Under the pieces are notes generated by a model. The model was not told the DNA's origin. It saw nothing but the letters and a program-made list of their open reading frames with translations, and did not search any database. Positions 1-64,000 of a stretch of 64,000 nucleotides of DNA are shown in pieces. The translations under genes were made by a program, and so were the position numbers. The stretch is taken from NCBI RefSeq assembly GCF_000378225.1, contig NZ_KB905142.1, forward strand, positions 350,719 through 414,718, in the 5' to 3' direction. This DNA comes from Methylophilus methylotrophus DSM 46235 = ATCC 53528. Its GTDB lineage: Bacteria > Pseudomonadota > Gammaproteobacteria > Burkholderiales > Methylophilaceae. Each line of letters begins with the position of its first letter. Positions within the stretch are counted from its first letter, which is position 1.

Positions 1-664
1 GGAGGCGCTGATCCGCTGGCAACATCCACAACATGGCGTTGTTCCGCCTAACAAATTTATTGGCGTGGCTGAATTGACCGGCTTGATTGTGCCTATGGGT
101 GCCTGGGTGTTAAAAGTGGCCTGTCAGCAGGTTGCTGCGTGGAAAACTGGCGATTTGAGTCAAGTAAAGGTCTCAGTCAATGTATCCCCAATGCAATTGA
201 GGTCGCCAGGCTTTACTGACTATGTGTTGCAGGTATTACGTGAAACAGGGCTCTCCGCGGACCGGTTGGTGATCGAGTTGACTGAAAGTGCTTTGGTGCA
301 TTCCGATTGTAAAGGCACTGAAAGTTTGCAGGCACTCAAACAGCTTGGCGTCAAACTGGCGATTGATGATTTTGGCACCGGTTATTCATGCCTGGCTTAT
401 TTGCGAGATATACCCGGAGATTATTTAAAAGTAGACCGTTCATTTGTGAATGATGTGCCGGGCAAGGAGCGTTCTGAAGCGGTGACCAGTGCAATAGTGG
501 TGTTGGGTAAAAACCTGCATTACCAGATTGTGGCTGAGGGCGTGGAAACGCAAGCGCAGGCTGATTACCTGAAAAGCCTCGGCTGTGACCTGGTACAAGG
601 ATTTTTATATGCTCGGCCCATGGAGGAGCAGGCGCTACAAGAGTGGGTCAACAACGGGATCTAA
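1..664 (+). CDS. EAL-domain c-di-GMP phosphodiesterase, C-terminal part (5' end outside window)
   Basis: The reading frame is open from base 2, where the codons spell E-A-L-I-R-W, the substrate-binding motif of an EAL domain, so the window starts inside the gene. The remaining motifs of an active phosphodiesterase follow in order: NVSP, ELTES, DDFGTGYS, LKVDRSFV, AEGVET and QGFLYARPM near the end. This supports hydrolysis of c-di-GMP to pGpG in the cytoplasm. Anything N-terminal to the EAL domain (GGDEF, PAS, membrane segments) lies outside the window. A GTG at 65 could be called as a start, but it lies inside the domain and is not the real one. It ends 19 bases before the convergent TAXI gene. 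Confidence 0.93.
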   Translation, partial: EALIRWQHPQHGVVPPNKFIGVAELTGLIVPMGAWVLKVACQQVAAWKTGDLSQVKVSVNVSPMQLRSPGFTDYVLQVLRETGLSADRLVIELTESALVHSDCKGTESLQALKQLGVKLAIDDFGTGYSCLAYLRDIPGDYLKVDRSFVNDVPGKERSEAVTSAIVVLGKNLHYQIVAEGVETQAQADYLKSLGCDLVQGFLYARPMEEQALQEWVNNGI

Positions 665-682
665 ACCATTCCTCAGGCATGG

Positions 683-2017
683 TCAGCTGTCTATAGGCCG
701 TAATTTGTGGTGATGCAGTTTGGACCTGACCAACTCGATATGTGCACGCAGTTCGTAAGCATATTGTGAGAAAGGCACCGGTAATTTTACATTCACCACT
801 TTGGTTTCAATCTCATTGAGTTTTTCCAGGCATTGCTGTACATCGTCAGCGCTTTGAATGTCTTGTAACTGCGTATCCAGAAAGCGCAACTCGCCGTAAT
901 AACGAAACAACTTGCGTTTGACCAACCATACATACACCATGGGGATAATCTTTGTTAGCGGTATCAGCAACGCCAGCAAAGGCAAAATCACGATGAGCGT
1001 GCGGTTGACAAAGGTCGCTGCCCAGAATGGCAGGTATTTATCAATAATTGGCAGGCCGGATTTGTAAAAGTTGAGTGCCTGGGTGCTGAGCGGGAAATCA
1101 GTATCCTTGGCCGAGGGAAACTCACCTTTGCTGTTAAACATACTCGGACCGCCATGCACCTGTGAGATCACCTTCATCATCAGGTAGACCAGTGCCGGAT
1201 GCATGCTCTCCTTGACTACCAGCGTGGCAGTAGGCGCCACCAGGTGCACATCATGGGGTGGCAGGTTACGCGCCAGGTCCATCGCCCCTTCGGGTAGTAC
1301 CAGATGATGCATGAACGCAAACTTGCGTGAAAAAGCCTCGGCAGTATCCAGGCTTAATAGTTTCAGTTGCGGGTTCCCCAGGAGTTCGCGAACCAGGCTT
1401 GCATTGGCCACATCCACAAACAAAGCGGCATCCACTTTCCCCTGACGCAATGCCTCCGCGGCCTCATCACCACCAATCGCCTTGAGGGTTGCGTTTTCAG
1501 CATCAATGCCGCTTTCCGATAACAAGGTACTGACAAGGGCATGGGTACCGTCACCCACATAGCCAATCGCAATCCGTTTACCTTTCAGTGCAGACAAATG
1601 CGTGACCTCTTTTTTGCAACGGCAGAATATCCAGACTGGCTGGTAATACAAACTCCCCAGCGATAACAGCATGCCCGCACCTTCAGTATGAGCAACGCCA
1701 TCCTGGATAAAGGCGATGTCCACGTCCGAATCCGGATTTTTCAGCAGGCGCAAGTTTTCAATGTCGCCGGAAGTTTTTCGCGTCTCCAGGGTAATGCCTT
1801 CTTTTTTCAGGTAAACCCCGTAGATGGCAGCAAAAGCGTTGTAGTTGAGGTCTGCATTGCCGGTGGCAATCACAATTTTACGGGGTGGGGCAGGGTCTAT
1901 GAATTTATATGCAAAAAACAGGGCCAGGCAGATTAGCAGGACTGACGGAAGCGTCGCCTCCAGCATTTCCCTGGTGAATATAGCGGTGAACTTGTTATTG
2001 CGCGGATCAAATTTCAT
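683..2017 (-). CDS. TAXI-family (TRAP-type) solute-binding protein, membrane anchored
   Basis: A 444-residue protein of the TAXI/NMT1 periplasmic binding-protein type: the segment KIVIATGNADLNYN opens the domain, and GKRIAIGYVGDGTHAL and QGKVDAALFVD are typical binding-fold motifs. It is not a simple secreted protein. A hydrophobic segment at about residues 20-40 anchors the N terminus, and a second one at about 335-365 is followed by an 80-residue charged tail that would be cytoplasmic. No TRAP membrane subunits (DctQ/DctM) are adjacent. It may therefore be an orphan sensor-like or binding protein. The ligand is unknown. Confidence 0.8.
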   Translation of the reverse strand: MKFDPRNNKFTAIFTREMLEATLPSVLLICLALFFAYKFIDPAPPRKIVIATGNADLNYNAFAAIYGVYLKKEGITLETRKTSGDIENLRLLKNPDSDVDIAFIQDGVAHTEGAGMLLSLGSLYYQPVWIFCRCKKEVTHLSALKGKRIAIGYVGDGTHALVSTLLSESGIDAENATLKAIGGDEAAEALRQGKVDAALFVDVANASLVRELLGNPQLKLLSLDTAEAFSRKFAFMHHLVLPEGAMDLARNLPPHDVHLVAPTATLVVKESMHPALVYLMMKVISQVHGGPSMFNSKGEFPSAKDTDFPLSTQALNFYKSGLPIIDKYLPFWAATFVNRTLIVILPLLALLIPLTKIIPMVYVWLVKRKLFRYYGELRFLDTQLQDIQSADDVQQCLEKLNEIETKVVNVKLPVPFSQYAYELRAHIELVRSKLHHHKLRPIDS

Positions 2018-2219
2018 CGGTCTGCTTTATCGCTTGTCTGTGCCTGAGTCAGGGATTTTACAGGGGTTAGACCGGATGCCACAACAGCTGGTTTTAACCG
2101 CAGGAAAAGACAGTGTATTCTGGGTTTAGCGCTGCATTGAGAGAAGCCGCCGAATTCTAAAGGCATGATGCACAGCGAATCATTGATGAGCATGCCCAAA
2201 GAAAATAACCCTTATTATG

Positions 2220-2310
2220 CTCTTTAATTATAAATATATTATATTTTATTCTTTTTAAAAATATAAAATTCCCCCTATAGTTTCTCCCTATTGAGTTAAG
2301 GGAGTTTGCT
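2220..2310 (+). promoter_or_regulatory. AT-rich sulfate-operon promoter region, possible CysB target
   Basis: The stretch before sbp is almost purely A/T from about 2226 to 2270 (TTATATTTTATTCTTTTT followed by a run of A) and carries a good ribosome site (AAGGGAG) just before ATG 2311. A similar run with TTTATTCTTTAATTC occurs before cysT (4206-4260). AT-rich TTATTC-type sites are typical of the LysR regulator CysB in sulfate-assimilation operons. The CysB assignment is inference from gene function and composition. Confidence 0.4.
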
Positions 2311-3291
2311 ATGTCTTATTTTTTTCGTCACTTATTGGTCTGGGCTGCGCTGGCACCAATACCACTGCAAGCCGCCGAATTATTGAATGCTTCATATGAT
2401 GTGACGCGAGAGTTCTATAAAGATTTTAACCCGGCTTTTGTGCAGTACTGGAAAGAGAAAACTGGGGAAACGGTGACCATTAACCAGTCGCATGGTGGCT
2501 CGACCAAGCAGGCGCGTTCGGTGGTGGATGGCCTGCCTGCGGATGTTATTACCATGAACCGCAGTGCAGACATTGATATCCTGGCGCAAAAAGGCAAATT
2601 GATTCCGGCTAACTGGCAAACCCGCTTGCCGAATAACAGTGTGCCAAGTGCATCACCAACCGTATTTCTGGTGCGTAAAGGTAACCCTAAACAAGTCAAA
2701 GACTGGGATGACCTGATCCGTCCAGGCGTGACTTCTGTCATTCCTAATCCCAAGACTTCTGGTAACGGTAAATACAGTTACCTGGCGGCATGGGGCTACA
2801 TCACGCACAAAGGCGGCGACGACACCAAAGCGCGCCAGTTTGTGACTGAGTTGTTCAAGCATGTGCCTGTACTGGATACTGGTGGACGTGGTGCAACGAC
2901 CACCTTTGCTCAACGGGAGATTGGCGATGTGCTGGTCACCTTTGAGAATGAAGTCTACTTGCTGCAAAAGGAACTGGGTGAAGATAAATATGAGGTGGTG
3001 TATCCCTCAGTCACCGTGTTGGCTGAGAACCCGATCGCGCTGGTGGACAAAGTCGTTGATAAAAAAGGCACACGCAAAGTGGCACAAGCTTACCTGGAGT
3101 TCCATTTTTCACCACAAGGCCAGGCAATTGCCGCCAAACATTATTTACGCCCGCAAGTGACTGAAGTCGCGCAACCCACTTTCAAAAAACTCAATACATT
3201 TACAGTCAAACAAGCATTTGGCAGCTGGAATGAAGCTGAAAATACGCATTTTAGCGATGGCGGCATTTTCGACCAGATTTATCAGAAATAG
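2311..3291 (+). CDS. sbp: Sulfate/thiosulfate ABC transporter periplasmic binding protein
   Basis: 326 residues with a cleavable signal peptide ending near PLQAAE. The mature protein begins ELLNASYDVTREFY, the hallmark of Sbp/CysP, and continues with QSHGGSTKQARSV, ADVITMN and the PKTSGNGKYSYLAAWGY anion-binding motif. It captures sulfate (or thiosulfate) in the periplasm for CysT/CysW/CysA, encoded downstream. Only one binding protein is present, so sulfate versus thiosulfate preference cannot be set from sequence. It is preceded by an AT-rich promoter and followed 26 bases later by an EAL gene, an unusual interruption of this operon. Confidence 0.96.
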   Translation: MSYFFRHLLVWAALAPIPLQAAELLNASYDVTREFYKDFNPAFVQYWKEKTGETVTINQSHGGSTKQARSVVDGLPADVITMNRSADIDILAQKGKLIPANWQTRLPNNSVPSASPTVFLVRKGNPKQVKDWDDLIRPGVTSVIPNPKTSGNGKYSYLAAWGYITHKGGDDTKARQFVTELFKHVPVLDTGGRGATTTFAQREIGDVLVTFENEVYLLQKELGEDKYEVVYPSVTVLAENPIALVDKVVDKKGTRKVAQAYLEFHFSPQGQAIAAKHYLRPQVTEVAQPTFKKLNTFTVKQAFGSWNEAENTHFSDGGIFDQIYQK

Positions 3292-3317
3292 CAGTTGTAT
3301 CGCAGGAAGGAATCACC

Positions 3318-4205
3318 ATGACACAACGTCAACCTAATCAGGAGCCTGAACACGTCATACAGCTACGTGCAGAATTAAAGCAGGCATTGTCGCTGGACCT
3401 GGAAGAACTGGGGTTGCTGGAAGCCAGTTCGGGCGAGTATGAGAGCACCTTTATCGGTGTACATCTTAAAACTGCTTTTCAGCCGATTTATGATGCCAAG
3501 CAAGGGGATATTTACGGTTACGAAGCCCTGATACGTCCGTCTTTGTTTGGCACGCTGGGCAGCACGCCAGAGTTTGCATTCACCTATGCCGAGCAATCCG
3601 GCAAGCTGGTGCAGTTTGACCGCGTATGCCGCTCGCAGCATGTGCTTAACTTCAGGGCTATTCATCAGGAAAACGGCTTGCTGTTTTTAAACGTGCATCC
3701 CAAGTTGTTGCTGGAAGTCAGTGCACACGGCAAGGTGTTTGAGCAAATTTTGCATAAATATTCTGTGCCTACGCATCGTGTCGTGCTTGAGATCAATGAG
3801 TCCTTGATCGAGCAGGACAAACATCTGATTTCAGCCATCGAGAACTACCGTGCGCTGGGCTACCGGATTGCGTTTGACCATGTGGGTGGGCACCAGAGCA
3901 AGCTGTACCGATTGTGGAGTGCACATCATGACTACATCAAGTTTGACGTCTCCGTGATTCATCAGGCGGCACAACAGCCTGCCCTAGCCAAAGCCTTGAA
4001 AGGATTGGTCGCGGCAGTGCAGGATTTGGGTAGTACCCCAGTGATATTGGGAATTGAAACACAGCAGCAACTGGATATTGCGATTGCAGCTGGCGCGACC
4101 GTGTTGCAGGGTAACCTGCTGGCAGCGCCGGTGGTGGCCAAAGTGATTAATGACCAGTATCAGCACCGTTCACCCAAGGTTGCGTGCGTTATCCATTCTT
4201 TATAA
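3318..4205 (+). CDS. Degenerate EAL-domain protein inside the sulfate uptake operon
   Basis: 295 residues consisting of about 45 N-terminal residues and one EAL domain. The YEALIRP, LNVHP and EINES motifs are kept, but the metal-binding DDFG motif reads FDHVGG (second Asp to His) and the AEGVET motif reads ILGIET, losing the first Glu. These residues hold the catalytic metals in active EAL enzymes, so the protein is probably a c-di-GMP binder or an allosteric partner rather than a phosphodiesterase. It has its own ribosome site (AGGAAGG before 3318) and lies between sbp and cysT, suggesting co-expression with sulfate transport. Whether it binds c-di-GMP is unknown. Confidence 0.87.
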   Translation: MTQRQPNQEPEHVIQLRAELKQALSLDLEELGLLEASSGEYESTFIGVHLKTAFQPIYDAKQGDIYGYEALIRPSLFGTLGSTPEFAFTYAEQSGKLVQFDRVCRSQHVLNFRAIHQENGLLFLNVHPKLLLEVSAHGKVFEQILHKYSVPTHRVVLEINESLIEQDKHLISAIENYRALGYRIAFDHVGGHQSKLYRLWSAHHDYIKFDVSVIHQAAQQPALAKALKGLVAAVQDLGSTPVILGIETQQQLDIAIAAGATVLQGNLLAAPVVAKVINDQYQHRSPKVACVIHSL

Positions 4206-4295
4206 CTTTATATTATAAATTAATGATTATTTATTCTTTAATTCTTTTAAAGAGTCCAGCTATATTAGCGCCTGTCTAACTGGTCACCATACATC

Positions 4296-5129
4296 ATGGC
4301 ATCACATAAAAAGAAACATTTACTCCCCGGCTTTGGCTTGTCGCTCGGCTACACGCTGGTCTATCTAAGCCTCATCGTCCTTATCCCTTTAGCGGCTGTT
4401 TTTATACGCACCACCGAGCTCAGTCTGCATGAGTTTTGGGCAGTTGTGACTACGCCGCGTGTGGTCGCCACGTATAAATTGACCTTTGGCGCTTCACTAC
4501 TCGCGGCGTTGATTAACCTGATATTTGGCCTGCTCACGGCCTGGGTGTTGGTGCGCTACCAGTTTTTTGGCAAAAAAGTGCTGGATGCCCTAGTTGATTT
4601 GCCGTTTGCCTTGCCGACCGCGGTGGCCGGTATTGCGCTGACGGCGATCTATGCACCCAATGGTTGGTTAGGACAGTGGTTGGAGCCACATGGTATTAAA
4701 GTCGCTTTTACACCGCTCGGTGTGGTGGTGGCGTTAACTTTTATTAGCCTGCCATTTGTAGTGCGTACGGTACAACCGGTGCTCGAAGACTTCAGTGCAG
4801 AGGCCGAAGAAGCCGCCGCTAGCCTGGGTGCCAATCGCTGGCAAACTTTTTACAAGATTATCCTGCCAGCCATCTGGCCAGCATTACTCACCGGTTTTTC
4901 TCTGGCGTTTGCACGCGCGGTGGGTGAGTATGGCTCGGTGATTTTTATTGCGGGCAATATGCCTATGATCTCCGAGATCACTCCGCTGATGATTATTACC
5001 AAGCTCGAGCAATACGATTACGCCGGGGCAACAGCGATTGCGGTGGTGATGCTGGTGATTTCTTTTGTCTTGCTCTTGCTGATTAACTTATTGCAGTGGT
5101 GGAGTAATCACCGCCATGGTAATAAATAA
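4296..5129 (+). CDS. cysT: Sulfate ABC transporter permease CysT
   Basis: 277 residues, about six hydrophobic membrane segments, with the DLPFALPTAVAGI signature and the cytoplasmic EAA loop EEAAASLGANRWQTF that docks onto the ATPase. It forms the inner-membrane channel with CysW. The 90 bases upstream are AT-rich and could carry a second promoter, which would let cysTWA be expressed apart from sbp and the EAL gene. Length matches the family (E. coli CysU/T is 277). Confidence 0.96.
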   Translation: MASHKKKHLLPGFGLSLGYTLVYLSLIVLIPLAAVFIRTTELSLHEFWAVVTTPRVVATYKLTFGASLLAALINLIFGLLTAWVLVRYQFFGKKVLDALVDLPFALPTAVAGIALTAIYAPNGWLGQWLEPHGIKVAFTPLGVVVALTFISLPFVVRTVQPVLEDFSAEAEEAAASLGANRWQTFYKIILPAIWPALLTGFSLAFARAVGEYGSVIFIAGNMPMISEITPLMIITKLEQYDYAGATAIAVVMLVISFVLLLLINLLQWWSNHRHGNK

Positions 5130-5188
5130 TTAATTGCGCGGGTGAATCCCTATCCCGCGCGCTCGATATTTAATTGAATAGAACATTT

Positions 5189-6079
5189 ATGCATACCACA
5201 CAATTCCAACAATACCAGGGCAAGGTTGCTTCCAAGCGTGCCACCTCTGAGCCGACATGGGTGCGCTGGAGCCTGATTGGACTGACCCTTGCATTCCTCG
5301 GGCTGTTTTTGCTGGTGCCACTGGCCGCCGTATTTGCTGAAGCCTTGCGCAAAGGGTGGGGCGTTTACCTGGCTGCGATTACTGAAGCAGATGCTTTATC
5401 CGCCATGAAGCTGACCTTGATTGCCTCACTGATTTCGGTGCCACTGAACTTGGTGTTTGGTGTGGCCGCAGCCTGGGCAATTACCAAGTTTGACTTTAAA
5501 GGTAAAAGTTTCCTGATCACCTTGATTGACCTGCCGTTTGCCGTCTCGCCTGTGATTGCCGGTTTGATCTTTGTGCTTATTTTTGGCCTGCAAGGCTGGT
5601 TTGGTGAGTGGCTCATCGACCATGACCTGAAAGTGATATTTGCAATACCTGGCATTGTGTTGGCGACCATTTTTGTGACATTCCCGTTTGTCGCGCGCGA
5701 GCTGATTCCACTTATGCAGGCACAAGGCAAGGAAGAGGAAGAGGCAGCACTGGTGTTAGGTGCATCGGGTTGGAAAATGTTGTGGCATGTGACTTTGCCG
5801 AATGTGAAATGGGGCCTGATTTACGGCGTGATCCTTACCAATGCGCGCGCCATGGGCGAGTTTGGTGCGGTGTCTGTGGTGTCTGGCCATATCCGCGGCC
5901 TCACCAACACCATGCCTTTGCATGTTGAGATTTTGTATAACGAATATAACTACGCGGCGGCGTTTGCTGTGGCTTCATTGCTCACGCTGCTGGCCCTGGT
6001 AACCCTGGTTTTGAAAACCTATGTCGAATGGCAGGCATCCCGCGATGCAGCCGCTATTGAAAAGGAAGTGACGGCTTAA
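5189..6079 (+). CDS. cysW: Sulfate ABC transporter permease CysW
   Basis: Second channel subunit of the sulfate importer, 296 residues from the ATG at 5189; an in-frame TTG at 5174 is less likely. Motifs include [15 protein letters not shown] and the EAA loop [16 protein letters not shown], with about six membrane segments. It pairs with CysT in the inner membrane. The stop at 6077-6079 is followed one base later by the cysA ATG, so translation of the two is probably coupled. Confidence 0.95.
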
Positions 6080-6080
6080 G

Positions 6081-7058
6081 ATGAGCATTACCATACAACA
6101 GATCAATAAAGGCTTTGGCCAGTTTAGCGCCTTGCGTGATATCAATTTGCAAGTGCCATCTGGTGAGCTAGTCGCGTTATTGGGCCCGTCCGGTTGCGGT
6201 AAAACCACCTTGTTGCGCATTATCGCCGGTCTTGAGACCCCGGACAGTGGACAGATACTGTTTGATGGCGTAGACACTACCCATGCTGATGTGCGCGAGC
6301 GCCAGGTCGGCTTTGTGTTCCAGCATTATGCGCTGTTCCGCCATATGACCGTGTTCGAAAACGTCGCATTCGGCCTGCGCGTGCGCCCCAAAGAAACGCG
6401 CCCGTCAAATGCCGAGATCAAGAAACGCGTGCACGACTTACTTAAACTGGTACAGCTCGACTGGTTGGCAGACCGTTACCCACCACAACTATCAGGTGGC
6501 CAGCGTCAACGGATTGCCTTGGCGCGTGCCTTGGCCGTAGAACCAAAAGTGCTGTTGCTGGACGAGCCATTTGGCGCGCTCGATGCGAAAGTCCGCAAAG
6601 ACCTGCGCCGCTGGCTGCGCCGCCTGCACGACGAACTGCACGTGACCAGTGTATTTGTGACGCATGACCAGGAAGAAGCGCTCGAAGTCGCTGATACTAT
6701 TGTCGTCATGAACCATGGCCAGGTAGAGCAGGTGGGCTCACCACAAGCTGTTTACGATAACCCAGCCACACCGTTTGTATATGAGTTTTTGGGTAATGTG
6801 AACGCCTTTGAAACGCCGCAAGGCAAAGGCTTTGTGCGTCCCTATGAAATTTCAGTTAGCCGAGAGGCGGACGCGCAAAGTATTGCCGGATCGCTCACCT
6901 ATGTGCATTCCGTGGGCTCACTGGTGCGTTTGGAAATCAAGCGTGCAGACAACGAGCAATATGTGGATGTGGAACTGGGGAGAGAGCAGTTTAACCAGTT
7001 GAGTTTTAAGCAGGGGGAGACGGTTTACCTGAAGCCGACACAGCTGCGAGTGTTCTAG
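6081..7058 (+). CDS. cysA: Sulfate/thiosulfate import ATP-binding protein CysA
   Basis: 325 residues. It carries Walker [11 protein letters not shown]-loop QHYALF, ABC signature [16 protein letters not shown], Walker [13 protein letters not shown] and the H-loop VTHDQEEA, followed by a C-terminal TOBE-like regulatory region of about 85 residues. It powers sulfate import through CysT/CysW at the cytoplasmic face of the inner membrane. It is the last gene of the sbp-EAL-cysTWA run. No clear rho-independent terminator follows it; a palindromic repeat starts 23 bases after the stop. Confidence 0.97.
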
Positions 7059-7080
7059 CCTAGAGCGTATGGGTTTATGA

Positions 7081-7108
7081 GTAGGGTGGGCAACTCGTTG
7101 CCCACGCG
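7081..7108 (+). repeat. 28-bp palindromic repeat, copy 1
   Basis: Contains the perfect inverted repeat GTGGGCAAC-TC-GTTGCCCAC (7086-7105) inside a 28-bp unit that begins GTAGGG and ends CACGCG. Near-identical copies lie at 8349-8376 (opposite strand, about 4 mismatches) and 9788-9815 (same strand, about 5 mismatches). It is REP-like. Together the three copies bracket the KRPY cassette and the HEPN-like gene. Confidence 0.7.
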
Positions 7109-7265
7109 TCGCAATATAAAACAATATTAAGCTGTCATTAAATTCACCATCCACGAAATCAAAATGACGCCCCAGTTTTCATCAAAAATCCCTGCTTTCA
7201 AGTCGCGATTAAAAGTGGGGGAAGGTTCGTATGGGGCAATTGTTGAATCACAGGCAGTAGAAGGA

Positions 7266-7298
7266 ATAAAAAAACCCGCCCAAAAAAACAGGCGGGTA
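7266..7298 (-). terminator. Rho-independent terminator of the KRPY cassette 1
   Basis: Read on the minus strand, the stem ACCCGCC / GGCGGGT (7291-7297 with 7274-7280) encloses a 10-base T-rich loop and is followed by a run of seven Ts. It sits 38 bases after the stop of the minus-strand gene ending at 7336. Confidence 0.85.
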
Positions 7299-7335
7299 AC
7301 ACAGAGAGATTTAAAATCGTTTGGTAAATCAGGCG

Positions 7336-7632
7336 TTAGTCAGGGTTATGCGGTGCAAGATATGGCCGTTTACCCATAAAATTCATTTGATGTTGGTTAT
7401 GCTTAATCAATTTCTTTTCAGCTTGTTCTGGGTCTTCAGCTACTAAACCAGTGCCTTCCCAAGCTTCATCCGCACCTTTAGTCTTCACATCAGGGGCTTT
7501 GTTGTAAGGTCGCTGACCGAAATGATGATTGTTATTCACCCGACGCACACGTTGTTCGTTATCCGCTAGGTCCGCTGCATTTCCTTGTGCCACAAAGCCA
7601 AAGGCCAATATGGCTAATAATAGTTTTTTCAT
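7336..7632 (-). CDS. Small secreted KRPY-family protein, B type (cassette 1)
   Basis: 98 residues, start set by AGGAG six bases before ATG 7632. A signal peptide (MKKLLLAILAFGFVAQGNA) is followed by a short polar mature region with the repeated family motifs: HHFGQRPY, then W-E-G-T, then FMGKRPYLAP near the C terminus. Clear paralog of the protein at 19035-19322, with which it shares the order and spacing of all three motifs. It lies 71 bases behind the A-type gene on the same strand and before a strong terminator, so the two form an operon. I do not recognise a named family, and the function is unknown. Histidines preceding the first motif could bind metal (speculation). Confidence 0.85.
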   Translation of the reverse strand: MKKLLLAILAFGFVAQGNAADLADNEQRVRRVNNNHHFGQRPYNKAPDVKTKGADEAWEGTGLVAEDPEQAEKKLIKHNQHQMNFMGKRPYLAPHNPD

Positions 7633-7703
7633 TTGTAATCTCCTAAATTTGTCCTAAAGCAATTGGGGCGCTTCACTTGTTCGAGTGGACCCTATGTCCC
7701 ATA

Positions 7704-7970
7704 TTAAAAAGCGCGTTTACCAAGCATGTGCAGTTTTTGCACTTCATGAACATTCGCACGTCCGGTGTTACCATCTACCACCAGTGTTGCGCCTACCCAG
7801 GGTTGCTCACCGTCAGCTTTGGCAACCACTGGTTGAGCATATGGACGCTTGCTCAAAAAGTGTTGAACAGTTTGTACTTTTTCAATCCCACCATTTTGTT
7901 CAACCGCCACTACTGGGGCAGCAACAATAAAACCACCTACTAAAGCAATTGCAGAAATAACGTTACGCAT
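7704..7970 (-). CDS. Small secreted KRPY-family protein, A type (cassette 1)
   Basis: 88 residues with ribosome site AGGAG before ATG 7970. A hydrophobic N-terminal signal ending near PVVAVEQ leads into a mature region with FLSKRPYAQPVVAK, then QPWVGATLVVD, and ends exactly at MLGKRAF. It is a close paralog of the protein at 18696-18953, where the corresponding motifs are FLGKRPYQQPVVAK and QAWVGATLRVD, ending LGKRAY. First gene of the two-gene cassette, under the conserved promoter at 8027-8108. Function unknown. No peptide-modifying enzyme or transporter is adjacent, so export is presumably by Sec. Confidence 0.85.
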   Translation of the reverse strand: MRNVISAIALVGGFIVAAPVVAVEQNGGIEKVQTVQHFLSKRPYAQPVVAKADGEQPWVGATLVVDGNTGRANVHEVQKLHMLGKRAF

Positions 7971-8026
7971 GTTTGTTCTCCTATCTGTTAGTCAATGTGA
8001 TGGCAATCTGTTAAAACTTTGCTCAA

Positions 8027-8108
8027 TCACGATGGTTTGTATTATGCGCGGACTTTTTCCATAAATCGTCTATAGATATAGGTAGGTTGGTATATACCAA
8101 ACGGCATA
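8027..8108 (-). promoter_or_regulatory. Conserved KRPY-cassette promoter, copy 1
   Basis: Reading toward the A-type gene, a 34-bp box (8108 down to 8075, from TATGCCGTTT to CTACCTATATC) matches the copy at 18555-18588 at 30 of 34 positions. A -10-like CATAAT (8046-8041) follows, then the 13-bp block CAAACCATCGTGA (8039-8027), which is identical in the other copy. The box-to-block spacing is 35 bases here and 36 there. The box contains the palindrome GGTATATACC. There is no evident -35, as expected for an activator-dependent promoter. Confidence 0.75.
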
Positions 8109-8396
8109 CTTGGATTGCTTTAAGGATAAGAAAAATCAGGGCTGAGATGAGCTATTTTTAAGTCTCAACGAGGATTCGATGATCACAATAACGGTGTAGC
8201 AATAGGGTAGGTACCCGCAGCGCAAAACGCACAACGTCATCACATAAAAACCGTTGCTTACGGTAAGTGACTACCGTAAAAGGTAACTTGCTTTAGGAGG
8301 GTTGGCGCGGCGGTGATGCAATATTGAATCAAATTGCGAGGGATTTAACGCGTGGGCAATAAGTTGTCCACGCTACTTGGCTATGAATCCCTTAAA
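8109..8396. other. Non-coding spacer between KRPY promoter 1 and the HEPN-like gene
   Basis: Together with the promoter, this makes over 420 bases without a gene. It holds a perfect inverted repeat TTACGGTA-AGTGAC-TACCGTAA at 8258-8279, a GGGTAGGTACCC palindrome-like stretch near 8203-8216, and repeat copy 2 at 8349-8376. No open frame with a ribosome site was seen. Confidence 0.5.
8349..8376 (-). repeat. 28-bp palindromic repeat, copy 2 (inverted)
   Basis: Read on the minus strand it begins GTAGCGTGG and ends CCCACGCG. It forms a 10-bp stem GCGTGGGCAA / TTGTCCACGC with one G-U pair. It is an inverted copy of 7081-7108, and the two enclose KRPY cassette 1. Confidence 0.65.
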
Positions 8397-9710
8397 TTAC
8401 TTCTCCATACACTTTTCGGCTATTAATTTCTCCAGTCTTTCCTTTTCGCGGGTGTACCCATCGAAATTGATCATCATATTTGTCATAAAAAATGGTTTTG
8501 TCTTACCCAGTAAAGCTCCACTTTCGGAATCCCAAACTTCAAATGATCCATTACATAATGTTAGAAAATACATTTCGTGTAACTGTAGAGCACACTTGAT
8601 ATCGTCAATAGATTCAGTTTTGAGAGCATTACCCATATCTGTTAATGGGTTGAAATGCATTAGTTTTGCTTCTAATTCCAAATGAATTATGAATTGTATG
8701 GGGAATAATTTGTTTTTTATAGAGAAATGAAACCAGCCTTTAGTAATCTCAAAGCCTTCAATATAGCAATCATCCAGCGATAAAAACCTGTTCTCTTTTC
8801 TGACTAGAACACATACAGAATCAGGTACATCCACAGAAATGGTCTTGTCTGGTAAGTTTCCAGAAATTACCATTTGAAGTAAATCGCCACCTATAAATTT
8901 CTCAAAACCCTCTATTAAATTACGGGCTGGTCGACGCATTGAGCGATTCGGATAGTAAGAAAAACTCTCTTCAATTGCTAACTCCGCTAAGGCATGCATT
9001 ATCGGGATGTCGGCATATATACGCTGTATATCGTTTAGACTATCAGGGTTTGCAAAAACCTCTTTCTCTGCGTGCGCGATAGCATGTCGTCCTTGATTTA
9101 GCAAATAGGTACCAATATCCGAAATATCAGATTCGAGCTCTTGAATTCTCTTTAACGCTTGGTGGTCCGTTATCCGTGATATTGCTGATGAAAACCATTT
9201 TCCTCTATCTAAACCTTTAGTATGTATCGAGGATATAACTTTGTAGAAGCTTAAGAAACTATAGAATTTATTGTTACTTGAAATGGCCTCACGGAATAAT
9301 GCCAAGGCCACCATTAAACCATTTGATAGATCAGGTAAATTATCAGTCGCTAGATGATTGCCTACACTATCCATCCGCCCGCGGCCTATGTTAATCGGGA
9401 AGCTTCCTCCCGCCCAAGTGCTAATCTCTAACCTTTCCCCTTCACGCCAACTTAGGATGCTGGCAAACTTCATTATTTCATTGCGAGCTTGATTACTATC
9501 TAATCTGTACTGACCGTAGTTCAGACATATCGTAGGGAGATGCTTCTCATCAGTAGGACGTAAAATAAAATCAAATCCATTACAGGGAAAAATCTGTGGC
9601 GTCTTAGGCCAGAAAATACCCGTTTCAATCCCAGCAACCATCCATTTGCCACTATGCTTAAGATTAGTTTCGGCCTCTTGATGCAAATCTCTCAAAAATT
9701 CTTTTGTCAT
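8397..9710 (-). CDS. Uncharacterised protein with HEPN-like RxxxxH motif (possibly MauJ-like)
   Basis: 437 residues, soluble, no signal peptide. The only motif I can name is GRHAIAHAEKE at about residues 208-218, an R-x4-H arrangement typical of HEPN (apea-like) domains, which are often RNases or toxin parts. The overall look recalls standalone proteins annotated as 'MauJ' (methylamine utilisation, unknown role), but I cannot confirm this. The gene is visibly richer in A/T than its neighbours, stands alone on its strand, has a weak ribosome site and is flanked by palindromic repeat copies 2 and 3, all consistent with acquisition by transfer. No antitoxin partner is adjacent. Confidence 0.7.
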   Translation of the reverse strand: MTKEFLRDLHQEAETNLKHSGKWMVAGIETGIFWPKTPQIFPCNGFDFILRPTDEKHLPTICLNYGQYRLDSNQARNEIMKFASILSWREGERLEISTWAGGSFPINIGRGRMDSVGNHLATDNLPDLSNGLMVALALFREAISSNNKFYSFLSFYKVISSIHTKGLDRGKWFSSAISRITDHQALKRIQELESDISDIGTYLLNQGRHAIAHAEKEVFANPDSLNDIQRIYADIPIMHALAELAIEESFSYYPNRSMRRPARNLIEGFEKFIGGDLLQMVISGNLPDKTISVDVPDSVCVLVRKENRFLSLDDCYIEGFEITKGWFHFSIKNKLFPIQFIIHLELEAKLMHFNPLTDMGNALKTESIDDIKCALQLHEMYFLTLCNGSFEVWDSESGALLGKTKPFFMTNMMINFDGYTREKERLEKLIAEKCMEK

Positions 9711-9949
9711 AAACTTACTTAACTATTTGAAATGAGTCGCCTTGTCTTCAAAATCTGCAGAAGCGAGCTGATTAGCGTAGCCATGTTGTAGGGTGCGCAA
9801 CTCTTTTCCCATGGGATACATTATCAAAATTACCAGTGAAACTACATTTCTACAATAAGAACGACTTTAAAGTGATGGCAAGATATTGCCTAAACCTATT
9901 AGATAGGCAGATATTTAAAATTTTTGCCGATATGAAATCGTTTATAAAC
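9711..9949. other. Non-coding spacer with repeat copy 3
   Basis: Between the HEPN-like gene start and the metY terminator. It holds repeat copy 3 (9788-9815). The rest is AT-rich, with no convincing gene; the open frame running rightward from 9836 has no ribosome site and overlaps the terminator. Confidence 0.5.
9788..9815 (+). repeat. 28-bp palindromic repeat, copy 3 (degenerate)
   Basis: Starts GTAGGGTGCGCAACTC and differs from copy 1 at about five of 28 positions. The palindrome is partly broken here. Same orientation as copy 1. Confidence 0.5.
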
Positions 9950-9980
9950 GAAAAAAGCGCAGCATCGCTGCTGCGCTTTC
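9950..9980 (-). terminator. Rho-independent terminator downstream of metY
   Basis: Perfect 11-bp stem AAAGCGCAGCA / TGCTGCGCTTT (9954-9964 and 9969-9979) with loop TCGC, followed on the minus strand by a T run (9956-9951). It lies 50 bases after the metY stop. Confidence 0.88.
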
Positions 9981-10029
9981 ATTATTTTTCGCAATATCAA
10001 AAACCGACATGGCCAGTTTTTGATCAGCT

Positions 10030-11301
10030 TTAAACCTTCGCCAGTGCTTGCTCCAAATCTGCAATCAAATCATCGATATGCTCAATGCCTACCGATAACC
10101 TGACCATATCTTCGCTCACACCTGCACGTGCCAGTTCTTCTGCATTGAGTTGACGGTGGGTGGTGGTAGCGGGGTGGCAAGCGAGGCTTTTTGCATCGCC
10201 AATATTGACCAAGCGTGTGAACAGTTGCAGCGCGTCAATAAAGCGGGTGCCGCCTTCGCGGCCGTCTTGTACGCCAAAAGACAAAATGCCTGAGGCGTGG
10301 CCGTTGAGGTATTTTTTCACCAGTGCATGGTCGGGATGGTCTTCAAGCCCGGCGTATCTGACCCATTTCACTTTGGGATGGTTTTTCAGATAATTTGCGA
10401 TTGCCAGAGCGTTGGTGCTGTGTCTTTCAATTCTAAGTGCAAGCGTTTCCAGGCCTTGCAGAATCAAAAAACTGTTAAATGGGCTGATGGCGGCGCCGGT
10501 GTTGCGCAAGGGCACGACGCGGGCGCGGGCGATGTAGGCGGCGGGGCCTAATGCCTCGACGTAGTTGACGCCATGATAGCTGGGGTCCGGGGTGTTGAGG
10601 CTGGTGAAGCGTTTAGCGTGCTCGCCCCATGGGAATTTGCCGCTATCGACGATGATACCGCCAATCGAGTTGCCGTGACCGCCGATGTATTTGGTTAGCG
10701 AGTGCACCACAATATCCACGCCATGCTCAAATGGACGCGATAGAATGGGCGTGGCGACGGTGTTATCGACAATCACCGGTACGCCATGTTTATGCGCGGC
10801 GGCGCTGATGGCGGCGAGATCGACCACATTGCCGAGCGGGTTGCCTATGGTTTCAGCAAACACTAGTTTGGTGCGGCTGTCGATGAGTTTTTCCAGTGAA
10901 GCCGGGTCGCGGTAATCAAAAAATCTGACTTCTATACCTTGCTTGGGCAAGGTGTGCGCAAAAAAGTTATAGGTGCCGCCATAGAGTGTGGAGACAGAAA
11001 CAATATTATCGCCTGCCTCGGCAATGGTTTGAATCGCGTAGGTAATGGCGGCCATGCCAGAAGCCAATGCCAATGCGCCAATGCCGCCTTCCAGTTGTGC
11101 AAGCCTCTCTTCTAGTACCGCAGTGGTGGGATTCATAATGCGGGTGTATATATTGCCCTGTACCTTGAGGTCAAACAGGTCTGCGCCATGCTGAGTATTA
11201 TCAAACGCATAAGAGGTCGTTTGGTAAATGGGCACCGCAACCGCCTTGGTAGTGGGGTCTGGTTGATAGCCGCCATGGATATATATGGTCTCTTGCTTCA
11301 T
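10030..11301 (-). CDS. metY: O-acetylhomoserine sulfhydrylase (PLP enzyme)
   Basis: 423 residues from ATG 11301, which has CAGGAG nine bases upstream; an upstream in-frame start would add 18 unlikely residues. Cys/Met-metabolism PLP fold: the opening ETIYIHGGYQPDPTTKA, then YGGTYNFF, DNTVATP and HSLTKYIGGHGNSIGG with the Schiff-base lysine. It converts O-acetylhomoserine and sulfide to homocysteine (direct sulfhydrylation). It stands beside ribA on the same strand, apart from other met genes. An inverted repeat at 11362-11392 lies in the upstream region and may be the operator. Confidence 0.93.
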   Translation of the reverse strand: MKQETIYIHGGYQPDPTTKAVAVPIYQTTSYAFDNTQHGADLFDLKVQGNIYTRIMNPTTAVLEERLAQLEGGIGALALASGMAAITYAIQTIAEAGDNIVSVSTLYGGTYNFFAHTLPKQGIEVRFFDYRDPASLEKLIDSRTKLVFAETIGNPLGNVVDLAAISAAAHKHGVPVIVDNTVATPILSRPFEHGVDIVVHSLTKYIGGHGNSIGGIIVDSGKFPWGEHAKRFTSLNTPDPSYHGVNYVEALGPAAYIARARVVPLRNTGAAISPFNSFLILQGLETLALRIERHSTNALAIANYLKNHPKVKWVRYAGLEDHPDHALVKKYLNGHASGILSFGVQDGREGGTRFIDALQLFTRLVNIGDAKSLACHPATTTHRQLNAEELARAGVSEDMVRLSVGIEHIDDLIADLEQALAKV

Positions 11302-11361
11302 CTCGTCGCTCTCCTGCTTATGATTATTGGAAAAAGCAGTATAACCCCGACGCAAGCAGAG

Positions 11362-11392
11362 GGTTATAACATTTGGTGAATGACTTATAACC
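11362..11392 (-). promoter_or_regulatory. Inverted repeat upstream of metY, candidate operator
   Basis: GGTTATAA (11362-11369) and TTATAACC (11385-11392) form perfect 8-bp arms separated by 15 bases, between the ribA stop and the metY start. A third half-site-like GTATAACC lies at 11339-11346. The spacing suits a dimeric repressor or activator, which is not identified. Confidence 0.5.
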
Positions 11393-11419
11393 TTTATTTA
11401 TGAGGCGATGGGAGGCTAG

Positions 11420-12019
11420 TCACAAGTCCGGAATCAAATGCCCAAGCTTCATTGACTTGGTCTGCAGGTACTTGAGATTTTCTGTGGTAGGCGTCGTCAA
11501 CAAAGGGACTTGCTGATTAATCGTAATACCGAAAGACTGCAAAGCAGTGCGTTTTTCCTGGTTGTTGGAAAGCAGGCGGATGCTATTAATCTCGAAGTAG
11601 CGCAGCATCTCTGCTGCGCTTTCGTAAGTGCGGGCATCTATCGGCAAGCCCAGGGCGACATTGGCTTCTACGGTATCCATGCCTTGGTCTTGCAGGGCGT
11701 AAGCAAGCATTTTATTGGTAAGGCCTATGCCGCGCCCTTCATGATTTTTCAAGTAGAGGATCAAGCCCTGGCCAGTTTCCTGGATCAGGCGCTGGGCATG
11801 ATGCAATTGTTCACCACAGTCGCAACGCGTAGAGCCGAATACATCTCCAGTCAGGCACTCTGAGTGCACCCTGACCAGCGGGTCGGTGGCACCTTGCAAT
11901 TCCCCATAAGCCAGGGCGACATGCTCCAAACCATTGCGGCTGTCAGTGAATACATGGATATCAAACTCGCCAAACTGGGTGGGTAATCTGGCAGTGGAGG
12001 TGTGGGATAAAAATTGCAT
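11420..12019 (-). CDS. ribA: GTP cyclohydrolase II
   Basis: 199 residues, the usual length for single-domain RibA. Motifs are HSECLTGDVFGSTRCDCGEQL-type (three zinc-binding cysteines), YLKNHEGRGIGL and DTVEANVALGLPIDAR. It opens GTP to the first riboflavin precursor, 2,5-diamino-6-ribosylamino-pyrimidinone phosphate, in the cytoplasm. It is transcribed toward metY. No FMN riboswitch is seen in the 140 bases upstream. Confidence 0.95.
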   Translation of the reverse strand: MQFLSHTSTARLPTQFGEFDIHVFTDSRNGLEHVALAYGELQGATDPLVRVHSECLTGDVFGSTRCDCGEQLHHAQRLIQETGQGLILYLKNHEGRGIGLTNKMLAYALQDQGMDTVEANVALGLPIDARTYESAAEMLRYFEINSIRLLSNNQEKRTALQSFGITINQQVPLLTTPTTENLKYLQTKSMKLGHLIPDL

Positions 12020-12124
12020 GTCAGCGGGTGATTAAAGGCTCAATGTCATATTGTAGCGTTTGCCAGGTTTTTAAAGTATCCCTGCGCAATTAATCTGAAC
12101 TTTTGCCGGTGATAGCGGCCTGCA

Positions 12125-12141
12125 TTTAAGCTTGGTTTAAG
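12125..12141 (+). promoter_or_regulatory. PmrA/QseB-type box (TTTAAG-N5-TTTAAG)
   Basis: Two direct TTTAAG half-sites at 12125-12130 and 12136-12141 are separated by CTTGG. This fits the PmrA/QseB consensus YTTAAK-N5-YTTAAK exactly and lies about 55 bases before the first gene of a two-component operon whose regulator is of that family, indicating autoregulation (inference). Confidence 0.65.
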
Positions 12142-12193
12142 ATGGATACTGTTAAACTTTGCCATGTGTGCCGTTTTCAGGAGCTTGTTATAC

Positions 12194-12520
12194 ATGTTTT
12201 GGACGCAACGTCGTGCATGGATGGGCTGGTTTGCCTTGTTGGTTTTGCTTGTCACGCTGTTTTTTTTACCGCGTGCTGATTCGGGGGAAAGCCCAGCCAA
12301 CGCTGGCCGCTTATCTGCCAAGGGGGAAATCATGAGCCTGGAAAAAATCTCGCAAAAAGCCAAGTCCTATAAAGCCGGTGAAATTCTTGAGGTAGAACTG
12401 GAGAAGAAGCATGGGCGCTATGTGTATGAGATTGACATACTGGATGCCGGCAGCCAGGTGTGGGAGTTGAAACTGGATGCCAAGACCGGGCAATTGCTGA
12501 AAATGGAGCAGGACGACTGA
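12194..12520 (+). CDS. PepSY-domain membrane-anchored protein
   Basis: 108 residues from ATG 12194, ten bases after AGGAG; a GTG at 12164 would add ten residues. The N terminus carries one membrane segment (WFALLVLLVTLFFLP), followed by a single PepSY domain: SLEKISQKAKSYKAGEILEVELEKK-like start, YVYEIDILD, and the end motif LKLDAKTGQLLKME. PepSY domains are small extracytoplasmic folds, often paired with sensor kinases. Its TGA overlaps the ATG of the response regulator (TGATG at 12518-12522), so the two are translationally coupled. Likely an accessory of the kinase. Confidence 0.85.
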   Translation: MFWTQRRAWMGWFALLVLLVTLFFLPRADSGESPANAGRLSAKGEIMSLEKISQKAKSYKAGEILEVELEKKHGRYVYEIDILDAGSQVWELKLDAKTGQLLKMEQDD

Positions 12521-13185
12521 TGCGCTTGCTGTTGGTAGAAGATGATGGCGTACTTGGTGCGCAAACCCAACAAGCGCTTAAGGCCGCTGGTTATGCGTGT
12601 GATTGGTTACAAGAGGGTGTGGAAGCTGGTATTCAAGGTGAGCTGGAGCCGTATGACCTGGTGATTCTCGATTTGGGCTTGCCGGGTCGGCCCGGACTGG
12701 AAGTCTTGGCCGAATGGCGGAGTAAAGCCCTTTGCATGCCGGTGATTGTGTTGACGGCCCGCAGTAGCTGGCAGGAGAAGGTAGAGGCCTTTAACCTGGG
12801 GGCAGATGATTATGTAACCAAGCCTTTTCATATGGAAGAGTTGCTGGCACGCATTAGTGCGGTGCACAAGCGCACGGTTGGGGTCGTTAGCGGTGGCCTG
12901 GTGGTTGAGGATTTAAAACTGGATGAGCACACACAAACCGTCTGGCAGGGCGAAACGGCGCATGTGTTGACGGGCACCGAGTTCAGGCTGTTACGTTACC
13001 TCATGCTGCATCCTGGCCGCATTTTTTCTAAAACCGAACTGACTGAACACGTGTATGCCTATGACGCTGATAAAGACAGCAATGTGATTGAGGTGTATGT
13101 GAACCGTCTGCGACAAAAAATAGGCGTGGATAAAATCCAGACCAAACGTGGTCAGGGTTATGTATTTGGGAGTACGGTGGTATGA
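12520..13185 (+). CDS. OmpR/PhoB-family response regulator (QseB/PmrA/PhoP-like)
   Basis: 221 residues, starting at the ATG that overlaps the preceding stop. The receiver domain has the acidic pair (LVEDD), phospho-acceptor Asp in LVILDLGLPG, Thr in VLTAR and Lys in VTKPF. The C-terminal winged helix has LTGTEFRLLRYLM, SNVIEVYVNRLRQKIG and TKRGQGYVF. It is a DNA-binding regulator phosphorylated by the kinase encoded next, with which it overlaps by four bases. The box at 12125-12141 and a second one at 14918-14934 suggest it controls both PepSY genes. Confidence 0.95.
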   Translation: MRLLLVEDDGVLGAQTQQALKAAGYACDWLQEGVEAGIQGELEPYDLVILDLGLPGRPGLEVLAEWRSKALCMPVIVLTARSSWQEKVEAFNLGADDYVTKPFHMEELLARISAVHKRTVGVVSGGLVVEDLKLDEHTQTVWQGETAHVLTGTEFRLLRYLMLHPGRIFSKTELTEHVYAYDADKDSNVIEVYVNRLRQKIGVDKIQTKRGQGYVFGSTVV

Positions 13186-14510
13186 AGTCCCTGCGCAGGC
13201 AGCTGTCGTGGGGGCTGACCTTAAGCCTGGTTGGGCTGCTGACGCTGCAATGGGCTGTGGTCACCTTTACCATAGATCATTTGATCCAGTCGCAGATGAG
13301 GGCGCGCATGCAACAGGAAGCAGAAGGCGTGCTTGCTGGCGTGACGGTCAATACAAAAGGTCAGCTGGTATTAGCGCCGCATGTGATGACGGCTTCCTAT
13401 CAGCGTCCTTTTTCCGGGCGCTATTTTATTGTGATGCTAGATGAGTCACACAAAGCCAAATCCCGCTCATGGTGGGATGTCGAACTACCTGTTCAAGCGC
13501 TCAAAGTGGGTGAAGAGCAGGTGACGCACGTGACCGGCCCCGAATCGCAGCCATTATTGTTATTGGGGCATGGCTACCGCAAGCAGCAAAAAACCATCAC
13601 GATTTATGTGGCTGAAAGCCTGGTGGAGTTACAACAAAGTTTGCGCATGTTTCATTGGTTGTATGGCGTGTTTTCCTTGCTGGGCTTGCTGGCGCTGCTT
13701 GCTTTACAGCGCTGGATCGTCGTGAATACGCTGAATCCCTTACAACAGATCAAGGAAAGTCTGGCCAAAGTGGCCAGCGGTGAATTGCAGCAGATTCATG
13801 CCAGCGGCCCGGCGGAAGTGATGCCGCTTATCAACGAATTTAACCGTATTCTCAAAAGCGCCAGCCAGAAAACCCGGCGCTCACGGCTGGCCATTGGCAA
13901 TCTGGCGCACGGGCTCAAAACCCGTCTCGCCCAGCTGCAATTATTATCTGGGGATGCCACGGCAGAAAGTGATGCCCAGTTACGGCAAATGATACAAAGC
14001 TGCACTGACGATATTCATCAGGATGTGGAGCGTGAATTAAAACGCGCCCGCTTGATGGGCGACGTGTATACCAGTCAATACACTGACCTGGAAGTGGAGC
14101 TGCCTAAGCTGGTGGCAACACTGCAAAAGATCTACAGCGAAAAGACCGTGGCTTTTGCCTGGCAGCATGATGGTCAGGCGCGCGTGATGATAGACCGTGA
14201 AGATATGCTGGAGTTACTCGGCAACGTACTGGATAACGCGTTTAAATGGTGCAATAGCCAGGTGCAATTAACCATCTCAGTGGAGCATGCTATCCGGGTG
14301 GTTGTCGAGGATGACGGCCCAGGAAGCAATGCGCCAGCGCTTGAAACCCTGTTACAGCGTGGCATGCGGATGGATGAATCCAAACCGGGCAGCGGCCTGG
14401 GCCTGGCGATTGTGCAGGATATTGTGCAACATTATCATGGTCACATTGCACTCGTGCACTCCGAACGCTTGGGAGGGTTGTGTGTGCATATCGCATTAAT
14501 GCCTGCCTGA
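13182..14510 (+). CDS. PhoQ/QseC-like sensor histidine kinase
   Basis: 442 residues. Membrane segments at about 12-32 and 160-182 enclose a periplasmic sensor region; a HAMP-like linker follows. The H-box reads NLAHGLKTRLAQL, resembling the PhoQ H-box (NLTHSLKTPLAVL) except that the usual Pro after Thr is Arg. N-box LGNVLDNAFKW, G1 EDDGPG and G2 GSGLGLAIVQDI are intact. It autophosphorylates at His in response to an envelope signal and acts on the overlapping response regulator. The signal is unknown; PhoQ relatives sense divalent cations, pH or cationic peptides. Confidence 0.93.
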   Translation: MKSLRRQLSWGLTLSLVGLLTLQWAVVTFTIDHLIQSQMRARMQQEAEGVLAGVTVNTKGQLVLAPHVMTASYQRPFSGRYFIVMLDESHKAKSRSWWDVELPVQALKVGEEQVTHVTGPESQPLLLLGHGYRKQQKTITIYVAESLVELQQSLRMFHWLYGVFSLLGLLALLALQRWIVVNTLNPLQQIKESLAKVASGELQQIHASGPAEVMPLINEFNRILKSASQKTRRSRLAIGNLAHGLKTRLAQLQLLSGDATAESDAQLRQMIQSCTDDIHQDVERELKRARLMGDVYTSQYTDLEVELPKLVATLQKIYSEKTVAFAWQHDGQARVMIDREDMLELLGNVLDNAFKWCNSQVQLTISVEHAIRVVVEDDGPGSNAPALETLLQRGMRMDESKPGSGLGLAIVQDIVQHYHGHIALVHSERLGGLCVHIALMPA

Positions 14511-14519
14511 GGCAGGCAT
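14499..14519. terminator. Hairpin between convergent kinase and PepSY genes
   Basis: ATGCCTGCC-TGA-GGCAGGCAT is a perfect 9-bp stem whose loop is the kinase stop codon. There is no clear T run on either side, so termination is uncertain. Confidence 0.45.
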
Positions 14520-14535
14520 ATTAGATCAACGCTTA

Positions 14536-14871
14536 TTAGAACCAGTCACGATTGACGCTATTGACCTTCCCCGTTTTGGCATCAATAGTCACTTCCCATT
14601 CGGCGCCATTGCTATCAACAATTTCCACCTCATAGTCCCAGCCGGAACGGAATTTACGGCGTTCCAGCTCTACCTCTTTCACGACACCCGGTTTGGCGGC
14701 CAAGGCTTTTGTCTGCGCCTCTTCCAATGAAATCAGGCCAAAGGCTTTTGCCATTTCGGCGATTTTGGCAGGATCATCGTCATCATCGGCCCAGGCTGGT
14801 TGACTCATCATCACACCACATAGCAGGGTGATGATGAAAAGGTTTGCAGGTTTGTGAATCAATGTGCTCAT
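14536..14871 (-). CDS. Secreted PepSY-domain protein
   Basis: 111 residues if started at the ATG of MSTLIHKP, which has GGAG six bases upstream; ATGs at 14874 and 14883 are alternatives. A signal peptide ends at QPAWADDDD. The mature part is one PepSY domain: ISLEEAQTKALAAKPG, EVELERRKF, WDYEVEIVDSNG and the terminal VTIDAKTGKVNSVN. It is periplasmic. It is convergent with the kinase gene and divergent from the KRPY gene at 15078; a PmrA-like box lies in that divergent region. Similar in layout to the PepSY protein opening the operon, hence a second accessory of the same system. Confidence 0.88.
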   Translation of the reverse strand: MSTLIHKPANLFIITLLCGVMMSQPAWADDDDDPAKIAEMAKAFGLISLEEAQTKALAAKPGVVKEVELERRKFRSGWDYEVEIVDSNGAEWEVTIDAKTGKVNSVNRDWF

Positions 14872-14917
14872 CATGTTCTCCATTTTGTTTATTGAGGCTT
14901 CACCATACAGAGCGTGC

Positions 14918-14934
14918 CTTAATTCAAGCTGAAT
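14918..14934 (-). promoter_or_regulatory. PmrA/QseB-like box in divergent PepSY/KRPY promoter region
   Basis: CTTAAT-TCAAG-CTGAAT matches the 6-5-6 direct repeat with one mismatch in the second half-site. About 30 bases further, CTTGAT-GAAAG-CTTTGT (14966-14982) is a weaker match. Also TTCAAGCTGAA (14923-14933) is inverted as TTCAGCTTGA at 14961-14970. The region drives the PepSY gene leftward and the KRPY gene rightward. Confidence 0.45.
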
Positions 14935-15077
14935 AATGATGTGCTTTTATTGGGCTGGCGTTCAGCTTGATGAAAGCTTTGTGAAAGTCTCATGTAAGAC
15001 AAGTGCGCTACAGTGAACACCATGAAATCCGTCTCAACAGGGCGGCAACAACGAAGTGTCAATTAAAGGAGATTACG

Positions 15078-15332
15078 ATGAAAACAGCGAAATTAGTTGG
15101 TGTAGTTGGTTTGGTTACATTGTCATTTGCTGGATCTGCCATGGCAAGTCAGGCTGTTGTTACTCAAAATATTGCGAAAAGACCGCTGCTTGAGCAGTCT
15201 GTTGCAAATGCAGATCAGGCTTGGGAGGGCGCCAGCTTGAAAAAAGACACTCATTTGCAGGCACTACGTGCGCAAACGAGCTTGCAGTTTGCGAGCAAAC
15301 GCGCTTACCTTGCCCCTTTGGCAACCGAGTAA
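15078..15332 (+). CDS. Small secreted KRPY-family protein, singleton
   Basis: 84 residues, start at ATG 15078 with AAAGGAG upstream. The signal peptide ends at GSAMASQ. The mature protein has IAKRPLLEQS, then QAWEGASL, and ends FASKRAYLAPLATE, so it shares the motif order of the paired KRPY proteins; its end (KRAYLAP) matches the B type (KRPYLAP / KRPYIAP). It stands alone and lacks the conserved 34-bp promoter box; its upstream region instead has PmrA-like half-sites. It converges on the response regulator gene with only four bases between stops. Unknown function. Confidence 0.85.
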   Translation: MKTAKLVGVVGLVTLSFAGSAMASQAVVTQNIAKRPLLEQSVANADQAWEGASLKKDTHLQALRAQTSLQFASKRAYLAPLATE

Positions 15333-15336
15333 AATA

Positions 15337-15792
15337 TCAGCTTGAATAGCCTGGTAATTGCAAGTTGGGTTGATGCTGTTTGAGCTGGGTAAACAACCAG
15401 CGGGTCTCAAGCAATATCCAGACACGCAACATGGCTTCCATTGGATCAAAAGGCTTGGTTAAAAAGTCTTTTGCACCCAAGGCCAACGCCTTGCGGCGAG
15501 TCGCGATGGTGGCATCTGCTGTGAGTACCAGCACAGGCAGGTATTCATTCTGACCCAGATGATGCGAGAGCTGGTCCAATACTGCAAAGCCATCCAGTAC
15601 CGGCATCATTAAGTCGAGCAAAATGAGGTCAGGCTGGAACGCATTGACCAGATCCATGGTTTTGGTCGGGTCCGTGGTGCTGATGACTTGTTCAAAGCCT
15701 TCCTTGGTCAGCAGCTCTTCCAGCAGCCTCAGGTTTGCTTCGGCATCATCAATGATTAAAATTTTGGAAGCGCGTAGTTGTTCGATATTCAT
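15337..15792 (-). CDS. Single-domain response regulator (CheY-like)
   Basis: 151 residues made of one receiver domain: acidic pair in ILIIDDAE, phospho-acceptor in LILLDLMMPVLDG, Thr in VLTADA and Lys in LTKPFDP, followed by a 30-residue helical tail. There is no output domain, so it passes the signal to a partner or tunes the hybrid kinase encoded 19 bases upstream. Last gene of a three-gene minus-strand run: LuxR regulator, hybrid kinase, receiver. Confidence 0.92.
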   Translation of the reverse strand: MNIEQLRASKILIIDDAEANLRLLEELLTKEGFEQVISTTDPTKTMDLVNAFQPDLILLDLMMPVLDGFAVLDQLSHHLGQNEYLPVLVLTADATIATRRKALALGAKDFLTKPFDPMEAMLRVWILLETRWLFTQLKQHQPNLQLPGYSS

Positions 15793-15811
15793 GTGGGTAG
15801 CTCTCAGAATT

Positions 15812-17785
15812 TTATTCTGGCAATAATTTTAATAGTAACTGGTTGAATGCGGCGACATTCAATGGCTTGGTGAAGTAATGGGTAATTCCCAAGGCATTTA
15901 GCCGTTGTATCGTTTCTGGCAGGGCATCTGCACTCAATATCAGCACCGGAATGTTTTGTAAATCTTTTCGGCTTGCCTGGATATGGTTGATCAGTGTCTC
16001 ACCGGAGCCATCGGGCAGGTTAAGGTCCAGCAACAATAAATCCGGTTGCATATCGCGTAACCAGATCATGCTTTCCTGCAAGCTGGCAGCCAGGTGTAAC
16101 TTGAGATGCCTGTGTTTTCCTATGATCGCTTCAATCAGTGCCTGGTTGCTCTGATTGTCTTCCACATACAGCACATGGCGTTTTGCTACTGGCGAAGTCG
16201 GAGAGGTGCTGTGTGGTAAAGCATCAATGGCCGCCGCTTGTTTGATGGCAGGCGCCGCGGCCTTTTGCTTTGCCTCAGGCAAGCTGATCCAGAACAGGCT
16301 TTTATCCTCTGCCACTCCAATCTGGCCACCCATGGCGTCCATTAACTGTTTACTGAGCACCAGGCCCAAGCCGGTGCCTTCAGTCACTGTGCGCTCAGCG
16401 CCCAGCCGGTCAAAAGGCGTGAACAAGCGGGAACGTAAGTCTGCCGGGATGCCTGGTCCCTGGTCTTGCACATCAACACGGATGTTGCCCTGCTGGCGGT
16501 AAGCACTGAAGGCCACACTGGAATTTTCCGGACCATATTTCAAGGCGTTAGCCAGCAGGTTCAGGATGACTTGTAACAGCCGTTGCCTGTCGGCGCGAAC
16601 GGTCAATGCAGGTTCAAAGTGTGTTTCTATGGTGATGTCCCGCACCTTTTCCAAAGGTTTTAAATAGTGGTAAGCCTCTTCTAGCAAGTTATTCAGGGCG
16701 ATGACTTCCATCGACATGCTGATATCCCCACTTTCAATATGCGAAATATCCAGCACTTCATTAATCAGCTTCAGTAAGTGCTGCCCCGCGTTATGTATCA
16801 GTGTGGCACTGTCTTTTTGCCGCCCTTCCGGCAAGTCATTTTCGAGAATTTGCGCAAATCCGAGGATGGCATTGAGGGGGGTACGCAATTCGTGGCTGGT
16901 GCGAGATAAAAAATTACTTTTTGCGGCGCTGGCTTCTTCGGCTTCTACGCGCGCCTGGTGGGCTTCCTGCGCACTCTGGGTCAGCAGTTGCGAGGCATGT
17001 TCCAGTTCGCTGGTGAGTTCGCCCAGTTCATCACGGCTGATGCTGGGTAACGCCAATGGTTCCCCTTTGACCAGGTGGATGGCACTGTCACGTATGGTCC
17101 GCACCCGGGCGACAATGGTCTGGCTGAATATCCAGACGCCAATCAGTGAACCCAGCACACCGGCAATCACAGCCATCAGCGTGATGCGTAAATTACGCTT
17201 TCGTTCGTAAACCACCTCTTTTTTATCCTGCTCGACAATCGCCGATTCACGCTGGCTCATGCGTTCCAGATGAGCCCTCAGTTGATTTAAGGCATTGCCC
17301 TGCGAACTGAACTTTTCGATCAGGGCTTCGTCAGCTTTTTCTTTTCTGTGGCTGGCGAGGGCAGCCAGGTCATCCAGGTTTTTGGCGACCAGGGGGTGAA
17401 TTACCTGTAACAGTTGCTGTTGCGATTGATCATCCAGGTTATGTTCCAGAGAATCAAGCAGCTGAGGCATGCTCTGCTTCGCACTTTCATAGCCCGTCAG
17501 GAACTGGCGGTTACCCGTCAGCAGAAAGTCACGCACCCCGGTCGATGCTTCCAGTAACAGGGTTTGCAGGGTCTGGATGTCCTGCTGGATTTGTAGCGCA
17601 TTTTGCACGCGCCTTTCCAGCAAGGCCGCCTGTTGTTCACTCTCAAAAATAAGGGCCAGCGAAGCCAGCAGAACAGTCAAGGGCAGTGCATTGAGCACAA
17701 TGCCTTTGATGGTTAATGATAAGTCCTGCCACAGGTGGTCCATGCGGCTGGAGAGATTGTGGATGGCATGCAATAAGGCTTTCAT
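15812..17785 (-). CDS. Hybrid sensor histidine kinase with C-terminal receiver
   Basis: 657 residues. Two membrane segments (about 26-48 and 202-224) frame a mostly helical periplasmic sensor of about 150 residues that looks like CHASE3 (ASTGVRDFLLTGNRQFL). HAMP follows, then HisKA with SHELRTPLNAI, the ATPase domain (LLANALKYG, DQGPGIP, GTGLGLVLSKQLM) and a receiver domain with the Asp in LLLLDLNLPDG. Its ATG lies two bases after the LuxR stop and a separate receiver protein follows, so the three genes form one signalling unit adjacent to the KRPY cassette 2. The stimulus is unknown. Confidence 0.93.
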   Translation of the reverse strand: MKALLHAIHNLSSRMDHLWQDLSLTIKGIVLNALPLTVLLASLALIFESEQQAALLERRVQNALQIQQDIQTLQTLLLEASTGVRDFLLTGNRQFLTGYESAKQSMPQLLDSLEHNLDDQSQQQLLQVIHPLVAKNLDDLAALASHRKEKADEALIEKFSSQGNALNQLRAHLERMSQRESAIVEQDKKEVVYERKRNLRITLMAVIAGVLGSLIGVWIFSQTIVARVRTIRDSAIHLVKGEPLALPSISRDELGELTSELEHASQLLTQSAQEAHQARVEAEEASAAKSNFLSRTSHELRTPLNAILGFAQILENDLPEGRQKDSATLIHNAGQHLLKLINEVLDISHIESGDISMSMEVIALNNLLEEAYHYLKPLEKVRDITIETHFEPALTVRADRQRLLQVILNLLANALKYGPENSSVAFSAYRQQGNIRVDVQDQGPGIPADLRSRLFTPFDRLGAERTVTEGTGLGLVLSKQLMDAMGGQIGVAEDKSLFWISLPEAKQKAAAPAIKQAAAIDALPHSTSPTSPVAKRHVLYVEDNQSNQALIEAIIGKHRHLKLHLAASLQESMIWLRDMQPDLLLLDLNLPDGSGETLINHIQASRKDLQNIPVLILSADALPETIQRLNALGITHYFTKPLNVAAFNQLLLKLLPE

Positions 17786-17787
17786 GA

Positions 17788-18555
17788 TTATAAGCCGTCA
17801 CTTTTGAATCCAGCTTCCACAGCCTTGACTGCGGCCTGGGTGCGGTCATTCAGGTCCAGTTTGCTTAGAATTCGTTCGATATGAATCTTGACTGTGCCTG
17901 GTGAAATGCCCAGTTTCTCCGCTAATAATGCATTGCTGGCGCCAGAAGGCAGCAGGGCAAACACTTCGCGCTCGCGAGGCGTGAGTTTCTGCAAGTAGCT
18001 GTCATCAATTGCTGCTGCGGTTTGGGTCTGACCGCGCAAGGCAAAGCCCAGCAAACCGCAGATACTGTGCAACACTTGCAGGCTATTCGTGTTTAAGGGG
18101 TTGCTGGTCATGAGCCCAAGCAATCCTACCGCGTGTTGCTGGCAGGCAATCGGCAAGTGATAGCAGTGCAGTGCTGGCTCTGTATTGCCTTGTATCGTCC
18201 ACAGGCTTGGGACGAATTGGTTATGCACTTCGAAATGGATGGGTTCTTTGAGCCAGACTGCCAGCGCTCCCAGCATGGGCACGCGCGCGCCTATGGGAAA
18301 GGTTTTGCCACGCTGCGCCAGTATCTTGAGTGCACCTGCATGTTGCTGGCTGATTAAACCATGTGGCGCACCAAATTGCATGCACATCTCGTCTAACAGC
18401 CATTGCAGCAGCTCTTCAGACCATCCACTCGTAAACAGCCTTTGCCCAAATCCCTCAAACAACCTTTCATGAGCGATTTGCACTTGTGTTTGTTTCAACG
18501 CGTTGCGTAAAGCAAACGCGCTTTCTGTGGGTGGGGATGGAGTGTCATTTGGCAT
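17788..18555 (-). CDS. LuxR-type transcriptional regulator with GAF-like N-terminal domain
   Basis: 255 residues when begun at ATG 18555 (MPNDTPSPP). The frame stays open to a TTG at 18645, but those 30 codons coincide with the conserved non-coding promoter shared with 8027-8108, so the shorter start is preferred. No ribosome site precedes it, and a -10-like TATACT lies nine bases upstream, so the mRNA may be leaderless. Residues about 20-175 resemble a GAF-type sensory domain; the C terminus is a LuxR helix-turn-helix (LTPREREVFALL, NALLAEKLGISPGTVKIHIERIL). There is no receiver domain. Candidate activator of the KRPY cassettes. Confidence 0.85.
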   Translation of the reverse strand: MPNDTPSPPTESAFALRNALKQTQVQIAHERLFEGFGQRLFTSGWSEELLQWLLDEMCMQFGAPHGLISQQHAGALKILAQRGKTFPIGARVPMLGALAVWLKEPIHFEVHNQFVPSLWTIQGNTEPALHCYHLPIACQQHAVGLLGLMTSNPLNTNSLQVLHSICGLLGFALRGQTQTAAAIDDSYLQKLTPREREVFALLPSGASNALLAEKLGISPGTVKIHIERILSKLDLNDRTQAAVKAVEAGFKSDGL

Positions 18556-18636
18556 ATGCCGTTTAGTATATATCGAACTACCTATATCGGGAGATTTTTT
18601 GTTGTCAGAACCCGGGCAAAATGCAAACCATCGTGA
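18555..18636 (+). promoter_or_regulatory. Conserved KRPY-cassette promoter, copy 2, divergent from luxR
   Basis: 34-bp box at 18555-18588 (TATGCCGTTTAG to CTACCTATATC), -10-like CAAAAT at 18617-18622 and the block CAAACCATCGTGA at 18624-18636. All three parts align with copy 1 at 8108-8027. The box abuts the LuxR start codon and overlaps that gene's TATACT, so one protein bound here could activate the peptide genes and repress luxR (inference). Confidence 0.75.
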
Positions 18637-18695
18637 ATGCATCAAGATTCACTGAAGCGAGTAAATAGATTGATTAACCATGAAGGAGAAAGAAT

Positions 18696-18953
18696 ATGCG
18701 TAAAGTATCTGTAGTTATCACAATGATCTTGGGGTTTGCATGGGTATTGCCAGCACAAGCGGCTGAAACCAATACCGGTGACAGTGTTCACAACATACAT
18801 CATGTACATTTTCTGGGCAAACGCCCGTATCAACAGCCTGTGGTAGCTAAAACCGATGCTGAGCAGGCTTGGGTGGGTGCCACGCTGAGAGTGGACAATA
18901 ATAACCACCAGCAAACCTTGAAAATGCACTCCCTTGGCAAGCGGGCTTACTAG
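18696..18953 (+). CDS. Small secreted KRPY-family protein, A type (cassette 2)
   Basis: 85 residues with ribosome site AAGGAG upstream. The signal peptide ends near PAQAAE. The mature region is histidine-rich before the first motif (HNIHHVHFLGKRPY), then QAWVGATLRVDNN, and ends LGKRAY at the very C terminus. Close paralog of the protein at 7704-7970. It begins the second two-gene cassette, divergent from the LuxR regulator. Function unknown; histidines and the exposed basic-aromatic ends suggest metal or surface binding, but nothing in the sequence proves it. Confidence 0.86.
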   Translation: MRKVSVVITMILGFAWVLPAQAAETNTGDSVHNIHHVHFLGKRPYQQPVVAKTDAEQAWVGATLRVDNNNHQQTLKMHSLGKRAY

Positions 18954-19034
18954 TCAGTGTTGCGTAAGGTTCATGCGACATAATCAGTTTACATCTGGAA
19001 AGATGTATACACATAAATGATGAAGGAGCGAAAA

Positions 19035-19322
19035 ATGAGTAAATTATTATTGGTACTCTTGATGACATTTGGTTTAATGGCTTCAGCCCAAGCAGAAGAA
19101 TCGCTAGACCAAGAGCCATCAATTAACCAGATGCAACACAACCATTCGTTAGGCAAGCGTCCTTATTCCAAAATCCCGACTGCCAAGCAAAGTCAGGATG
19201 AAAAATGGGTGGGGGCGGGGATTGTCACCGATAGCCCGGACAAAGGCTACGACAAGCACCAGCAAATGCGCTTAAACTTTATTGGTAAGCGTCCTTACAT
19301 TGCCCCTACGAATAACGATTAG
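19035..19322 (+). CDS. Small secreted KRPY-family protein, B type (cassette 2)
   Basis: 95 residues from ATG 19035, which has AAGGAG seven bases upstream; an ATG at 19017 lacks one. The signal peptide ends at ASAQAEE. The mature part has HNHSLGKRPYSK, then EKWVGAGIVTD, and near the end NFIGKRPYIAP. Paralog of the protein at 7336-7632. It follows the A-type gene by 81 bases and precedes a strong terminator, the same organisation as cassette 1. Unknown function. Confidence 0.86.
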   Translation: MSKLLLVLLMTFGLMASAQAEESLDQEPSINQMQHNHSLGKRPYSKIPTAKQSQDEKWVGAGIVTDSPDKGYDKHQQMRLNFIGKRPYIAPTNND

Positions 19323-19342
19323 AATATGTATGATAGACCTCA

Positions 19343-19366
19343 GCCCCGCACGATTGCGGGGTTTTG
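19343..19366 (+). terminator. Rho-independent terminator of KRPY cassette 2
   Basis: Stem CCCCGCA / TGCGGGG (19344-19350, 19355-19361) with loop CGAT, followed by TTTTG, 21 bases after the stop at 19322. Confidence 0.85.
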
Positions 19367-19414
19367 TGTATTATTAAAATAAAAATTAACTTAAGTTTGT
19401 GAAGGATACACATC

Positions 19415-21001
19415 ATGTCAACCTCCGTCCCAGCGTCCGGACCGCTAGACTTGTTCAAGCACATTAATAGAGACTTGCCAGCCTCTATTGTTGTATTTTT
19501 TGTGGCACTGCCACTTTGTTTGGGAATTGCGCTGGCTTCGGGCGCACCGCTGTTTTCCGGCGTGATTTCCGGCATTATCGGTGGTGTTGTCGTTGGGCTG
19601 GCCAGTGGCTCGCAGTTGGGTGTAAGTGGCCCAGCGGCTGGTCTGGCTGTCATTGTGCTAGCAGCAATCAGCAACCTGGGTTCTTACGAAACTTTTCTGG
19701 CAGCCGTTGTCCTGGCAGGCGTTTTCCAGTTTCTGCTGGGGCAGTTCAAGGCTGGTTTTATTGCCTATTTTGTGCCTTCTTCCGTGATTAAAGGCATGCT
19801 GACGGGTATCGGTCTGCTGATTATACTGAAACAGATTCCCCACGCTTTTGGCTACGATGCCGACTTTGAAGGGGATGAGGCATTTGAGCAGGCGGGCGGC
19901 CACAATACCTTTAGCGATATTCTGCAAGCGTGGGACTTGTTAACCCCTGGTGCTATCTTGATTGCTGCGGTGTCTTTTGCGATCCTGATTTTATGGGACA
20001 CGGTATTAACCAAAAAACATCGCGTATTCCAGCTGTTGCAAGGCCCGATTGTCGTTGTATTGGTCGGCATTGCCTTGAACTGGGCGTTTATGAATCAATG
20101 GCTGGGTTACACATTGAGTCCAGACCAGATTGTGAGTTTGCCGGTGGCGAAAAGCCTGGGTGATTTTGCCAGCTTCTTTACCCATCCGGATTTCAGCCAG
20201 GTGGCGCAGCCACTCGTGATCAAGACGGCACTGGTCATGGCCATTGTTGCCAGTCTGGAAACCCTGTTATGTGTGGAAGCGACCGATAAACTGGATCCTT
20301 TAAAGCGCGTCACGCCCACCAACCGCGAACTCAAGGCGCAAGGCCTGGGTAATATGGTTTCCGGCCTGATCGGAGGCTTACCGATCACACAGGTAATTGT
20401 GCGTAGCAGCGCCAACATCACTTTTGGTGCGCAAAGCAAACTCTCAGCGGTGTTGCACGGTTTCTGGCTCTTGCTCAGTGCTGTCACCATTGCCAGCTTC
20501 CTTAATATGATCCCATTAGCCAGCCTGGCCACTATTTTGATTATGGTGGGTTACAAATTGGCAAAACCCAGCCTGTTTAAGCAAATGTATGCATTGGGCT
20601 GGGAGCAGTTCATACCATTTATCGTGACGATAGTCGCTATTGTGTTTACTGACTTGCTCACCGGTATTGGCCTGGGCCTGGTGGTGGCTGTTTTCTTCAC
20701 CTTGCACCACAGCTACCGTAACTCGCATTACATCAAGCAGACACGTTCAAGCGTTGAGGGCAGGGAAGTGTTCCACCTGGTGCTTGCGGAAGAAGTTTCC
20801 TTCTTTAACAAGGCCAGCATCCTGGAGGTGCTGGAAAGCATTCCGGCCAACAGCAAGGTCGTGATTGATTGTACTAACAGCAAATCAATTGCCTATGATG
20901 TCGTCGAGTTTATCCATGATTATCAGCAACATGCCATATTGAAAAATATTGAGGTGGAAACCATACAATACAATCCGCCCAAACATCTACTGGGGCATTA
21001 G
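19415..21001 (+). CDS. SulP-family anion transporter, probably bicarbonate
   Basis: 528 residues, some 10-12 membrane segments. It starts with the SulP signature region (DLPASIVVFFVALPLCLGIALASGAP-type) and has GGLPITQVIVRSSAN. The C-terminal 110 residues (VFHLVLAEEVSFFNKASIL, VVIDCTNSK) form a short STAS-like cytoplasmic domain. SulP proteins move sulfate, bicarbonate or dicarboxylates. The carbonic anhydrase encoded 46 bases downstream, and the separate sulfate ABC importer at 2311-7058, favour bicarbonate as substrate (inference). Its promoter lies after the KRPY terminator. Confidence 0.9.
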   Translation: MSTSVPASGPLDLFKHINRDLPASIVVFFVALPLCLGIALASGAPLFSGVISGIIGGVVVGLASGSQLGVSGPAAGLAVIVLAAISNLGSYETFLAAVVLAGVFQFLLGQFKAGFIAYFVPSSVIKGMLTGIGLLIILKQIPHAFGYDADFEGDEAFEQAGGHNTFSDILQAWDLLTPGAILIAAVSFAILILWDTVLTKKHRVFQLLQGPIVVVLVGIALNWAFMNQWLGYTLSPDQIVSLPVAKSLGDFASFFTHPDFSQVAQPLVIKTALVMAIVASLETLLCVEATDKLDPLKRVTPTNRELKAQGLGNMVSGLIGGLPITQVIVRSSANITFGAQSKLSAVLHGFWLLLSAVTIASFLNMIPLASLATILIMVGYKLAKPSLFKQMYALGWEQFIPFIVTIVAIVFTDLLTGIGLGLVVAVFFTLHHSYRNSHYIKQTRSSVEGREVFHLVLAEEVSFFNKASILEVLESIPANSKVVIDCTNSKSIAYDVVEFIHDYQQHAILKNIEVETIQYNPPKHLLGH

Positions 21002-21047
21002 CCTCATAACAAGCGTCACCATAATTATTTGATAGAGGATACGTAAT

Positions 21048-21692
21048 ATGTACAAACACCCGTTACTGGACCGCGACAAAATGACCGCGCGTGAAGCACT
21101 GGATATTTTGATCGAAGGCAACCGCCGTTTTACGAGTGACCGTGAGGAGGATAAAGACTTTCAGACGCTGATCCAGATTACCAAGGACAAACAACACCCA
21201 TTTGCCTCTTTCTTGAGTTGCAGTGACTCACGTGCCCCTGTAGAACTATTGTTTGACCAGGCACTTGGCGATATTTTCAGTGTCCGCCTGGCAGGAAATA
21301 TCGCTTCAGATAAAGCGATGGGCAGCCTGGAGTTTGCCAGCAAATATCTCGGTAGCAAGCTGATTGTGGTCATGGGCCATACATCTTGCGGCGCTGTCAA
21401 AGCCGCCTGTGATGATTTCAAGGATGGTCATATTGGTGAGATTATCAACCTGATCAAACCCTCTATCCGTCATGAGAAAACAGTCTCTGACCCGGCGCAG
21501 CGCAACTCCAAGAATGGCGATTTCGTGGAAAAGATTTGTGCGCTGAATGTGAAATATCAAATCGATACCATCATCCGTTGCAGTGACATTGTCGACGATA
21601 TGTTGCAAAGCAAGCAGATCGGTATTGTCGGCGCGATTTACGATATCTCAAATGGTAAAGTGAAATTCCTTGAAGAGACATTTGTCGGCTAA
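21048..21692 (+). CDS. Beta-class carbonic anhydrase
   Basis: 214 residues, typical length. Zinc ligands are visible: Cys and Asp in SCSDSRAP, then His and Cys in GHTSCGAVKAA. It interconverts CO2 and bicarbonate in the cytoplasm. It forms an apparent operon with the SulP transporter, a pairing also seen in other bacteria, suggesting bicarbonate supply for carboxylation reactions. A strong terminator follows. Confidence 0.95.
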   Translation: MYKHPLLDRDKMTAREALDILIEGNRRFTSDREEDKDFQTLIQITKDKQHPFASFLSCSDSRAPVELLFDQALGDIFSVRLAGNIASDKAMGSLEFASKYLGSKLIVVMGHTSCGAVKAACDDFKDGHIGEIINLIKPSIRHEKTVSDPAQRNSKNGDFVEKICALNVKYQIDTIIRCSDIVDDMLQSKQIGIVGAIYDISNGKVKFLEETFVG

Positions 21693-21710
21693 TTGCCAGA
21701 TCGTCGCCGT

Positions 21711-21741
21711 AAAAAAGCCGATGCTTGCATCGGCTTTTTTT
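21711..21741. terminator. Bidirectional terminator between carbonic anhydrase and fdx
   Basis: AAAAAAGCCGATGC-TT-GCATCGGCTTTTTT is a perfect 14-bp stem, giving a T run in both directions. It serves the carbonic anhydrase gene and the end of the minus-strand isc operon. Confidence 0.92.
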
Positions 21742-21769
21742 AGACATTAACAGTCCCTAAATGTATTGA

Positions 21770-22111
21770 TTAATGATGGCCTTCTTTGGCCAAATTGATA
21801 CTGTATTTAGGAATCTCGACGGTGACATCGGCTTCTTGCAAAATGGCCTGGCAAGATAAACGGGACTGCGATTGCAGTCCCCAGGCACGGTCCAGCATGT
21901 CTTCTTCGTCTTCTTCTATCTCATTCAGGCTCTTGAAACCTTCGCGCACAATCACATGGCAGGTGGTGCAAGCGCAGACGCCGCCACAGGCATTATCAAT
22001 ATCAATGTCATGCTTGAGCAAGGCATCGCAGATGGATGTGCCTTGATCTGCTTCAATGACAGCGCCTTCCGGGCAGATCTCAGCGTGAGGTAATACGGTT
22101 ATTTTTGGCAT
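21770..22111 (-). CDS. fdx: 2Fe-2S ferredoxin of the Isc system
   Basis: 113 residues from ATG 22111 (MPKITVLPHAE); upstream in-frame codons lie inside hscA. Adrenodoxin-type ferredoxin with the cluster-binding cysteines in ACGGVCACTTCH and a fourth in LSCQAI. It supplies electrons for Fe-S cluster assembly on IscU. Last gene of the isc operon; its start lies two bases past the hscA stop. No iscX follows. Confidence 0.94.
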   Translation of the reverse strand: MPKITVLPHAEICPEGAVIEADQGTSICDALLKHDIDIDNACGGVCACTTCHVIVREGFKSLNEIEEDEEDMLDRAWGLQSQSRLSCQAILQEADVTVEIPKYSINLAKEGHH

Positions 22112-22112
22112 A

Positions 22113-24002
22113 TCATAGTTCCAGTGAATCCAGGTTTTTACCGGCCAGGGCTTTTTGTACCGAGGCATCCATGCGCTTGGCAGCAAATGCCTCGGTGGCA
22201 TGGTTCAGTGCTTCAGTAGCCTGTTTAACGGCCTGGCTATCGTCGCCCTGGCACAAGGCCAATAAGGTGTCTATATGGGCGTTTATCTGCTGACGTTCGT
22301 CAGCAGATAGTAACGTCTCTCCATCTTCTGCCAGTGCTGCTTGAATCGCCTCGACCAGGCGTTGAGCATCCACAACAGCTTCACGCAGCATGCGTGCTTG
22401 TTTGTCACTCTCAGCAGCACCAAACGAATCTTTCAGCATACCGCTAATCTGGTCTTCACTGAGGCCATAAGAGGGCTTGACCGTGATGTTGGCCTCTATG
22501 CCGCTGGTTTGTTCGCGTGCACTGACTGATAGCAGCCCATCAGCATCTACCTGGAAAGTGACGCGGATACGCGCTGCGCCGGCTGCCATTGGGGGAATGC
22601 CACGCAGTTCAAAGCGTGCCAGCGAGCGGCAGTCACTGACCAGTTCACGCTCGCCTTGCACAACATGAATGGCCATGGCGGTCTGGCCATCCTTGTAAGT
22701 GGTGAAGTCCTGTGCACGTGCAATCGGCAGTGTAGAGTTGCGCGGAATAACTTTTTCAACCAGTCCGCCCATGGTTTCCAGCCCCAGTGAGAGCGGGGTC
22801 ACGTCCAGTAACAGTAATTCTTCGTCACTGCGGTTTCCTGCCAGCACATTGGCCTGGATAGCGGCACCGAGTGCCACGACTTTATCCGGGTCAAGGTTGG
22901 TCAGCGGTTCCTGCTCGAAAAAAGCCTGTACCGCATGGCGGATATGCGGCATACGGGTGGCGCCACCGACCAGTACCACGCCTTTGATTTCTGCAATGTT
23001 CAGGCCTGCATCACGCATGGCTTTGCGGGTAGGGCTGAGCGTCTTGATGACCAGGTGTTCAGTCAGTGCGACAAACTGGCTGTCAGTCAAGGTTTCATCA
23101 ACCAGTGCACCATTACTCAGTTTGCAGACAATATTGGCTTCGTGGTTATCTGTCAGCCATTCTTTGGCCTGGCGTGACTTAGTCAGCAACAGGCGTGTAT
23201 CTTCTTCGGTGAGCGGTTTGAAGTCTTTGGTCTTGCTGCGTACCTGGTCCAGTACCCAGCAATAAATGCGATGATCGAAGTCATCTCCCCCCAGGGCTGA
23301 GTCGCCATTGGTGGCCAGTACCTCAAATACGCCTTTGCTCAAGCGTAAGATAGAAATATCAAAGGTGCCACCACCCAGGTCATAAATGACATAGACACCT
23401 TCGGCGGCATTATCCAGACCATAGGCGACTGCCGCTGCCGTCGGCTCATTGAGCAGGCGCAATACATGCAACCCTGCGAGGCGTGCAGCATCTTTGGTGG
23501 CCTGGCGCTGGGCATCGTCAAAATAGGCGGGGACGGTAATGACGGCCCCCGTGAGTTCACCGCCTAAAGCTTTTTCGGCACGGGCTTTGAGTGTTTTGAG
23601 GATTTCGGCAGAAATCTCCACCGGGCTTTTCAACCCTGCGCGGGTTTTGAGTTCCAGCATGCCTTGTGAGCTGTCATTTTCAACAAAGTGGTAGGGGATA
23701 TGCGCTCTATCGGTGATGTCATGCAATGCACGCCCCATAAAGCGTTTGACCGACACGATGGTATTCACCGGGTCCTGGCTTTGTGCAGCCTGCGCCTCGT
23801 GACCGACAATTACGGCGTCATTGAGGTAACGCACAACAGAAGGTAGCAATGCATGACCATGTTCGTCATGCAACACTGTACTCATGCCGCTACGCACAGT
23901 GGCGACCAGGGAGTTGGTCGTACCCAGGTCTATGCCAATGGCCAGCTTATGCTGATGGGGTGCTGGGGATTGTCCGGGTTCAGAAATCTGTAATAAGGCC
24001 AT
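22113..24002 (-). CDS. hscA: Fe-S assembly chaperone HscA (Hsp70 type)
   Basis: 629 residues. Hsp70 ATPase domain with [28 protein letters not shown] and [10 protein letters not shown], then the substrate-binding domain ([15 protein letters not shown]). It binds the LPPVK motif of IscU with help from HscB to release the assembled cluster. Between hscB (four bases upstream) and fdx, the standard isc order. Confidence 0.96.
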
Positions 24003-24006
24003 GAAA

Positions 24007-24519
24007 CTAATCTTCCAACTGAGCGATCAGTTGATTCACATCTTCACTCACTTTATCAATAAAACGCAATTTGCGTACGGTGAGTGCAGCTAGGGTGGGC
24101 GCTGTCTCGATCTCTGTTGCGACTTGCTGCTGCAAAGTTGTGGCTTGCGCGCGCATATCCTTCAATAAGGTATCCAGTGCAGCGATATCCTTGCTGTACT
24201 TGGCATCGTCAATGGCCTCGCGCCACTCCATTTGTGCCATTAAAAAATCAGCGGGCATGGCAGTGTTGTTTTCTTCATCTGTAGTGATACCCTGGAGTTG
24301 CAACAGGTAGCGTGCACGGGCGGTGGGGTGTTTAAGCGTTTGGTAAGCTTCATTTGCCAGCGTCGCCATCTGCATTGAGTGCATGCGTTCGGCAGGTGAG
24401 GCACTCACAAATTTATCGGGATGCACTTCGGCTTGTAATTTACGGTACTGGCTATCCAGTTGAGTTAGATCTAACTCAAATTGCTGTGGCAGTTGAAACA
24501 GTGCGAAGTAGTTTTGCAT
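24007..24519 (-). CDS. hscB: Fe-S assembly co-chaperone HscB
   Basis: 171 residues from ATG 24519 ([11 protein letters not shown]), matching the family start; an upstream ATG at 24552 is possible and would overlap nothing, but its ribosome site is poor. The J-domain holds HPDKF, the HPD tripeptide that stimulates HscA. The C-terminal part is a helical bundle that grips IscU. Lies between iscA and hscA. Confidence 0.93.
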
Positions 24520-24571
24520 ATACTCAAGAAAACCGGCATGGAGGAGGGGCATTGCAGTGCCCTGGTCAGGC

Positions 24572-24895
24572 TTAAACGGTAAAGGATTCCCCGCAACCAC
24601 ACTCGTCCTTCACGTTCGGGTTGTTGAACTTGAAGCCTTCGTTCAACCCTTCCTTGGTGAAGTCCAGCTCCGTGCCATCGATATACACTAGGCTTTTTGG
24701 GTCCACAATGACTTTGATACCGTGACTTTCAAAGATGACGTCTTCCGGTAGTAACTCATCCACAAATTCCAGCGTATAGGCCATGCCTGAACAGCCAGTG
24801 GTTTTGACGCCCAGGCGCAAACCGACACCCTTGCCACGGTTGGCTAGGAATTTCTCGACACGGCTGGCTGCTGTTTCAGTCAGGGTAATCGCCAT
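24572..24895 (-). CDS. iscA: Iron-sulfur cluster assembly protein IscA
   Basis: 107 residues, HesB/IscA family, with the three conserved cysteines in TTGCSGMAY and in the C-terminal ECGCGESF. A-type carrier that takes or donates Fe-S clusters. One base separates it from the iscU stop, so it is co-transcribed. Confidence 0.96.
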
Positions 24896-24896
24896 A

Positions 24897-25280
24897 TTAA
24901 TGACCTTGTTTGGATTTCAGGTCTGCAATCGCAGATTTGATTGCGTCTTCTGCCAATACGGAGCAGTGGATTTTAACAGGTGGCAGGGCCAGTTCTTCTG
25001 CAATGGCAGAGTTCTTGATCTCTTGCGCCTGGTCCAGCGTTTTCCCTTTCAGCCATTCGGTCACGAGCGAGCTGGAAGCAATCGCAGAACCGCAACCATA
25101 GGTCTTGAACTTGGCATCTTCGATCACGCCAGCGTCATTGACCTTGATTTGCAGTTTCATCACGTCACCACACGCAGGTGCGCCGACCATGCCGGTGCCC
25201 ACGTTAGGGTCATTTTTGTCCAGTGAACCCACATTACGTGGATTTTCGTAGTGATCTAATACTTTATCTGAGTAAGCCAT
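24897..25280 (-). CDS. iscU: Fe-S cluster scaffold protein IscU
   Basis: 127 residues. The ligands Cys in APACGDV, Cys in [11 protein letters not shown] and Cys in [10 protein letters not shown] are present, as is the HscA-recognition motif LPPVK. It is the scaffold on which IscS-derived sulfur and iron form 2Fe-2S clusters. A 175-base structured gap separates it from iscS upstream. Confidence 0.97.
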
Positions 25281-25385
25281 TTAACACTCCTTGAAATTAA
25301 ATGCCTTAGCAACATGGCTTTGGCTTTAATTTTTTAATTAACTTTCAAACACTCGAAAATTGAAGATTTCATTGTCTGGGAAGGC

Positions 25386-25436
25386 GGAGGCATGTGCCGT
25401 TTAGTGCATCTAAACAAGCATTCCGACAACGCCTCC
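25386..25436 (-). other. Structured spacer between iscS and iscU
   Basis: Nested inverted repeats: outer GGAGGC / GCCTCC (25386-25391, 25431-25436) and inner GTTTAG-TGCAT-CTAAAC (25399-25415). The gap 25281-25455 has no open frame. In the transcript it would fold into a branched or interrupted hairpin between the stop of iscS and the start of iscU; an RNA-processing or differential-expression role is possible. Confidence 0.5.
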
Positions 25437-25455
25437 AGGCGATGAAAGATCAATT

Positions 25456-26679
25456 TTAATGCTCTGCCCATTCAACTTTGGACAAATCAATCCCATCCTT
25501 GAACATCTCCCATAATGGGGACAATTCACGCAATTTTCCAATCTTGCTCTTCAATAACTCAATCGTGTAATCCACATCAGCTTCGGTCGTGAAGCGGCCG
25601 ATACTGAAACGGATCGAGCTGTGTGCGAGTTCATCGGAACGGCCCAGGGCACGTAATACATAGCTAGGCTCCAGGCTGGCCGATGTACAGGCAGAACCTG
25701 AAGACACCGCAATGTCTTTAATCGCCATGATCAGAGATTCGCCTTCCACAAAATTGAAGCTCACGTTCAGATTATGCGGAACGCGGTGATCAAGGTCGCC
25801 ATTGACATAGGTTTCCTCTATTTGCAACAAACCATTCAACAACCGGTCACGCAACATGCGGATACGTTCGTTTTCGCTGGCCATTTCTTCACGCGCAATG
25901 CGGAAAGCTTCGCCCATACCCACGATCTGGTGGGTCGCCAGCGTACCTGAACGCATGCCACGTTCATGGCCGCCACCGTGCATTTGTGCTTCGATACGGA
26001 TACGCGGCTTGCGGCGGACATACAAGGCGCCTATGCCTTTGGGGCCATAGGTTTTGTGAGCAGAAAAACTCATCAAGTCTACAGGCAACTTTTCCAGATC
26101 AATGACCACTTTGCCGGTGGCTTGCGCAGCATCCACATGGAAAATAATGTTATTGGCACGGCAGACATTGCCCAGCGCTTCGATATCCTGGATCACGCCA
26201 ATTTCGTTATTGACCAGCATGATGGAAGCCAGCACGGTGTCCGGGCGAATCGCTGCCTTAAATTTTTCCAGTGAAATCAGGCCATCCGCTTCTGGTTGCA
26301 GGTAGGTGGCTTCATAACCTTCTCGCTCCAGTTCACGCACGGTATCGAGTACAGCTTTGTGCTCAGTGGCAGAGGTGATAATGTGTTTACCTTTGCTACC
26401 AGCATAAAAGTGTGCTGCACCCTTGATGGCGAGGTTGTTGGACTCGGTGGCACCTGAAGTCCACACAATTTCGCGGGGGTCGGCATTCACCAGCTTGGCC
26501 ACTTCTTCGCGGGCATTTTCTACCGCTTGTTCGGCAGTCCAACCATACGGATGGCTACGCGAAGCAGGGTTGCCAAAGTCTTCGGTCAGGTATGGAATCA
26601 TTTTTTGCGCAACACGCGGGTCTACCGGTGTGGTCGCAGAGTAATCCAGGTAAATCGGCTTTCTTTCAGACATGTTCAT
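25456..26679 (-). CDS. iscS: Cysteine desulfurase IscS
   Basis: 405-407 residues (ATG at 26679 or 26673; GAAAGAG upstream serves either). Class V PLP aminotransferase fold with [14 protein letters not shown] at the start, PLP lysine in [14 protein letters not shown] and the mobile catalytic loop [17 protein letters not shown] holding the reactive Cys. It removes sulfur from cysteine for IscU and for tRNA thiolation. It is preceded in the operon by a second desulfurase. Confidence 0.97.
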
Positions 26680-26697
26680 GCTCTTTCAATTAAAGTC

Positions 26698-27849
26698 CTA
26701 TGCCGCAACGGCATTTAATCCTTTCAAACGCTGCACTTCTTGTTGCAACGCTGCTAAAAACTGTGTGATTTCTTCACTGCTATTGCTCTCACTCAAACTG
26801 ACACGGACTGCACCACGCGCCAGGTCAGGCTCTATACCCATGGCCAGCAATACATGGCTAGGTTCTGTGCTGTCGCTGGAACAGGCGGAACCACTAGCCA
26901 CGGCAAAGCCGACTTTATCCAATGCAGTGACCAGTGTTTCGCCGTCAATATTGGGGATAGCAAAAAAACTCGTATTGGGTAAACGTGTTGCTTGCTGAGC
27001 AAATATGACCGCGCCAAGTTTGCTGAGGCCGGCTTCGAGTTGATCACGCAATCCTTTCGCCGTAGTGCGACGGAAATTCAAGGATTGCATTGCCAATTGG
27101 CAGGCCTGTGCAAAGCCAACAATGCCAGCCACGTTTTCCGTGCCACTACGCAAACCACGCTCCTGGCCACCGCCATGCAACAGCGGCGCAATGTCCACGC
27201 GTTTATCCAGAATCAATGCACCAACGCCCACCGGACCACCAATTTTGTGGCTGGAGATCGTCATCGCCTGCACACCCAGCGTAGGCATATTCACTTCAAT
27301 CTTGCCGAATGCCTGTACAGCATCCGTATGCAATATGGCACCATGGGCTTTTGCCAGTGTAGCCAATTCTGCGACGGGCTGTAAGGCCCCCGTTTCATTA
27401 TTGGCGAGCATGGCCGAGACCAGGCCTGTGCGCGTTTTTAACGCTTGCTCAGCCTTTGCCAGATCAATCACGCCCTCACTATTCACACCAATCTGGGCAA
27501 CGTTCCATTGATGCCAGGCCAGCGATTGCGCCGGGCGGGTCACACATGGGTGTTCAATGGCACTAATCAATAATTGCGAAGGGGGCAGGTTCGCGGTGAT
27601 GCCTTTAATCGCAAAATTATTCGCTTCCGTACCGCCTGAAGTAAACACCACTTGCGAGGCTTGAACGCCAACGCAGTCAGCGATTTGCTTTCTGGCCATA
27701 TCTATGGCTTCACGCGCGTTTCGACCATAGATATGGCGGCTGGTAGGGTTGCCACTGGGCTGTGTGAGCCACGGAAGCATTGCCTCCAGCACCTGGGGTT
27801 TTAACGCCGTCGTGCTGTTATGGTCAAAGAAAGCGGTTTTCATGGACAT
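26698..27849 (-). CDS. Second cysteine desulfurase (NifS/IscS-like)
   Basis: 383 residues. The same PLP fold as IscS but clearly divergent: TAFFDHNSTTAL at the start, PLP lysine in TISSHKIGGPVGVG, and a catalytic loop ASGSACSSDSTEPSHVL that keeps the reactive Cys. The C-terminal IscU-contacting tail of IscS is shorter or different. It sits between iscR and iscS, nine bases after iscR, and so is under IscR control. Its sulfur acceptor is not evident; similar NifS-like copies in isc operons occur in some betaproteobacteria. Confidence 0.92.
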   Translation of the reverse strand: MSMKTAFFDHNSTTALKPQVLEAMLPWLTQPSGNPTSRHIYGRNAREAIDMARKQIADCVGVQASQVVFTSGGTEANNFAIKGITANLPPSQLLISAIEHPCVTRPAQSLAWHQWNVAQIGVNSEGVIDLAKAEQALKTRTGLVSAMLANNETGALQPVAELATLAKAHGAILHTDAVQAFGKIEVNMPTLGVQAMTISSHKIGGPVGVGALILDKRVDIAPLLHGGGQERGLRSGTENVAGIVGFAQACQLAMQSLNFRRTTAKGLRDQLEAGLSKLGAVIFAQQATRLPNTSFFAIPNIDGETLVTALDKVGFAVASGSACSSDSTEPSHVLLAMGIEPDLARGAVRVSLSESNSSEEITQFLAALQQEVQRLKGLNAVAA

Positions 27850-27857
27850 GACTGGGA

Positions 27858-28328
27858 TTAAGCAGCAATCGTTGCTTCAGATCCACATTTTTTGGGTGAA
27901 AATACGACGGTGCCCGCGCCTTTATTGCGCTGCATGTCGACCATATCTGCCAGGCTCACGCCTGATAAATATTCAAGAATCTTGCCGTTAAGGGAGGCCC
28001 ATAGTTCATGTGTCATGCAACGGCCTTCGTCATGACAGTTCTCATTGCCGCCGCATTGGGTGGCATCAATTTGCTCATCCACGGCAGTGATAATGTCGGA
28101 TACCGAGATATCGTGGTGTGCTTTGGCAATACGGTAACCACCACCTGGGCCACGCACGCTGGAAACCAGGCCTTGCTTGCGTAAACGGCTAAATAACTGT
28201 TCAAGATATGACAGGGAGATACTCTGGCGCTCACTGATTCCGGCCAGTGTGACTGGTTTGTCCGCTTCATAGAGTGCAATGTCCAGCATCGCTGTCACGG
28301 CAAAACGTCCTTTTGTAGTTAATCGCAT
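27858..28328 (-). CDS. iscR: Fe-S regulator IscR (Rrf2 family)
   Basis: 156 residues. Winged helix at the N terminus ([36 protein letters not shown]) and the cluster ligands Cys-x5-Cys-x5-Cys-x2-His ([16 protein letters not shown]). Holo-IscR represses the isc operon when clusters are plentiful. An IscR type 1 site at 28366-28390 overlaps its own promoter, so autoregulation follows. First gene of the operon. Confidence 0.96.
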
Positions 28329-28365
28329 CTTGAGAAGACCCTTTAATACAGAAGTTAATTTTATA

Positions 28366-28390
28366 ATAACCTACTGTTTTAGTCAATTAT
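28366..28390 (-). promoter_or_regulatory. IscR type 1 binding site overlapping the isc promoter
   Basis: On the minus strand the 25-bp site runs ATAATT-GACTAAAACAGT-AGGTTAT and agrees with the E. coli type 1 consensus at about 22 of 25 positions. It contains the -35 TTGACT; TAAAAT lies 17 bases downstream as -10. Repression of iscR and the following genes by [2Fe-2S]-IscR is expected. Confidence 0.8.
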
Positions 28391-28481
28391 TATGGCTGAA
28401 AAGTTCTGAGGGATGTGAAATAGCTGTCAAGTGGCTTAACAGCTGGATTTGACGCGACAAATTCTCTGCCAGGATGTCAGT

Positions 28482-29216
28482 TTATTCTGGTTTTTTTGCA
28501 AAGGCTTCGCCCACATTGCTGTCGGTTTCGGCATCGCTGAGTTTGGCTAACTGGGTTTTGAGCTCAGCAATCTGGGCTTCCTGTTTATGTGCATGGTCAA
28601 GCAGGCTGTTGATGGCTTTGATCATGGGGTCGTTCTCGTCATTGCCGACAGCATAGGCATTGAACCCCATTTTTTGCGCAGCATCCTGGCGTTGCTTGGC
28701 TTTTTCTTCTTCGAGAATCCGGGCGGGGATACCCACCGCTGTGGCGCCCTCAGGCACATCTTTGACAACCACGGCATTTGAGCCGATTTTGGCATTTTTA
28801 CCAATGGTAATCGGGCCGAGTACTTTTGCCCCGGCGCCAATGACGACGCCAGATTCCAGTGTTGGGTGACGCTTGCCCTTGTTCCAGCTGGTGCCACCTA
28901 AGGTCACCCCGTGATATAGCGTGCAGTCATCACCAATAATGGCGGTTTCACCAATGACAACGCCCATACCGTGATCGATAAAAACACGGCGGCCTATGGT
29001 GGCCCCGGGGTGAATCTCGATACCGGTAATCCAGCGCCCGAAGTGGGAAAGGGCGCGCCCCAGCCAGTATAAGCGGTGAGTCCATAGCCAGTGGCTGAAA
29101 CGGTGCAGAATCAGGGCGTGAACACCAGGATAAGTGGTCAAAATCTCGAAGTGGGTACGTGCTGCCGGGTCGCGGTCAAATACAATCGAAATATCTTCTT
29201 TGATTTGATTAAACAT
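28482..29216 (-). CDS. cysE: Serine O-acetyltransferase
   Basis: 244 residues. A short helical N-terminal part is followed by the left-handed beta-helix hexapeptide repeats ([38 protein letters not shown]) with the catalytic His in IDHG and GVTLGGTS. It makes O-acetylserine for cysteine synthesis. The last 70 residues are a charged helical extension ([15 protein letters not shown]). It sits upstream of iscR on the same strand, but the 153-base gap with a separate IscR promoter shows independent control. Confidence 0.93.
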
Positions 29217-29315
29217 GCGCGCATTATGCCATTAACTGACGAGGCCGTCTAAAAATCAGATTGGAAGCACTCAGGCAACTCGTTACAATAAAAGTTTTAT
29301 CTGAGTGCGAGCTTC

Positions 29316-29633
29316 ATGTCCGACGTCTGCCAATCCTGTGGTGCTTGCTGCGCCAGTTTCCGGGTTTCTTTTTATTGGGCTGAGACTGATACGCACCCCA
29401 TGGGCAATGTACCGGCGCACCTGACGCGCAAGGTCAATGATACCTATGTCTGCATGCAAGGCACGGAGCAAACCCCCGTCCGCTGTATTGCATTAGAAGG
29501 CGAGGTAGGAAAGTCAGTTGGCTGCCAGATTTATGCCTTGCGTTCGAGTACCTGCCGCGAATTTGAGGCGGGCTCTGATATATGTAACCAGGCCAGGCAG
29601 AAAATAGGGCTGCCGCCCATCGTTCTTGTTTAA
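29316..29633 (+). CDS. YkgJ-family cysteine cluster protein
   Basis: 105 residues with eight or so cysteines. The opening CQSCGACC and the later GCQIYALRSSTCREF form the CxxCxxCC...C...C pattern of the YkgJ/UPF0153 family, a probable metal- or Fe-S-binding domain of unknown role. Its stop overlaps the trmJ stop by a few bases, convergently. Divergent from cysE with about 99 bases between. Confidence 0.9.
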   Translation: MSDVCQSCGACCASFRVSFYWAETDTHPMGNVPAHLTRKVNDTYVCMQGTEQTPVRCIALEGEVGKSVGCQIYALRSSTCREFEAGSDICNQARQKIGLPPIVLV

Positions 29634-30382
29634 TACTTGGTATGCTTTTTGGGGTTGACGGTCAGTGTCAAAATCCCACGCAGCAAGTTGACTTCTTCTT
29701 TTTCCAGCCTGGTCCGGCCATAAAGCCGGCGCAGCCGCTCAAACAGTTTTTTGGGCGCGCGTGGATTGATGTAGCCGATATGCTCCAGCACGTCACGCAT
29801 GTGTTCGTAAAAGCGCTCCAGATCTTCCTGTGTCGCTAGTTCCACCGGTTTTTCCTGGTAGTGTAATTCGCCGGTAGTCAATGCCATGCGGGTTTCATAG
29901 CACATGATTTGTACCGCCTGTGCCAAGTTGAGTGAGGTGTATTCAGGGTTGGCGGGGATGGTGGCCAGTATATGGCAACGGTCAGCTTCGGCGTTGCTGA
30001 GTCCGCTCATTTCAGTGCCAAATACCAGTGCGACCTGGCTTGTGCCTGCTACTGCTTTCACCTCTTGGGCAGCTTCACGTACGGTCATCACCTGTTGCGA
30101 CAGCGAGCGTTCTTTACCGCTGACCCCGATCACAAACTGGCAATCGGCCAGCGCTTCCTCCAGGGTTTGCGTGACGACGGCATCATCCAGCACATCTCCT
30201 GCATTGACTGCCAGTGACTTGGCTTCACCATCTGGAAAATGTTTGGGGCGTACCAGGTAAAGCCGATGCAGGCCCATGGTTTTCATGGCGCGAGCGGTCG
30301 AACCGATATTGCCAGGATGGCTGGTTTGGCAAAGCACGACGCGGATATTGTTAAAAATGCTGGATTCTAGGGTAGAGGACAT
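29630..30382 (-). CDS. trmJ: tRNA (Cm32/Um32) methyltransferase TrmJ
   Basis: 250 residues from ATG 30382 (MSSTLESSIFNNIRVVLCQ); the frame extends far upstream but lacks family similarity there. SpoU/SPOUT fold: SHPGNIGSTARAMKTMGL at the SAM-binding knot entrance, then LVFGTEMSGLSNAE and YTSLNLAQAVQIMCYE, with a C-terminal helical extension. It 2'-O-methylates position 32 of tRNAs. Divergent from suhB, 84 bases away, the arrangement seen in many proteobacteria. Confidence 0.93.
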   Translation of the reverse strand: MSSTLESSIFNNIRVVLCQTSHPGNIGSTARAMKTMGLHRLYLVRPKHFPDGEAKSLAVNAGDVLDDAVVTQTLEEALADCQFVIGVSGKERSLSQQVMTVREAAQEVKAVAGTSQVALVFGTEMSGLSNAEADRCHILATIPANPEYTSLNLAQAVQIMCYETRMALTTGELHYQEKPVELATQEDLERFYEHMRDVLEHIGYINPRAPKKLFERLRRLYGRTRLEKEEVNLLRGILTLTVNPKKHTKY

Positions 30383-30466
30383 GCGTAAAGTTGGTCGTTG
30401 TGTTTGTGACACAGCGCTTAAAAAGCTAAAATAGCATTTTATCAGTGTAATCAAGAATCCCACAGC

Positions 30467-31279
30467 ATGCATCCAACCCTGAATGTCGCCATCCGCGCCG
30501 CGCGTGAAGCTGGCAAAATCATTAACCGTGCCGCCATGGATATTGGCGCCCTCAAAATTGAACAGAAAGATACCAATGACTTTGTCAGTGAAGTAGACCG
30601 TGGTGCAGAGCAGGCCATTATTACGGTATTGAAGGATGCTTACCCTAACCATGGCTTTTATGGTGAAGAGAGCGGTAAATCTAACAGCGAGTCCGACAGC
30701 ATCTGGATTATTGACCCATTAGACGGCACCACCAATTTCCTGCACAACTTTCCGGCCTACTGTATCTCTATCGCCCTACAGGAAAAAGGCGTGCTGACCC
30801 AGGCCGTGATTTACGATCCGGTACGCAATGACTTGTTTACTGCGACTAAAGGTAGTGGTGCCTTTTTGAATAACCGACGTATCCGAGTCACCCAGCGTGC
30901 CAAACTACAGGAGGCGCTGATTTCTACCGGTTTTCCGTTCAAAGACTTTAGCTACTTTGAAACCTATATCAGTATTTTCCGCGATATGGCGAAGAAAACC
31001 TCAGGCCTGCGCCGCCCCGGTTCCGCTGCCCTGGACCTGGCTTATGTTGCTGCCGGGTTTGCGGATGGTTTTTTTGAAATCAACCTCTCTCCGTGGGATA
31101 TTGCGGCAGGTGCCTTGCTGGTGCAGGAGGCTGGCGGCATTGTGGGTGACTTTGAGGGTAACGAAACCTGGTTGCGTACAGGCAACATTGTCGCTGCTAA
31201 CCCAAAAATATTTGGCCAGATGTTGCAAGTCTGCGCGCCGCACCTGAGCGAGCGCCTGAAGTCTGCCAGCGCACAGTAA
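30467..31279 (+). CDS. suhB: Inositol-1-monophosphatase family protein SuhB
   Basis: 270 residues, E. coli SuhB is 267. Metal-binding motifs are GEESG, WIIDPLDGTTNF and WDIAAGALLVQEAGG. It hydrolyses inositol monophosphate; in proteobacteria SuhB also joins the Nus complex for rRNA antitermination. Immediately followed by a MITE-like element that separates it from the convergent RNase gene. Confidence 0.94.
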   Translation: MHPTLNVAIRAAREAGKIINRAAMDIGALKIEQKDTNDFVSEVDRGAEQAIITVLKDAYPNHGFYGEESGKSNSESDSIWIIDPLDGTTNFLHNFPAYCISIALQEKGVLTQAVIYDPVRNDLFTATKGSGAFLNNRRIRVTQRAKLQEALISTGFPFKDFSYFETYISIFRDMAKKTSGLRRPGSAALDLAYVAAGFADGFFEINLSPWDIAAGALLVQEAGGIVGDFEGNETWLRTGNIVAANPKIFGQMLQVCAPHLSERLKSASAQ

Positions 31280-31281
31280 GC

Positions 31282-31469
31282 TTTAGGGCGCTTCTATAAA
31301 TTCAAATTGCTAAGCCAGACAAGGCGCGATTAAAAAATTTGGACGCCGCATATAGTTGATATGTAAGGAGAAATTTTTGCGAGCATTCGCTTTGCGAATT
31401 GCCTGCTTAACCCACTATACGAGCAACACAGTATCGCGACGGAGTTTGGACTTATAGAAGTGCCCTTTA
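31282..31469. mobile_element. MITE-like element with terminal inverted repeats and TTTA target duplication
   Basis: A 180-bp element (31286-31465) begins GGGCGCTTCTATAA and ends TTATAGAAGTGCCC, and similarity of the arms extends about 20 bases (one to three mismatches). Direct TTTA repeats at 31282-31285 and 31466-31469 look like a target-site duplication. Inside are ATTCGC-TTT-GCGAAT and no open frame of note. The right TTTA supplies the TAA stop of the RNase gene. Confidence 0.75.
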
Positions 31470-32834
31470 GTCTAATGTCACGGTCTGCAGGTATTCCGGA
31501 ACCGTCACCTCCCATTGCAGCGCCTCTTTAATATGCATGCGCATGGCATCTGCCGCCACAGGCTCGCCATGCGTCACGAAAGTGTGGCTGGGGGGGCGAT
31601 CAAAGCCTTTTAACCAATCTAGAATTTCCATGTAGTCAGCGTGCGCTGATAGATTGGAAATCGACTCTACCCTGGCACGCACAGGGACATACTCGCCGTG
31701 GATCTTGATGCTTTTTGCTCCATCCAGCATGGCATAACCGCGGGTGCCAGCCGCCTGAAATCCTACAAACAGGATGGTATTGCGTGGATTGGGCGCGAAT
31801 TGTTTCAAATGGTGTACCACGCGCCCGCCTGAAGCCATGCCGCTGGCGGACAGGATAATCATGGGACCATCCAGGGTATTCAAGCGTTTGGATTCTTCTA
31901 TGCTGTTCACCAGATGCGCCGTGCGGAACAACACTTCTGTTTGTGATTGATTCAAGCGATGCTGTGTGGGGTAATGATGGTAAATCTCTGTCGCTTCGAC
32001 GGCCATGGGACTGTTCAGGTAGACGGGGATATCCTCCGGGATCATGCCTGAGGCTTTGAGCATGTGAATGTAATACAGCAATTCCTGCGCCCGCCCGACG
32101 GCAAATACCGGGACGACAATCACCCCTTTGCGCTGATAAGCATGCTGAATAATATTAGCAAGTTTTATTTTTGGGTCCTCAGGACTGTGGAGACGATTAC
32201 CATAAGTGGATTCCACCACCAGAAAATCAGCGTGCGTGATGGTAGCAGGCGGGTACATCAGTACATCGTTTGGCCGCCCGATATCGCCGGAAAACACAAT
32301 GGTTTTCTGTGCATGCCTGATTTGCACGAAACTTGCTCCCAGAATGTGGCCGCTTGCATAAAGCGTCAGTGTGACATCTGACCCCAACTGAATTTCCCGT
32401 TCCATCTCAATCGGCGTGAGCAATTTAATGGCTTCAGCAGCATCTTCCTGTGTGTAAAGCGGCAGTGCGGGTTTATGTTTCGAAAAGCCACGCCTGTTTG
32501 CGAATGCAGCCTCTTCTTCATGCAGGTGGGCTGAATCTGGCAGCAATATCTTGCACAAATCTGCAGTGGCATAGCTGCAGTAGATATTGCCGGAAAATCC
32601 ATGCTTTACCAGTAAAGGCAGGTAGCCACTATGATCAATATGGGCGTGGGTGAGGATGATGCTATGGATATTGCTTGCATCCACAGGCAAGGGTGCCCAG
32701 TTCTTGAGTCTTAACTGTTTGAGACCTTGGAATAAGCCGCAATCAATCAAGATCTGCTGGCCTCCCGCTTCAAGCAAGTATTTGGAACCGGTGACGGTAC
32801 CAGTGGCCCCCATGAACGTTAATTTCATCGACAT
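31467..32834 (-). CDS. Beta-CASP metallo-beta-lactamase-fold ribonuclease
   Basis: 455 residues, or 453 from the second Met. MBL zinc motif THAHIDHSG, then GHILGASFV, FSGDIGR, the beta-CASP motifs VVESTYGNR, VPVFAVGRAQELL and LSASGMASGGR, and the C-terminal SAHADYMEIL and THGEP. This set defines RNA-processing nucleases of the CPSF/Ysh1-like bacterial group; the cleavage target is unknown. The stop codon is formed by the target duplication of the adjacent MITE-like element, so the insertion fell at or just past the original end. Confidence 0.92.
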   Translation of the reverse strand: MSMKLTFMGATGTVTGSKYLLEAGGQQILIDCGLFQGLKQLRLKNWAPLPVDASNIHSIILTHAHIDHSGYLPLLVKHGFSGNIYCSYATADLCKILLPDSAHLHEEEAAFANRRGFSKHKPALPLYTQEDAAEAIKLLTPIEMEREIQLGSDVTLTLYASGHILGASFVQIRHAQKTIVFSGDIGRPNDVLMYPPATITHADFLVVESTYGNRLHSPEDPKIKLANIIQHAYQRKGVIVVPVFAVGRAQELLYYIHMLKASGMIPEDIPVYLNSPMAVEATEIYHHYPTQHRLNQSQTEVLFRTAHLVNSIEESKRLNTLDGPMIILSASGMASGGRVVHHLKQFAPNPRNTILFVGFQAAGTRGYAMLDGAKSIKIHGEYVPVRARVESISNLSAHADYMEILDWLKGFDRPPSHTFVTHGEPVAADAMRMHIKEALQWEVTVPEYLQTVTLD

Positions 32835-33009
32835 CCCCCTGTAGCTATGTTTGTCAGCTTAAGCAATGAATCAAGTATAAATGATTGCTGCAACTACATA
32901 TTGATGTAACGCATATAAAGCGCAATGGTGATGCGTGTCGCATTTGTTGTAAGATGCTAGGGTTTTGCTAAAGTCACTTTCATTATTATCAACGTTCTGA
33001 AATAGCCGC

Positions 33010-35556
33010 ATGTCCTTCGAAAACCACACCCCTATGATGCGTCAATACCTGACGTTGAAAGCACAGTATCCCGATATGCTGCTGTTTTACCGCATGGGTG
33101 ACTTTTACGAACTGTTTTTTGAGGATGCCGAAAAGGCAGCCCGTTTGTTGGGGATTACCTTAACCCGTCGTGGGGCGAGCAATGGTGAGCCGATCAAAAT
33201 GGCAGGCTTGCCTTACCATGCGGCCGAAGGATATTTAGCCAAGCTCGCCAAAATGGGCGAAGCGGTTGCCATTTGTGAGCAGGTAGGTGATCCGGCAACA
33301 TCCAAAGGGCCAGTGGCACGTGAGGTGACACGTATCCTGACGCCGGGCACCCTGACTGACGCTGCCTTGCTGGATGAAACCAGGGACAACACCTTGCTGT
33401 GTGTGACCAAAGGCGATGGCGTGGTTGGCCTGGCACGGCTAAACCTAGCTTCAGGCGAGTTTGTGTTAAGTGAAATTGCGCCAGGTCATTTGTCGCAAGA
33501 GCTGGAGCGTATCCATCCTGCGGAATTGGTCATCGCTGAAGATCATACTACTGATGTATTTCAACAAGCACGATGTGCCAAAAAACGGCTGGCCCCCTGG
33601 CAGTTTGACCTGGAGACAGCGCAGCGCAGCCTGACGCAGCAATTTAATACGCATGACCTGGCGGGCTTTGGCTGCGGTGAAATGCCTGCTGCGGTGACGG
33701 CTGCAGGGGCTTTGCTGGAATACGTAAAGCACACCCAGCGTACAGCGTTACCACATATTGCCGGTTTGCGTGTGGAACAAAGTAACCATTATCTGCAAAT
33801 GGATGCTGCAACGCGGCGTAACCTGGAAATCGATACCACTATCCGTGGTGAAGCCAGTCCGACCTTGTATTCGCTACTGAATTCCACGCAAACCGCCATG
33901 GGCGCCCGCTTACTAAGGCATTGGTTGCACCATCCGCTGCGTAGCCAGCAGGCCATCCAGCAACGTCATTTGGCCGTGGCTGAACTGTTCGAACAGTTTC
34001 TGGATAGTGCATTACAGCAGGCCTTGCACCCGATTGGCGATATTGAGCGCATGACCGCACGTGTGGCGCTCAGATCTGCCAGGCCGCGTGACTTGTCTGG
34101 CTTGCGCGATAGTTTGTTGCAATTGCCCGCCTTGGTGATGACTTTGCCACAAGCGGAATCTGCATTGTTGCAAGGTTTGCTGGGTGAGTTAAACGCACCT
34201 TCGGAGGTGCTGCAATTACTGGTGCAGGCAATCCAGGCAGAGCCTTCAGCCATCTTGCGTGAAGGCGGGGTGATCGCGCAAGGTTATGATGCAGAGCTGG
34301 ATGAGTTGCGTGCCCTGCAGACCGGTCATGGTGATTTCCTGCTGCAGTTTGAAGCCGCAGAAAAAGCCCGCACCGGGATTGCCAACCTCAAGGTGGAATA
34401 CAACAGCGTGCATGGTTTTTATATTGAAATCAGCCGCCTGCAAGCCGAAAGTGCACCGCCTGAATATCGCCGTCGCCAGACATTGAAAAACGTTGAGCGT
34501 TTTATTACGCCGGAACTGAAAGCCTTTGAAGATAAAGTGCTGAGTGCCAACGAGCGTGCACTGGCACGCGAAAAAATGCTTTACGAACAGGTGCTGGATG
34601 CCTTGCTGCCGCATATCACTACCTTGCAGCGGATTGCGACCGCAGTCGCTACGCTGGACGTGCTTGCCTGTTTTGCCGAGCGCGCGCGGGCGCTCAATTA
34701 TGTACAGCCCCGTTTCCGTGCCGACAGCGGACTGGATATCCAGCTTGGCCGCCATCCTGTGGTGGAAAGCATTGCCCAGCCTTATGTCGCTAATGATGTT
34801 TGCCTGAATCCCTACCGGCAGTTGCTGCTGATTACAGGCCCCAATATGGGTGGTAAATCGACTTTTATGCGGCAAACGGCCCTGATCGTCTTATTGGCTT
34901 ATTGCGGTAGTTTTGTGCCCGCACAAAGCGCAGTGATTGGCGAGGTTGACCGTATTTTTACTCGTATCGGTGCCTCGGATGACCTTGCGGGTGGCCGTTC
35001 AACTTTCATGGTAGAAATGACCGAGACCGCCAATATCCTCAATAATGCGACTGCCAGCAGCCTGGTATTGCTCGATGAAATCGGCCGTGGGACCAGTACG
35101 TTTGACGGCCTTAGCCTAGCGTGGGCTGTGGCTAAGCAATTGCTAGAAAAGAATAAATCACTGACCCTGTTTGCCACCCATTATTTTGAACTGACGCGGA
35201 TTGTCGACGAAGCCAAACATGCAGCCAATGTGCATTTGGATGCCGTTGAACATGGACAAGGCATCGTCTTTTTGCATAAGGTGGAAGAAGGCGCTGCGAC
35301 CATGAGTTACGGGATACAGGTGGCACAGCTGGCAGGTATCCCAAAGTCAGTCGTGCAATTGGCCAAACGCAAGCTCCAGCAGTTGGAGAACCAGACCATT
35401 GCAGCGACCCCGCAAAATGATTTATTTGCGGGTAACCCTGAACCAGAGGAACCGCCATTACATCCACTGGTCGCAGAATTAGAACGTATACAACCGGACG
35501 ACCTGACACCCAAGCAGGCGCTGGAATTACTCTATTCACTGAAAAAACTAATATGA
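33010..35556 (+). CDS. mutS: DNA mismatch repair protein MutS
   Basis: 848 residues, normal length (E. coli 853). The N-terminal mismatch-reading motif is GDFYELF (Phe and Glu that contact the mispair). The connector, lever and clamp domains follow. The ATPase has Walker [10 protein letters not shown] near residue 610, then [32 protein letters not shown] and FATHYFELT. It recognises mismatches and recruits MutL. The C-terminal tail has the tetramerisation-like end ([18 protein letters not shown]). Four to ten bases before the nitroreductase gene. Confidence 0.97.
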
Positions 35557-35566
35557 GGATTTGAGC

Positions 35567-36166
35567 ATGCAAAAACCTGCTATCACACAGCAACCCATTC
35601 ATGAACTGATTGCCAATCGCTGGAGCGGCCGTGCCTATGATGCAAGCAAACCAGTCACTAAAGACCAGGTAGTCAGCCTTCTTGAAGCTGCACGCTGGGC
35701 ACCCTCATGTTTTGGTGATCAGCCATGGCGGTATGTGGTCTGTCACAAGAGCGAGAATCCACAAGCCTGGCAGGCCGCCTATGATTGCCTGGTACAGGGA
35801 AACCAAAGCTGGGCGGTCAATGCGCCAGTGTTGTTGTTAATTTGTGCGGATACCCTCTTTAGCCATAATGACAAACCCAATAAATGGGCCGCTTATGATA
35901 CCGGTGCCGCCACCGAGAATGTTTGTTTGCAAGCCACGGCATTGGGCCTGATGGCGCACCAGATGGGTGGTTTTGATGCAGATAAAGCCAGGGCAACTTT
36001 TAAAGTACCAGAGCGTTACCAAATTCTGGCGATGGTCACCGTCGGTTATCAGGCAGCGGTTGAAAGCCTCACGGGTGAAATCAAAGAACGTGAGACTGCT
36101 GCGCGTAGCCGTAAGCCACTCAATGAGCTGTTCTTCAATGGTAAATGGGACCAAAGCATTGTTTAA
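35567..36166 (+). CDS. Nitroreductase-family flavoprotein
   Basis: 199 residues from ATG 35567, which has GAGG upstream. FMN-binding motifs RWSGRAYD and AARWAPSCFGDQPWRYVV mark the nitroreductase fold; the C-terminal half has DTGAATENVCLQATALGL, the dimer-interface helix region. NAD(P)H-dependent reduction of a nitro or quinone compound is likely; the true substrate is unknown. Co-directional with mutS (ten bases between) and followed by a thioredoxin-like gene. Confidence 0.92.
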   Translation: MQKPAITQQPIHELIANRWSGRAYDASKPVTKDQVVSLLEAARWAPSCFGDQPWRYVVCHKSENPQAWQAAYDCLVQGNQSWAVNAPVLLLICADTLFSHNDKPNKWAAYDTGAATENVCLQATALGLMAHQMGGFDADKARATFKVPERYQILAMVTVGYQAAVESLTGEIKERETAARSRKPLNELFFNGKWDQSIV

Positions 36167-36260
36167 ACTTTGCGCGTTTGCAGCAAAAGCGGTTAGCGTG
36201 CCTGCCATCCTCTGCTAAAATGCTGGCGATAAAAATATAATTGAACGGATTGGAGATCAT

Positions 36261-36629
36261 ATGGCAGTCGTTACGCTGACCAAAGCAAATTTTAAAGAGA
36301 CCATCGAGAATAACGCATTCGTGATTGTCGATTTCTGGGCGCCATGGTGTGACCCCTGTGTTGCCTTCACACCCACCTTCGAGGCCGCAGCAGCAAAAAA
36401 TCCTGACATTGTGTTTGGCATGGTCAATACCGAAACCGATCCTGAAATCTCAGATTATTTTGAGGTCAAGCAGATTCCAGGCTTGCTCGTAGTGCGTGAG
36501 CGCGCAGGCATACACGCACAAGTCGGCGAGATTGGCGCGCCAGCATTGGATGAAATTATCAAATGGGCACGTGAGTTTGATATGACGGCAGTACGCGAGT
36601 ATTACAAAGCGGAAGATGCTAAAAAATAG
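36261..36629 (+). CDS. Thioredoxin-family protein with CDPC active site
   Basis: 122 residues, one thioredoxin fold: DFWAPWCDPCVAFTPTFEAAA, then the cis-Pro in QIPGLLVVRE. The redox dipeptide between the cysteines is DP rather than the GP of thioredoxin, which would shift the redox potential; no signal peptide, so cytoplasmic. The C-terminal 20 residues are charged. Partner unknown; the neighbouring nitroreductase may share a stress response. Confidence 0.9.
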   Translation: MAVVTLTKANFKETIENNAFVIVDFWAPWCDPCVAFTPTFEAAAAKNPDIVFGMVNTETDPEISDYFEVKQIPGLLVVRERAGIHAQVGEIGAPALDEIIKWAREFDMTAVREYYKAEDAKK

Positions 36630-36651
36630 TTTCTAAACTGTTTGATATTAA

Positions 36652-36687
36652 CAAAAGGCCGTGCATGCATGGCCTTTTGTTTTTTTA
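36652..36687 (+). terminator. Rho-independent terminator after the thioredoxin-like gene
   Basis: Stem CAAAAGGCC / GGCCTTTTG (36652-36660, 36671-36679) with a 10-base loop, followed by seven Ts. Confidence 0.9.
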
Positions 36688-36722
36688 AGCATTAATGATT
36701 AAGTCAAGGTAATTAATTGTTT

Positions 36723-37362
36723 GTTTTCGCCTGCAGGCGAGTTACTTGTTCTTTGCTTGCACAAAGAACAAGTAACCAGAAGAAATGCACCCTAGCTTGC
36801 GCTCGTTTCCTGCGTTGCTCAACCTAGGACTTTCGCCCGTTAACGGACTTCATGAAGGCGGCCAACGAAACTCGTCCTAACGGCTTGCATACTTCGCAAG
36901 CCACCGCGGAACTCGAACAGACGCTGGCCGACATCTCCCATGCTGATTGTGCTACTCGGCGCGTCAGATAGGTGCCCGAAAGCCATGAGCGCCACCGTTT
37001 GTGGATTAAAGAAAAGAATTTTAGTTTTTAAACGCCCCAATTTCTACGCTGTGAGTTTGGCGAGATGAGTCCCATCCCATCACGCTGAGTAGCGGAGACA
37101 AAATAAGAGGAGAGGGAGCGACTGTTCGAATCCCGCAGCAGCTCACGTTTTATGTGAGCTGCCAGGTTGAGTTTCGTGACCGAATTATTTTGTTGAGCAA
37201 TGCAAGGGAGCCGAAGGCCGTGATGGCTGGGGGCCCTCTTCTTTGACTACGGCCGCCACTATGTGGCTTAACCTGAAGGTTAGCCTTCGCCGCAACACTT
37301 CGTTAGTTGTGGTTACTTTCTGTGGGGCAAGCAACAGAAAGTAACTCGCCTAAGGGCGAAAA
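36723..37362. mobile_element. 640-bp non-coding repeat element with hairpin inverted ends
   Basis: The left end holds TCGCCTGCAGGCGA (36727-36740) and a perfect 15-bp stem GTTACTTGTTCTTTG / CAAAGAACAAGTAAC (36741-36776). The right end is its imperfect inverse: GTTACTTTCTGT / ACAGAAAGTAAC (37312-37345), then ACTCGCC-TAAG-GGCGA. In between are a GCAGCTCAC / GTGAGCTGC hairpin (37138-37162) preceded by GTTCGAATCC, and a minus-strand frame of 66 codons (36840-37040) containing MGDVGQRLFEFRGGLR, a phrase I recall from many scattered hypothetical proteins. No transposase. Probably a dispersed non-autonomous element filling the 800-base gap between genes. Confidence 0.65.
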
Positions 37363-37434
37363 GATAAGATAATAAAAGCAGTGCTATCTCTATCGGGGAG
37401 GCAAGTAATAGTAATAGCACTACCCACGGCTCAG

Positions 37435-37899
37435 TCAATCGACTGGCACTTTCGGCCTCCCAACCACATTTCTCAACACAAAACTTGTATGCACCCCGGT
37501 GACGCCTGCAATCTTGGTGATTTTATGCAGTAGCAGGTGTTGGTAGTCATCCATGTCTTTCACCACCACTTTCAATAGGTAGTCAGATTGCTGGCCAGTA
37601 ATGAGCAGGCATTCCAGCACTTCGGGGATTTGCGTAATGCTGCTTTCAAAATTGGCAAAGCGCTCTGGTGTGTGTTGATCCATAGAAATGCCGATTAGGG
37701 CCATGAGGCTGAGCCCCAATTTCTTGGCATCGACCAAGGCTTGGTATCCCAGAATCAGGCCAGCTTGTTCCAATGCTTTTACCCGGCGCAAGCAAGGGGC
37801 AGGAGAGAGGCCGATACGATCGGCTAGGTCCTGGTTGCTGATATGACCTTCGGTTTGCAGGATGTTTAAAATGGCTTTGTCAAAACGGTCTAATTTCAT
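37435..37899 (-). CDS. Lrp/AsnC-family transcriptional regulator
   Basis: 154 residues. N-terminal helix-turn-helix (DKAILNILQTEG, NQDLADRIGLSPAPCLRRVKAL), then the ligand-binding RAM domain (VLECLLITGQQSDYLLKVVVKD). Lrp-type regulators respond to amino acids such as leucine. It is divergent from leuA with an AT-rich 160-base region and an inverted repeat between them, so control of leuA is likely (inference). Confidence 0.93.
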   Translation of the reverse strand: MKLDRFDKAILNILQTEGHISNQDLADRIGLSPAPCLRRVKALEQAGLILGYQALVDAKKLGLSLMALIGISMDQHTPERFANFESSITQIPEVLECLLITGQQSDYLLKVVVKDMDDYQHLLLHKITKIAGVTGVHTSFVLRNVVGRPKVPVD

Positions 37900-38060
37900 G
37901 ATTATTTCAATATAAAATTAATGTTGAAATAATATTACAAAAAATATATATAAATTAAAATAATATTCTTAATATATAGGGATTTTTAGAAAATAAGAAA
38001 TTTAATTTTTCTAAAAGTCTCTATCATGTCTTCTGTCAAAAACAAATTCAGGAGCGCAGC
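37900..38060 (+). promoter_or_regulatory. Divergent lrp-leuA control region with inverted repeat
   Basis: Extremely A/T-rich. Perfect 10-bp arms TTTTAGAAAA (37984-37993) and TTTTCTAAAA (38007-38016) are 13 bases apart, about 45 bases before leuA ATG. The ribosome site AGGAG lies nine bases before ATG 38061. No leader peptide rich in Leu codons is seen, arguing against attenuation. Confidence 0.5.
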
Positions 38061-39746
38061 ATGCAGACACAAACCGCAGCCAAATATCAGGCTTTCCCCG
38101 CAATCAATCTTAAAGACCGCCAATGGCCGAATGCCGTGATTAGCCAACCACCGATCTGGATGAGTACCGATCTGCGCGATGGTAACCAGTCATTGTTTGA
38201 GCCTATGGATGCGGAGAAAAAACTGCGCATGTTTAATATGCTGTGCCAGATGGGCTTTAAGGAAATTGAGGTGGCTTTTCCTTCAGCCTCACAAACCGAT
38301 TTTAATTTTGTACGCAGCCTGATTGAAGAAGAGCGTATTCCTGAGGATGTGACAATAGAAGTATTAACCCAGGCACGTGCGCACCTGATCCGCCGCACCA
38401 TGGAATCGGTACGCGGTGCGAAGCGTGTCATCGTGCATATTTATAACGCCATTTCCCCTACATTTAGAGATGTCGTGTTCAATATGAGCAAGGCGGAAGT
38501 CAAAGCCATGGCGGTGGATGCGGTGAAGCTGGTCAAGGTGTTGGCTGCCGATATGCCTGAGACCGAGGTCATCATGCAATATAGCCCCGAAACCTTTACT
38601 GCGACCGAACTCGAGTTTTCCAAAGAGGTCTGTGATGCGGTGACAGAGGCCTGGGAAGCCACGCCTGAGCGTAAAATCATTATCAACCTGCCGGCAACGG
38701 TAGAGGTGGCAACGCCTAATGTATATGCCGACCAGATTGAATGGATGCACCGCAACCTGGCACACCGCGACAGCACTATTCTGAGTCTGCATCCCCACAA
38801 TGATCGTGGTACCGCAGTCGCCGCCACCGAGCTCGGTATCATGGCGGGAGCAGACCGCGTGGAAGGCTGCCTGTTCGGACATGGGGAGCGCACTGGCAAT
38901 GTAGACCTGGTCACAGTTGCACTTAATATGTATACGCAGGGCGTACATCCTGGTCTGGATTTTTACGATATCGATGCGATAGGCCGCACGGTGGAGGAGT
39001 GTACGCAGATTGAGATTCACCCGCGCCATCCGTATGCGGGTGACCTGGTATTTACGGCGTTTTCTGGCTCGCATCAGGATGCCATCAAAAAAGGATTTGC
39101 TACCCAGCAGCCAGGAGACCGTTGGAATGTGCCTTACCTGCCGATAGATCCTAAAGACCTTGGCCGAAGCTATGATTCGATTATTCGCGTCAACAGTCAA
39201 TCCGGCAAGGGTGGCGTTGCCTACCTGATGGAGCACCATTATGGCGTCGTAATGCCACGGCGTATGCAAGTGGAGTTTTCTGGCGTGGTGCAGCAATACA
39301 CTGACCAGCACGGCAGTGAGGTCGGGCATGCGGAGCTGTGGCAACTGTTTAACCAGCATTATGTATCTGCCGTGATGCCTATCCACTTCCAGGATTACCA
39401 GCTCGAGTCACATGCGCAAGGTCAGGCCATCCGCATGCATATTGCGGTGGACGGCGTGCCGACCATTGTCAGCGGGCACGGGAATGGGCCGGTGGATGCG
39501 GCGATTCATGCACTGCACAATATCGGCATACAAGTGCAGGTACGCAGCTTTGAAGAGCGTTCACTGGGCGCGAGTGCTTCAGCGGGAGAGGCCACGGCAT
39601 GTGCTTTTGTTGAGGTCGTTTGCCGGGGCAAGGTGTGTTATGGCGTGGGCATGGATACCAATATTGTCACCGCGTCTATCAAGGCGATTGTCAGCGGGAT
39701 CAACCGGTGTAATGTACAACCGCAGATGATGGCCAAGACTGCTTAG
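38061..39746 (+). CDS. leuA: 2-isopropylmalate synthase (long, type 2 LeuA)
   Basis: 561 residues. The N-terminal TIM barrel has [15 protein letters not shown] (metal and substrate Arg-Asp), IMQYSPETF, and the metal ligands in [11 protein letters not shown] and [12 protein letters not shown]. The C-terminal 140 residues form the leucine-sensing regulatory domain ([16 protein letters not shown]). It condenses 2-ketoisovalerate with acetyl-CoA, the first step of leucine synthesis. Length and N-terminal extension fit the yeast-like LeuA group rather than the 520-residue E. coli type. It is alone, without leuBCD. Confidence 0.95.
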
Positions 39747-39755
39747 TATGGGCCA

Positions 39756-39781
39756 GCCCTGTCACATGAAATTGGCAGGGC
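39756..39781. terminator. Hairpin between convergent leuA and membrane-protein genes
   Basis: GCCCTGTCA / TGGCAGGGC form a 9-bp stem with one G-U pair around an 8-base loop. No T run follows, so it may be a weak or factor-assisted terminator. Confidence 0.5.
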
Positions 39782-39786
39782 GTTGG

Positions 39787-40134
39787 TTACCAGTGCCCAG
39801 TAGTGATGAGTTGGTAAATAAAATAAGCACCAAGCAACATCATGGCATAGACAGGCAGGTCACTGGCTGAACGCCGTTGCTGGGTGCTGATATGGGTGAT
39901 GTAACGGTGAAACGCGAAAGCGACGAGTAATCCAATCGCAAGCCAGGCAGCATTTAATGGTGAGGCTGTGATCCATTGCAGCCAGTCTGTCGGGCCGTGG
40001 TCGCTGCCGAAGATGTGTATGGCGATGCCTATAAAACCACAAACCATCAACCCCAAGGTCAGCAATGCCTTCACAATCTGCCAAGGCCCGTCTGGGCGAA
40101 TAGTGCGGTTCTTGCTGTAACGATTCGGATCCAT
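39787..40134 (-). CDS. Small integral membrane protein, unknown
   Basis: 115 residues with about three membrane segments (near 22-42, 62-78, 92-110) and a basic cytoplasmic N terminus (MDPNRYSKNRTIR). There is a ribosome site (AAAGGAG) before ATG 40134. I do not recognise the family. It follows nlpD in the same direction, at the position where rpoS is found in the classic surE-pcm-nlpD-rpoS order, but it is no sigma factor. Confidence 0.75.
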   Translation of the reverse strand: MDPNRYSKNRTIRPDGPWQIVKALLTLGLMVCGFIGIAIHIFGSDHGPTDWLQWITASPLNAAWLAIGLLVAFAFHRYITHISTQQRRSASDLPVYAMMLLGAYFIYQLITTGHW

Positions 40135-40206
40135 ACAGCGCTCCTTTCAAGCAATGGCGCCTTCCACTCGACTTGCTTAGATGAGCCCGCCAGACAACTG
40201 CGGACG

Positions 40207-41103
40207 TTAGGTGTTACTGTTTGCCGCCGCAGCCGGATTGGCAGGTAAATAGCTGGCCGGATCAACCGGTTTGCCTTTTTGCCGGATCTCAAAATGCAGG
40301 ATAGGTGGCTTGTTATTGGTGGTCGCGGGCAGGTTGGCCAGCTTTTCCCCCTGTGTGACAAACACGCCTTCTTTCACCAGTGAATTACCTTGGTGTGCGT
40401 AAACTGAAAGCAAGTTGCTATTGTGCTTGATGATGACCAGTTTGCCATAACCACGCACATCCATGCCGCTATAAATCACTTTGCCAGCGCCTGCTGCGGT
40501 GATTGCCTGCCCAGCAGTACCGGTAATATTCAGCCCTTTATTGTTTTGCGCATCAAAGCCGGTGCTGACTTTTCCCGGCAATGGCCATTGCCATTGAATG
40601 TCGGTGTCAGCAATGGCTTCCAGGTCGATGGCAGCCGTATTCTTTCCAGCATCTGCAGTTGCAGGTGCTGTGTTATTTGGAGCCGTTGCAGGCGTAGTGG
40701 CTGTCTCCGCGGACGTGCTGAGCTCAGGGCGCGCGATGGCTGAAGTCACGACTTCTGCATCATCTGTTGCGCTGGCAGTATCGATGGGTTTGTTATTGGC
40801 AGTATTTGTACTACTTGCCTTCAGGTTCAGTACCTGGCCGACATGAATTTCATACGGTGACTGCAACTGGTTAAATTCAGCCAGTTTTGTAAATGGGATG
40901 CCAAATTTTCGGCCTATGCTGTACAGTGTATCGCCTTTTTGTACCAGGTACTGGTTCGCTCCCAGGGTCATTGGCGTGGCAGATTTTTTTTCTTGCGAGA
41001 CTGTGCTGCTGGTGACCGGCGCACGTGGCATGGGTGAGTTGAGTGCGCAAGCTGCGAGCGTAAAGGCGCTGCCCCATACCGTGAGCAAAGTGCGTAATCT
41101 CAT
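40207..41103 (-). CDS. nlpD: LysM/M23 lipoprotein, NlpD-like
   Basis: 298 residues. Lipoprotein signal with lipobox LAAC; LysM domain (YLVQKGDTLYSIGRKFGIPF, at about 52-95) for peptidoglycan binding; a Thr/Ala-rich linker; then an M23 LytM domain. The first zinc-ligand motif, normally HxxxD, reads NNKGLN (His and Asp replaced), although YAHQG and LHFEIR remain. As in E. coli NlpD, it is likely inactive as a peptidase and works by activating cell-separation amidases. It overlaps pcm by a few bases. Confidence 0.92.
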   Translation of the reverse strand: MRLRTLLTVWGSAFTLAACALNSPMPRAPVTSSTVSQEKKSATPMTLGANQYLVQKGDTLYSIGRKFGIPFTKLAEFNQLQSPYEIHVGQVLNLKASSTNTANNKPIDTASATDDAEVVTSAIARPELSTSAETATTPATAPNNTAPATADAGKNTAAIDLEAIADTDIQWQWPLPGKVSTGFDAQNNKGLNITGTAGQAITAAGAGKVIYSGMDVRGYGKLVIIKHNSNLLSVYAHQGNSLVKEGVFVTQGEKLANLPATTNNKPPILHFEIRQKGKPVDPASYLPANPAAAANSNT

Positions 41104-41774
41104 GATAATGCTGTGCCTCCCAATAGTGGAACAAACTTGACTGCTTCCAGTGCGGTGTTTTGCACACCTTGCGCAGTGCGCTCAATCAAATGCAACACTT
41201 GTTCTGTCGTGCCTACCGGAATCACCATACGGCCACCAACAGCGAGTTGTTCAACGAGTTCCTGCGGGACATGGCTGGCGGCTGCCGTGACCATGATGGC
41301 ATCAAATGGGCCGTAATCCTTCAAACCCAGGCTACCATCGGCGTGATCCAGTTTCACATTGGTGCACTTGAGCGTGCGCAGGTGATTCCTGGCTTTCATG
41401 ACCAGTGGCCGGATACGTTCCAGTGAATAGACTTCTGCACTGACGCGAGACAAGACTGCAGTCTGGTAACCGCAGCCAGTGCCTATTTCCAGTACTTTGT
41501 TCAGTGGCTTGCCATTGCGCAGGATTTGCGTCATTTTGGCCACAATATAAGGCTGCGAAATCGTCTGACCATAGCCTATCGGCAATGACACATCCTCATA
41601 GGCGCGAATGGATAATGCTTCGTCGACAAAAATATGACGCGGGATATCTGCCATCGCTGCAATGACGACTTCATCCTGTATGCCTTGTTCGCGCAGGCGG
41701 GCAAGCATGCGCTCCCGTGTGCGTGATGAGGTCATGCCTATGCCGGTTTTACTGGAGGTTCTTGGAATCGCCAT
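41100..41774 (-). CDS. pcm: Protein-L-isoaspartate O-methyltransferase
   Basis: 225 residues from ATG 41774, six bases after the surE stop. Motifs are LGYGQTISQPYIVAKM, VLEIGTGCGYQTAVLS (SAM-binding) and DAIMVTAAASHVPQ. It methylates isoaspartyl residues to start repair of aged proteins. It has an extra 30 N-terminal residues compared with E. coli Pcm. Second gene of surE-pcm-nlpD. Confidence 0.95.
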   Translation of the reverse strand: MAIPRTSSKTGIGMTSSRTRERMLARLREQGIQDEVVIAAMADIPRHIFVDEALSIRAYEDVSLPIGYGQTISQPYIVAKMTQILRNGKPLNKVLEIGTGCGYQTAVLSRVSAEVYSLERIRPLVMKARNHLRTLKCTNVKLDHADGSLGLKDYGPFDAIMVTAAASHVPQELVEQLAVGGRMVIPVGTTEQVLHLIERTAQGVQNTALEAVKFVPLLGGTALS

Positions 41775-41779
41775 AATAC

Positions 41780-42529
41780 TTAACTTTTGGATTGCAGCCA
41801 TTGTTGCATGGCTGCGATCTGGGAGTGCTTGGTCAGGTCTACCTGTATCGGTGAAATGGAAACGTATCCTTGCGCCACCGCATGGAAGTCAGTGCCTTCA
41901 CCGCCGTCATTCGGTTGTCCGGCAGCGCCTACCCAGTAAACCGTTTCTCCACGCGGCGTTTGCAGCTGTATGACGGGCTCTGCTTTGTGCCGCTTGCCCA
42001 AACGCGTGATTTGACGGCCCTTAATCTCCTCAAACGGAACATCAGGCACATTAATATTGAGCAAGGTAGGCTCAGTGAACTCACTGTGGTTATATTGTTT
42101 GACCAGGTCAACAATAATACGGGCAGCGGTTTCGAAATGGGTGGGTTGATGTTGCGACATGGAGACCGCAAAAGACGGGATACCCAACAAGTAACCTTCG
42201 GTGGCAGCGGCCACGGTGCCTGAGTAAATGGTGTCATCCCCCATATTCGCGCCATCATTAATGCCGCTGATGACCATGTCTGGCATCTCCTGCATCAAAC
42301 CAGTCAGGGCAATATGGACGCAGTCGGTGGGCGTACCGTTGACATAAAAAAAGCCATTGGCGGCCTGTTTGACGCTTAATGGCCTATCTAGGGTGAGTGA
42401 ATTACTGGCGCCGCTGCGGTTACGTTCAGGGGCCACTACCGTAATATCAGCAATTTTACTTAGGTGTGAGGCTAGTAAGTTCAGTCCTGGTGCCAGGTAG
42501 CCATCATCGTTGGATAACAGAATTCTCAT
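41780..42529 (-). CDS. surE: 5'/3'-nucleotidase SurE
   Basis: 249 residues from ATG 42529 ([15 protein letters not shown]); a TTG two codons earlier is less likely. The NDDG metal motif, then [28 protein letters not shown] and [12 protein letters not shown] are all present. It removes phosphate from nucleoside monophosphates in stationary phase. Opens the surE-pcm-nlpD operon. Confidence 0.96.
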
Positions 42530-42614
42530 GCGCAATATTATATAAGGTTTACCCGGCTTGTCAGCGCCCGTGCATGAAAGAATTTATTGTAAAGGCACTC
42601 TCATCTGTCAGTTC

Positions 42615-42977
42615 TCAGGCAGCTCGATAACGCTGCCCGGTATATTTGGCATACACAATTACGCTGGCAAAAAATACCAGGCTGAGTAAGACTTCTGTCA
42701 TCGCCAGGCCACGTGAAAGGCCGGTCTCTGACCAGCTTCTGACAGCGCCTTCCGTAAAGTAAAACAGAATCAACATGCCCGACCATTGATAGGTGTATCG
42801 CTTACCACGCAGTATGCCAAATACGGGCAGCAAAAGCGGCAGCGTTTTGAGGAACAGCAGGCTACCACCAGGCCTGAGCGGCGCCCAGAATATTTCCCAC
42901 CCCAGGCATAACATAATCAAGCCGAGCAGGCTGATACTCGCCGCAATGCGGCTGCTGGATAAAAGACGCGGGATCAT
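42615..42977 (-). CDS. DUF2069-type membrane protein
   Basis: 120 residues, about four hydrophobic segments, with LRPGGSLLFLKTLPLLLPVFGILRG-type core and YTYQWSGMLILFYFTEGAVR, the pattern of the DUF2069 family in beta- and gammaproteobacteria. Role unknown. Its start overlaps the stop of the HugZ-like gene by four bases (42974-42977), which implies coupled translation with it. Confidence 0.87.
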   Translation of the reverse strand: MIPRLLSSSRIAASISLLGLIMLCLGWEIFWAPLRPGGSLLFLKTLPLLLPVFGILRGKRYTYQWSGMLILFYFTEGAVRSWSETGLSRGLAMTEVLLSLVFFASVIVYAKYTGQRYRAA

Positions 42978-43699
42978 GATTTACAGGCTTGCGATAACGC
43001 TACCAAGGCTTTGCGGGCATCCATGGCGTTTAATACCGGGTGTTCAAACGAAAATCGCAACAGGCCCTGTGTTTCTTCTCCCTGGTGATATTGCACATCA
43101 AAGCCATCTGCATCAAGGCCGATCATTTCGGCATGGTCAGCTGTGACGCCATGCACATGCTGGCAATATTGCAGCAGGCTGTCTTTATGGTCTTCATTCA
43201 TGTGGGTCACAATGCCACCCTCTTGTGCGGCCAGCATGCTATCAGTCAGTTCTTCGTTAAGCGCATTGCCTTCAAACCAGCCCATGCGGCCAAACCCGGC
43301 AATATAGCGTACATGCTCAACCTGGATACGGTAGAAATGGAAATCGTGCATATCAAAATAGCCAGCGGCTTGCGGTAGGTAGCGTAAATAGCGCGCCCGC
43401 AAGTCCTCATCCTCTTTGTCGCAATGCATGGCTTCACCCATGAGCGTCAACCGGGCATTGGCTTGCAAATCATCCGCCCCGGAAAATACCAGTAACGAAA
43501 CTTTCGGGTTTTCAAGGATATTTTTGGTATGTTCGGCAATGGCACTGATGAGGATCACAGGCTCAGCTTGCTGGTTACACACAAAAGGGGCAACAGATCC
43601 AAACGGAAAGCCGGGATATTTCATCGAGTGCGTCGATAAAATGGCATGCCGGGTGGAGAACAAAAACTGGCGGGCTTCGTGGGCAAGGGCAGCAGACAT
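42974..43699 (-). CDS. HugZ-like pyridoxamine-5'-phosphate-oxidase-fold protein
   Basis: 241 residues from ATG 43699 (MSAALAHEARQFL), which has AGGAAG upstream. Split FMN-binding barrel (STRHAILSTHS, YPGFPFGSVAPFV, NPKVSLLVFSG) with the C-terminal DUF2470 domain (VTHMNEDHKDSLLQYCQ). The combination is typical of HugZ heme oxygenases and relatives, so heme binding or cleavage is possible; no heme uptake genes are adjacent. In a same-strand run with wrbA and the NYN gene. Confidence 0.88.
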   Translation of the reverse strand: MSAALAHEARQFLFSTRHAILSTHSMKYPGFPFGSVAPFVCNQQAEPVILISAIAEHTKNILENPKVSLLVFSGADDLQANARLTLMGEAMHCDKEDEDLRARYLRYLPQAAGYFDMHDFHFYRIQVEHVRYIAGFGRMGWFEGNALNEELTDSMLAAQEGGIVTHMNEDHKDSLLQYCQHVHGVTADHAEMIGLDADGFDVQYHQGEETQGLLRFSFEHPVLNAMDARKALVALSQACKS

Positions 43700-43719
43700 A
43701 CTTAAGCTTCCTAAAAACG

Positions 43720-45107
<1,388 letters not shown>

Positions 45108-45119
45108 GATTATCCTGAA

Positions 45120-48100
45120 TTAGTCGAAACTAAATCCATAAAACACATCCAGCGCGTTATCAGAACCCGTTCTGGTCTCGATGGAAATGCGTTTGGTCAG
45201 TTGGTAGGTGAGTTTACCAACATTTAGCAGGCCGACAATGCTTTTTTCATAGCCAATGACGAGATTGCGGTTAATGCGTTTGCCGACACTGACTGCATAG
45301 TTGGTCGGTCCCGTGCCGCGTACGTCTATGCTATCGAGGCCAACCGCCTGTGCAATTTTGGTTTGTAGGGAGACTGAATCGCCTTGGGATAATAATGCAC
45401 CTGCCGCCACCGATAGCAAGGCCATATCGCTGCTGCCAACCTGTGACATGGGTTGCCCTAGGACCAACAGCGACACCTTGTTTTCGTTACTGGTCTCAGG
45501 GGTGGAAACCAGTTTGAGTTGTGGCGTTTGCAAACTGCCATTGATTTGTATGCCGACTTTTGTAGACTCTACCTGCCTTGTCGCCAGGATATTCAGCCCA
45601 ATGTTAGGTAACTTGCCACTAAAGATCAGGCGGCCGGTTTCAATGTTCAGCGATTGACCGTAAGCCAGATAAGTCCCGGTGATTTCCAGCGTACCGGCGG
45701 CGGCCAGCTCGTTGAGCAAACCATTCAATTGTAATTTCCCGCTGAGCGCGCCATTCAGTCCCTGTCCGCGCAGCATGAATTGTTCTGATTCCTTAAAGGG
45801 TAATACCAGAGGCTTGTCTCCAAAGTCCACCATAAAATCTTTGAAAAGCAGGGTGGATGGTGCTTGTGCCTGGCTGGCTTGTGGTGACTCAATCACTACG
45901 TCTTCATCTAGTGTAGGTTTATCTGCTTTGGGCAGTTCAAATAGCCCTTTGTGTATTTTGAGGCTGCCGCTAAGTGCGGTTTGTTTGCTGTTCATGCTCA
46001 GGTGGGTATTGCCACTGAGTTGGACCCAGCGGTCCACCCTGGATAGCGCTTGCAATTTATTCAGCTGAACAGAGGCATCCAGTTGCCATTGATCTGGTTG
46101 TAGGCTCAGTGTGCCGTTGCCATTTAATTCCCCACTTTTGCCTGCAAAATGGATGTGGTCGAACCGGACCTGGTCGTTTGCCATCGATGCATGGACTTGC
46201 CCCTGTTCTAGCCACACACCTTGTGATGGAATCTGGAAGGACAGGGATTTACCTTGGAGTTCGCCTTGCAATTGTGGTCGGGAAAGCGTGCCATTCGCTT
46301 GGGCTGTGACTGAAACTTGGCCTGAGGGCTGAATGTCAGGCAGCAGCTTAGTCAGCCAGCCTAATTGCGGCAGGTTGGCCTTTAGTTGCGCTGTCACAGG
46401 GGCTGCTTTTTCAATCACTAGCCCATTAAAGGTGGGTGTGACGACGGTGTTCGCTGAAAACTGCAAATCTAAAGCGCCGCTCGATTGAATGGTGCTTTGC
46501 ATACTAAGACGGTTATTGTGTGAGCTGATATCAGCCACCAAGGTTTGTATCCCCAGGCCTTGCCAGGCGTTGTTTGTTTGGTCGTAAACCTGCCAGTCAC
46601 CCGAATTGCGCTGTAAGTGCAGATTGCCATTGAGTTGGCTATCCAATGTCCAGTCCCACTGTGCAGAGAGTCGCAGGTGTTCGGTTGGCAATGGTTCTGT
46701 CTGCGCGGGGATGAGCCAGTGGATAAACGCTTGTACAGGAAAATTGTTCAACTGGCCACGCGTGTGTAGCTTTACTTTTTCCGCAGGCTGATGGGTCTCA
46801 ACGTTGACTGGTTGTGTCGGACGATATATCCATTGGGTCAGTTGCAATTGACCACCATCGGCGTGGATGTCCAGGTCCTGCAACTGAAAGCCTGAGTCAC
46901 TTTGCCAAGTCATGGAGGCTGGCTTGGTCAGCTGGAAAACTTTGGCGTCGGCATCCTGCAGTTGCGTCAGCTGGCCTTGCCAAAGCGTCTTCTGCCAAGT
47001 GCCAGTCAATGCGAGCAGCAGGTTTCTATGTAATGTGGGCTCGGAATCTCGAATGTTTAACCTCAGCTGGTGTTTCGCCAGAGTGCCAGTCAGATTTAAT
47101 TCGGCATCAATCGGCGGGCTATCGATACCTTGTGCATTTTGTTGTGACAGCCCGCGTAGCTGGATGTGGTTTTCAACAGAGGAGTGTGCCTGGCTGGAAG
47201 CCTGCCCTTGCGCTTCAAAACTGGCCAGGCTAAGTGCAGTGGGCAATTGCAGCTGTTGGCCAGACACTTTATATGTTGCTGTAAAACCATCATCCGCTTG
47301 TACAATGCTGCCACTGCCTTTGACCTGTCCGGCAAAGCCAGGCATCAGCTGCGCCAACGCCTGAAGATCAGCCTGCCAGGCCAGGCTGGTATGTTGGGCA
47401 GAACTGGCAGGCGTGGTGCGCACGCTCAATGTGTTTTTATCCAGTTGTGCCAGCAGGTCGAGTTGCATTAACTGCCCACCCAGCAATGCGGCCTGGCCGC
47501 GAATCATCAGTGGCTGTGCTTGCAGGCGGCTATTGCCTGCATCTACCTTGACCATGATCTGGCCTTGCTCGGTCAGGTTGCCCTCTGCCACGATGTTTAA
47601 ATCCATTTGGCCAGCTAATTGCGGATGGATATGTTTGGCTTGCAATTGCTTGAGATGAAACTGGAAATGACTGGTGCGGTGTTCATCCAGGCCGATGGAT
47701 GCGCTGAGTTCAACCATATCGGTATTTTGTTGATTGGCGGGGACGATCGCAAACGGTCGAGTTTGCGGCTGGTAGTGATGATTGGCCGTCAGGTTGACCC
47801 GCGTGAAATCACCACTGAGGTTTGCGCGTAAGTGATAAGGCAATGATCCCGCTGCCTGCTGGATATCCATCCAGCCATTCAAAGCGAAGGGTGCCTTGTT
47901 CTGCATCTGGAAATGCGTACTGATCTTGCCCCACGGGCTGTCTGCGTTGCCTATACGGAATTGCATGGCGTCTGGTTCGGCATCCAGATCGAATTGTATC
48001 TGGGTAATATGTGTCGTTTCTTCGCCCTGGATAATCGTCAGCCGTTGAATGTGCCCCGACAATAAATGAAAGGGTAATGGTATGTGGATGTGCGCAGGTA

Positions 48101-48410
48101 ATACTGGTTGCCCTGTGTTAGATTTTGGGGGGGGCACTTCTGCCGCAGGTTTAAAGCGCAGTGTGACCTGCTTGGCTGAAAACTGGGTGACATTCAGCTC
48201 GCCCTTGGGCGTCACGCCCAGCTTCATATGCGAGTCTATGCCATCCACTTTGAGGATGGCGTTGCCAAGGTCGGTTTCAAATTCCTTGAGGCTGGTAACC
48301 AGGAGTACATTGGCTGCCCAAATGATCTGCGGTGTGATGACCAGCGACAGGCAAAGCAGCATGGTCATGGCAAGCCGGCATAGATATTTGAGACGTGGCA
48401 TGCGCAACAT
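45120..48410 (-). CDS. tamB: Translocation and assembly module protein TamB
   Basis: 1096 residues, shorter than E. coli TamB (1259) but the same layout. An N-terminal signal anchor (LAMTMLLCLSLVITPQIIWA) leads to a long run of alternating beta strands in the periplasm and the C-terminal DUF490 domain (GTYLAYGQSLNIETGRLIFSG, SVGKRINRNLVIGYEKS), ending in FYGFSFD. It bridges inner and outer membranes, moving phospholipids or assisting outer-membrane assembly with TamA. It overlaps tamA by one base and uses ATG 48410 (or the ATG of MPRLKY nine bases later). Confidence 0.93.
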   Translation of the reverse strand: MLRMPRLKYLCRLAMTMLLCLSLVITPQIIWAANVLLVTSLKEFETDLGNAILKVDGIDSHMKLGVTPKGELNVTQFSAKQVTLRFKPAAEVPPPKSNTGQPVLPAHIHIPLPFHLLSGHIQRLTIIQGEETTHITQIQFDLDAEPDAMQFRIGNADSPWGKISTHFQMQNKAPFALNGWMDIQQAAGSLPYHLRANLSGDFTRVNLTANHHYQPQTRPFAIVPANQQNTDMVELSASIGLDEHRTSHFQFHLKQLQAKHIHPQLAGQMDLNIVAEGNLTEQGQIMVKVDAGNSRLQAQPLMIRGQAALLGGQLMQLDLLAQLDKNTLSVRTTPASSAQHTSLAWQADLQALAQLMPGFAGQVKGSGSIVQADDGFTATYKVSGQQLQLPTALSLASFEAQGQASSQAHSSVENHIQLRGLSQQNAQGIDSPPIDAELNLTGTLAKHQLRLNIRDSEPTLHRNLLLALTGTWQKTLWQGQLTQLQDADAKVFQLTKPASMTWQSDSGFQLQDLDIHADGGQLQLTQWIYRPTQPVNVETHQPAEKVKLHTRGQLNNFPVQAFIHWLIPAQTEPLPTEHLRLSAQWDWTLDSQLNGNLHLQRNSGDWQVYDQTNNAWQGLGIQTLVADISSHNNRLSMQSTIQSSGALDLQFSANTVVTPTFNGLVIEKAAPVTAQLKANLPQLGWLTKLLPDIQPSGQVSVTAQANGTLSRPQLQGELQGKSLSFQIPSQGVWLEQGQVHASMANDQVRFDHIHFAGKSGELNGNGTLSLQPDQWQLDASVQLNKLQALSRVDRWVQLSGNTHLSMNSKQTALSGSLKIHKGLFELPKADKPTLDEDVVIESPQASQAQAPSTLLFKDFMVDFGDKPLVLPFKESEQFMLRGQGLNGALSGKLQLNGLLNELAAAGTLEITGTYLAYGQSLNIETGRLIFSGKLPNIGLNILATRQVESTKVGIQINGSLQTPQLKLVSTPETSNENKVSLLVLGQPMSQVGSSDMALLSVAAGALLSQGDSVSLQTKIAQAVGLDSIDVRGTGPTNYAVSVGKRINRNLVIGYEKSIVGLLNVGKLTYQLTKRISIETRTGSDNALDVFYGFSFD

Positions 48411-50272
48411 CAGAAATTCACCCCCAGGTTAAAATGCAAACGGTATTCGCCTGTTTCCTGTCCGTGGGCAATATCTACACCCACCGGCCCAATCGGGCTG
48501 CGCCAGCGCGCGCCCAACCCATATCCCAGTACCGGATCGTAATCCTTCCAGCTGTTGGCGGCGTTACCAAAGTCAACAAACATAGCCGCACCCCAGGAGG
48601 ATGTCAGCCATTGCACGATCTCTGTGCTGCCCGTCAGCAACACGCGCCCGCCCACAATTGCGTCAGCCTCTTTGACCCCTAGCGATTGGAATGCATAACC
48701 ACGCACTGACTGGTCGCCCCCCGCGCGAAACAGATAAGTGGCCGGGACACTACGTGCACCGGTCACGGCACCCACTTCAATGCGGCCCAGCCACTGGGTA
48801 GATTGTGTTAACGGGTAAAACGCCTGCAACCTGGCCTGAGATTGCAGGAAGCGGCCATCAGATAACTTGTCCAGCGGTGCTAACTGAAACTGGGTATTTA
48901 ATATCCAGCCTTTGGTGGGGGCAAGTGGATGATCTAGTCTGCGCATATTTAACCCATAGGCCAGTGTCGCTGCTTTGTTGAATTGTGATTCTTCGCCGTC
49001 TACCGTCAGGAATTCATACAGCAGGTTCGCCCCGACATACTGTTCAAAAAGATTGGGCTGGCCCCAATAACGGCGTACGCCATTTTGTAAGGCGGTTGTG
49101 GTTTGCCCTTCAAGGTCTGTGCGGATGACGCTGTTCTGGATGCTGTCACGGAAGCCTTTTTCGTCGGTTAAAAAAGTAATGTTTGAGGTGGCGGCTTGCA
49201 GGCGTTGTTCCAGCCTGAGGCTGCTGTCCCATAGCAGGCCACGGTCAAACAGGTTGCGGTCTGTATAGTTAAATACAATGCGCGCGCCGGTGTTGGTGCT
49301 GGCACCCACACCAATACGCACCGTGTTTTGTTCCAGTTCATTCACTGTCACATCGATATCGGCTGTCTGGTCGGCATTCAAAGACTCTGTCCTGGCTGTG
49401 ACGTCTACAGAGCGGAATTTGCCGCTACTCATAAAGCTGTTTTGCAAGGTGAGCAAGTCTGCCTGGCGGTAGGGAGCGCCTGTTTTCAGGGTATTCAATG
49501 GTCGAACCATAGATTCTTTGTAATGTTGCAGACCATGAATTCTGACTTGTCCAAAGCGTACTGCGGGGCCAGAATCTACGGCCAGCTGGATAAAGACTGC
49601 TTGCGTTTGCGGATTGACCAGCGCTTGCGAGCGCGTGATTTTTGCATTGGGGAATTCGGCCCGTAGCAAGGTGGCCAGTAACTCCCGCTTTGCCGAACTC
49701 CAGGCTTGTTGCGTAAACCTGCTGTTAACAGGCAACGGCCAGCTTTTTTGAGCGGCTTCCAGTGTGCTTTGATGCTCAGCTAGCTGTATCTCACCCGTGA
49801 TAGCCACGTTTACCTTGTTCACTTTTGCTTGCTGGGGCAGGGTAAGGTGAAACTCTGCGAGCTGGGTAGCGGGTTGATAAACGGTGGTTTTGGTTTTGAA
49901 GTAGCCTTCTGTCGCCAGTAAATCGGCAATTTCCTGTGGTGTCTTTTGTACCAGTCGCCGCCATTCACTCTCGTTCATGCGTGGATTTTGCATTGCTTCA
50001 TGAATGCTCAGGTGTTTTTGTAACAATTCCCGCAACGTCGATTGCTGGTCGGACGGAATGTCGTTGGTGAGCAAAAAACGGGTTTGATAATGGCTGCCTG
50101 GTTTGACATCAAACCAGGCACTATCTTGCGCCTGGCTATTGATTGAAAAAAATAAAAGGATGAGGAATAACAGCCAATATGTGCACGTGGCTAAGAACAA
50201 GCAGCAGGTGTTTAACGCGACTTGTTCTAAACCCGGATGTTGGTGAGAGCGTGCAAAAGAATCACTGGTCAA
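48410..50272 (-). CDS. tamA: Outer-membrane assembly protein TamA (BamA family)
   Basis: 620 residues. Signal peptide with cleavage near SINSQAQ after an unusually long 30-residue N-terminal region, so the true start may be further in. POTRA domains cover about 60-300, then a 16-strand barrel with AGGDQSVRGYAFQSLG, the omega85 VRGY motif. The last residue is Phe (LHFNLGVNF), the signal for BAM. Works with TamB encoded directly after it. Confidence 0.93.
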   Translation of the reverse strand: MTSDSFARSHQHPGLEQVALNTCCLFLATCTYWLLFLILLFFSINSQAQDSAWFDVKPGSHYQTRFLLTNDIPSDQQSTLRELLQKHLSIHEAMQNPRMNESEWRRLVQKTPQEIADLLATEGYFKTKTTVYQPATQLAEFHLTLPQQAKVNKVNVAITGEIQLAEHQSTLEAAQKSWPLPVNSRFTQQAWSSAKRELLATLLRAEFPNAKITRSQALVNPQTQAVFIQLAVDSGPAVRFGQVRIHGLQHYKESMVRPLNTLKTGAPYRQADLLTLQNSFMSSGKFRSVDVTARTESLNADQTADIDVTVNELEQNTVRIGVGASTNTGARIVFNYTDRNLFDRGLLWDSSLRLEQRLQAATSNITFLTDEKGFRDSIQNSVIRTDLEGQTTTALQNGVRRYWGQPNLFEQYVGANLLYEFLTVDGEESQFNKAATLAYGLNMRRLDHPLAPTKGWILNTQFQLAPLDKLSDGRFLQSQARLQAFYPLTQSTQWLGRIEVGAVTGARSVPATYLFRAGGDQSVRGYAFQSLGVKEADAIVGGRVLLTGSTEIVQWLTSSWGAAMFVDFGNAANSWKDYDPVLGYGLGARWRSPIGPVGVDIAHGQETGEYRLHFNLGVNF

Positions 50273-50284
50273 CTGGACTTCAGT

Positions 50285-51775
<1,491 letters not shown>

Positions 51776-51848
51776 TTAAAACCGCTTTGTTTGGTAAATT
51801 GTGCTTGATTTTGCCATGACATAATCGCTCACTGAGAATGCATTTCAC

Positions 51849-52523
51849 ATGAGACCCCACGCACATTCATCTTTGGTTCGACTGCTGACAGGCTTATGCC
51901 TGGCGTTGAGTCTGCTATGGACGCCGACCCTGGCGGATGATTATGTGCTGGCGATGCTGGAAAAAATCCGGGCACGCTATGGCGAAGAGGCCTACCAGAA
52001 TGTCATGCGACTCAATGAGTTATTCGCCCAGATTTCAGGGGCCAGCGAAATGACCAAGGTCGCTATGGTGAATGACTTCACCAACCAGCACGTATTGTTT
52101 GTTGACGATTTTAACCTGTGGGGGATGGAAGATTACTGGGCCAGCCCGCTGGAAACGTTCGGTAAAGGCGCTGGGGACTGTGAGGACTTTAGTATCGCCA
52201 AATATACCCTGCTGAAGAAACTGGGTGTGTCACAAGACAAGTTGCGCTTGACCTATGTCCGTGCGCGCATGCCTAGCGGTGCTATTCGCCCTCATATGGT
52301 ATTGACATACTACGCCACGCCGACGAGCGACCCACTGGTACTCGATAATCTTAATTTTGAATTATTGCCTGCTTCCAGGCGTGGGGATTTGGCTCCGGTC
52401 TTCAGTTTTAATGATAAAGGGTTGTTTGTGGCCAATAACCCGAATATGCGTGCAGGTTCTCCTTCCAATATTTCCAAATGGCGGGATGTATTGACACGTA
52501 TGCGACAGGATGGGCTGGAATGA
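51849..52523 (+). CDS. lapG: Periplasmic cysteine protease LapG
   Basis: 224 residues. A signal peptide ends near TPTLADDY. BTLCP (DUF920) transglutaminase-like protease with the triad Cys111 (KGAGDCEDF), His149 (RPHMVLTY) and Asp166 (VLDNLN); the Asp/Glu around Cys are the calcium ligands. It would cut the PAAG site in the adhesin's N-terminal retention module and so release biofilm. LapD, encoded next, sequesters it when c-di-GMP is high. Confidence 0.95.
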   Translation: MRPHAHSSLVRLLTGLCLALSLLWTPTLADDYVLAMLEKIRARYGEEAYQNVMRLNELFAQISGASEMTKVAMVNDFTNQHVLFVDDFNLWGMEDYWASPLETFGKGAGDCEDFSIAKYTLLKKLGVSQDKLRLTYVRARMPSGAIRPHMVLTYYATPTSDPLVLDNLNFELLPASRRGDLAPVFSFNDKGLFVANNPNMRAGSPSNISKWRDVLTRMRQDGLE

Positions 52524-52654
52524 TTAAAAACCTGTTAGGGCTGTGGTTATTATGGGGGCTTAGTGCTAGGCTAGTAAACAACACCTGTGCTGATGCCGGG
52601 TGGTTGGCCGGTTTACCCCAGGAAAGTAAGAGGGCTTTCAAATGTCTTTGGTAA
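52520..52654 (+). CDS. Possible 44-codon ORF bridging lapG and lapD
   Basis: ATG at 52520 overlaps the lapG stop (ATGA) and the frame runs 44 codons to TAA 52652-52654, past the lapD start at 52642. The product begins MIKNLLGLWLLWGLSA, a hydrophobic leader, and has two cysteines. Overlap with both neighbours suggests translational coupling, but there is no ribosome site of its own and the frame may be fortuitous. Confidence 0.3.
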   Translation: MIKNLLGLWLLWGLSARLVNNTCADAGWLAGLPQESKRAFKCLW

Positions 52655-54570
52655 AACAAATACGAATTGCGATTTCTGTCATTATTTTAATGGTTGCGGC
52701 GGGATGTTTGTTCTTAAGCGTGTACGACGACCACCGCTTTATGGCTGAACAGTTACAGAAGAAAAATAATGATAATGCGAATGGCCTGGCAATCACGCTT
52801 TCAAATATCCAAAAAGACAACGTGACAGTAGAGCTGATTGTCAGTGCCCAATTTGATATGGGGCACTATCGTCGTATCGCGATCATTTCTCCCGATAACA
52901 AGACCATGATTGAGCGGGTCAATCAAAATCCGCATTCTGTGGCACCACGTTGGTTCCAGTCTGTATTTTCTATCAGCATTCAGCCAGGCATCGCCAATAT
53001 CCAGTCCGGCTGGCAACAGTATGGCACTTTAGTGCTAGAGAGCGAACCCTCGCTGGCTTATGACCAGTTATGGGAGACTTCGCGGCATGCTGTTTTGTGG
53101 ACACTGGTCGTCGCCTTTTTAAGCTATGTGGTTTCGGGCTTGTGGCTCAAGAGAATTCTCAAACCACTGGATGATGTCATTGCGCAAGCCGAGGCATTGG
53201 GCGAACGTAAATACATCACGATTGAAGAGCCGGCAACTGAGGAGTTCCAGAAGCTGGTGCGTACCATGAATACGCTGTCCGACCGTGTCAAATCCATGGT
53301 CACGGCGGAATCCGAGCGCTTGAATACCTTTAACCAGCAAATCAACTATGATGAAGTCACTGGGTTGATGAACCAGTCGCATTTCACCAATACCGCTTCC
53401 GTTGCCCTGAAAAATGATGGTTTTGTTGAGGGCATGTTGATATTGGTTCAACTGCGTAATCTGCCTGAGATCGACAAGCAGTTGGGCTATAGTGTGACCA
53501 ACCAGTTAATTAAGAAAGTAGGTGATGCCGTTCAACAGCAGATGGCGCATTACCAGGATGTAGTTTGCGGGCGTCTTTCGGGAGGGGTTTTCGGTATTTT
53601 CAGCCGTCAGCCGCTGGATGATTTTGCCGTGACAACGGAGTTAAAGCTGGTGCTGGAAAAACTGAACGCGTCACAACAGTTGTTACAGTTCCAGTTTGTG
53701 CTCGCACATACTAAAACCAAAAAAGGCGATGATTTTGTTGATGTGCATCGTGTGATGCAGTTTATTCTGGATTTGGCTGAAGACCAAGCGGCTGTGCCTA
53801 TGCGCCTGATGAATGCCAACAGTATCGTCACCTCGAGGAAAAATTACCTTAATCAATGGAAAGAACAATTCCTGCTGGCGATTGAACTCAAACAGATCAA
53901 GCTGGCTTGTTTCCCGGTGATGCAGCGAGATCAGCATTTGTACCACTACGAGTGCCCATTGCGCTTGCGTATTGATGAGGGAGATCAGTGGCTGGCAGCT
54001 GGCGCATTTATTGATTGGGCCAGCCAACTCCATATGATCCAAACGCTGGATGGCCTGGCACTGGAATATGCGGTAGACATGCTGACGAAAAATAATGCCA
54101 GCCTGAGTGTCAATGTATCGGCCGCCGCCATGCGCAGCGATGAATACAAGGACAAGCTGCAAGCCTTGATTCTGACGGTGAAACAACCGTCCCGCCTGAG
54201 TTTTGAAGTGACCGAAGAAGCCGCCTTTAGTGATTTTATGAAATTCAGGGAGTTTGTCTATCTGGTGAAATCGCTGGGGTGCATGATGGGTGTGGAACAT
54301 GTCGTGACCCGATTAGCACAATTGGGCGATTTGCATGAGCTTGGACTGGATTACATCAAGTTTGATGCGTCGCTGATTCGCGACATCCACTTAAGGCCGC
54401 AGCAGCAGTCCTTGATGCGTGGTTTGTGCATGATGGTACGCACCATGGGGATTGTGCCAATCGCAGAGGGCGTACAGGATCAGCAAGAGCTTGATAGTTT
54501 GAACGCGGTGGGCATAGAAGCGGTGACCGGGCCTTTTGTGCAGGAGGATCTGCAGTTCGGGGTACTGTGA
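52642..54570 (+). CDS. lapD: c-di-GMP receptor LapD
   Basis: 642 residues. Membrane segments near 8-28 and 153-173 enclose a LapD/MoxY-type periplasmic domain that holds LapG. HAMP follows, then a GGDEF domain whose active-site signature is degenerate (RLSGGVFGIFS) and an EAL domain in which E-A-L reads E-C-P (HYECPLRLR) and DDFG reads VEHV. Neither activity remains, as in known LapD: c-di-GMP binding to EAL is transmitted to the periplasm to sequester LapG. Followed by a 137-base gap, then the type I secretion genes. Confidence 0.95.
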   Translation: MSLVKQIRIAISVIILMVAAGCLFLSVYDDHRFMAEQLQKKNNDNANGLAITLSNIQKDNVTVELIVSAQFDMGHYRRIAIISPDNKTMIERVNQNPHSVAPRWFQSVFSISIQPGIANIQSGWQQYGTLVLESEPSLAYDQLWETSRHAVLWTLVVAFLSYVVSGLWLKRILKPLDDVIAQAEALGERKYITIEEPATEEFQKLVRTMNTLSDRVKSMVTAESERLNTFNQQINYDEVTGLMNQSHFTNTASVALKNDGFVEGMLILVQLRNLPEIDKQLGYSVTNQLIKKVGDAVQQQMAHYQDVVCGRLSGGVFGIFSRQPLDDFAVTTELKLVLEKLNASQQLLQFQFVLAHTKTKKGDDFVDVHRVMQFILDLAEDQAAVPMRLMNANSIVTSRKNYLNQWKEQFLLAIELKQIKLACFPVMQRDQHLYHYECPLRLRIDEGDQWLAAGAFIDWASQLHMIQTLDGLALEYAVDMLTKNNASLSVNVSAAAMRSDEYKDKLQALILTVKQPSRLSFEVTEEAAFSDFMKFREFVYLVKSLGCMMGVEHVVTRLAQLGDLHELGLDYIKFDASLIRDIHLRPQQQSLMRGLCMMVRTMGIVPIAEGVQDQQELDSLNAVGIEAVTGPFVQEDLQFGVL

Positions 54571-54707
54571 GACTGTCAATTTTTGTAATTCGGGGGTGTT
54601 ATGCCATATACTCGTCGTTTTGATCTTGTCTGACCATCCCTACAATCAATAGTCGGTCAATCAGAAAATGATTTTGCTCGGATAAGGATAATAACAAGTC
54701 AGCTACC

Positions 54708-56852
54708 ATGGAAACGACGCAATTTTTTAATAAAACCGAGAAAGACACTCTGCTGGAGTGTCTGCTTTATATTTGCCGTCACAATCGCCTGGCGACGACA
54801 CGGGATGCTTTGACTTCTGGCTTGCCGCTGGAAAATGGAAAACTTAACCCCGAATTATTCAAACGCTCAGCCGAACGATTGCGGCTGGATGTCAGCGTCA
54901 AACAGGAAGCCATTCCTGCATTGCTGCAGCCGCAGGCCGATATCACCCTGTTACTCAATCACAATCGAGCCTGCCAATTGCTCAAAGTGGATGATAGCCA
55001 GCATTTCGCACAAGTCGTATTTCCTGATCTGTCCCCTGAACCACTGACCATGAGCCTGGCTGATCTGGCTGCGGAATACACCGGTTATGCCTTGGTCACC
55101 AAGCAGAACTTTATTTTTGACGCACGCACGCCAGAAGTCGGCAGAGTTAAAGTCAGACACTGGTTTTGGGGGACGCTGGCCGAGAATAAAGGCATTTACC
55201 GCGACGTGATGGTTGCGGCTTTCCTGATTAACTTATTTGCGCTCGCCATGCCGCTGTTTACCATGAACGTGTATGACCGCGTGGTGCCAAACAAGGCGGT
55301 AGAGACCTTATGGGTGCTTGGGATTGGGGTTGGCCTGATCGTGCTGGGGGATTTGTTGCTGCGTTCTATGCGCGCTTATTTCCTGGATTGGGCCAGTGCC
55401 CGCATCGATGTAAAACTCAGCTCGCAGATCATGGAAAAGGTACTTGGCACGCGGTACGAAGCGAAGCCTACCTCTGTCGGATCGTTTGCTTCTAATTTGC
55501 GGTCATTTGAAAGTGTGCGAGATTTCATCACATCTGCCACGGTGGTCACACTGATTGATTTACCTTTTGGTATTATCTTTCTCATCGTGATTGCCTGGAT
55601 CAGTCCTTATATGGTCTTGCCAGCTTTGGTGGGAGGGACCATCGTTCTGGTTTATTCCTTAAGCGTGCAAACCAAAATGCACGATTTATCTGAAACCATG
55701 TACCGTGCAAGTGCCCAGCGCAATGCCGCCCTGATTGAAAGCCTGGTTGGACTGGAAACCGTCAAATCGATGGGTGTCGAAGGGCAGATGCAGGGGAAAT
55801 GGGAAAAGAGTGCGCTCTTCTTATCTGAAGTCGGCAGCAAACTCAAACTGTTGTCTTCTTCAATCACTAACGGTTCTTATGCCTTACAGCAAATCATCAG
55901 TGTGGCCATCATCATCCTGGGTGTCTACTTGATTTCCAATGGTGATTTGACCATGGGTGGACTGATTGCGTGCTCACAATTGACAAGCCGCGCATTGGCG
56001 CCCATCTCTCAAATTGCCAGCTTGTTTACGCAATACCATACCGCCGCCACTTCTTTAAAGTCTCTTGAAGACATTATGAGTAAGCCGGTAGAGCGTAGCA
56101 AAGAGGTCAGTTTTCTATCGAGGCCCGCATTTAAAGGCGAAATTGAGTTTAAAAATGTTTCCTTTAAATATCCCGGTTCAGATGAGCTGGCGCTAAACCG
56201 TATTTCTTTCAGGATTCGTCCTGGAGAGCATGTTGGTTTGATTGGCCGTATGGGTTCCGGTAAAACCACGATTAACAAGTTGATTTTAGGGTTGTATCAA
56301 CCAACCGAAGGCGCGATCTTGATTGATGGCATCGATGCACGACAGATTGACCCGGCAGAATTGCGCCGCTGTATTGGTTATGTACAGCAGGATAATCATC
56401 TGTTTTACGGTACGCTGCGCGACAATATTACCTTGCGCCATCAGCATGCCGATGACGAGGCGGTTCTGCAAGCTGCGCAAGTGGGCGGTATTGCCGAATT
56501 TGTGAATACACATCCTAAAGGATTTGACCTGGAGGTAGGTGAGCGTGGCGATACACTCTCAGGCGGTCAGCGCCAGGGTGTTGGTATTGCCAGAGCATTT
56601 GTCACCAGACCGCAAATCGTGTTACTGGATGAACCCACCAGTGCCATGGATCACTCTGGTGAAGAAACCGTGAAACGTAACATTGCTGAAGCTGCCGCAG
56701 GCAAGACACTGATTGTCATCAGTCACCGCAATGCCATGCTGGAACTGGCGGAACGCTTGATTGTGATTGACTCTGGCCAGATTGTGGCTGACGGTAATAA
56801 AGAAGATGTGACCGCCGCATTGCGTGCAGGCAAAGTGGGTAAGGCTAGATAA
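54708..56852 (+). CDS. lapB: Type I secretion ABC transporter LapB
   Basis: 714 residues. The N-terminal domain of about 140 residues is C39-like but lacks the catalytic motif, so it serves for docking rather than cleavage. Six membrane segments (about 165-440), then an ATPase with Walker A GRMGSGKTT, LSGGQRQGVGIARAF, IVLLDEPTSAMD and ISHRNAML. It exports the LapA-like adhesin in one step. The lapC ATG (56854) lies one base after its stop. Confidence 0.95.
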   Translation: METTQFFNKTEKDTLLECLLYICRHNRLATTRDALTSGLPLENGKLNPELFKRSAERLRLDVSVKQEAIPALLQPQADITLLLNHNRACQLLKVDDSQHFAQVVFPDLSPEPLTMSLADLAAEYTGYALVTKQNFIFDARTPEVGRVKVRHWFWGTLAENKGIYRDVMVAAFLINLFALAMPLFTMNVYDRVVPNKAVETLWVLGIGVGLIVLGDLLLRSMRAYFLDWASARIDVKLSSQIMEKVLGTRYEAKPTSVGSFASNLRSFESVRDFITSATVVTLIDLPFGIIFLIVIAWISPYMVLPALVGGTIVLVYSLSVQTKMHDLSETMYRASAQRNAALIESLVGLETVKSMGVEGQMQGKWEKSALFLSEVGSKLKLLSSSITNGSYALQQIISVAIIILGVYLISNGDLTMGGLIACSQLTSRALAPISQIASLFTQYHTAATSLKSLEDIMSKPVERSKEVSFLSRPAFKGEIEFKNVSFKYPGSDELALNRISFRIRPGEHVGLIGRMGSGKTTINKLILGLYQPTEGAILIDGIDARQIDPAELRRCIGYVQQDNHLFYGTLRDNITLRHQHADDEAVLQAAQVGGIAEFVNTHPKGFDLEVGERGDTLSGGQRQGVGIARAFVTRPQIVLLDEPTSAMDHSGEETVKRNIAEAAAGKTLIVISHRNAMLELAERLIVIDSGQIVADGNKEDVTAALRAGKVGKAR

Positions 56853-56853
56853 G

Positions 56854-58266
56854 ATGGCAAAAAAAATATACGATCAGATCGGACAGATTACCAAGCCAGA
56901 CAGTATTTGGGTGCGCCTTGGTAAACCGGTGCATGCGCTTGTCGATAAAATAGTCAAAACCGACACGGCAGAATCGCGCACGTGGAGCGAGCAAGCGCAT
57001 GATGTCATGGTGGAAGATACCATGTTGCACGCCAAGCTCATCATGTATGGCATTTTTGCCATTTTGTTGGTGTTGCTGGTTTGGGCAAGCCTGGCGCAAG
57101 TCGATGAAGTGACGCGTGGGGAAGGTCGTGTGATTCCGTCGCGTCAAGTGCAAGTCGTGCAGTCCCTGGATGGTGGTATCGTTGTCGATATTCTGGTGCA
57201 ATTGGGCGCTACCGTTAAACGGGGGCAACCGCTCATTAAGATCGACGAAACCCGGGCAATTTCTTCCTTAAAAGAAAACGAAAGTCAGTATTTATCACTG
57301 AGAGCCAAAGAAGCACGATTGAAAGCACTGGCTAATGGTGGTAGCTTTAACCCGCCGACCGAGGTGCAAGAGAAAGCCCCAGATACTTATTTACAGGAGC
57401 TGCAGCTGTTTAATGCCGCACGTGATGAATTGAACTCCCAAATCAATATTGCGAGAGATCAGTTATCACAGCGCGAGCGGGAGCTGTCAGAAGTACAATT
57501 CAAAAAAGAAGTGGCGATCAAAACCTATGACTCCACTAACAAAGAGCTGGCTGCTAATCGGCCATTGTTAAGCAGTGGGGCTGTTTCCGAGATCGAAATT
57601 CTCAGGCTGGAGCGTGATGCCAACCGCGCCAAAGGCGATATAGACCAGGCTTCAGCACAAATGGCTCGACTGACTGCTGCAATTTCTGAAGCACGCCGCA
57701 AGGTGTCAGAGGCTCAACAATCATTTTTAAGTAAAGTTCGGACAGATTTGAATGAAACGACAGCTAAGATTAATAGCCTGACACAGTCAAGCCTGGCGCT
57801 TTCTGATAAGGTCAAGCAATCAACGTTGACATCTCCCGTCAACGGCAAAGTCAGTAAACTTTATTACAACACTGTAGGGGGCGTCATTCAACCAGGCAAA
57901 GAGGTCATGGAAGTGGTGCCTTCAGATGATGCGCTGGTGATTGAAGCAAAAATTCAAACCAAAGATATTGCATTTATCCGTCCGCAACAACCTGCAGTGG
58001 TGAAGTTGACGGCATATGATTACACTATTTATGGCAGTTTAGATGGATATGTGCAAGATATTGCAGCAGATTCCACCATAGACGATAAAGGAAACGCATA
58101 TTATGTCGTTAAGGTAAGGACAAACAAGAATAATCTGGGCGATCATTTGCCCATTATTCCTGGCATGGTGGCACAGGTTGACATTTTGACAGGGAAGAAA
58201 ACAGTGCTGTCATACTTATTGAAACCAGTGTTAAAAGCTAAATCTTACGCATTAACTGAGCGCTAA
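56854..58266 (+). CDS. lapC: Type I secretion membrane-fusion protein LapC (HlyD family)
   Basis: 470 residues from ATG 56854 (MAKKIYDQIGQ); the frame extends ten codons back into lapB. One membrane segment near 70-90 (IFAILLVLLVWASLAQV), a lipoyl-like half motif (VQSLDGGIVVDILVQLGATV), a long coiled coil at about 130-310 and a barrel at the C terminus (VKLTAYDYTIYGSLDGYV). It links LapB to the outer-membrane TolC-like channel across the periplasm. Confidence 0.95.
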   Translation: MAKKIYDQIGQITKPDSIWVRLGKPVHALVDKIVKTDTAESRTWSEQAHDVMVEDTMLHAKLIMYGIFAILLVLLVWASLAQVDEVTRGEGRVIPSRQVQVVQSLDGGIVVDILVQLGATVKRGQPLIKIDETRAISSLKENESQYLSLRAKEARLKALANGGSFNPPTEVQEKAPDTYLQELQLFNAARDELNSQINIARDQLSQRERELSEVQFKKEVAIKTYDSTNKELAANRPLLSSGAVSEIEILRLERDANRAKGDIDQASAQMARLTAAISEARRKVSEAQQSFLSKVRTDLNETTAKINSLTQSSLALSDKVKQSTLTSPVNGKVSKLYYNTVGGVIQPGKEVMEVVPSDDALVIEAKIQTKDIAFIRPQQPAVVKLTAYDYTIYGSLDGYVQDIAADSTIDDKGNAYYVVKVRTNKNNLGDHLPIIPGMVAQVDILTGKKTVLSYLLKPVLKAKSYALTER

Positions 58267-58270
58267 TACT

Positions 58271-58948
58271 ATGAAGCATATATTTATAACAACATTAAAA
58301 GAGTCAATAGAGTCATGGCTCAAAGCTTTTCCTCAGTCAACGACAATCTCGGAGGTGGTCTCAGCAGATATTGCCGGAGCTTCTGTGATTTGGGTACATG
58401 CCCAAATTGAACATGGCGCCCAGTGGCGGCAACATGTGCAGCAGGTACTCAACTTTCTACCCTCTGCCAAAGTGATTGTTTTATCAAACAACCCTGATCA
58501 AGCAGAAGCGATGCAAGCACTCGAAGTGGGGGCAGTAGGCTATTTGCATGCCTATGCACATCATCATGTGCTTAAAGAGGTATATAGCGTCGTTTCACAA
58601 GGTGGCGTCTGGCTGGGAAGAGATCTGCTAAAACATTTGATTACATTGACTACACGAGGTAATCGTCAGGCAAATGTGGCTGAAGAGGTCTTGGAAGGTT
58701 TGACTAAGCGTGAACGAGAAGTCGCTCTGGAAGCAGCCAAAGGCAATAGCAACAAAGAGATTGCCAGGGCGCTCTCAATCTCTGAGCGAACTGTCAAAGC
58801 GCATCTTACTTCCGTATTTGATACCTTGAAGGTACGTGATCGTTTGCATTTGGCATTAGTATTACAAGGCCAGGCAAACCAAGGGCATTTTTCGAATGAA
58901 AATGATATGAAAGAAAGTTTCTTAAATAAAGTACCGCTTAACTCTTAA
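58271..58948 (+). CDS. LuxR-family regulator with degenerate receiver domain
   Basis: 225 residues, five bases after lapC. The N-terminal 125 residues have the receiver fold (VIVLSNNPDQAEAMQALEVGAVGYLH, the beta4-beta5 region), but the segment where the phospho-acceptor Asp belongs reads SVIWVHAQIE, and the acidic pair at the start is missing. The C-terminal helix-turn-helix is intact (LTKREREVALEAAKGNSNKEIA, ISERTVKAHLTSVFDTL). It probably acts independently of phosphorylation and may control the tolC-ompA and adhesin genes downstream. Confidence 0.9.
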   Translation: MKHIFITTLKESIESWLKAFPQSTTISEVVSADIAGASVIWVHAQIEHGAQWRQHVQQVLNFLPSAKVIVLSNNPDQAEAMQALEVGAVGYLHAYAHHHVLKEVYSVVSQGGVWLGRDLLKHLITLTTRGNRQANVAEEVLEGLTKREREVALEAAKGNSNKEIARALSISERTVKAHLTSVFDTLKVRDRLHLALVLQGQANQGHFSNENDMKESFLNKVPLNS

Positions 58949-59165
58949 TTGATAAATTTTTTTATTTTATGTTTTTATTTGAAAATTAACGTTTATTTGG
59001 GGACTTTTTACTGTTTTGTGGTTTCTTACAACCGAAATTTGTGACTTTTTTCACTAAAACATTCTTTTGCCTATCCCTTTGATAGGCTATCTACGCTTGT
59101 GCCGACATAATTCCGTGGTTATACTGATTGAGGATGAATCTTTATAACTTGTTAAGAGTCTGCAC
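58949..59165. promoter_or_regulatory. AT-rich spacer with hairpin before the TolC-OmpA gene
   Basis: 217 bases, no gene. A very A/T-rich stretch runs from 58950 to 59060, then a perfect hairpin GCCTATC-CCTTT-GATAGGC at 59069-59087, 79 bases before ATG 59166. The hairpin could be an operator for the adjacent LuxR protein or an mRNA structure. Confidence 0.45.
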
Positions 59166-60968
59166 ATGAAACTAAAAAAAATTACCTTTGCGCTCATGTT
59201 GAGCGTGTTCTCATATTCATCAGTGACTTGGGCAGCAAGCCCCGAAAGCCTTGAAAAAATCATTGAGAAAGCGGTAGCAGAAAACCCGGAAGTACAAGCG
59301 AGCTTTCATGCTTTTAAAGCGGCAGAGCTGGATGAGGCAGCGGCCAAAGGTCGGTATCTGCCCAACCTGACGGTTGATCAAACATTTAGGAATCAGGAAA
59401 GACTGGTACCTAATGTCAACAATACCAATACACCCAACCAGCAGTCTACGCTGACCTTACGTCAAATGCTTTTTGACGGTTTGGCGACGCCTTCAGAGGT
59501 TGGCCGTTTAGATCATGTTGCCAAATCACGCTTTTACGAATTGCAAGGGCAGATGCAAGGGATTGCGCTAGATACTGCTGCTGCATACTATGATTTGATC
59601 CGATTCCGTCGTTTGGTATCTTATGCGCAAGACAATTTTGTTGTGCATAAGCAGGTTTTTGACAAAATCAAATCGCGAGTGGATGCTGGTGTAGGCAAAA
59701 AGGTGGATCTTGAACAAGCGACTGGTCGTCTGGCCCTCGCTGAGGCAAATCTGGTGACAGAAACGAATAACCTCTATGATGTTTCAGCACGTTTTCAACG
59801 CCTTGTCGGTGAATTGCCCCCTGAAAATCTCAATGAGGTGATGATGACCGGTGACGGTCTACAGCAGAGTGCCGATCAAGTACTGGAAACAGCCTACAAG
59901 CAGAACCCTAATATTCTGGCCGCCATCGAAAATATTATTGCAGTTGAGAAATCAGTGACAGGTCGTAAAGCGCCTTTCATGCCGAGATTAGATTTGCAAG
60001 GTCGTAAAATACTTGATGTCAACGATAAAAGCAGAAATAGTACTCTAGCTGCAGATACGCTTGAGGTAACCGCAAGCTGGAACATCTTTAATGGTTTTAC
60101 TGACAAGTCTAATCTGGACTCCGCTGTTGAGACCTTGAATCGCTCTCATGATTTGCGCGATAAGGCATGTATTGATACGCGTCAACTGGTAGCCATTGCG
60201 TACAATAATATCAAGCAGTTAAGTGAGCAAGTAGCTTATCGCAAGCAACACCAGGATTCGATTGAAAATGCCCGTCTGGCTTATCGTAAACAATATGATA
60301 TCGGTCAGCGCACCTTGCTTGACTTATTGGATACTGAAAACGAATATTTCCAGGCGCGTCGTAATTTCACTAATGCTGAAATGGATTTGAATACGGCTTA
60401 TGCCAGGACTTACGCTGGACAAGGTCTTTTGCTAAGCAAGCTTGGTGTAACACGTACTGATGTTGGTGAGTATCCGCGTGAAGAATACATGGACCGTGAA
60501 AACGTCTGTAAGGCGGTAGTACCTGCACAAGTCGTGCCAGACAAGGCCGCATTGTTAGCAAACGCTAAGCCTTGGGAAGGTGAGGCATTTAAGCCCAAGA
60601 CTGAAAAAGCGACAATGAAGTTTACTCCTCGTATCTTGTTCCAGGCAAACAGCGCAATCATCTTGCCAGAGTCTTATGCCGATCTGGATATTGTTTATGA
60701 TGTCGTTAAAGAATGGGGTAATGACAAGGTTGAGATTGCAGGCCATACTGACAAACGTAACACTTCAAAAGAGAAGTACAATTTGCTGCTTTCAGAGAAG
60801 CGTGCCAAAGCTGTTGCTGATTATCTGGTGAAAAAAGGCATGGATGCACAGCGCCTTGTTGTCAAAGGATACGGGTTCTCACAGCCAATTGCTGAGAACG
60901 ACCCCGTTAATGGTAACGATGCTAACCGTCGTGTGGAAATCATACGCTTCCAGTCGGTTGCACAGTAA
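59166..60968 (+). CDS. TolC-family outer-membrane channel fused to a C-terminal OmpA domain (LapE role)
   Basis: 600 residues. The signal peptide ends at VTWAAS. Residues about 25-435 are a TolC-type channel with two repeats (PEVQASFHAFKAAELDEAAAKGRYLPNL; YDIGQRTLLDLLDTENEYFQARR). A linker with two cysteines follows, then an OmpA/MotB-like peptidoglycan-binding domain at about 485-595 (AGHTDKRNTSKEKYN, LSEKRAKAVADYLV, GYGFSQPIAEND, NDANRRVEI). In other Lap loci the channel has no such domain, so here the export pore would be tied to the cell wall. It supplies the outer-membrane exit for LapB/LapC. A terminator follows. Confidence 0.93.
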   Translation: MKLKKITFALMLSVFSYSSVTWAASPESLEKIIEKAVAENPEVQASFHAFKAAELDEAAAKGRYLPNLTVDQTFRNQERLVPNVNNTNTPNQQSTLTLRQMLFDGLATPSEVGRLDHVAKSRFYELQGQMQGIALDTAAAYYDLIRFRRLVSYAQDNFVVHKQVFDKIKSRVDAGVGKKVDLEQATGRLALAEANLVTETNNLYDVSARFQRLVGELPPENLNEVMMTGDGLQQSADQVLETAYKQNPNILAAIENIIAVEKSVTGRKAPFMPRLDLQGRKILDVNDKSRNSTLAADTLEVTASWNIFNGFTDKSNLDSAVETLNRSHDLRDKACIDTRQLVAIAYNNIKQLSEQVAYRKQHQDSIENARLAYRKQYDIGQRTLLDLLDTENEYFQARRNFTNAEMDLNTAYARTYAGQGLLLSKLGVTRTDVGEYPREEYMDRENVCKAVVPAQVVPDKAALLANAKPWEGEAFKPKTEKATMKFTPRILFQANSAIILPESYADLDIVYDVVKEWGNDKVEIAGHTDKRNTSKEKYNLLLSEKRAKAVADYLVKKGMDAQRLVVKGYGFSQPIAENDPVNGNDANRRVEIIRFQSVAQ

Positions 60969-61009
60969 TCGGTAAGTATAATTATTAAAGACTTTGGTTA
61001 ATCCAAAGT

Positions 61010-61042
61010 AAAAAAGCGGTGCCAAAAGGCGCCGCTTTTTTT
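61010..61042 (+). terminator. Rho-independent terminator after the TolC-OmpA gene
   Basis: AAAAAAGCGGTGCC-AAAA-GGCGCCGCTTTTTT forms a 14-bp stem with one G-U pair followed by T's, 41 bases after the stop. It separates the transport gene from the adhesin gene. Confidence 0.9.
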
Positions 61043-61182
61043 ATGTCTCTCTTTTATTGTTTTAAGGGAAATGGCGTGCGTGCTTCGATCAAATATTGTA
61101 CTTCAGTACAATAGATTTCCGTTTTGTATTCAAGTTTAATACGACACTATCAGAATTGTCTCAACCATAAGTGAGGATAAAA

Positions 61183-64000
61183 ATGGCTACAGTAATCGGA
61201 ACTGTTACTAATATTCAGGGTATGGCTATCGTAGTAGATACCAACGGCAATCGTCATATGCTGAAAATAGGTGAAGCGCTACATGCAGGGGATAAAGTCA
61301 TCACTGCTTCTGGTGCTATCGTCTCTGTGAAATTGGCAAATGGCGAGCTTGTCAATATCGCGGAAGCGCAAACAGTTAAGATTACTGACAATCTGGCGCA
61401 AGTGGATGTCTCAGATGTTACCGAAAATGCAGTAAATCAAGCGGTATTTGATGCAGTATTAACGGCATTAAATGAAGGTCGTGATATTACTGAAGTGCTT
61501 GAAGATCCTGCCGCTGGTGCTGCTGGTAGTGATGGTAATGCAACCTTTGTAAATTTGGATCGCATTCAAACTCAAGGACCTTCTTCTGCAACTTATGATG
61601 GTGGTAATGGCTTTGTTGGCGGCCCAACTCAGGGTGGTATTCCTCCAAACTTTGTTTTTCTAACGCCTGCTAGCGGAGCACCTGGTGTTTCTCTTGAGGG
61701 CGATGTCAACAATGACGGATATCTTAATAAAAATGAGCTAGCACGTTCGGGTAATCCAGGTTTCACTAATGCTCGTGTGACCTTACCGGCTGGAATGGAG
61801 CCTGGCGATGTGGTCAATTTGACACATAACACAGGGACGATTAATCGCCCGTTAACTGGTACAGATATTTCAAATGGCTTCGTAACAATTTCTGTCCCTG
61901 TGCCTGCTGAGGGTGACACTCTTGTTGTCACAGCAACCATTACTAATCAATCTGGCCAGACATCGCCTCCAAATTCCGACTCGGCGATCATTGACTCGAC
62001 TCCACCAGACGCTAATGCCATTAAGGGTGAGTTGCCAGAGACTATAAAAGATGACACAGGTGTCAGCCAAACCGACAATATCACTAGCAATCGCGAACCT
62101 ACTCTGATTGGGACGACAGAGAAAGTAACCGATAAAGTTGAAGTTTCAATTACGTACAATGATCCGATTACTAACAACCAAGTCACAATTGGACCATTGA
62201 ATGCAACTGTAACAGCTGGCCCCAATGGGACAGGCGTATGGACAGTGGATTTAATTGGTGCAAATCTGCCGGATGGCAAATACGAACCAACTATTAAGGT
62301 AACAGATTTGGCTGGTAATGAGACAACTAAGCCAAGCGAAGAATTTACGGTTGATGGTACTGCGCCAAGTCTCAATATTACTTTAGATTCTAATATTGCA
62401 GGTGATGGTGTGGTTAACCTGATCGAATCACAGTCTTTGGGAATTCCTGTCACCGGTAAAGTGACTGGCGAGTTTAATAGTGGTGACACAGTCACAATTA
62501 CTGTGAATGGCAAAGAATTTACTGGTACGGTTGGTGCTGATGGAAAGTTTTCTATCAGTGTGCCTGGTGCGGATTTAGTTGCTGATTCCGACAAAACCGT
62601 AGATGCAAAGATTACGACCACGGATACTGCGGGTAACTCCACAACTGCGACAACTAATCGAACTTATGATGTAGATATAACACCCCCAGATTTGACCAAA
62701 ATTAGCGGCCAGTTACCAGAAACTATCATTGATGATACAGGTTCAAGCCAAACTGACAATCTTACAAAAAATACCCTACCAACTTTAATCGGAACTACAG
62801 AGAAAGTTACTGATAAGGTTGAAGTGACCATTGACGGTAATAAATATAGCGCGACAGTGACGGCTGGCCCAAATGGGACAGCGGTATGGAGCCTGAGTCT
62901 AAAAGACATCAATGCCGTTCCATTAAGCAGTAAGGTTTATACGCCTTTAATTACAGTGACTGACCTTGCAGGTAATGTAAGTACGAAGAACAGTGAGACC
63001 TTTACTGTAGATGCTGATGCTCCAATGGTTACGATCACTTTAGATTCTGACATTGCTGGTGATGGTGTTGTAAATATCGCAGAATCAAATTCACCAGCGA
63101 TTGCTGTTAAAGGAACTGTCGCCGGCGAATTTAGAGCTGGGGATATCGTTACTTTAACAATCAATGGCAAAGAATTTACCGGCGCAGTTGCTGCTAATGG
63201 ATCGTTCTCTATTAACGTGCCCGGTGCAGACTTGGCTGCTGATGCTGACCGTACTGTCGAGGCAAAAATTACCGTTGTAGACAATGCTGGCAACAATGCT
63301 ACAGCCTCCGATACGCAAGCCTATGCACTAGCATTGACACCTCCCGCACTCGCAATCAGTCTGGATGCAAATGTGGCTGGTGACGGTATCGTGAACATCA
63401 CTGAGTCTACAGCTGCTGCAATTCCAGTCACTGGTACTGTCAGTGGGCAATTTAAAGTAGGTGATGTGGTCACTGTGACAGTCAATGGCAAGGATTTCAC
63501 GGGGACTGTTCAGGCTGGAGGTAAGTTCTCCATTAACGTGCCTGGTGCTGATCTAGCGGCTGATTCTGATAAAACAATTGATGCCAAAGTTTCAACTACT
63601 GATATCGCAGGTAATACATCTACCGCAACCGATACCCAAGACTACACTGTGAACCTGTTGCCACCAGCGCTGGCGATCAGCCTGGATGCGAACGTAGCTG
63701 GTGATGGGATTGTGAACGCTGCGGAATCTACAGCTGCTTCTATTCCTGTGACTGGTACTGTGAGTGGCCAGTTCAAGGTGGGTGACACCGTGACCCTGAC
63801 GATCAATAACAAGACCTTTACAGGTAGTGTACTTGATGGAGGCAAATTCTCGATTGGCGTGCCTGGTGCTGATTTGGCAGCTGATGCTGACAGTACAGTA
63901 TTTGCTAGCGTGACCACGACGAATGCGGCGGGTAACAGTGCGACTGCAACTGATACACAGACCTATACTGTGAACACCGCGCCTCCGGCAGTAGCGATCA
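61183..64000 (+). CDS. LapA-like giant surface adhesin, N-terminal part (3' end outside window)
   Basis: The frame opens at ATG 61183 (GAGG upstream) and is still open after 939 codons. Residues 1-107 form the retention module (MATVIGTVTNIQGMAIVVD, with GEALHAGDKVITASGA). PAAG at residues 109-112 is the expected LapG cleavage site, and the ATFVNLDRIQTQG phrase is typical of Lap/BapA proteins. A linker with the calcium-loop-like DVNNDGYLNKNE follows, then Ig-like repeats: units of 107 residues (exactly 321 bp) start at 62365, 63022, 63343, 63664 and 63985, with related 120- and 112-residue units at 62005 and 62686. It mediates surface attachment and biofilm. The secretion signal would be at the far C terminus. 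Confidence 0.95.
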   Translation, partial: MATVIGTVTNIQGMAIVVDTNGNRHMLKIGEALHAGDKVITASGAIVSVKLANGELVNIAEAQTVKITDNLAQVDVSDVTENAVNQAVFDAVLTALNEGRDITEVLEDPAAGAAGSDGNATFVNLDRIQTQGPSSATYDGGNGFVGGPTQGGIPPNFVFLTPASGAPGVSLEGDVNNDGYLNKNELARSGNPGFTNARVTLPAGMEPGDVVNLTHNTGTINRPLTGTDISNGFVTISVPVPAEGDTLVVTATITNQSGQTSPPNSDSAIIDSTPPDANAIKGELPETIKDDTGVSQTDNITSNREPTLIGTTEKVTDKVEVSITYNDPITNNQVTIGPLNATVTAGPNGTGVWTVDLIGANLPDGKYEPTIKVTDLAGNETTKPSEEFTVDGTAPSLNITLDSNIAGDGVVNLIESQSLGIPVTGKVTGEFNSGDTVTITVNGKEFTGTVGADGKFSISVPGADLVADSDKTVDAKITTTDTAGNSTTATTNRTYDVDITPPDLTKISGQLPETIIDDTGSSQTDNLTKNTLPTLIGTTEKVTDKVEVTIDGNKYSATVTAGPNGTAVWSLSLKDINAVPLSSKVYTPLITVTDLAGNVSTKNSETFTVDADAPMVTITLDSDIAGDGVVNIAESNSPAIAVKGTVAGEFRAGDIVTLTINGKEFTGAVAANGSFSINVPGADLAADADRTVEAKITVVDNAGNNATASDTQAYALALTPPALAISLDANVAGDGIVNITESTAAAIPVTGTVSGQFKVGDVVTVTVNGKDFTGTVQAGGKFSINVPGADLAADSDKTIDAKVSTTDIAGNTSTATDTQDYTVNLLPPALAISLDANVAGDGIVNAAESTAASIPVTGTVSGQFKVGDTVTLTINNKTFTGSVLDGGKFSIGVPGADLAADADSTVFASVTTTNAAGNSATATDTQTYTVNTAPPAVAI
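62005..64000 (+). repeat. Tandem Ig-like adhesin repeats, 321-bp period
   Basis: R-type units (P-x-L-x-I-x-L-D...AGDG.VN...ES; then NGK.FTG; F-S-I-x-V-PGADL) begin at 62365, 63022, 63343, 63664 and 63985; the last four are spaced exactly 321 bp. The units beginning at 63343 and 63664 are nearly identical at the protein level (PALAISLDANVAGDGIVN). S-type units (GELPETI.DDTG; LIGTTEKVTDKVEV) lie at 62005-62364 and 62686-63021. The alternation S-R-S-R-R-R-R suggests growth by duplication. Confidence 0.9.

Follow-up and report, generated by a model that had tools for sequence, protein, structure and literature searches.

Among the described systems, the closest to the one analysed here are Cpx/CpxP and, likewise, Spy and ZraP, in which the gene of a small periplasmic protein is divergent from its own two-component genes and, on the Cpx side, provides a highly expressed output. 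CpxP is proposed to damp its sensor by binding the sensor's periplasmic domain (PMC6737893). The locus described below has a similar layout, the genes of small secreted-type proteins (KRPY proteins) being divergent from the adjoining sensor-regulator genes both in the window (the whole stretch of 64,000 nucleotides of Methylophilus methylotrophus DNA that was analysed) and in its relatives. Unlike in Cpx, however, these proteins have no confident fold, the regulator is a GAF-LuxR protein lacking a receiver, and the regulon defined by the promoter box is tiny and adjoins genes for a SulP transporter and a carbonic anhydrase; as for CpxP, Spy and ZraP, no LTXXQ Pfam match up to an E value of 1 was found among the five KRPY proteins of the window. 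A second likeness is with SulP-carbonic anhydrase uptake of the BicA-like kind, where a PF00916 transporter also stands next to a beta-carbonic anhydrase; unlike BicA-like loci, the KRPY locus is headed by secreted-type accessory proteins and a LuxR/CHASE3 circuit, and we know of no description of a SulP-carbonic anhydrase locus headed in this way. MpsAB is a transporter of the DabAB kind. It is presented as a supply system for dissolved inorganic carbon, interchangeable with carbonic anhydrase (PMC8567241). In three genomes DabA and a DabB-like protein are likewise encoded within the KRPY locus, whose usual neighbour is, by contrast, SulP. No description of the KRPY family or of its circuit was found in titles and abstract openings on Methylophilaceae regulation, CHASE3/GAF-LuxR proteins and carbonic anhydrase, the subscription literature lying mostly outside this set.

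The original prediction had proposed five short ORFs as a family of small secreted proteins belonging to no recognised family, and the five are present where it placed them, each with a Shine-Dalgarno-like sequence and an N-terminal hydrophobic stretch (signal peptides are predicted, judged by eye). Cassette 1, on the minus strand, consists of a type A gene (7336..7632, 98 aa) and a type B gene (7704..7970, 88 aa); cassette 2, on the plus strand, of a type B gene (18696..18953, 85 aa) and a type A gene (19035..19322, 95 aa); a singleton of type C (15078..15332, plus strand, 84 aa) lies apart. The pairing was as predicted, with a terminator-like hairpin at each cassette, but the proposed A-B order is reversed, type B being 5' and type A 3' in both. 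The hairpins are located 3' of cassette 1 (7274..7297, minus strand) and at the end of cassette 2, between the KRPY and SulP genes (19342..19363, plus strand); two such hairpins per scanned stretch were counted, against 1.5 and 1.0 in shuffled stretches, so that the count by itself is no evidence. The architecture common to the five ORFs is [GSA]-x-R-[PA]-[YFL], W-x-G-[AT] and [GSA]-x-R-[PAS]-[YF]. When one B protein was used to search its own genome, the E values were 5e-18 for the other B, 7e-10 and 7e-5 for the paired A proteins, 2.5e-4 for a sixth copy, which lies on another contig (C4), and only 0.1 for the singleton. A profile built from 57 relatives, from which the groups of the singleton (8 rows) and of the C4 copy (3 rows) were omitted, was run against 4623 ORFs and recovered the singleton with an E value of 3.8e-9; since its own group did not contribute to the profile, the singleton is a genuine fifth member, as had been proposed.

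Conservation was tabulated over 68 aligned members (72 ORFs found, of which 4 truncated or edge ORFs were omitted). The arginine is kept in 68/68 in motif 1 and in 67/68 in motif 2, and within W-x-G the tryptophan in 60 and the glycine in 64 of the 68 members. The shared motifs of the original prediction thus stand for their Arg/Trp/Gly core, whereas their lysines and histidines are not family features. The lysine is replaced by Q, R or S in 16/68 members in motif 1 and by R or Q in 12/68 in motif 2, two genomes have GSRPY, and no conserved cleavage or processing motif was found across the 68 members; processing at Lys-Arg was accordingly rejected. Three positions before motif 1, 31 of the 68 have Q, 22 have H and 14 have N, and no column upstream of motif 1 has histidine in more than 32/68 (columns 45-49 were examined for conserved histidines), so that a metal-binding, His-rich peptide was also abandoned. 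In the ortholog groups of the four paired genes, each of 6-8 sequences from within Methylophilus, the mature part is under purifying selection, with dN/dS of 0.16 for both genes of cassette 1, 0.11 for B and 0.08 for A of cassette 2. Sequence searches of Pfam, NCBIfam and PDB gave no match above cut-off, the best in NCBIfam being chance-like (TIGR01043, E 0.004, scoring 15.6 bits where the cut-off is 972), in line with the claim of an unrecognised family. The AlphaFold2 model computed on 58 KRPY sequences has low confidence (pLDDT 57.7, pTM 0.16) and is mostly coil, with helices at 2-16 and 72-79 only; the proteins are probably disordered.

The original prediction had named a family limited to methylotrophs and accompanied by conserved regulators as what would support it, and KRPY proteins were found in 41 of 187 Methylophilaceae genomes and in none of 368 other genomes sampled class-wide (at most 28 first-look candidates per genome were scored in the family-wide search and at most 14 in the class-wide one). 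The family numbers 620 proteins in a database whose entries are clustered at 90% identity. The protein matches examined were the best 120 of 159 in one search and the best 120 of 620 in another, and a Cellvibrio MAG (P0113) is named among the best 120 of 159. Several distinct paralogs occur per genome. Some members are found in unrelated loci, one of them 3' of a demethylase-like gene and some adjoining an RND efflux set, near which several relatives have an extra cassette.

Between the singleton and cassette 2, on the minus strand, lie genes for a stand-alone receiver (15337..15792, read as such by sequence and conserved beside the kinase), a hybrid histidine kinase with a CHASE3 sensor and a receiver according to Pfam (15812..17785, conserved beside luxR), and a GAF-LuxR regulator (17788..18555), in which GerE scores above the Pfam cut-off, the GAF domain falls just under it (20.1 against 22.4 bits) and no receiver domain was found. 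In most relatives with this LuxR the order is receiver, CHASE3 kinase and LuxR on one side of the box and, divergently, one to three KRPY genes, SulP and carbonic anhydrase on the other. LuxR and KRPY co-occur almost perfectly: 40 of the 187 Methylophilaceae genomes have both, 2 LuxR only, 1 KRPY only and 144 neither; p-values for co-occurrence ignore shared ancestry. In both LuxR-only genomes the KRPY spot is occupied by a 68-aa secreted-type protein with a single motif, KFLGSRPY, and no Pfam match. By tblastn, G010, G013 and G017 also have the receiver gene next to the kinase. As for departures from the common arrangement, in G024 a kinase fragment adjoins SulP, apart from LuxR, receiver and KRPY; and in G133 luxR is split between two reading frames and a KRPY copy contains a stop, so that the module is apparently decayed there.

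A promoter box of about 40 bp (TATGCCGTTTGGTATATACC...CTACCTATATC...) precedes cassette 1 (8067..8108, minus strand) and cassette 2 (18555..18596, plus strand), where it abuts the luxR start codon. Each is followed, at an offset of 62 from the box start, by a -10-like hexamer, CATAAT (8041..8046, minus strand) and CAAAAT (18617..18622, plus strand), respectively, and a -10-like hexamer is found at this offset in all 44 distinct box sites of the loci examined. With up to 3 mismatches, the box occurs in its own genome only at these 2 sites, the reversed pattern giving 0; mismatch-free half-boxes in the window are just two, neither at the singleton, which like the C4 copy has no box upstream. A looser pattern with up to 2 mismatches gave 57 matches in the 187 Methylophilaceae genomes, against 2 for the reversed control. 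Of these, 48 have a KRPY gene no more than 600 bp away, 4 others adjoin luxR, one more adjoins luxR where a contig ends, and the remaining 4 are elsewhere, each with 2 mismatches; 39 of the 42 genomes with LuxR have such a match, and the other three (G188, G192, G197) have no box at up to 2 mismatches. A shorter pattern allowing 3 mismatches is less specific (42 matches in 61 genomes against 23 for its reversed control); all 31 of its matches with 0-2 mismatches are at KRPY or luxR, whereas the 11 with 3 mismatches mostly are not. In two genomes (G010, G030) the box is retained at the SulP locus, where the KRPY gene is absent. The box is likely the target of the neighbouring GAF-LuxR. Related LuxR proteins with 34-36% identity (in Xanthomonas over residues 65-250 only) head distant loci in Duganella, Stagnimonas, two Xanthomonas and two further genomes, and a TATGCC-N4-GGCATA-like element lies between the regulator and a facing secreted-type gene in 6 of the 6 examined. 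The element makes the left part of the box the putative operator of this LuxR and suggests a secreted product as its usual output, even though at these loci the facing product is not KRPY (SnoaL/CaMKII_AD type in 4, no Pfam match in 2).

Downstream of cassette 2 lie a SulP-family anion transporter gene (19415..21001, plus strand, PF00916; relatives 5da0, 5iof and 6ki1) and a beta-carbonic anhydrase gene (21048..21692, plus strand, PF00484). The match to 6ki1 (2.8e-18) is comparable to those to 5da0 and 5iof, both called sulphate transporters, and the entry's own label is low-affinity sulfate transporter, though we take 6ki1 to be cyanobacterial BicA; from homology and neighbours, bicarbonate is the likely substrate of the predicted transporter. 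A SulP with 63% identity or more occurs in 40 of 42 genomes with LuxR and in 4 of 145 others, 3 of these 4 at a contig edge; the 5 genomes whose SulP is 53-55% identical are set apart from this count. By hand tally, 38 of the 42 have SulP adjacent to KRPY or to the box, with carbonic anhydrase following. DabA and a DabB-like protein replace SulP in one KRPY locus (G192), where carbonic anhydrase is present, and accompany SulP-carbonic anhydrase in two (G171 and G188), so that DabAB lies within the KRPY cluster in 3 of the 14 LuxR-containing genomes that possess DabA. Between KRPY and SulP, 20 of 34 loci, that of the window among them, have a terminator-like hairpin of -9 kcal/mol or lower, and 4 have none; a single KRPY-SulP transcript thus remains putative. 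The box, the LuxR, kinase and receiver genes as part of the system, and the link to SulP-carbonic anhydrase are all new with respect to the original prediction.

The reading we favour, tentatively and at somewhat less than even confidence, is that KRPY are periplasmic accessory proteins in a circuit for the supply of inorganic carbon, made from a box promoter likely bound by LuxR and exerting a CpxP-like feedback on the sensor. The CHASE3 kinase would sense an envelope cue or one of inorganic carbon or pH, and LuxR, cued by the kinase along a path that is putative for a regulator with a GAF-like domain and no receiver, would activate the box promoter. The KRPY pair would be produced in bulk, whereas expression of SulP-carbonic anhydrase would depend either on transcription continuing through the hairpin or on a separate promoter. 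Through their two short [GS]-x-R-[PA]-[YF] motifs, the KRPY proteins may dock in the periplasm with a membrane component of this circuit; the CHASE3 sensor is the most likely one, and it would be damped or tuned as CpxA is by CpxP.

The position of SulP 3' of KRPY in most loci and the genome-wide co-occurrence of the KRPY circuit with SulP could also be explained if KRPY were periplasmic subunits or chaperones directly aiding SulP or carbonic anhydrase; this is rather unlikely, as KRPY is kept in G034, a genome in one contig that retains kinase and LuxR and lacks a SulP at the cut-off, and in G192 with DabAB instead, and extra cassettes, such as cassette 1 of the window, are distant from SulP. 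The hairpins between KRPY and SulP and the members in unrelated loci would rather fit general envelope-stress or structural proteins with SulP-carbonic anhydrase as a merely stable neighbour, an explanation of similarly low probability, against which SulP follows the occurrence of LuxR over 187 genomes and DabAB enters the same cluster.

Peptide pheromones, exported, sensed by CHASE3 and self-inducing through LuxR, would account for the pairing of a dedicated regulator with a secreted-type product, and the one-motif version suggests recognition of the motif as such. Among 40 kinases, median identity is also lower in the CHASE3 region (44%) than in HisKA (77%), though these are domain identities alone and do not discriminate as to co-divergence of sensor and peptide. 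The strong conservation of the mature region within Methylophilus for the four paired genes, the several differing paralogs per genome and the lack of a conserved processing site or of a variable core (68 members; 4 dN/dS groups) make this proposal distinctly unlikely. An antimicrobial or competition function is highly improbable: small size, predicted secretion, tandem paralogs and, in several relatives, the cassette near the RND efflux set would agree with it, but the mature part is under purifying selection and KRPY is the output of a circuit linked to SulP-carbonic anhydrase.

A doubtful possibility is that Methylophilaceae have an inorganic-carbon sensing circuit of their own, with disordered secreted peptides of a new class as its chief product; the GKRPY repeat would act as a periplasmic messenger, reporting the occupancy of transporter or sensor to the CHASE3 kinase in a peptide feedback loop for CO2/bicarbonate supply. 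For a large family of 620 proteins, the analysis supplies a genomic setting, a promoter and a role open to test, and it points to the way in which heterotrophic methylotrophs, those with small genomes included, would control their CO2/bicarbonate supply.

The five short ORFs of the original prediction are present in the window, at 7336..7632 and 7704..7970 (minus strand; cassette 1), 15078..15332 (plus; a singleton), and 18696..18953 and 19035..19322 (plus; cassette 2), and all encode a predicted signal peptide. By majority residues, with exceptions in each case, these KRPY proteins carry [QHN]-[FN]-[LIF]-[GSA]-x-R-[PA]-[YLV] as motif 1, W-x-G-[AT] in the centre and [LM]-x-x-[LI]-[GSA]-[KRQ]-R-[PAS]-[YF] at the C-terminus. 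The singleton was recovered as a fifth member with an E of 3.8e-9 among 4623 ORFs by a profile built without its group. Purifying selection acts on the mature parts encoded by the four paired genes (dN/dS 0.11 and 0.08 in two groups of 8 sequences each, 0.16 and 0.16 in two groups of 6), and AlphaFold2 gave no confident fold. Metal binding through histidines and dibasic (Lys-Arg) processing, both suggested earlier, do not describe the family, because many members are without the histidines and the Lys of KR is substituted in 16 of 68 members in motif 1 and 12 of 68 in motif 2.

With a profile of 29 members, KRPY matches were found in 41 of 187 Methylophilaceae genomes, belonging to 7 of 24 genera; class-wide, with up to 14 candidates scored per genome, the only positive among 369 genomes was the window's own. 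Protein database searches at E up to 0.01 returned 159 and then 620 matching proteins, and the named organisms among the best 120 of each are Methylophilus, Methylotenera and Methylophilaceae, except for one MAG labelled Cellvibrio. No match above cut-off was found in Pfam or NCBIfam, and no PDB chain matched at E up to 1. A sixth gene lies on contig C4 of the same genome (L069 10182-10442), directly 3' of a gene whose product resembles heme-dependent oxidative N-demethylases; a ferredoxin-like gene also precedes it (both named by eye), an arrangement repeated in two other genomes (G009, G013). Several Methylophilus relatives carry an extra cassette flanked by YaeQ and other genes, in the neighbourhood of an RND efflux set (L045, L048, L051, L055, L062). 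In the window, a MauJ-family gene (methylamine utilisation; 8397-9710) adjoins cassette 1, and the singleton is adjoined by a two-component pair (12460-14510), which may control it, and two flanking PepSY-domain genes (span 12164-14883), a set found again in 12 compared loci.

On the strand opposite to cassette 2 are encoded a GAF-LuxR protein (17788..18555), a CHASE3 hybrid histidine kinase (15812..17785) and a stand-alone receiver (15337..15792). LuxR orthologs occur in 42 of the 187 genomes, 40 of which also have KRPY by the 29-member profile, two having LuxR only, and a single genome, 80% complete (G018), has KRPY only (Fisher p = 3e-37, shared ancestry ignored). In the two LuxR-only genomes, the KRPY position is occupied by a 68-aa secreted-type protein with the single motif KFLGSRPY, detected by a profile of 68 family members at E 1e-4 and 2.6e-4. 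The kinase is present in nine of ten other LuxR-positive genomes checked, in G024 as a fragment on another contig; none was found at the cut-off in G118, where LuxR is near a contig end. The G024 fragment (identity 42%) stands head to head with a SulP gene on a small contig (C79), apart from LuxR-KRPY, a separation that may be genuine or may stem from the assembly. G133 holds what looks like a decaying copy of the LuxR-KRPY module (L197 8470-9239), with luxR reading in two frames and a stop in one KRPY copy.

Both cassettes are preceded by a common box of about 40 bp with the consensus TATGCcgttnaGTATAtACCgnncTACCTATatnggtAGA (8067..8108, minus; 18555..18596, plus), which is missing upstream of the singleton. 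At up to 3 mismatches, its 22-base core occurs twice in the 2.86-Mb genome, both times upstream of the cassettes, and the reversed control pattern has 0 matches there. In 61 relatives the core gave 42 matches and its reversed control gave 23. All 31 core matches with 0-2 mismatches lie at KRPY or luxR; the 11 with 3 mismatches are mostly elsewhere. A longer pattern, allowed up to 2 mismatches, gave 57 matches in the 187 genomes (reversed control, 2): 48 at most 600 bp away from a KRPY gene, four more adjoining luxR (G010, G030, G136, G138), one adjoining luxR at a contig end (G006) and four elsewhere, each with 2 mismatches. It is present in 39 of the 42 LuxR-positive genomes; G188, G192 and G197 have no box at up to 2 mismatches, G192 retaining the left half. 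In 44 of 44 distinct sites in the loci compared, the distance from the box start to a –10-like hexamer is exactly 62 bases (second-best offset, within the box itself, 28 of 44); the sites are not a tally of independent events, because they share ancestry and were all collected at KRPY or luxR. Such a spacing fits an activator site immediately 5' of a weak –35. The cassette 2 box abuts or overlaps the predicted luxR start codon (18550-18645), and in this region the luxR frame stays open further upstream.

Downstream of cassette 2 are a SulP transporter (PF00916; 19415..21001, plus) and a beta-carbonic anhydrase (PF00484; 21048..21692, plus). By a hand tally, SulP adjoins KRPY or the box in 38 of the 42 LuxR-positive genomes, including three with LuxR on another contig (G006, G016, G197) and two with no KRPY between box and SulP (G010, G030); in all four exceptions (G024, G034, G118, G192) KRPY is beside LuxR. 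SulP with 63% or higher identity occurs in 40 of 42 LuxR-positive versus 4 of 145 LuxR-negative genomes (Fisher p = 1e-33, shared ancestry ignored). In three of these four (G005, G018, G141) a contig ends beside SulP on the side expected to carry LuxR; the fourth (G099) is 48% complete. In G192 the place of SulP is taken by DabA (PF10070, E 6e-257) and a DabB-like protein encoded on the opposite strand, accompanied by a LysR regulator and a carbonic anhydrase, and in G171 and G188 DabA (E 3e-212 and 7e-205) and a DabB-like protein (PF00361, PF00662) follow SulP and carbonic anhydrase. DabA is at the KRPY locus in 3 of 14 LuxR-positive genomes possessing it, and away from it in the window's own genome. 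The presence of two unrelated types of inorganic-carbon transporter at one locus is the best clue to the substrate, because SulP on its own might carry other anions and resembles 6ki1 no more closely than it does other SulP structures. The SulP position behind KRPY is taken in two small-genome relatives by a 467-aa protein whose Pfam hits all fall below the cut-off (L065 10146-11549, L196 6552-7955), and in G024, whose SulP is elsewhere, a bestrophin-like gene is found roughly 1 kb past the KRPY pair (L063 2249-2986).

Judged from sequence, the box promoter is most likely activated by LuxR, itself under kinase control in some way, and the KRPY proteins most likely produced and then exported; they would act through their short motifs. 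SulP and carbonic anhydrase are most likely co-expressed via a leaky hairpin between the KRPY and SulP genes (19342-19363), or expressed separately; a hairpin of –9 kcal/mol or lower occurs there in 20 of 34 loci and none in four, G136 and G138 among these. As the partner of the KRPY proteins we would favour the sensor, because G034, a genome on one contig, retains the kinase, LuxR and KRPY but has no SulP match at the cut-off, and because the gene arrangement matches that of cpxP, which, according to PMC6737893, is divergent from cpxRA, its product being thought to damp CpxA. Against the sensor as partner, G010 and G030 keep box, SulP and carbonic anhydrase together but have their KRPY genes solely at other sites in the genome, and KRPY members without a box exist.

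Related GAF-LuxR genes (34-36% identity, in Xanthomonas over residues 65-250 only) were found in Duganella, Stagnimonas, two Xanthomonas and two further genomes. All six loci (L221, L122, L233, L234, L235, L236) have a TATGCC-N4-GGCATA-like element, read by eye, at the start of the GAF-LuxR gene and a facing gene for a secreted-type protein, of SnoaL/CaMKII_AD type in four and without Pfam match in two. The element and the facing gene lend support, short of proof, to the view that GAF-LuxR has its operator in the left part of the box and that a secreted protein is the usual output of such circuits; these loci may form a broader class of LuxR circuits, each with one secreted output.
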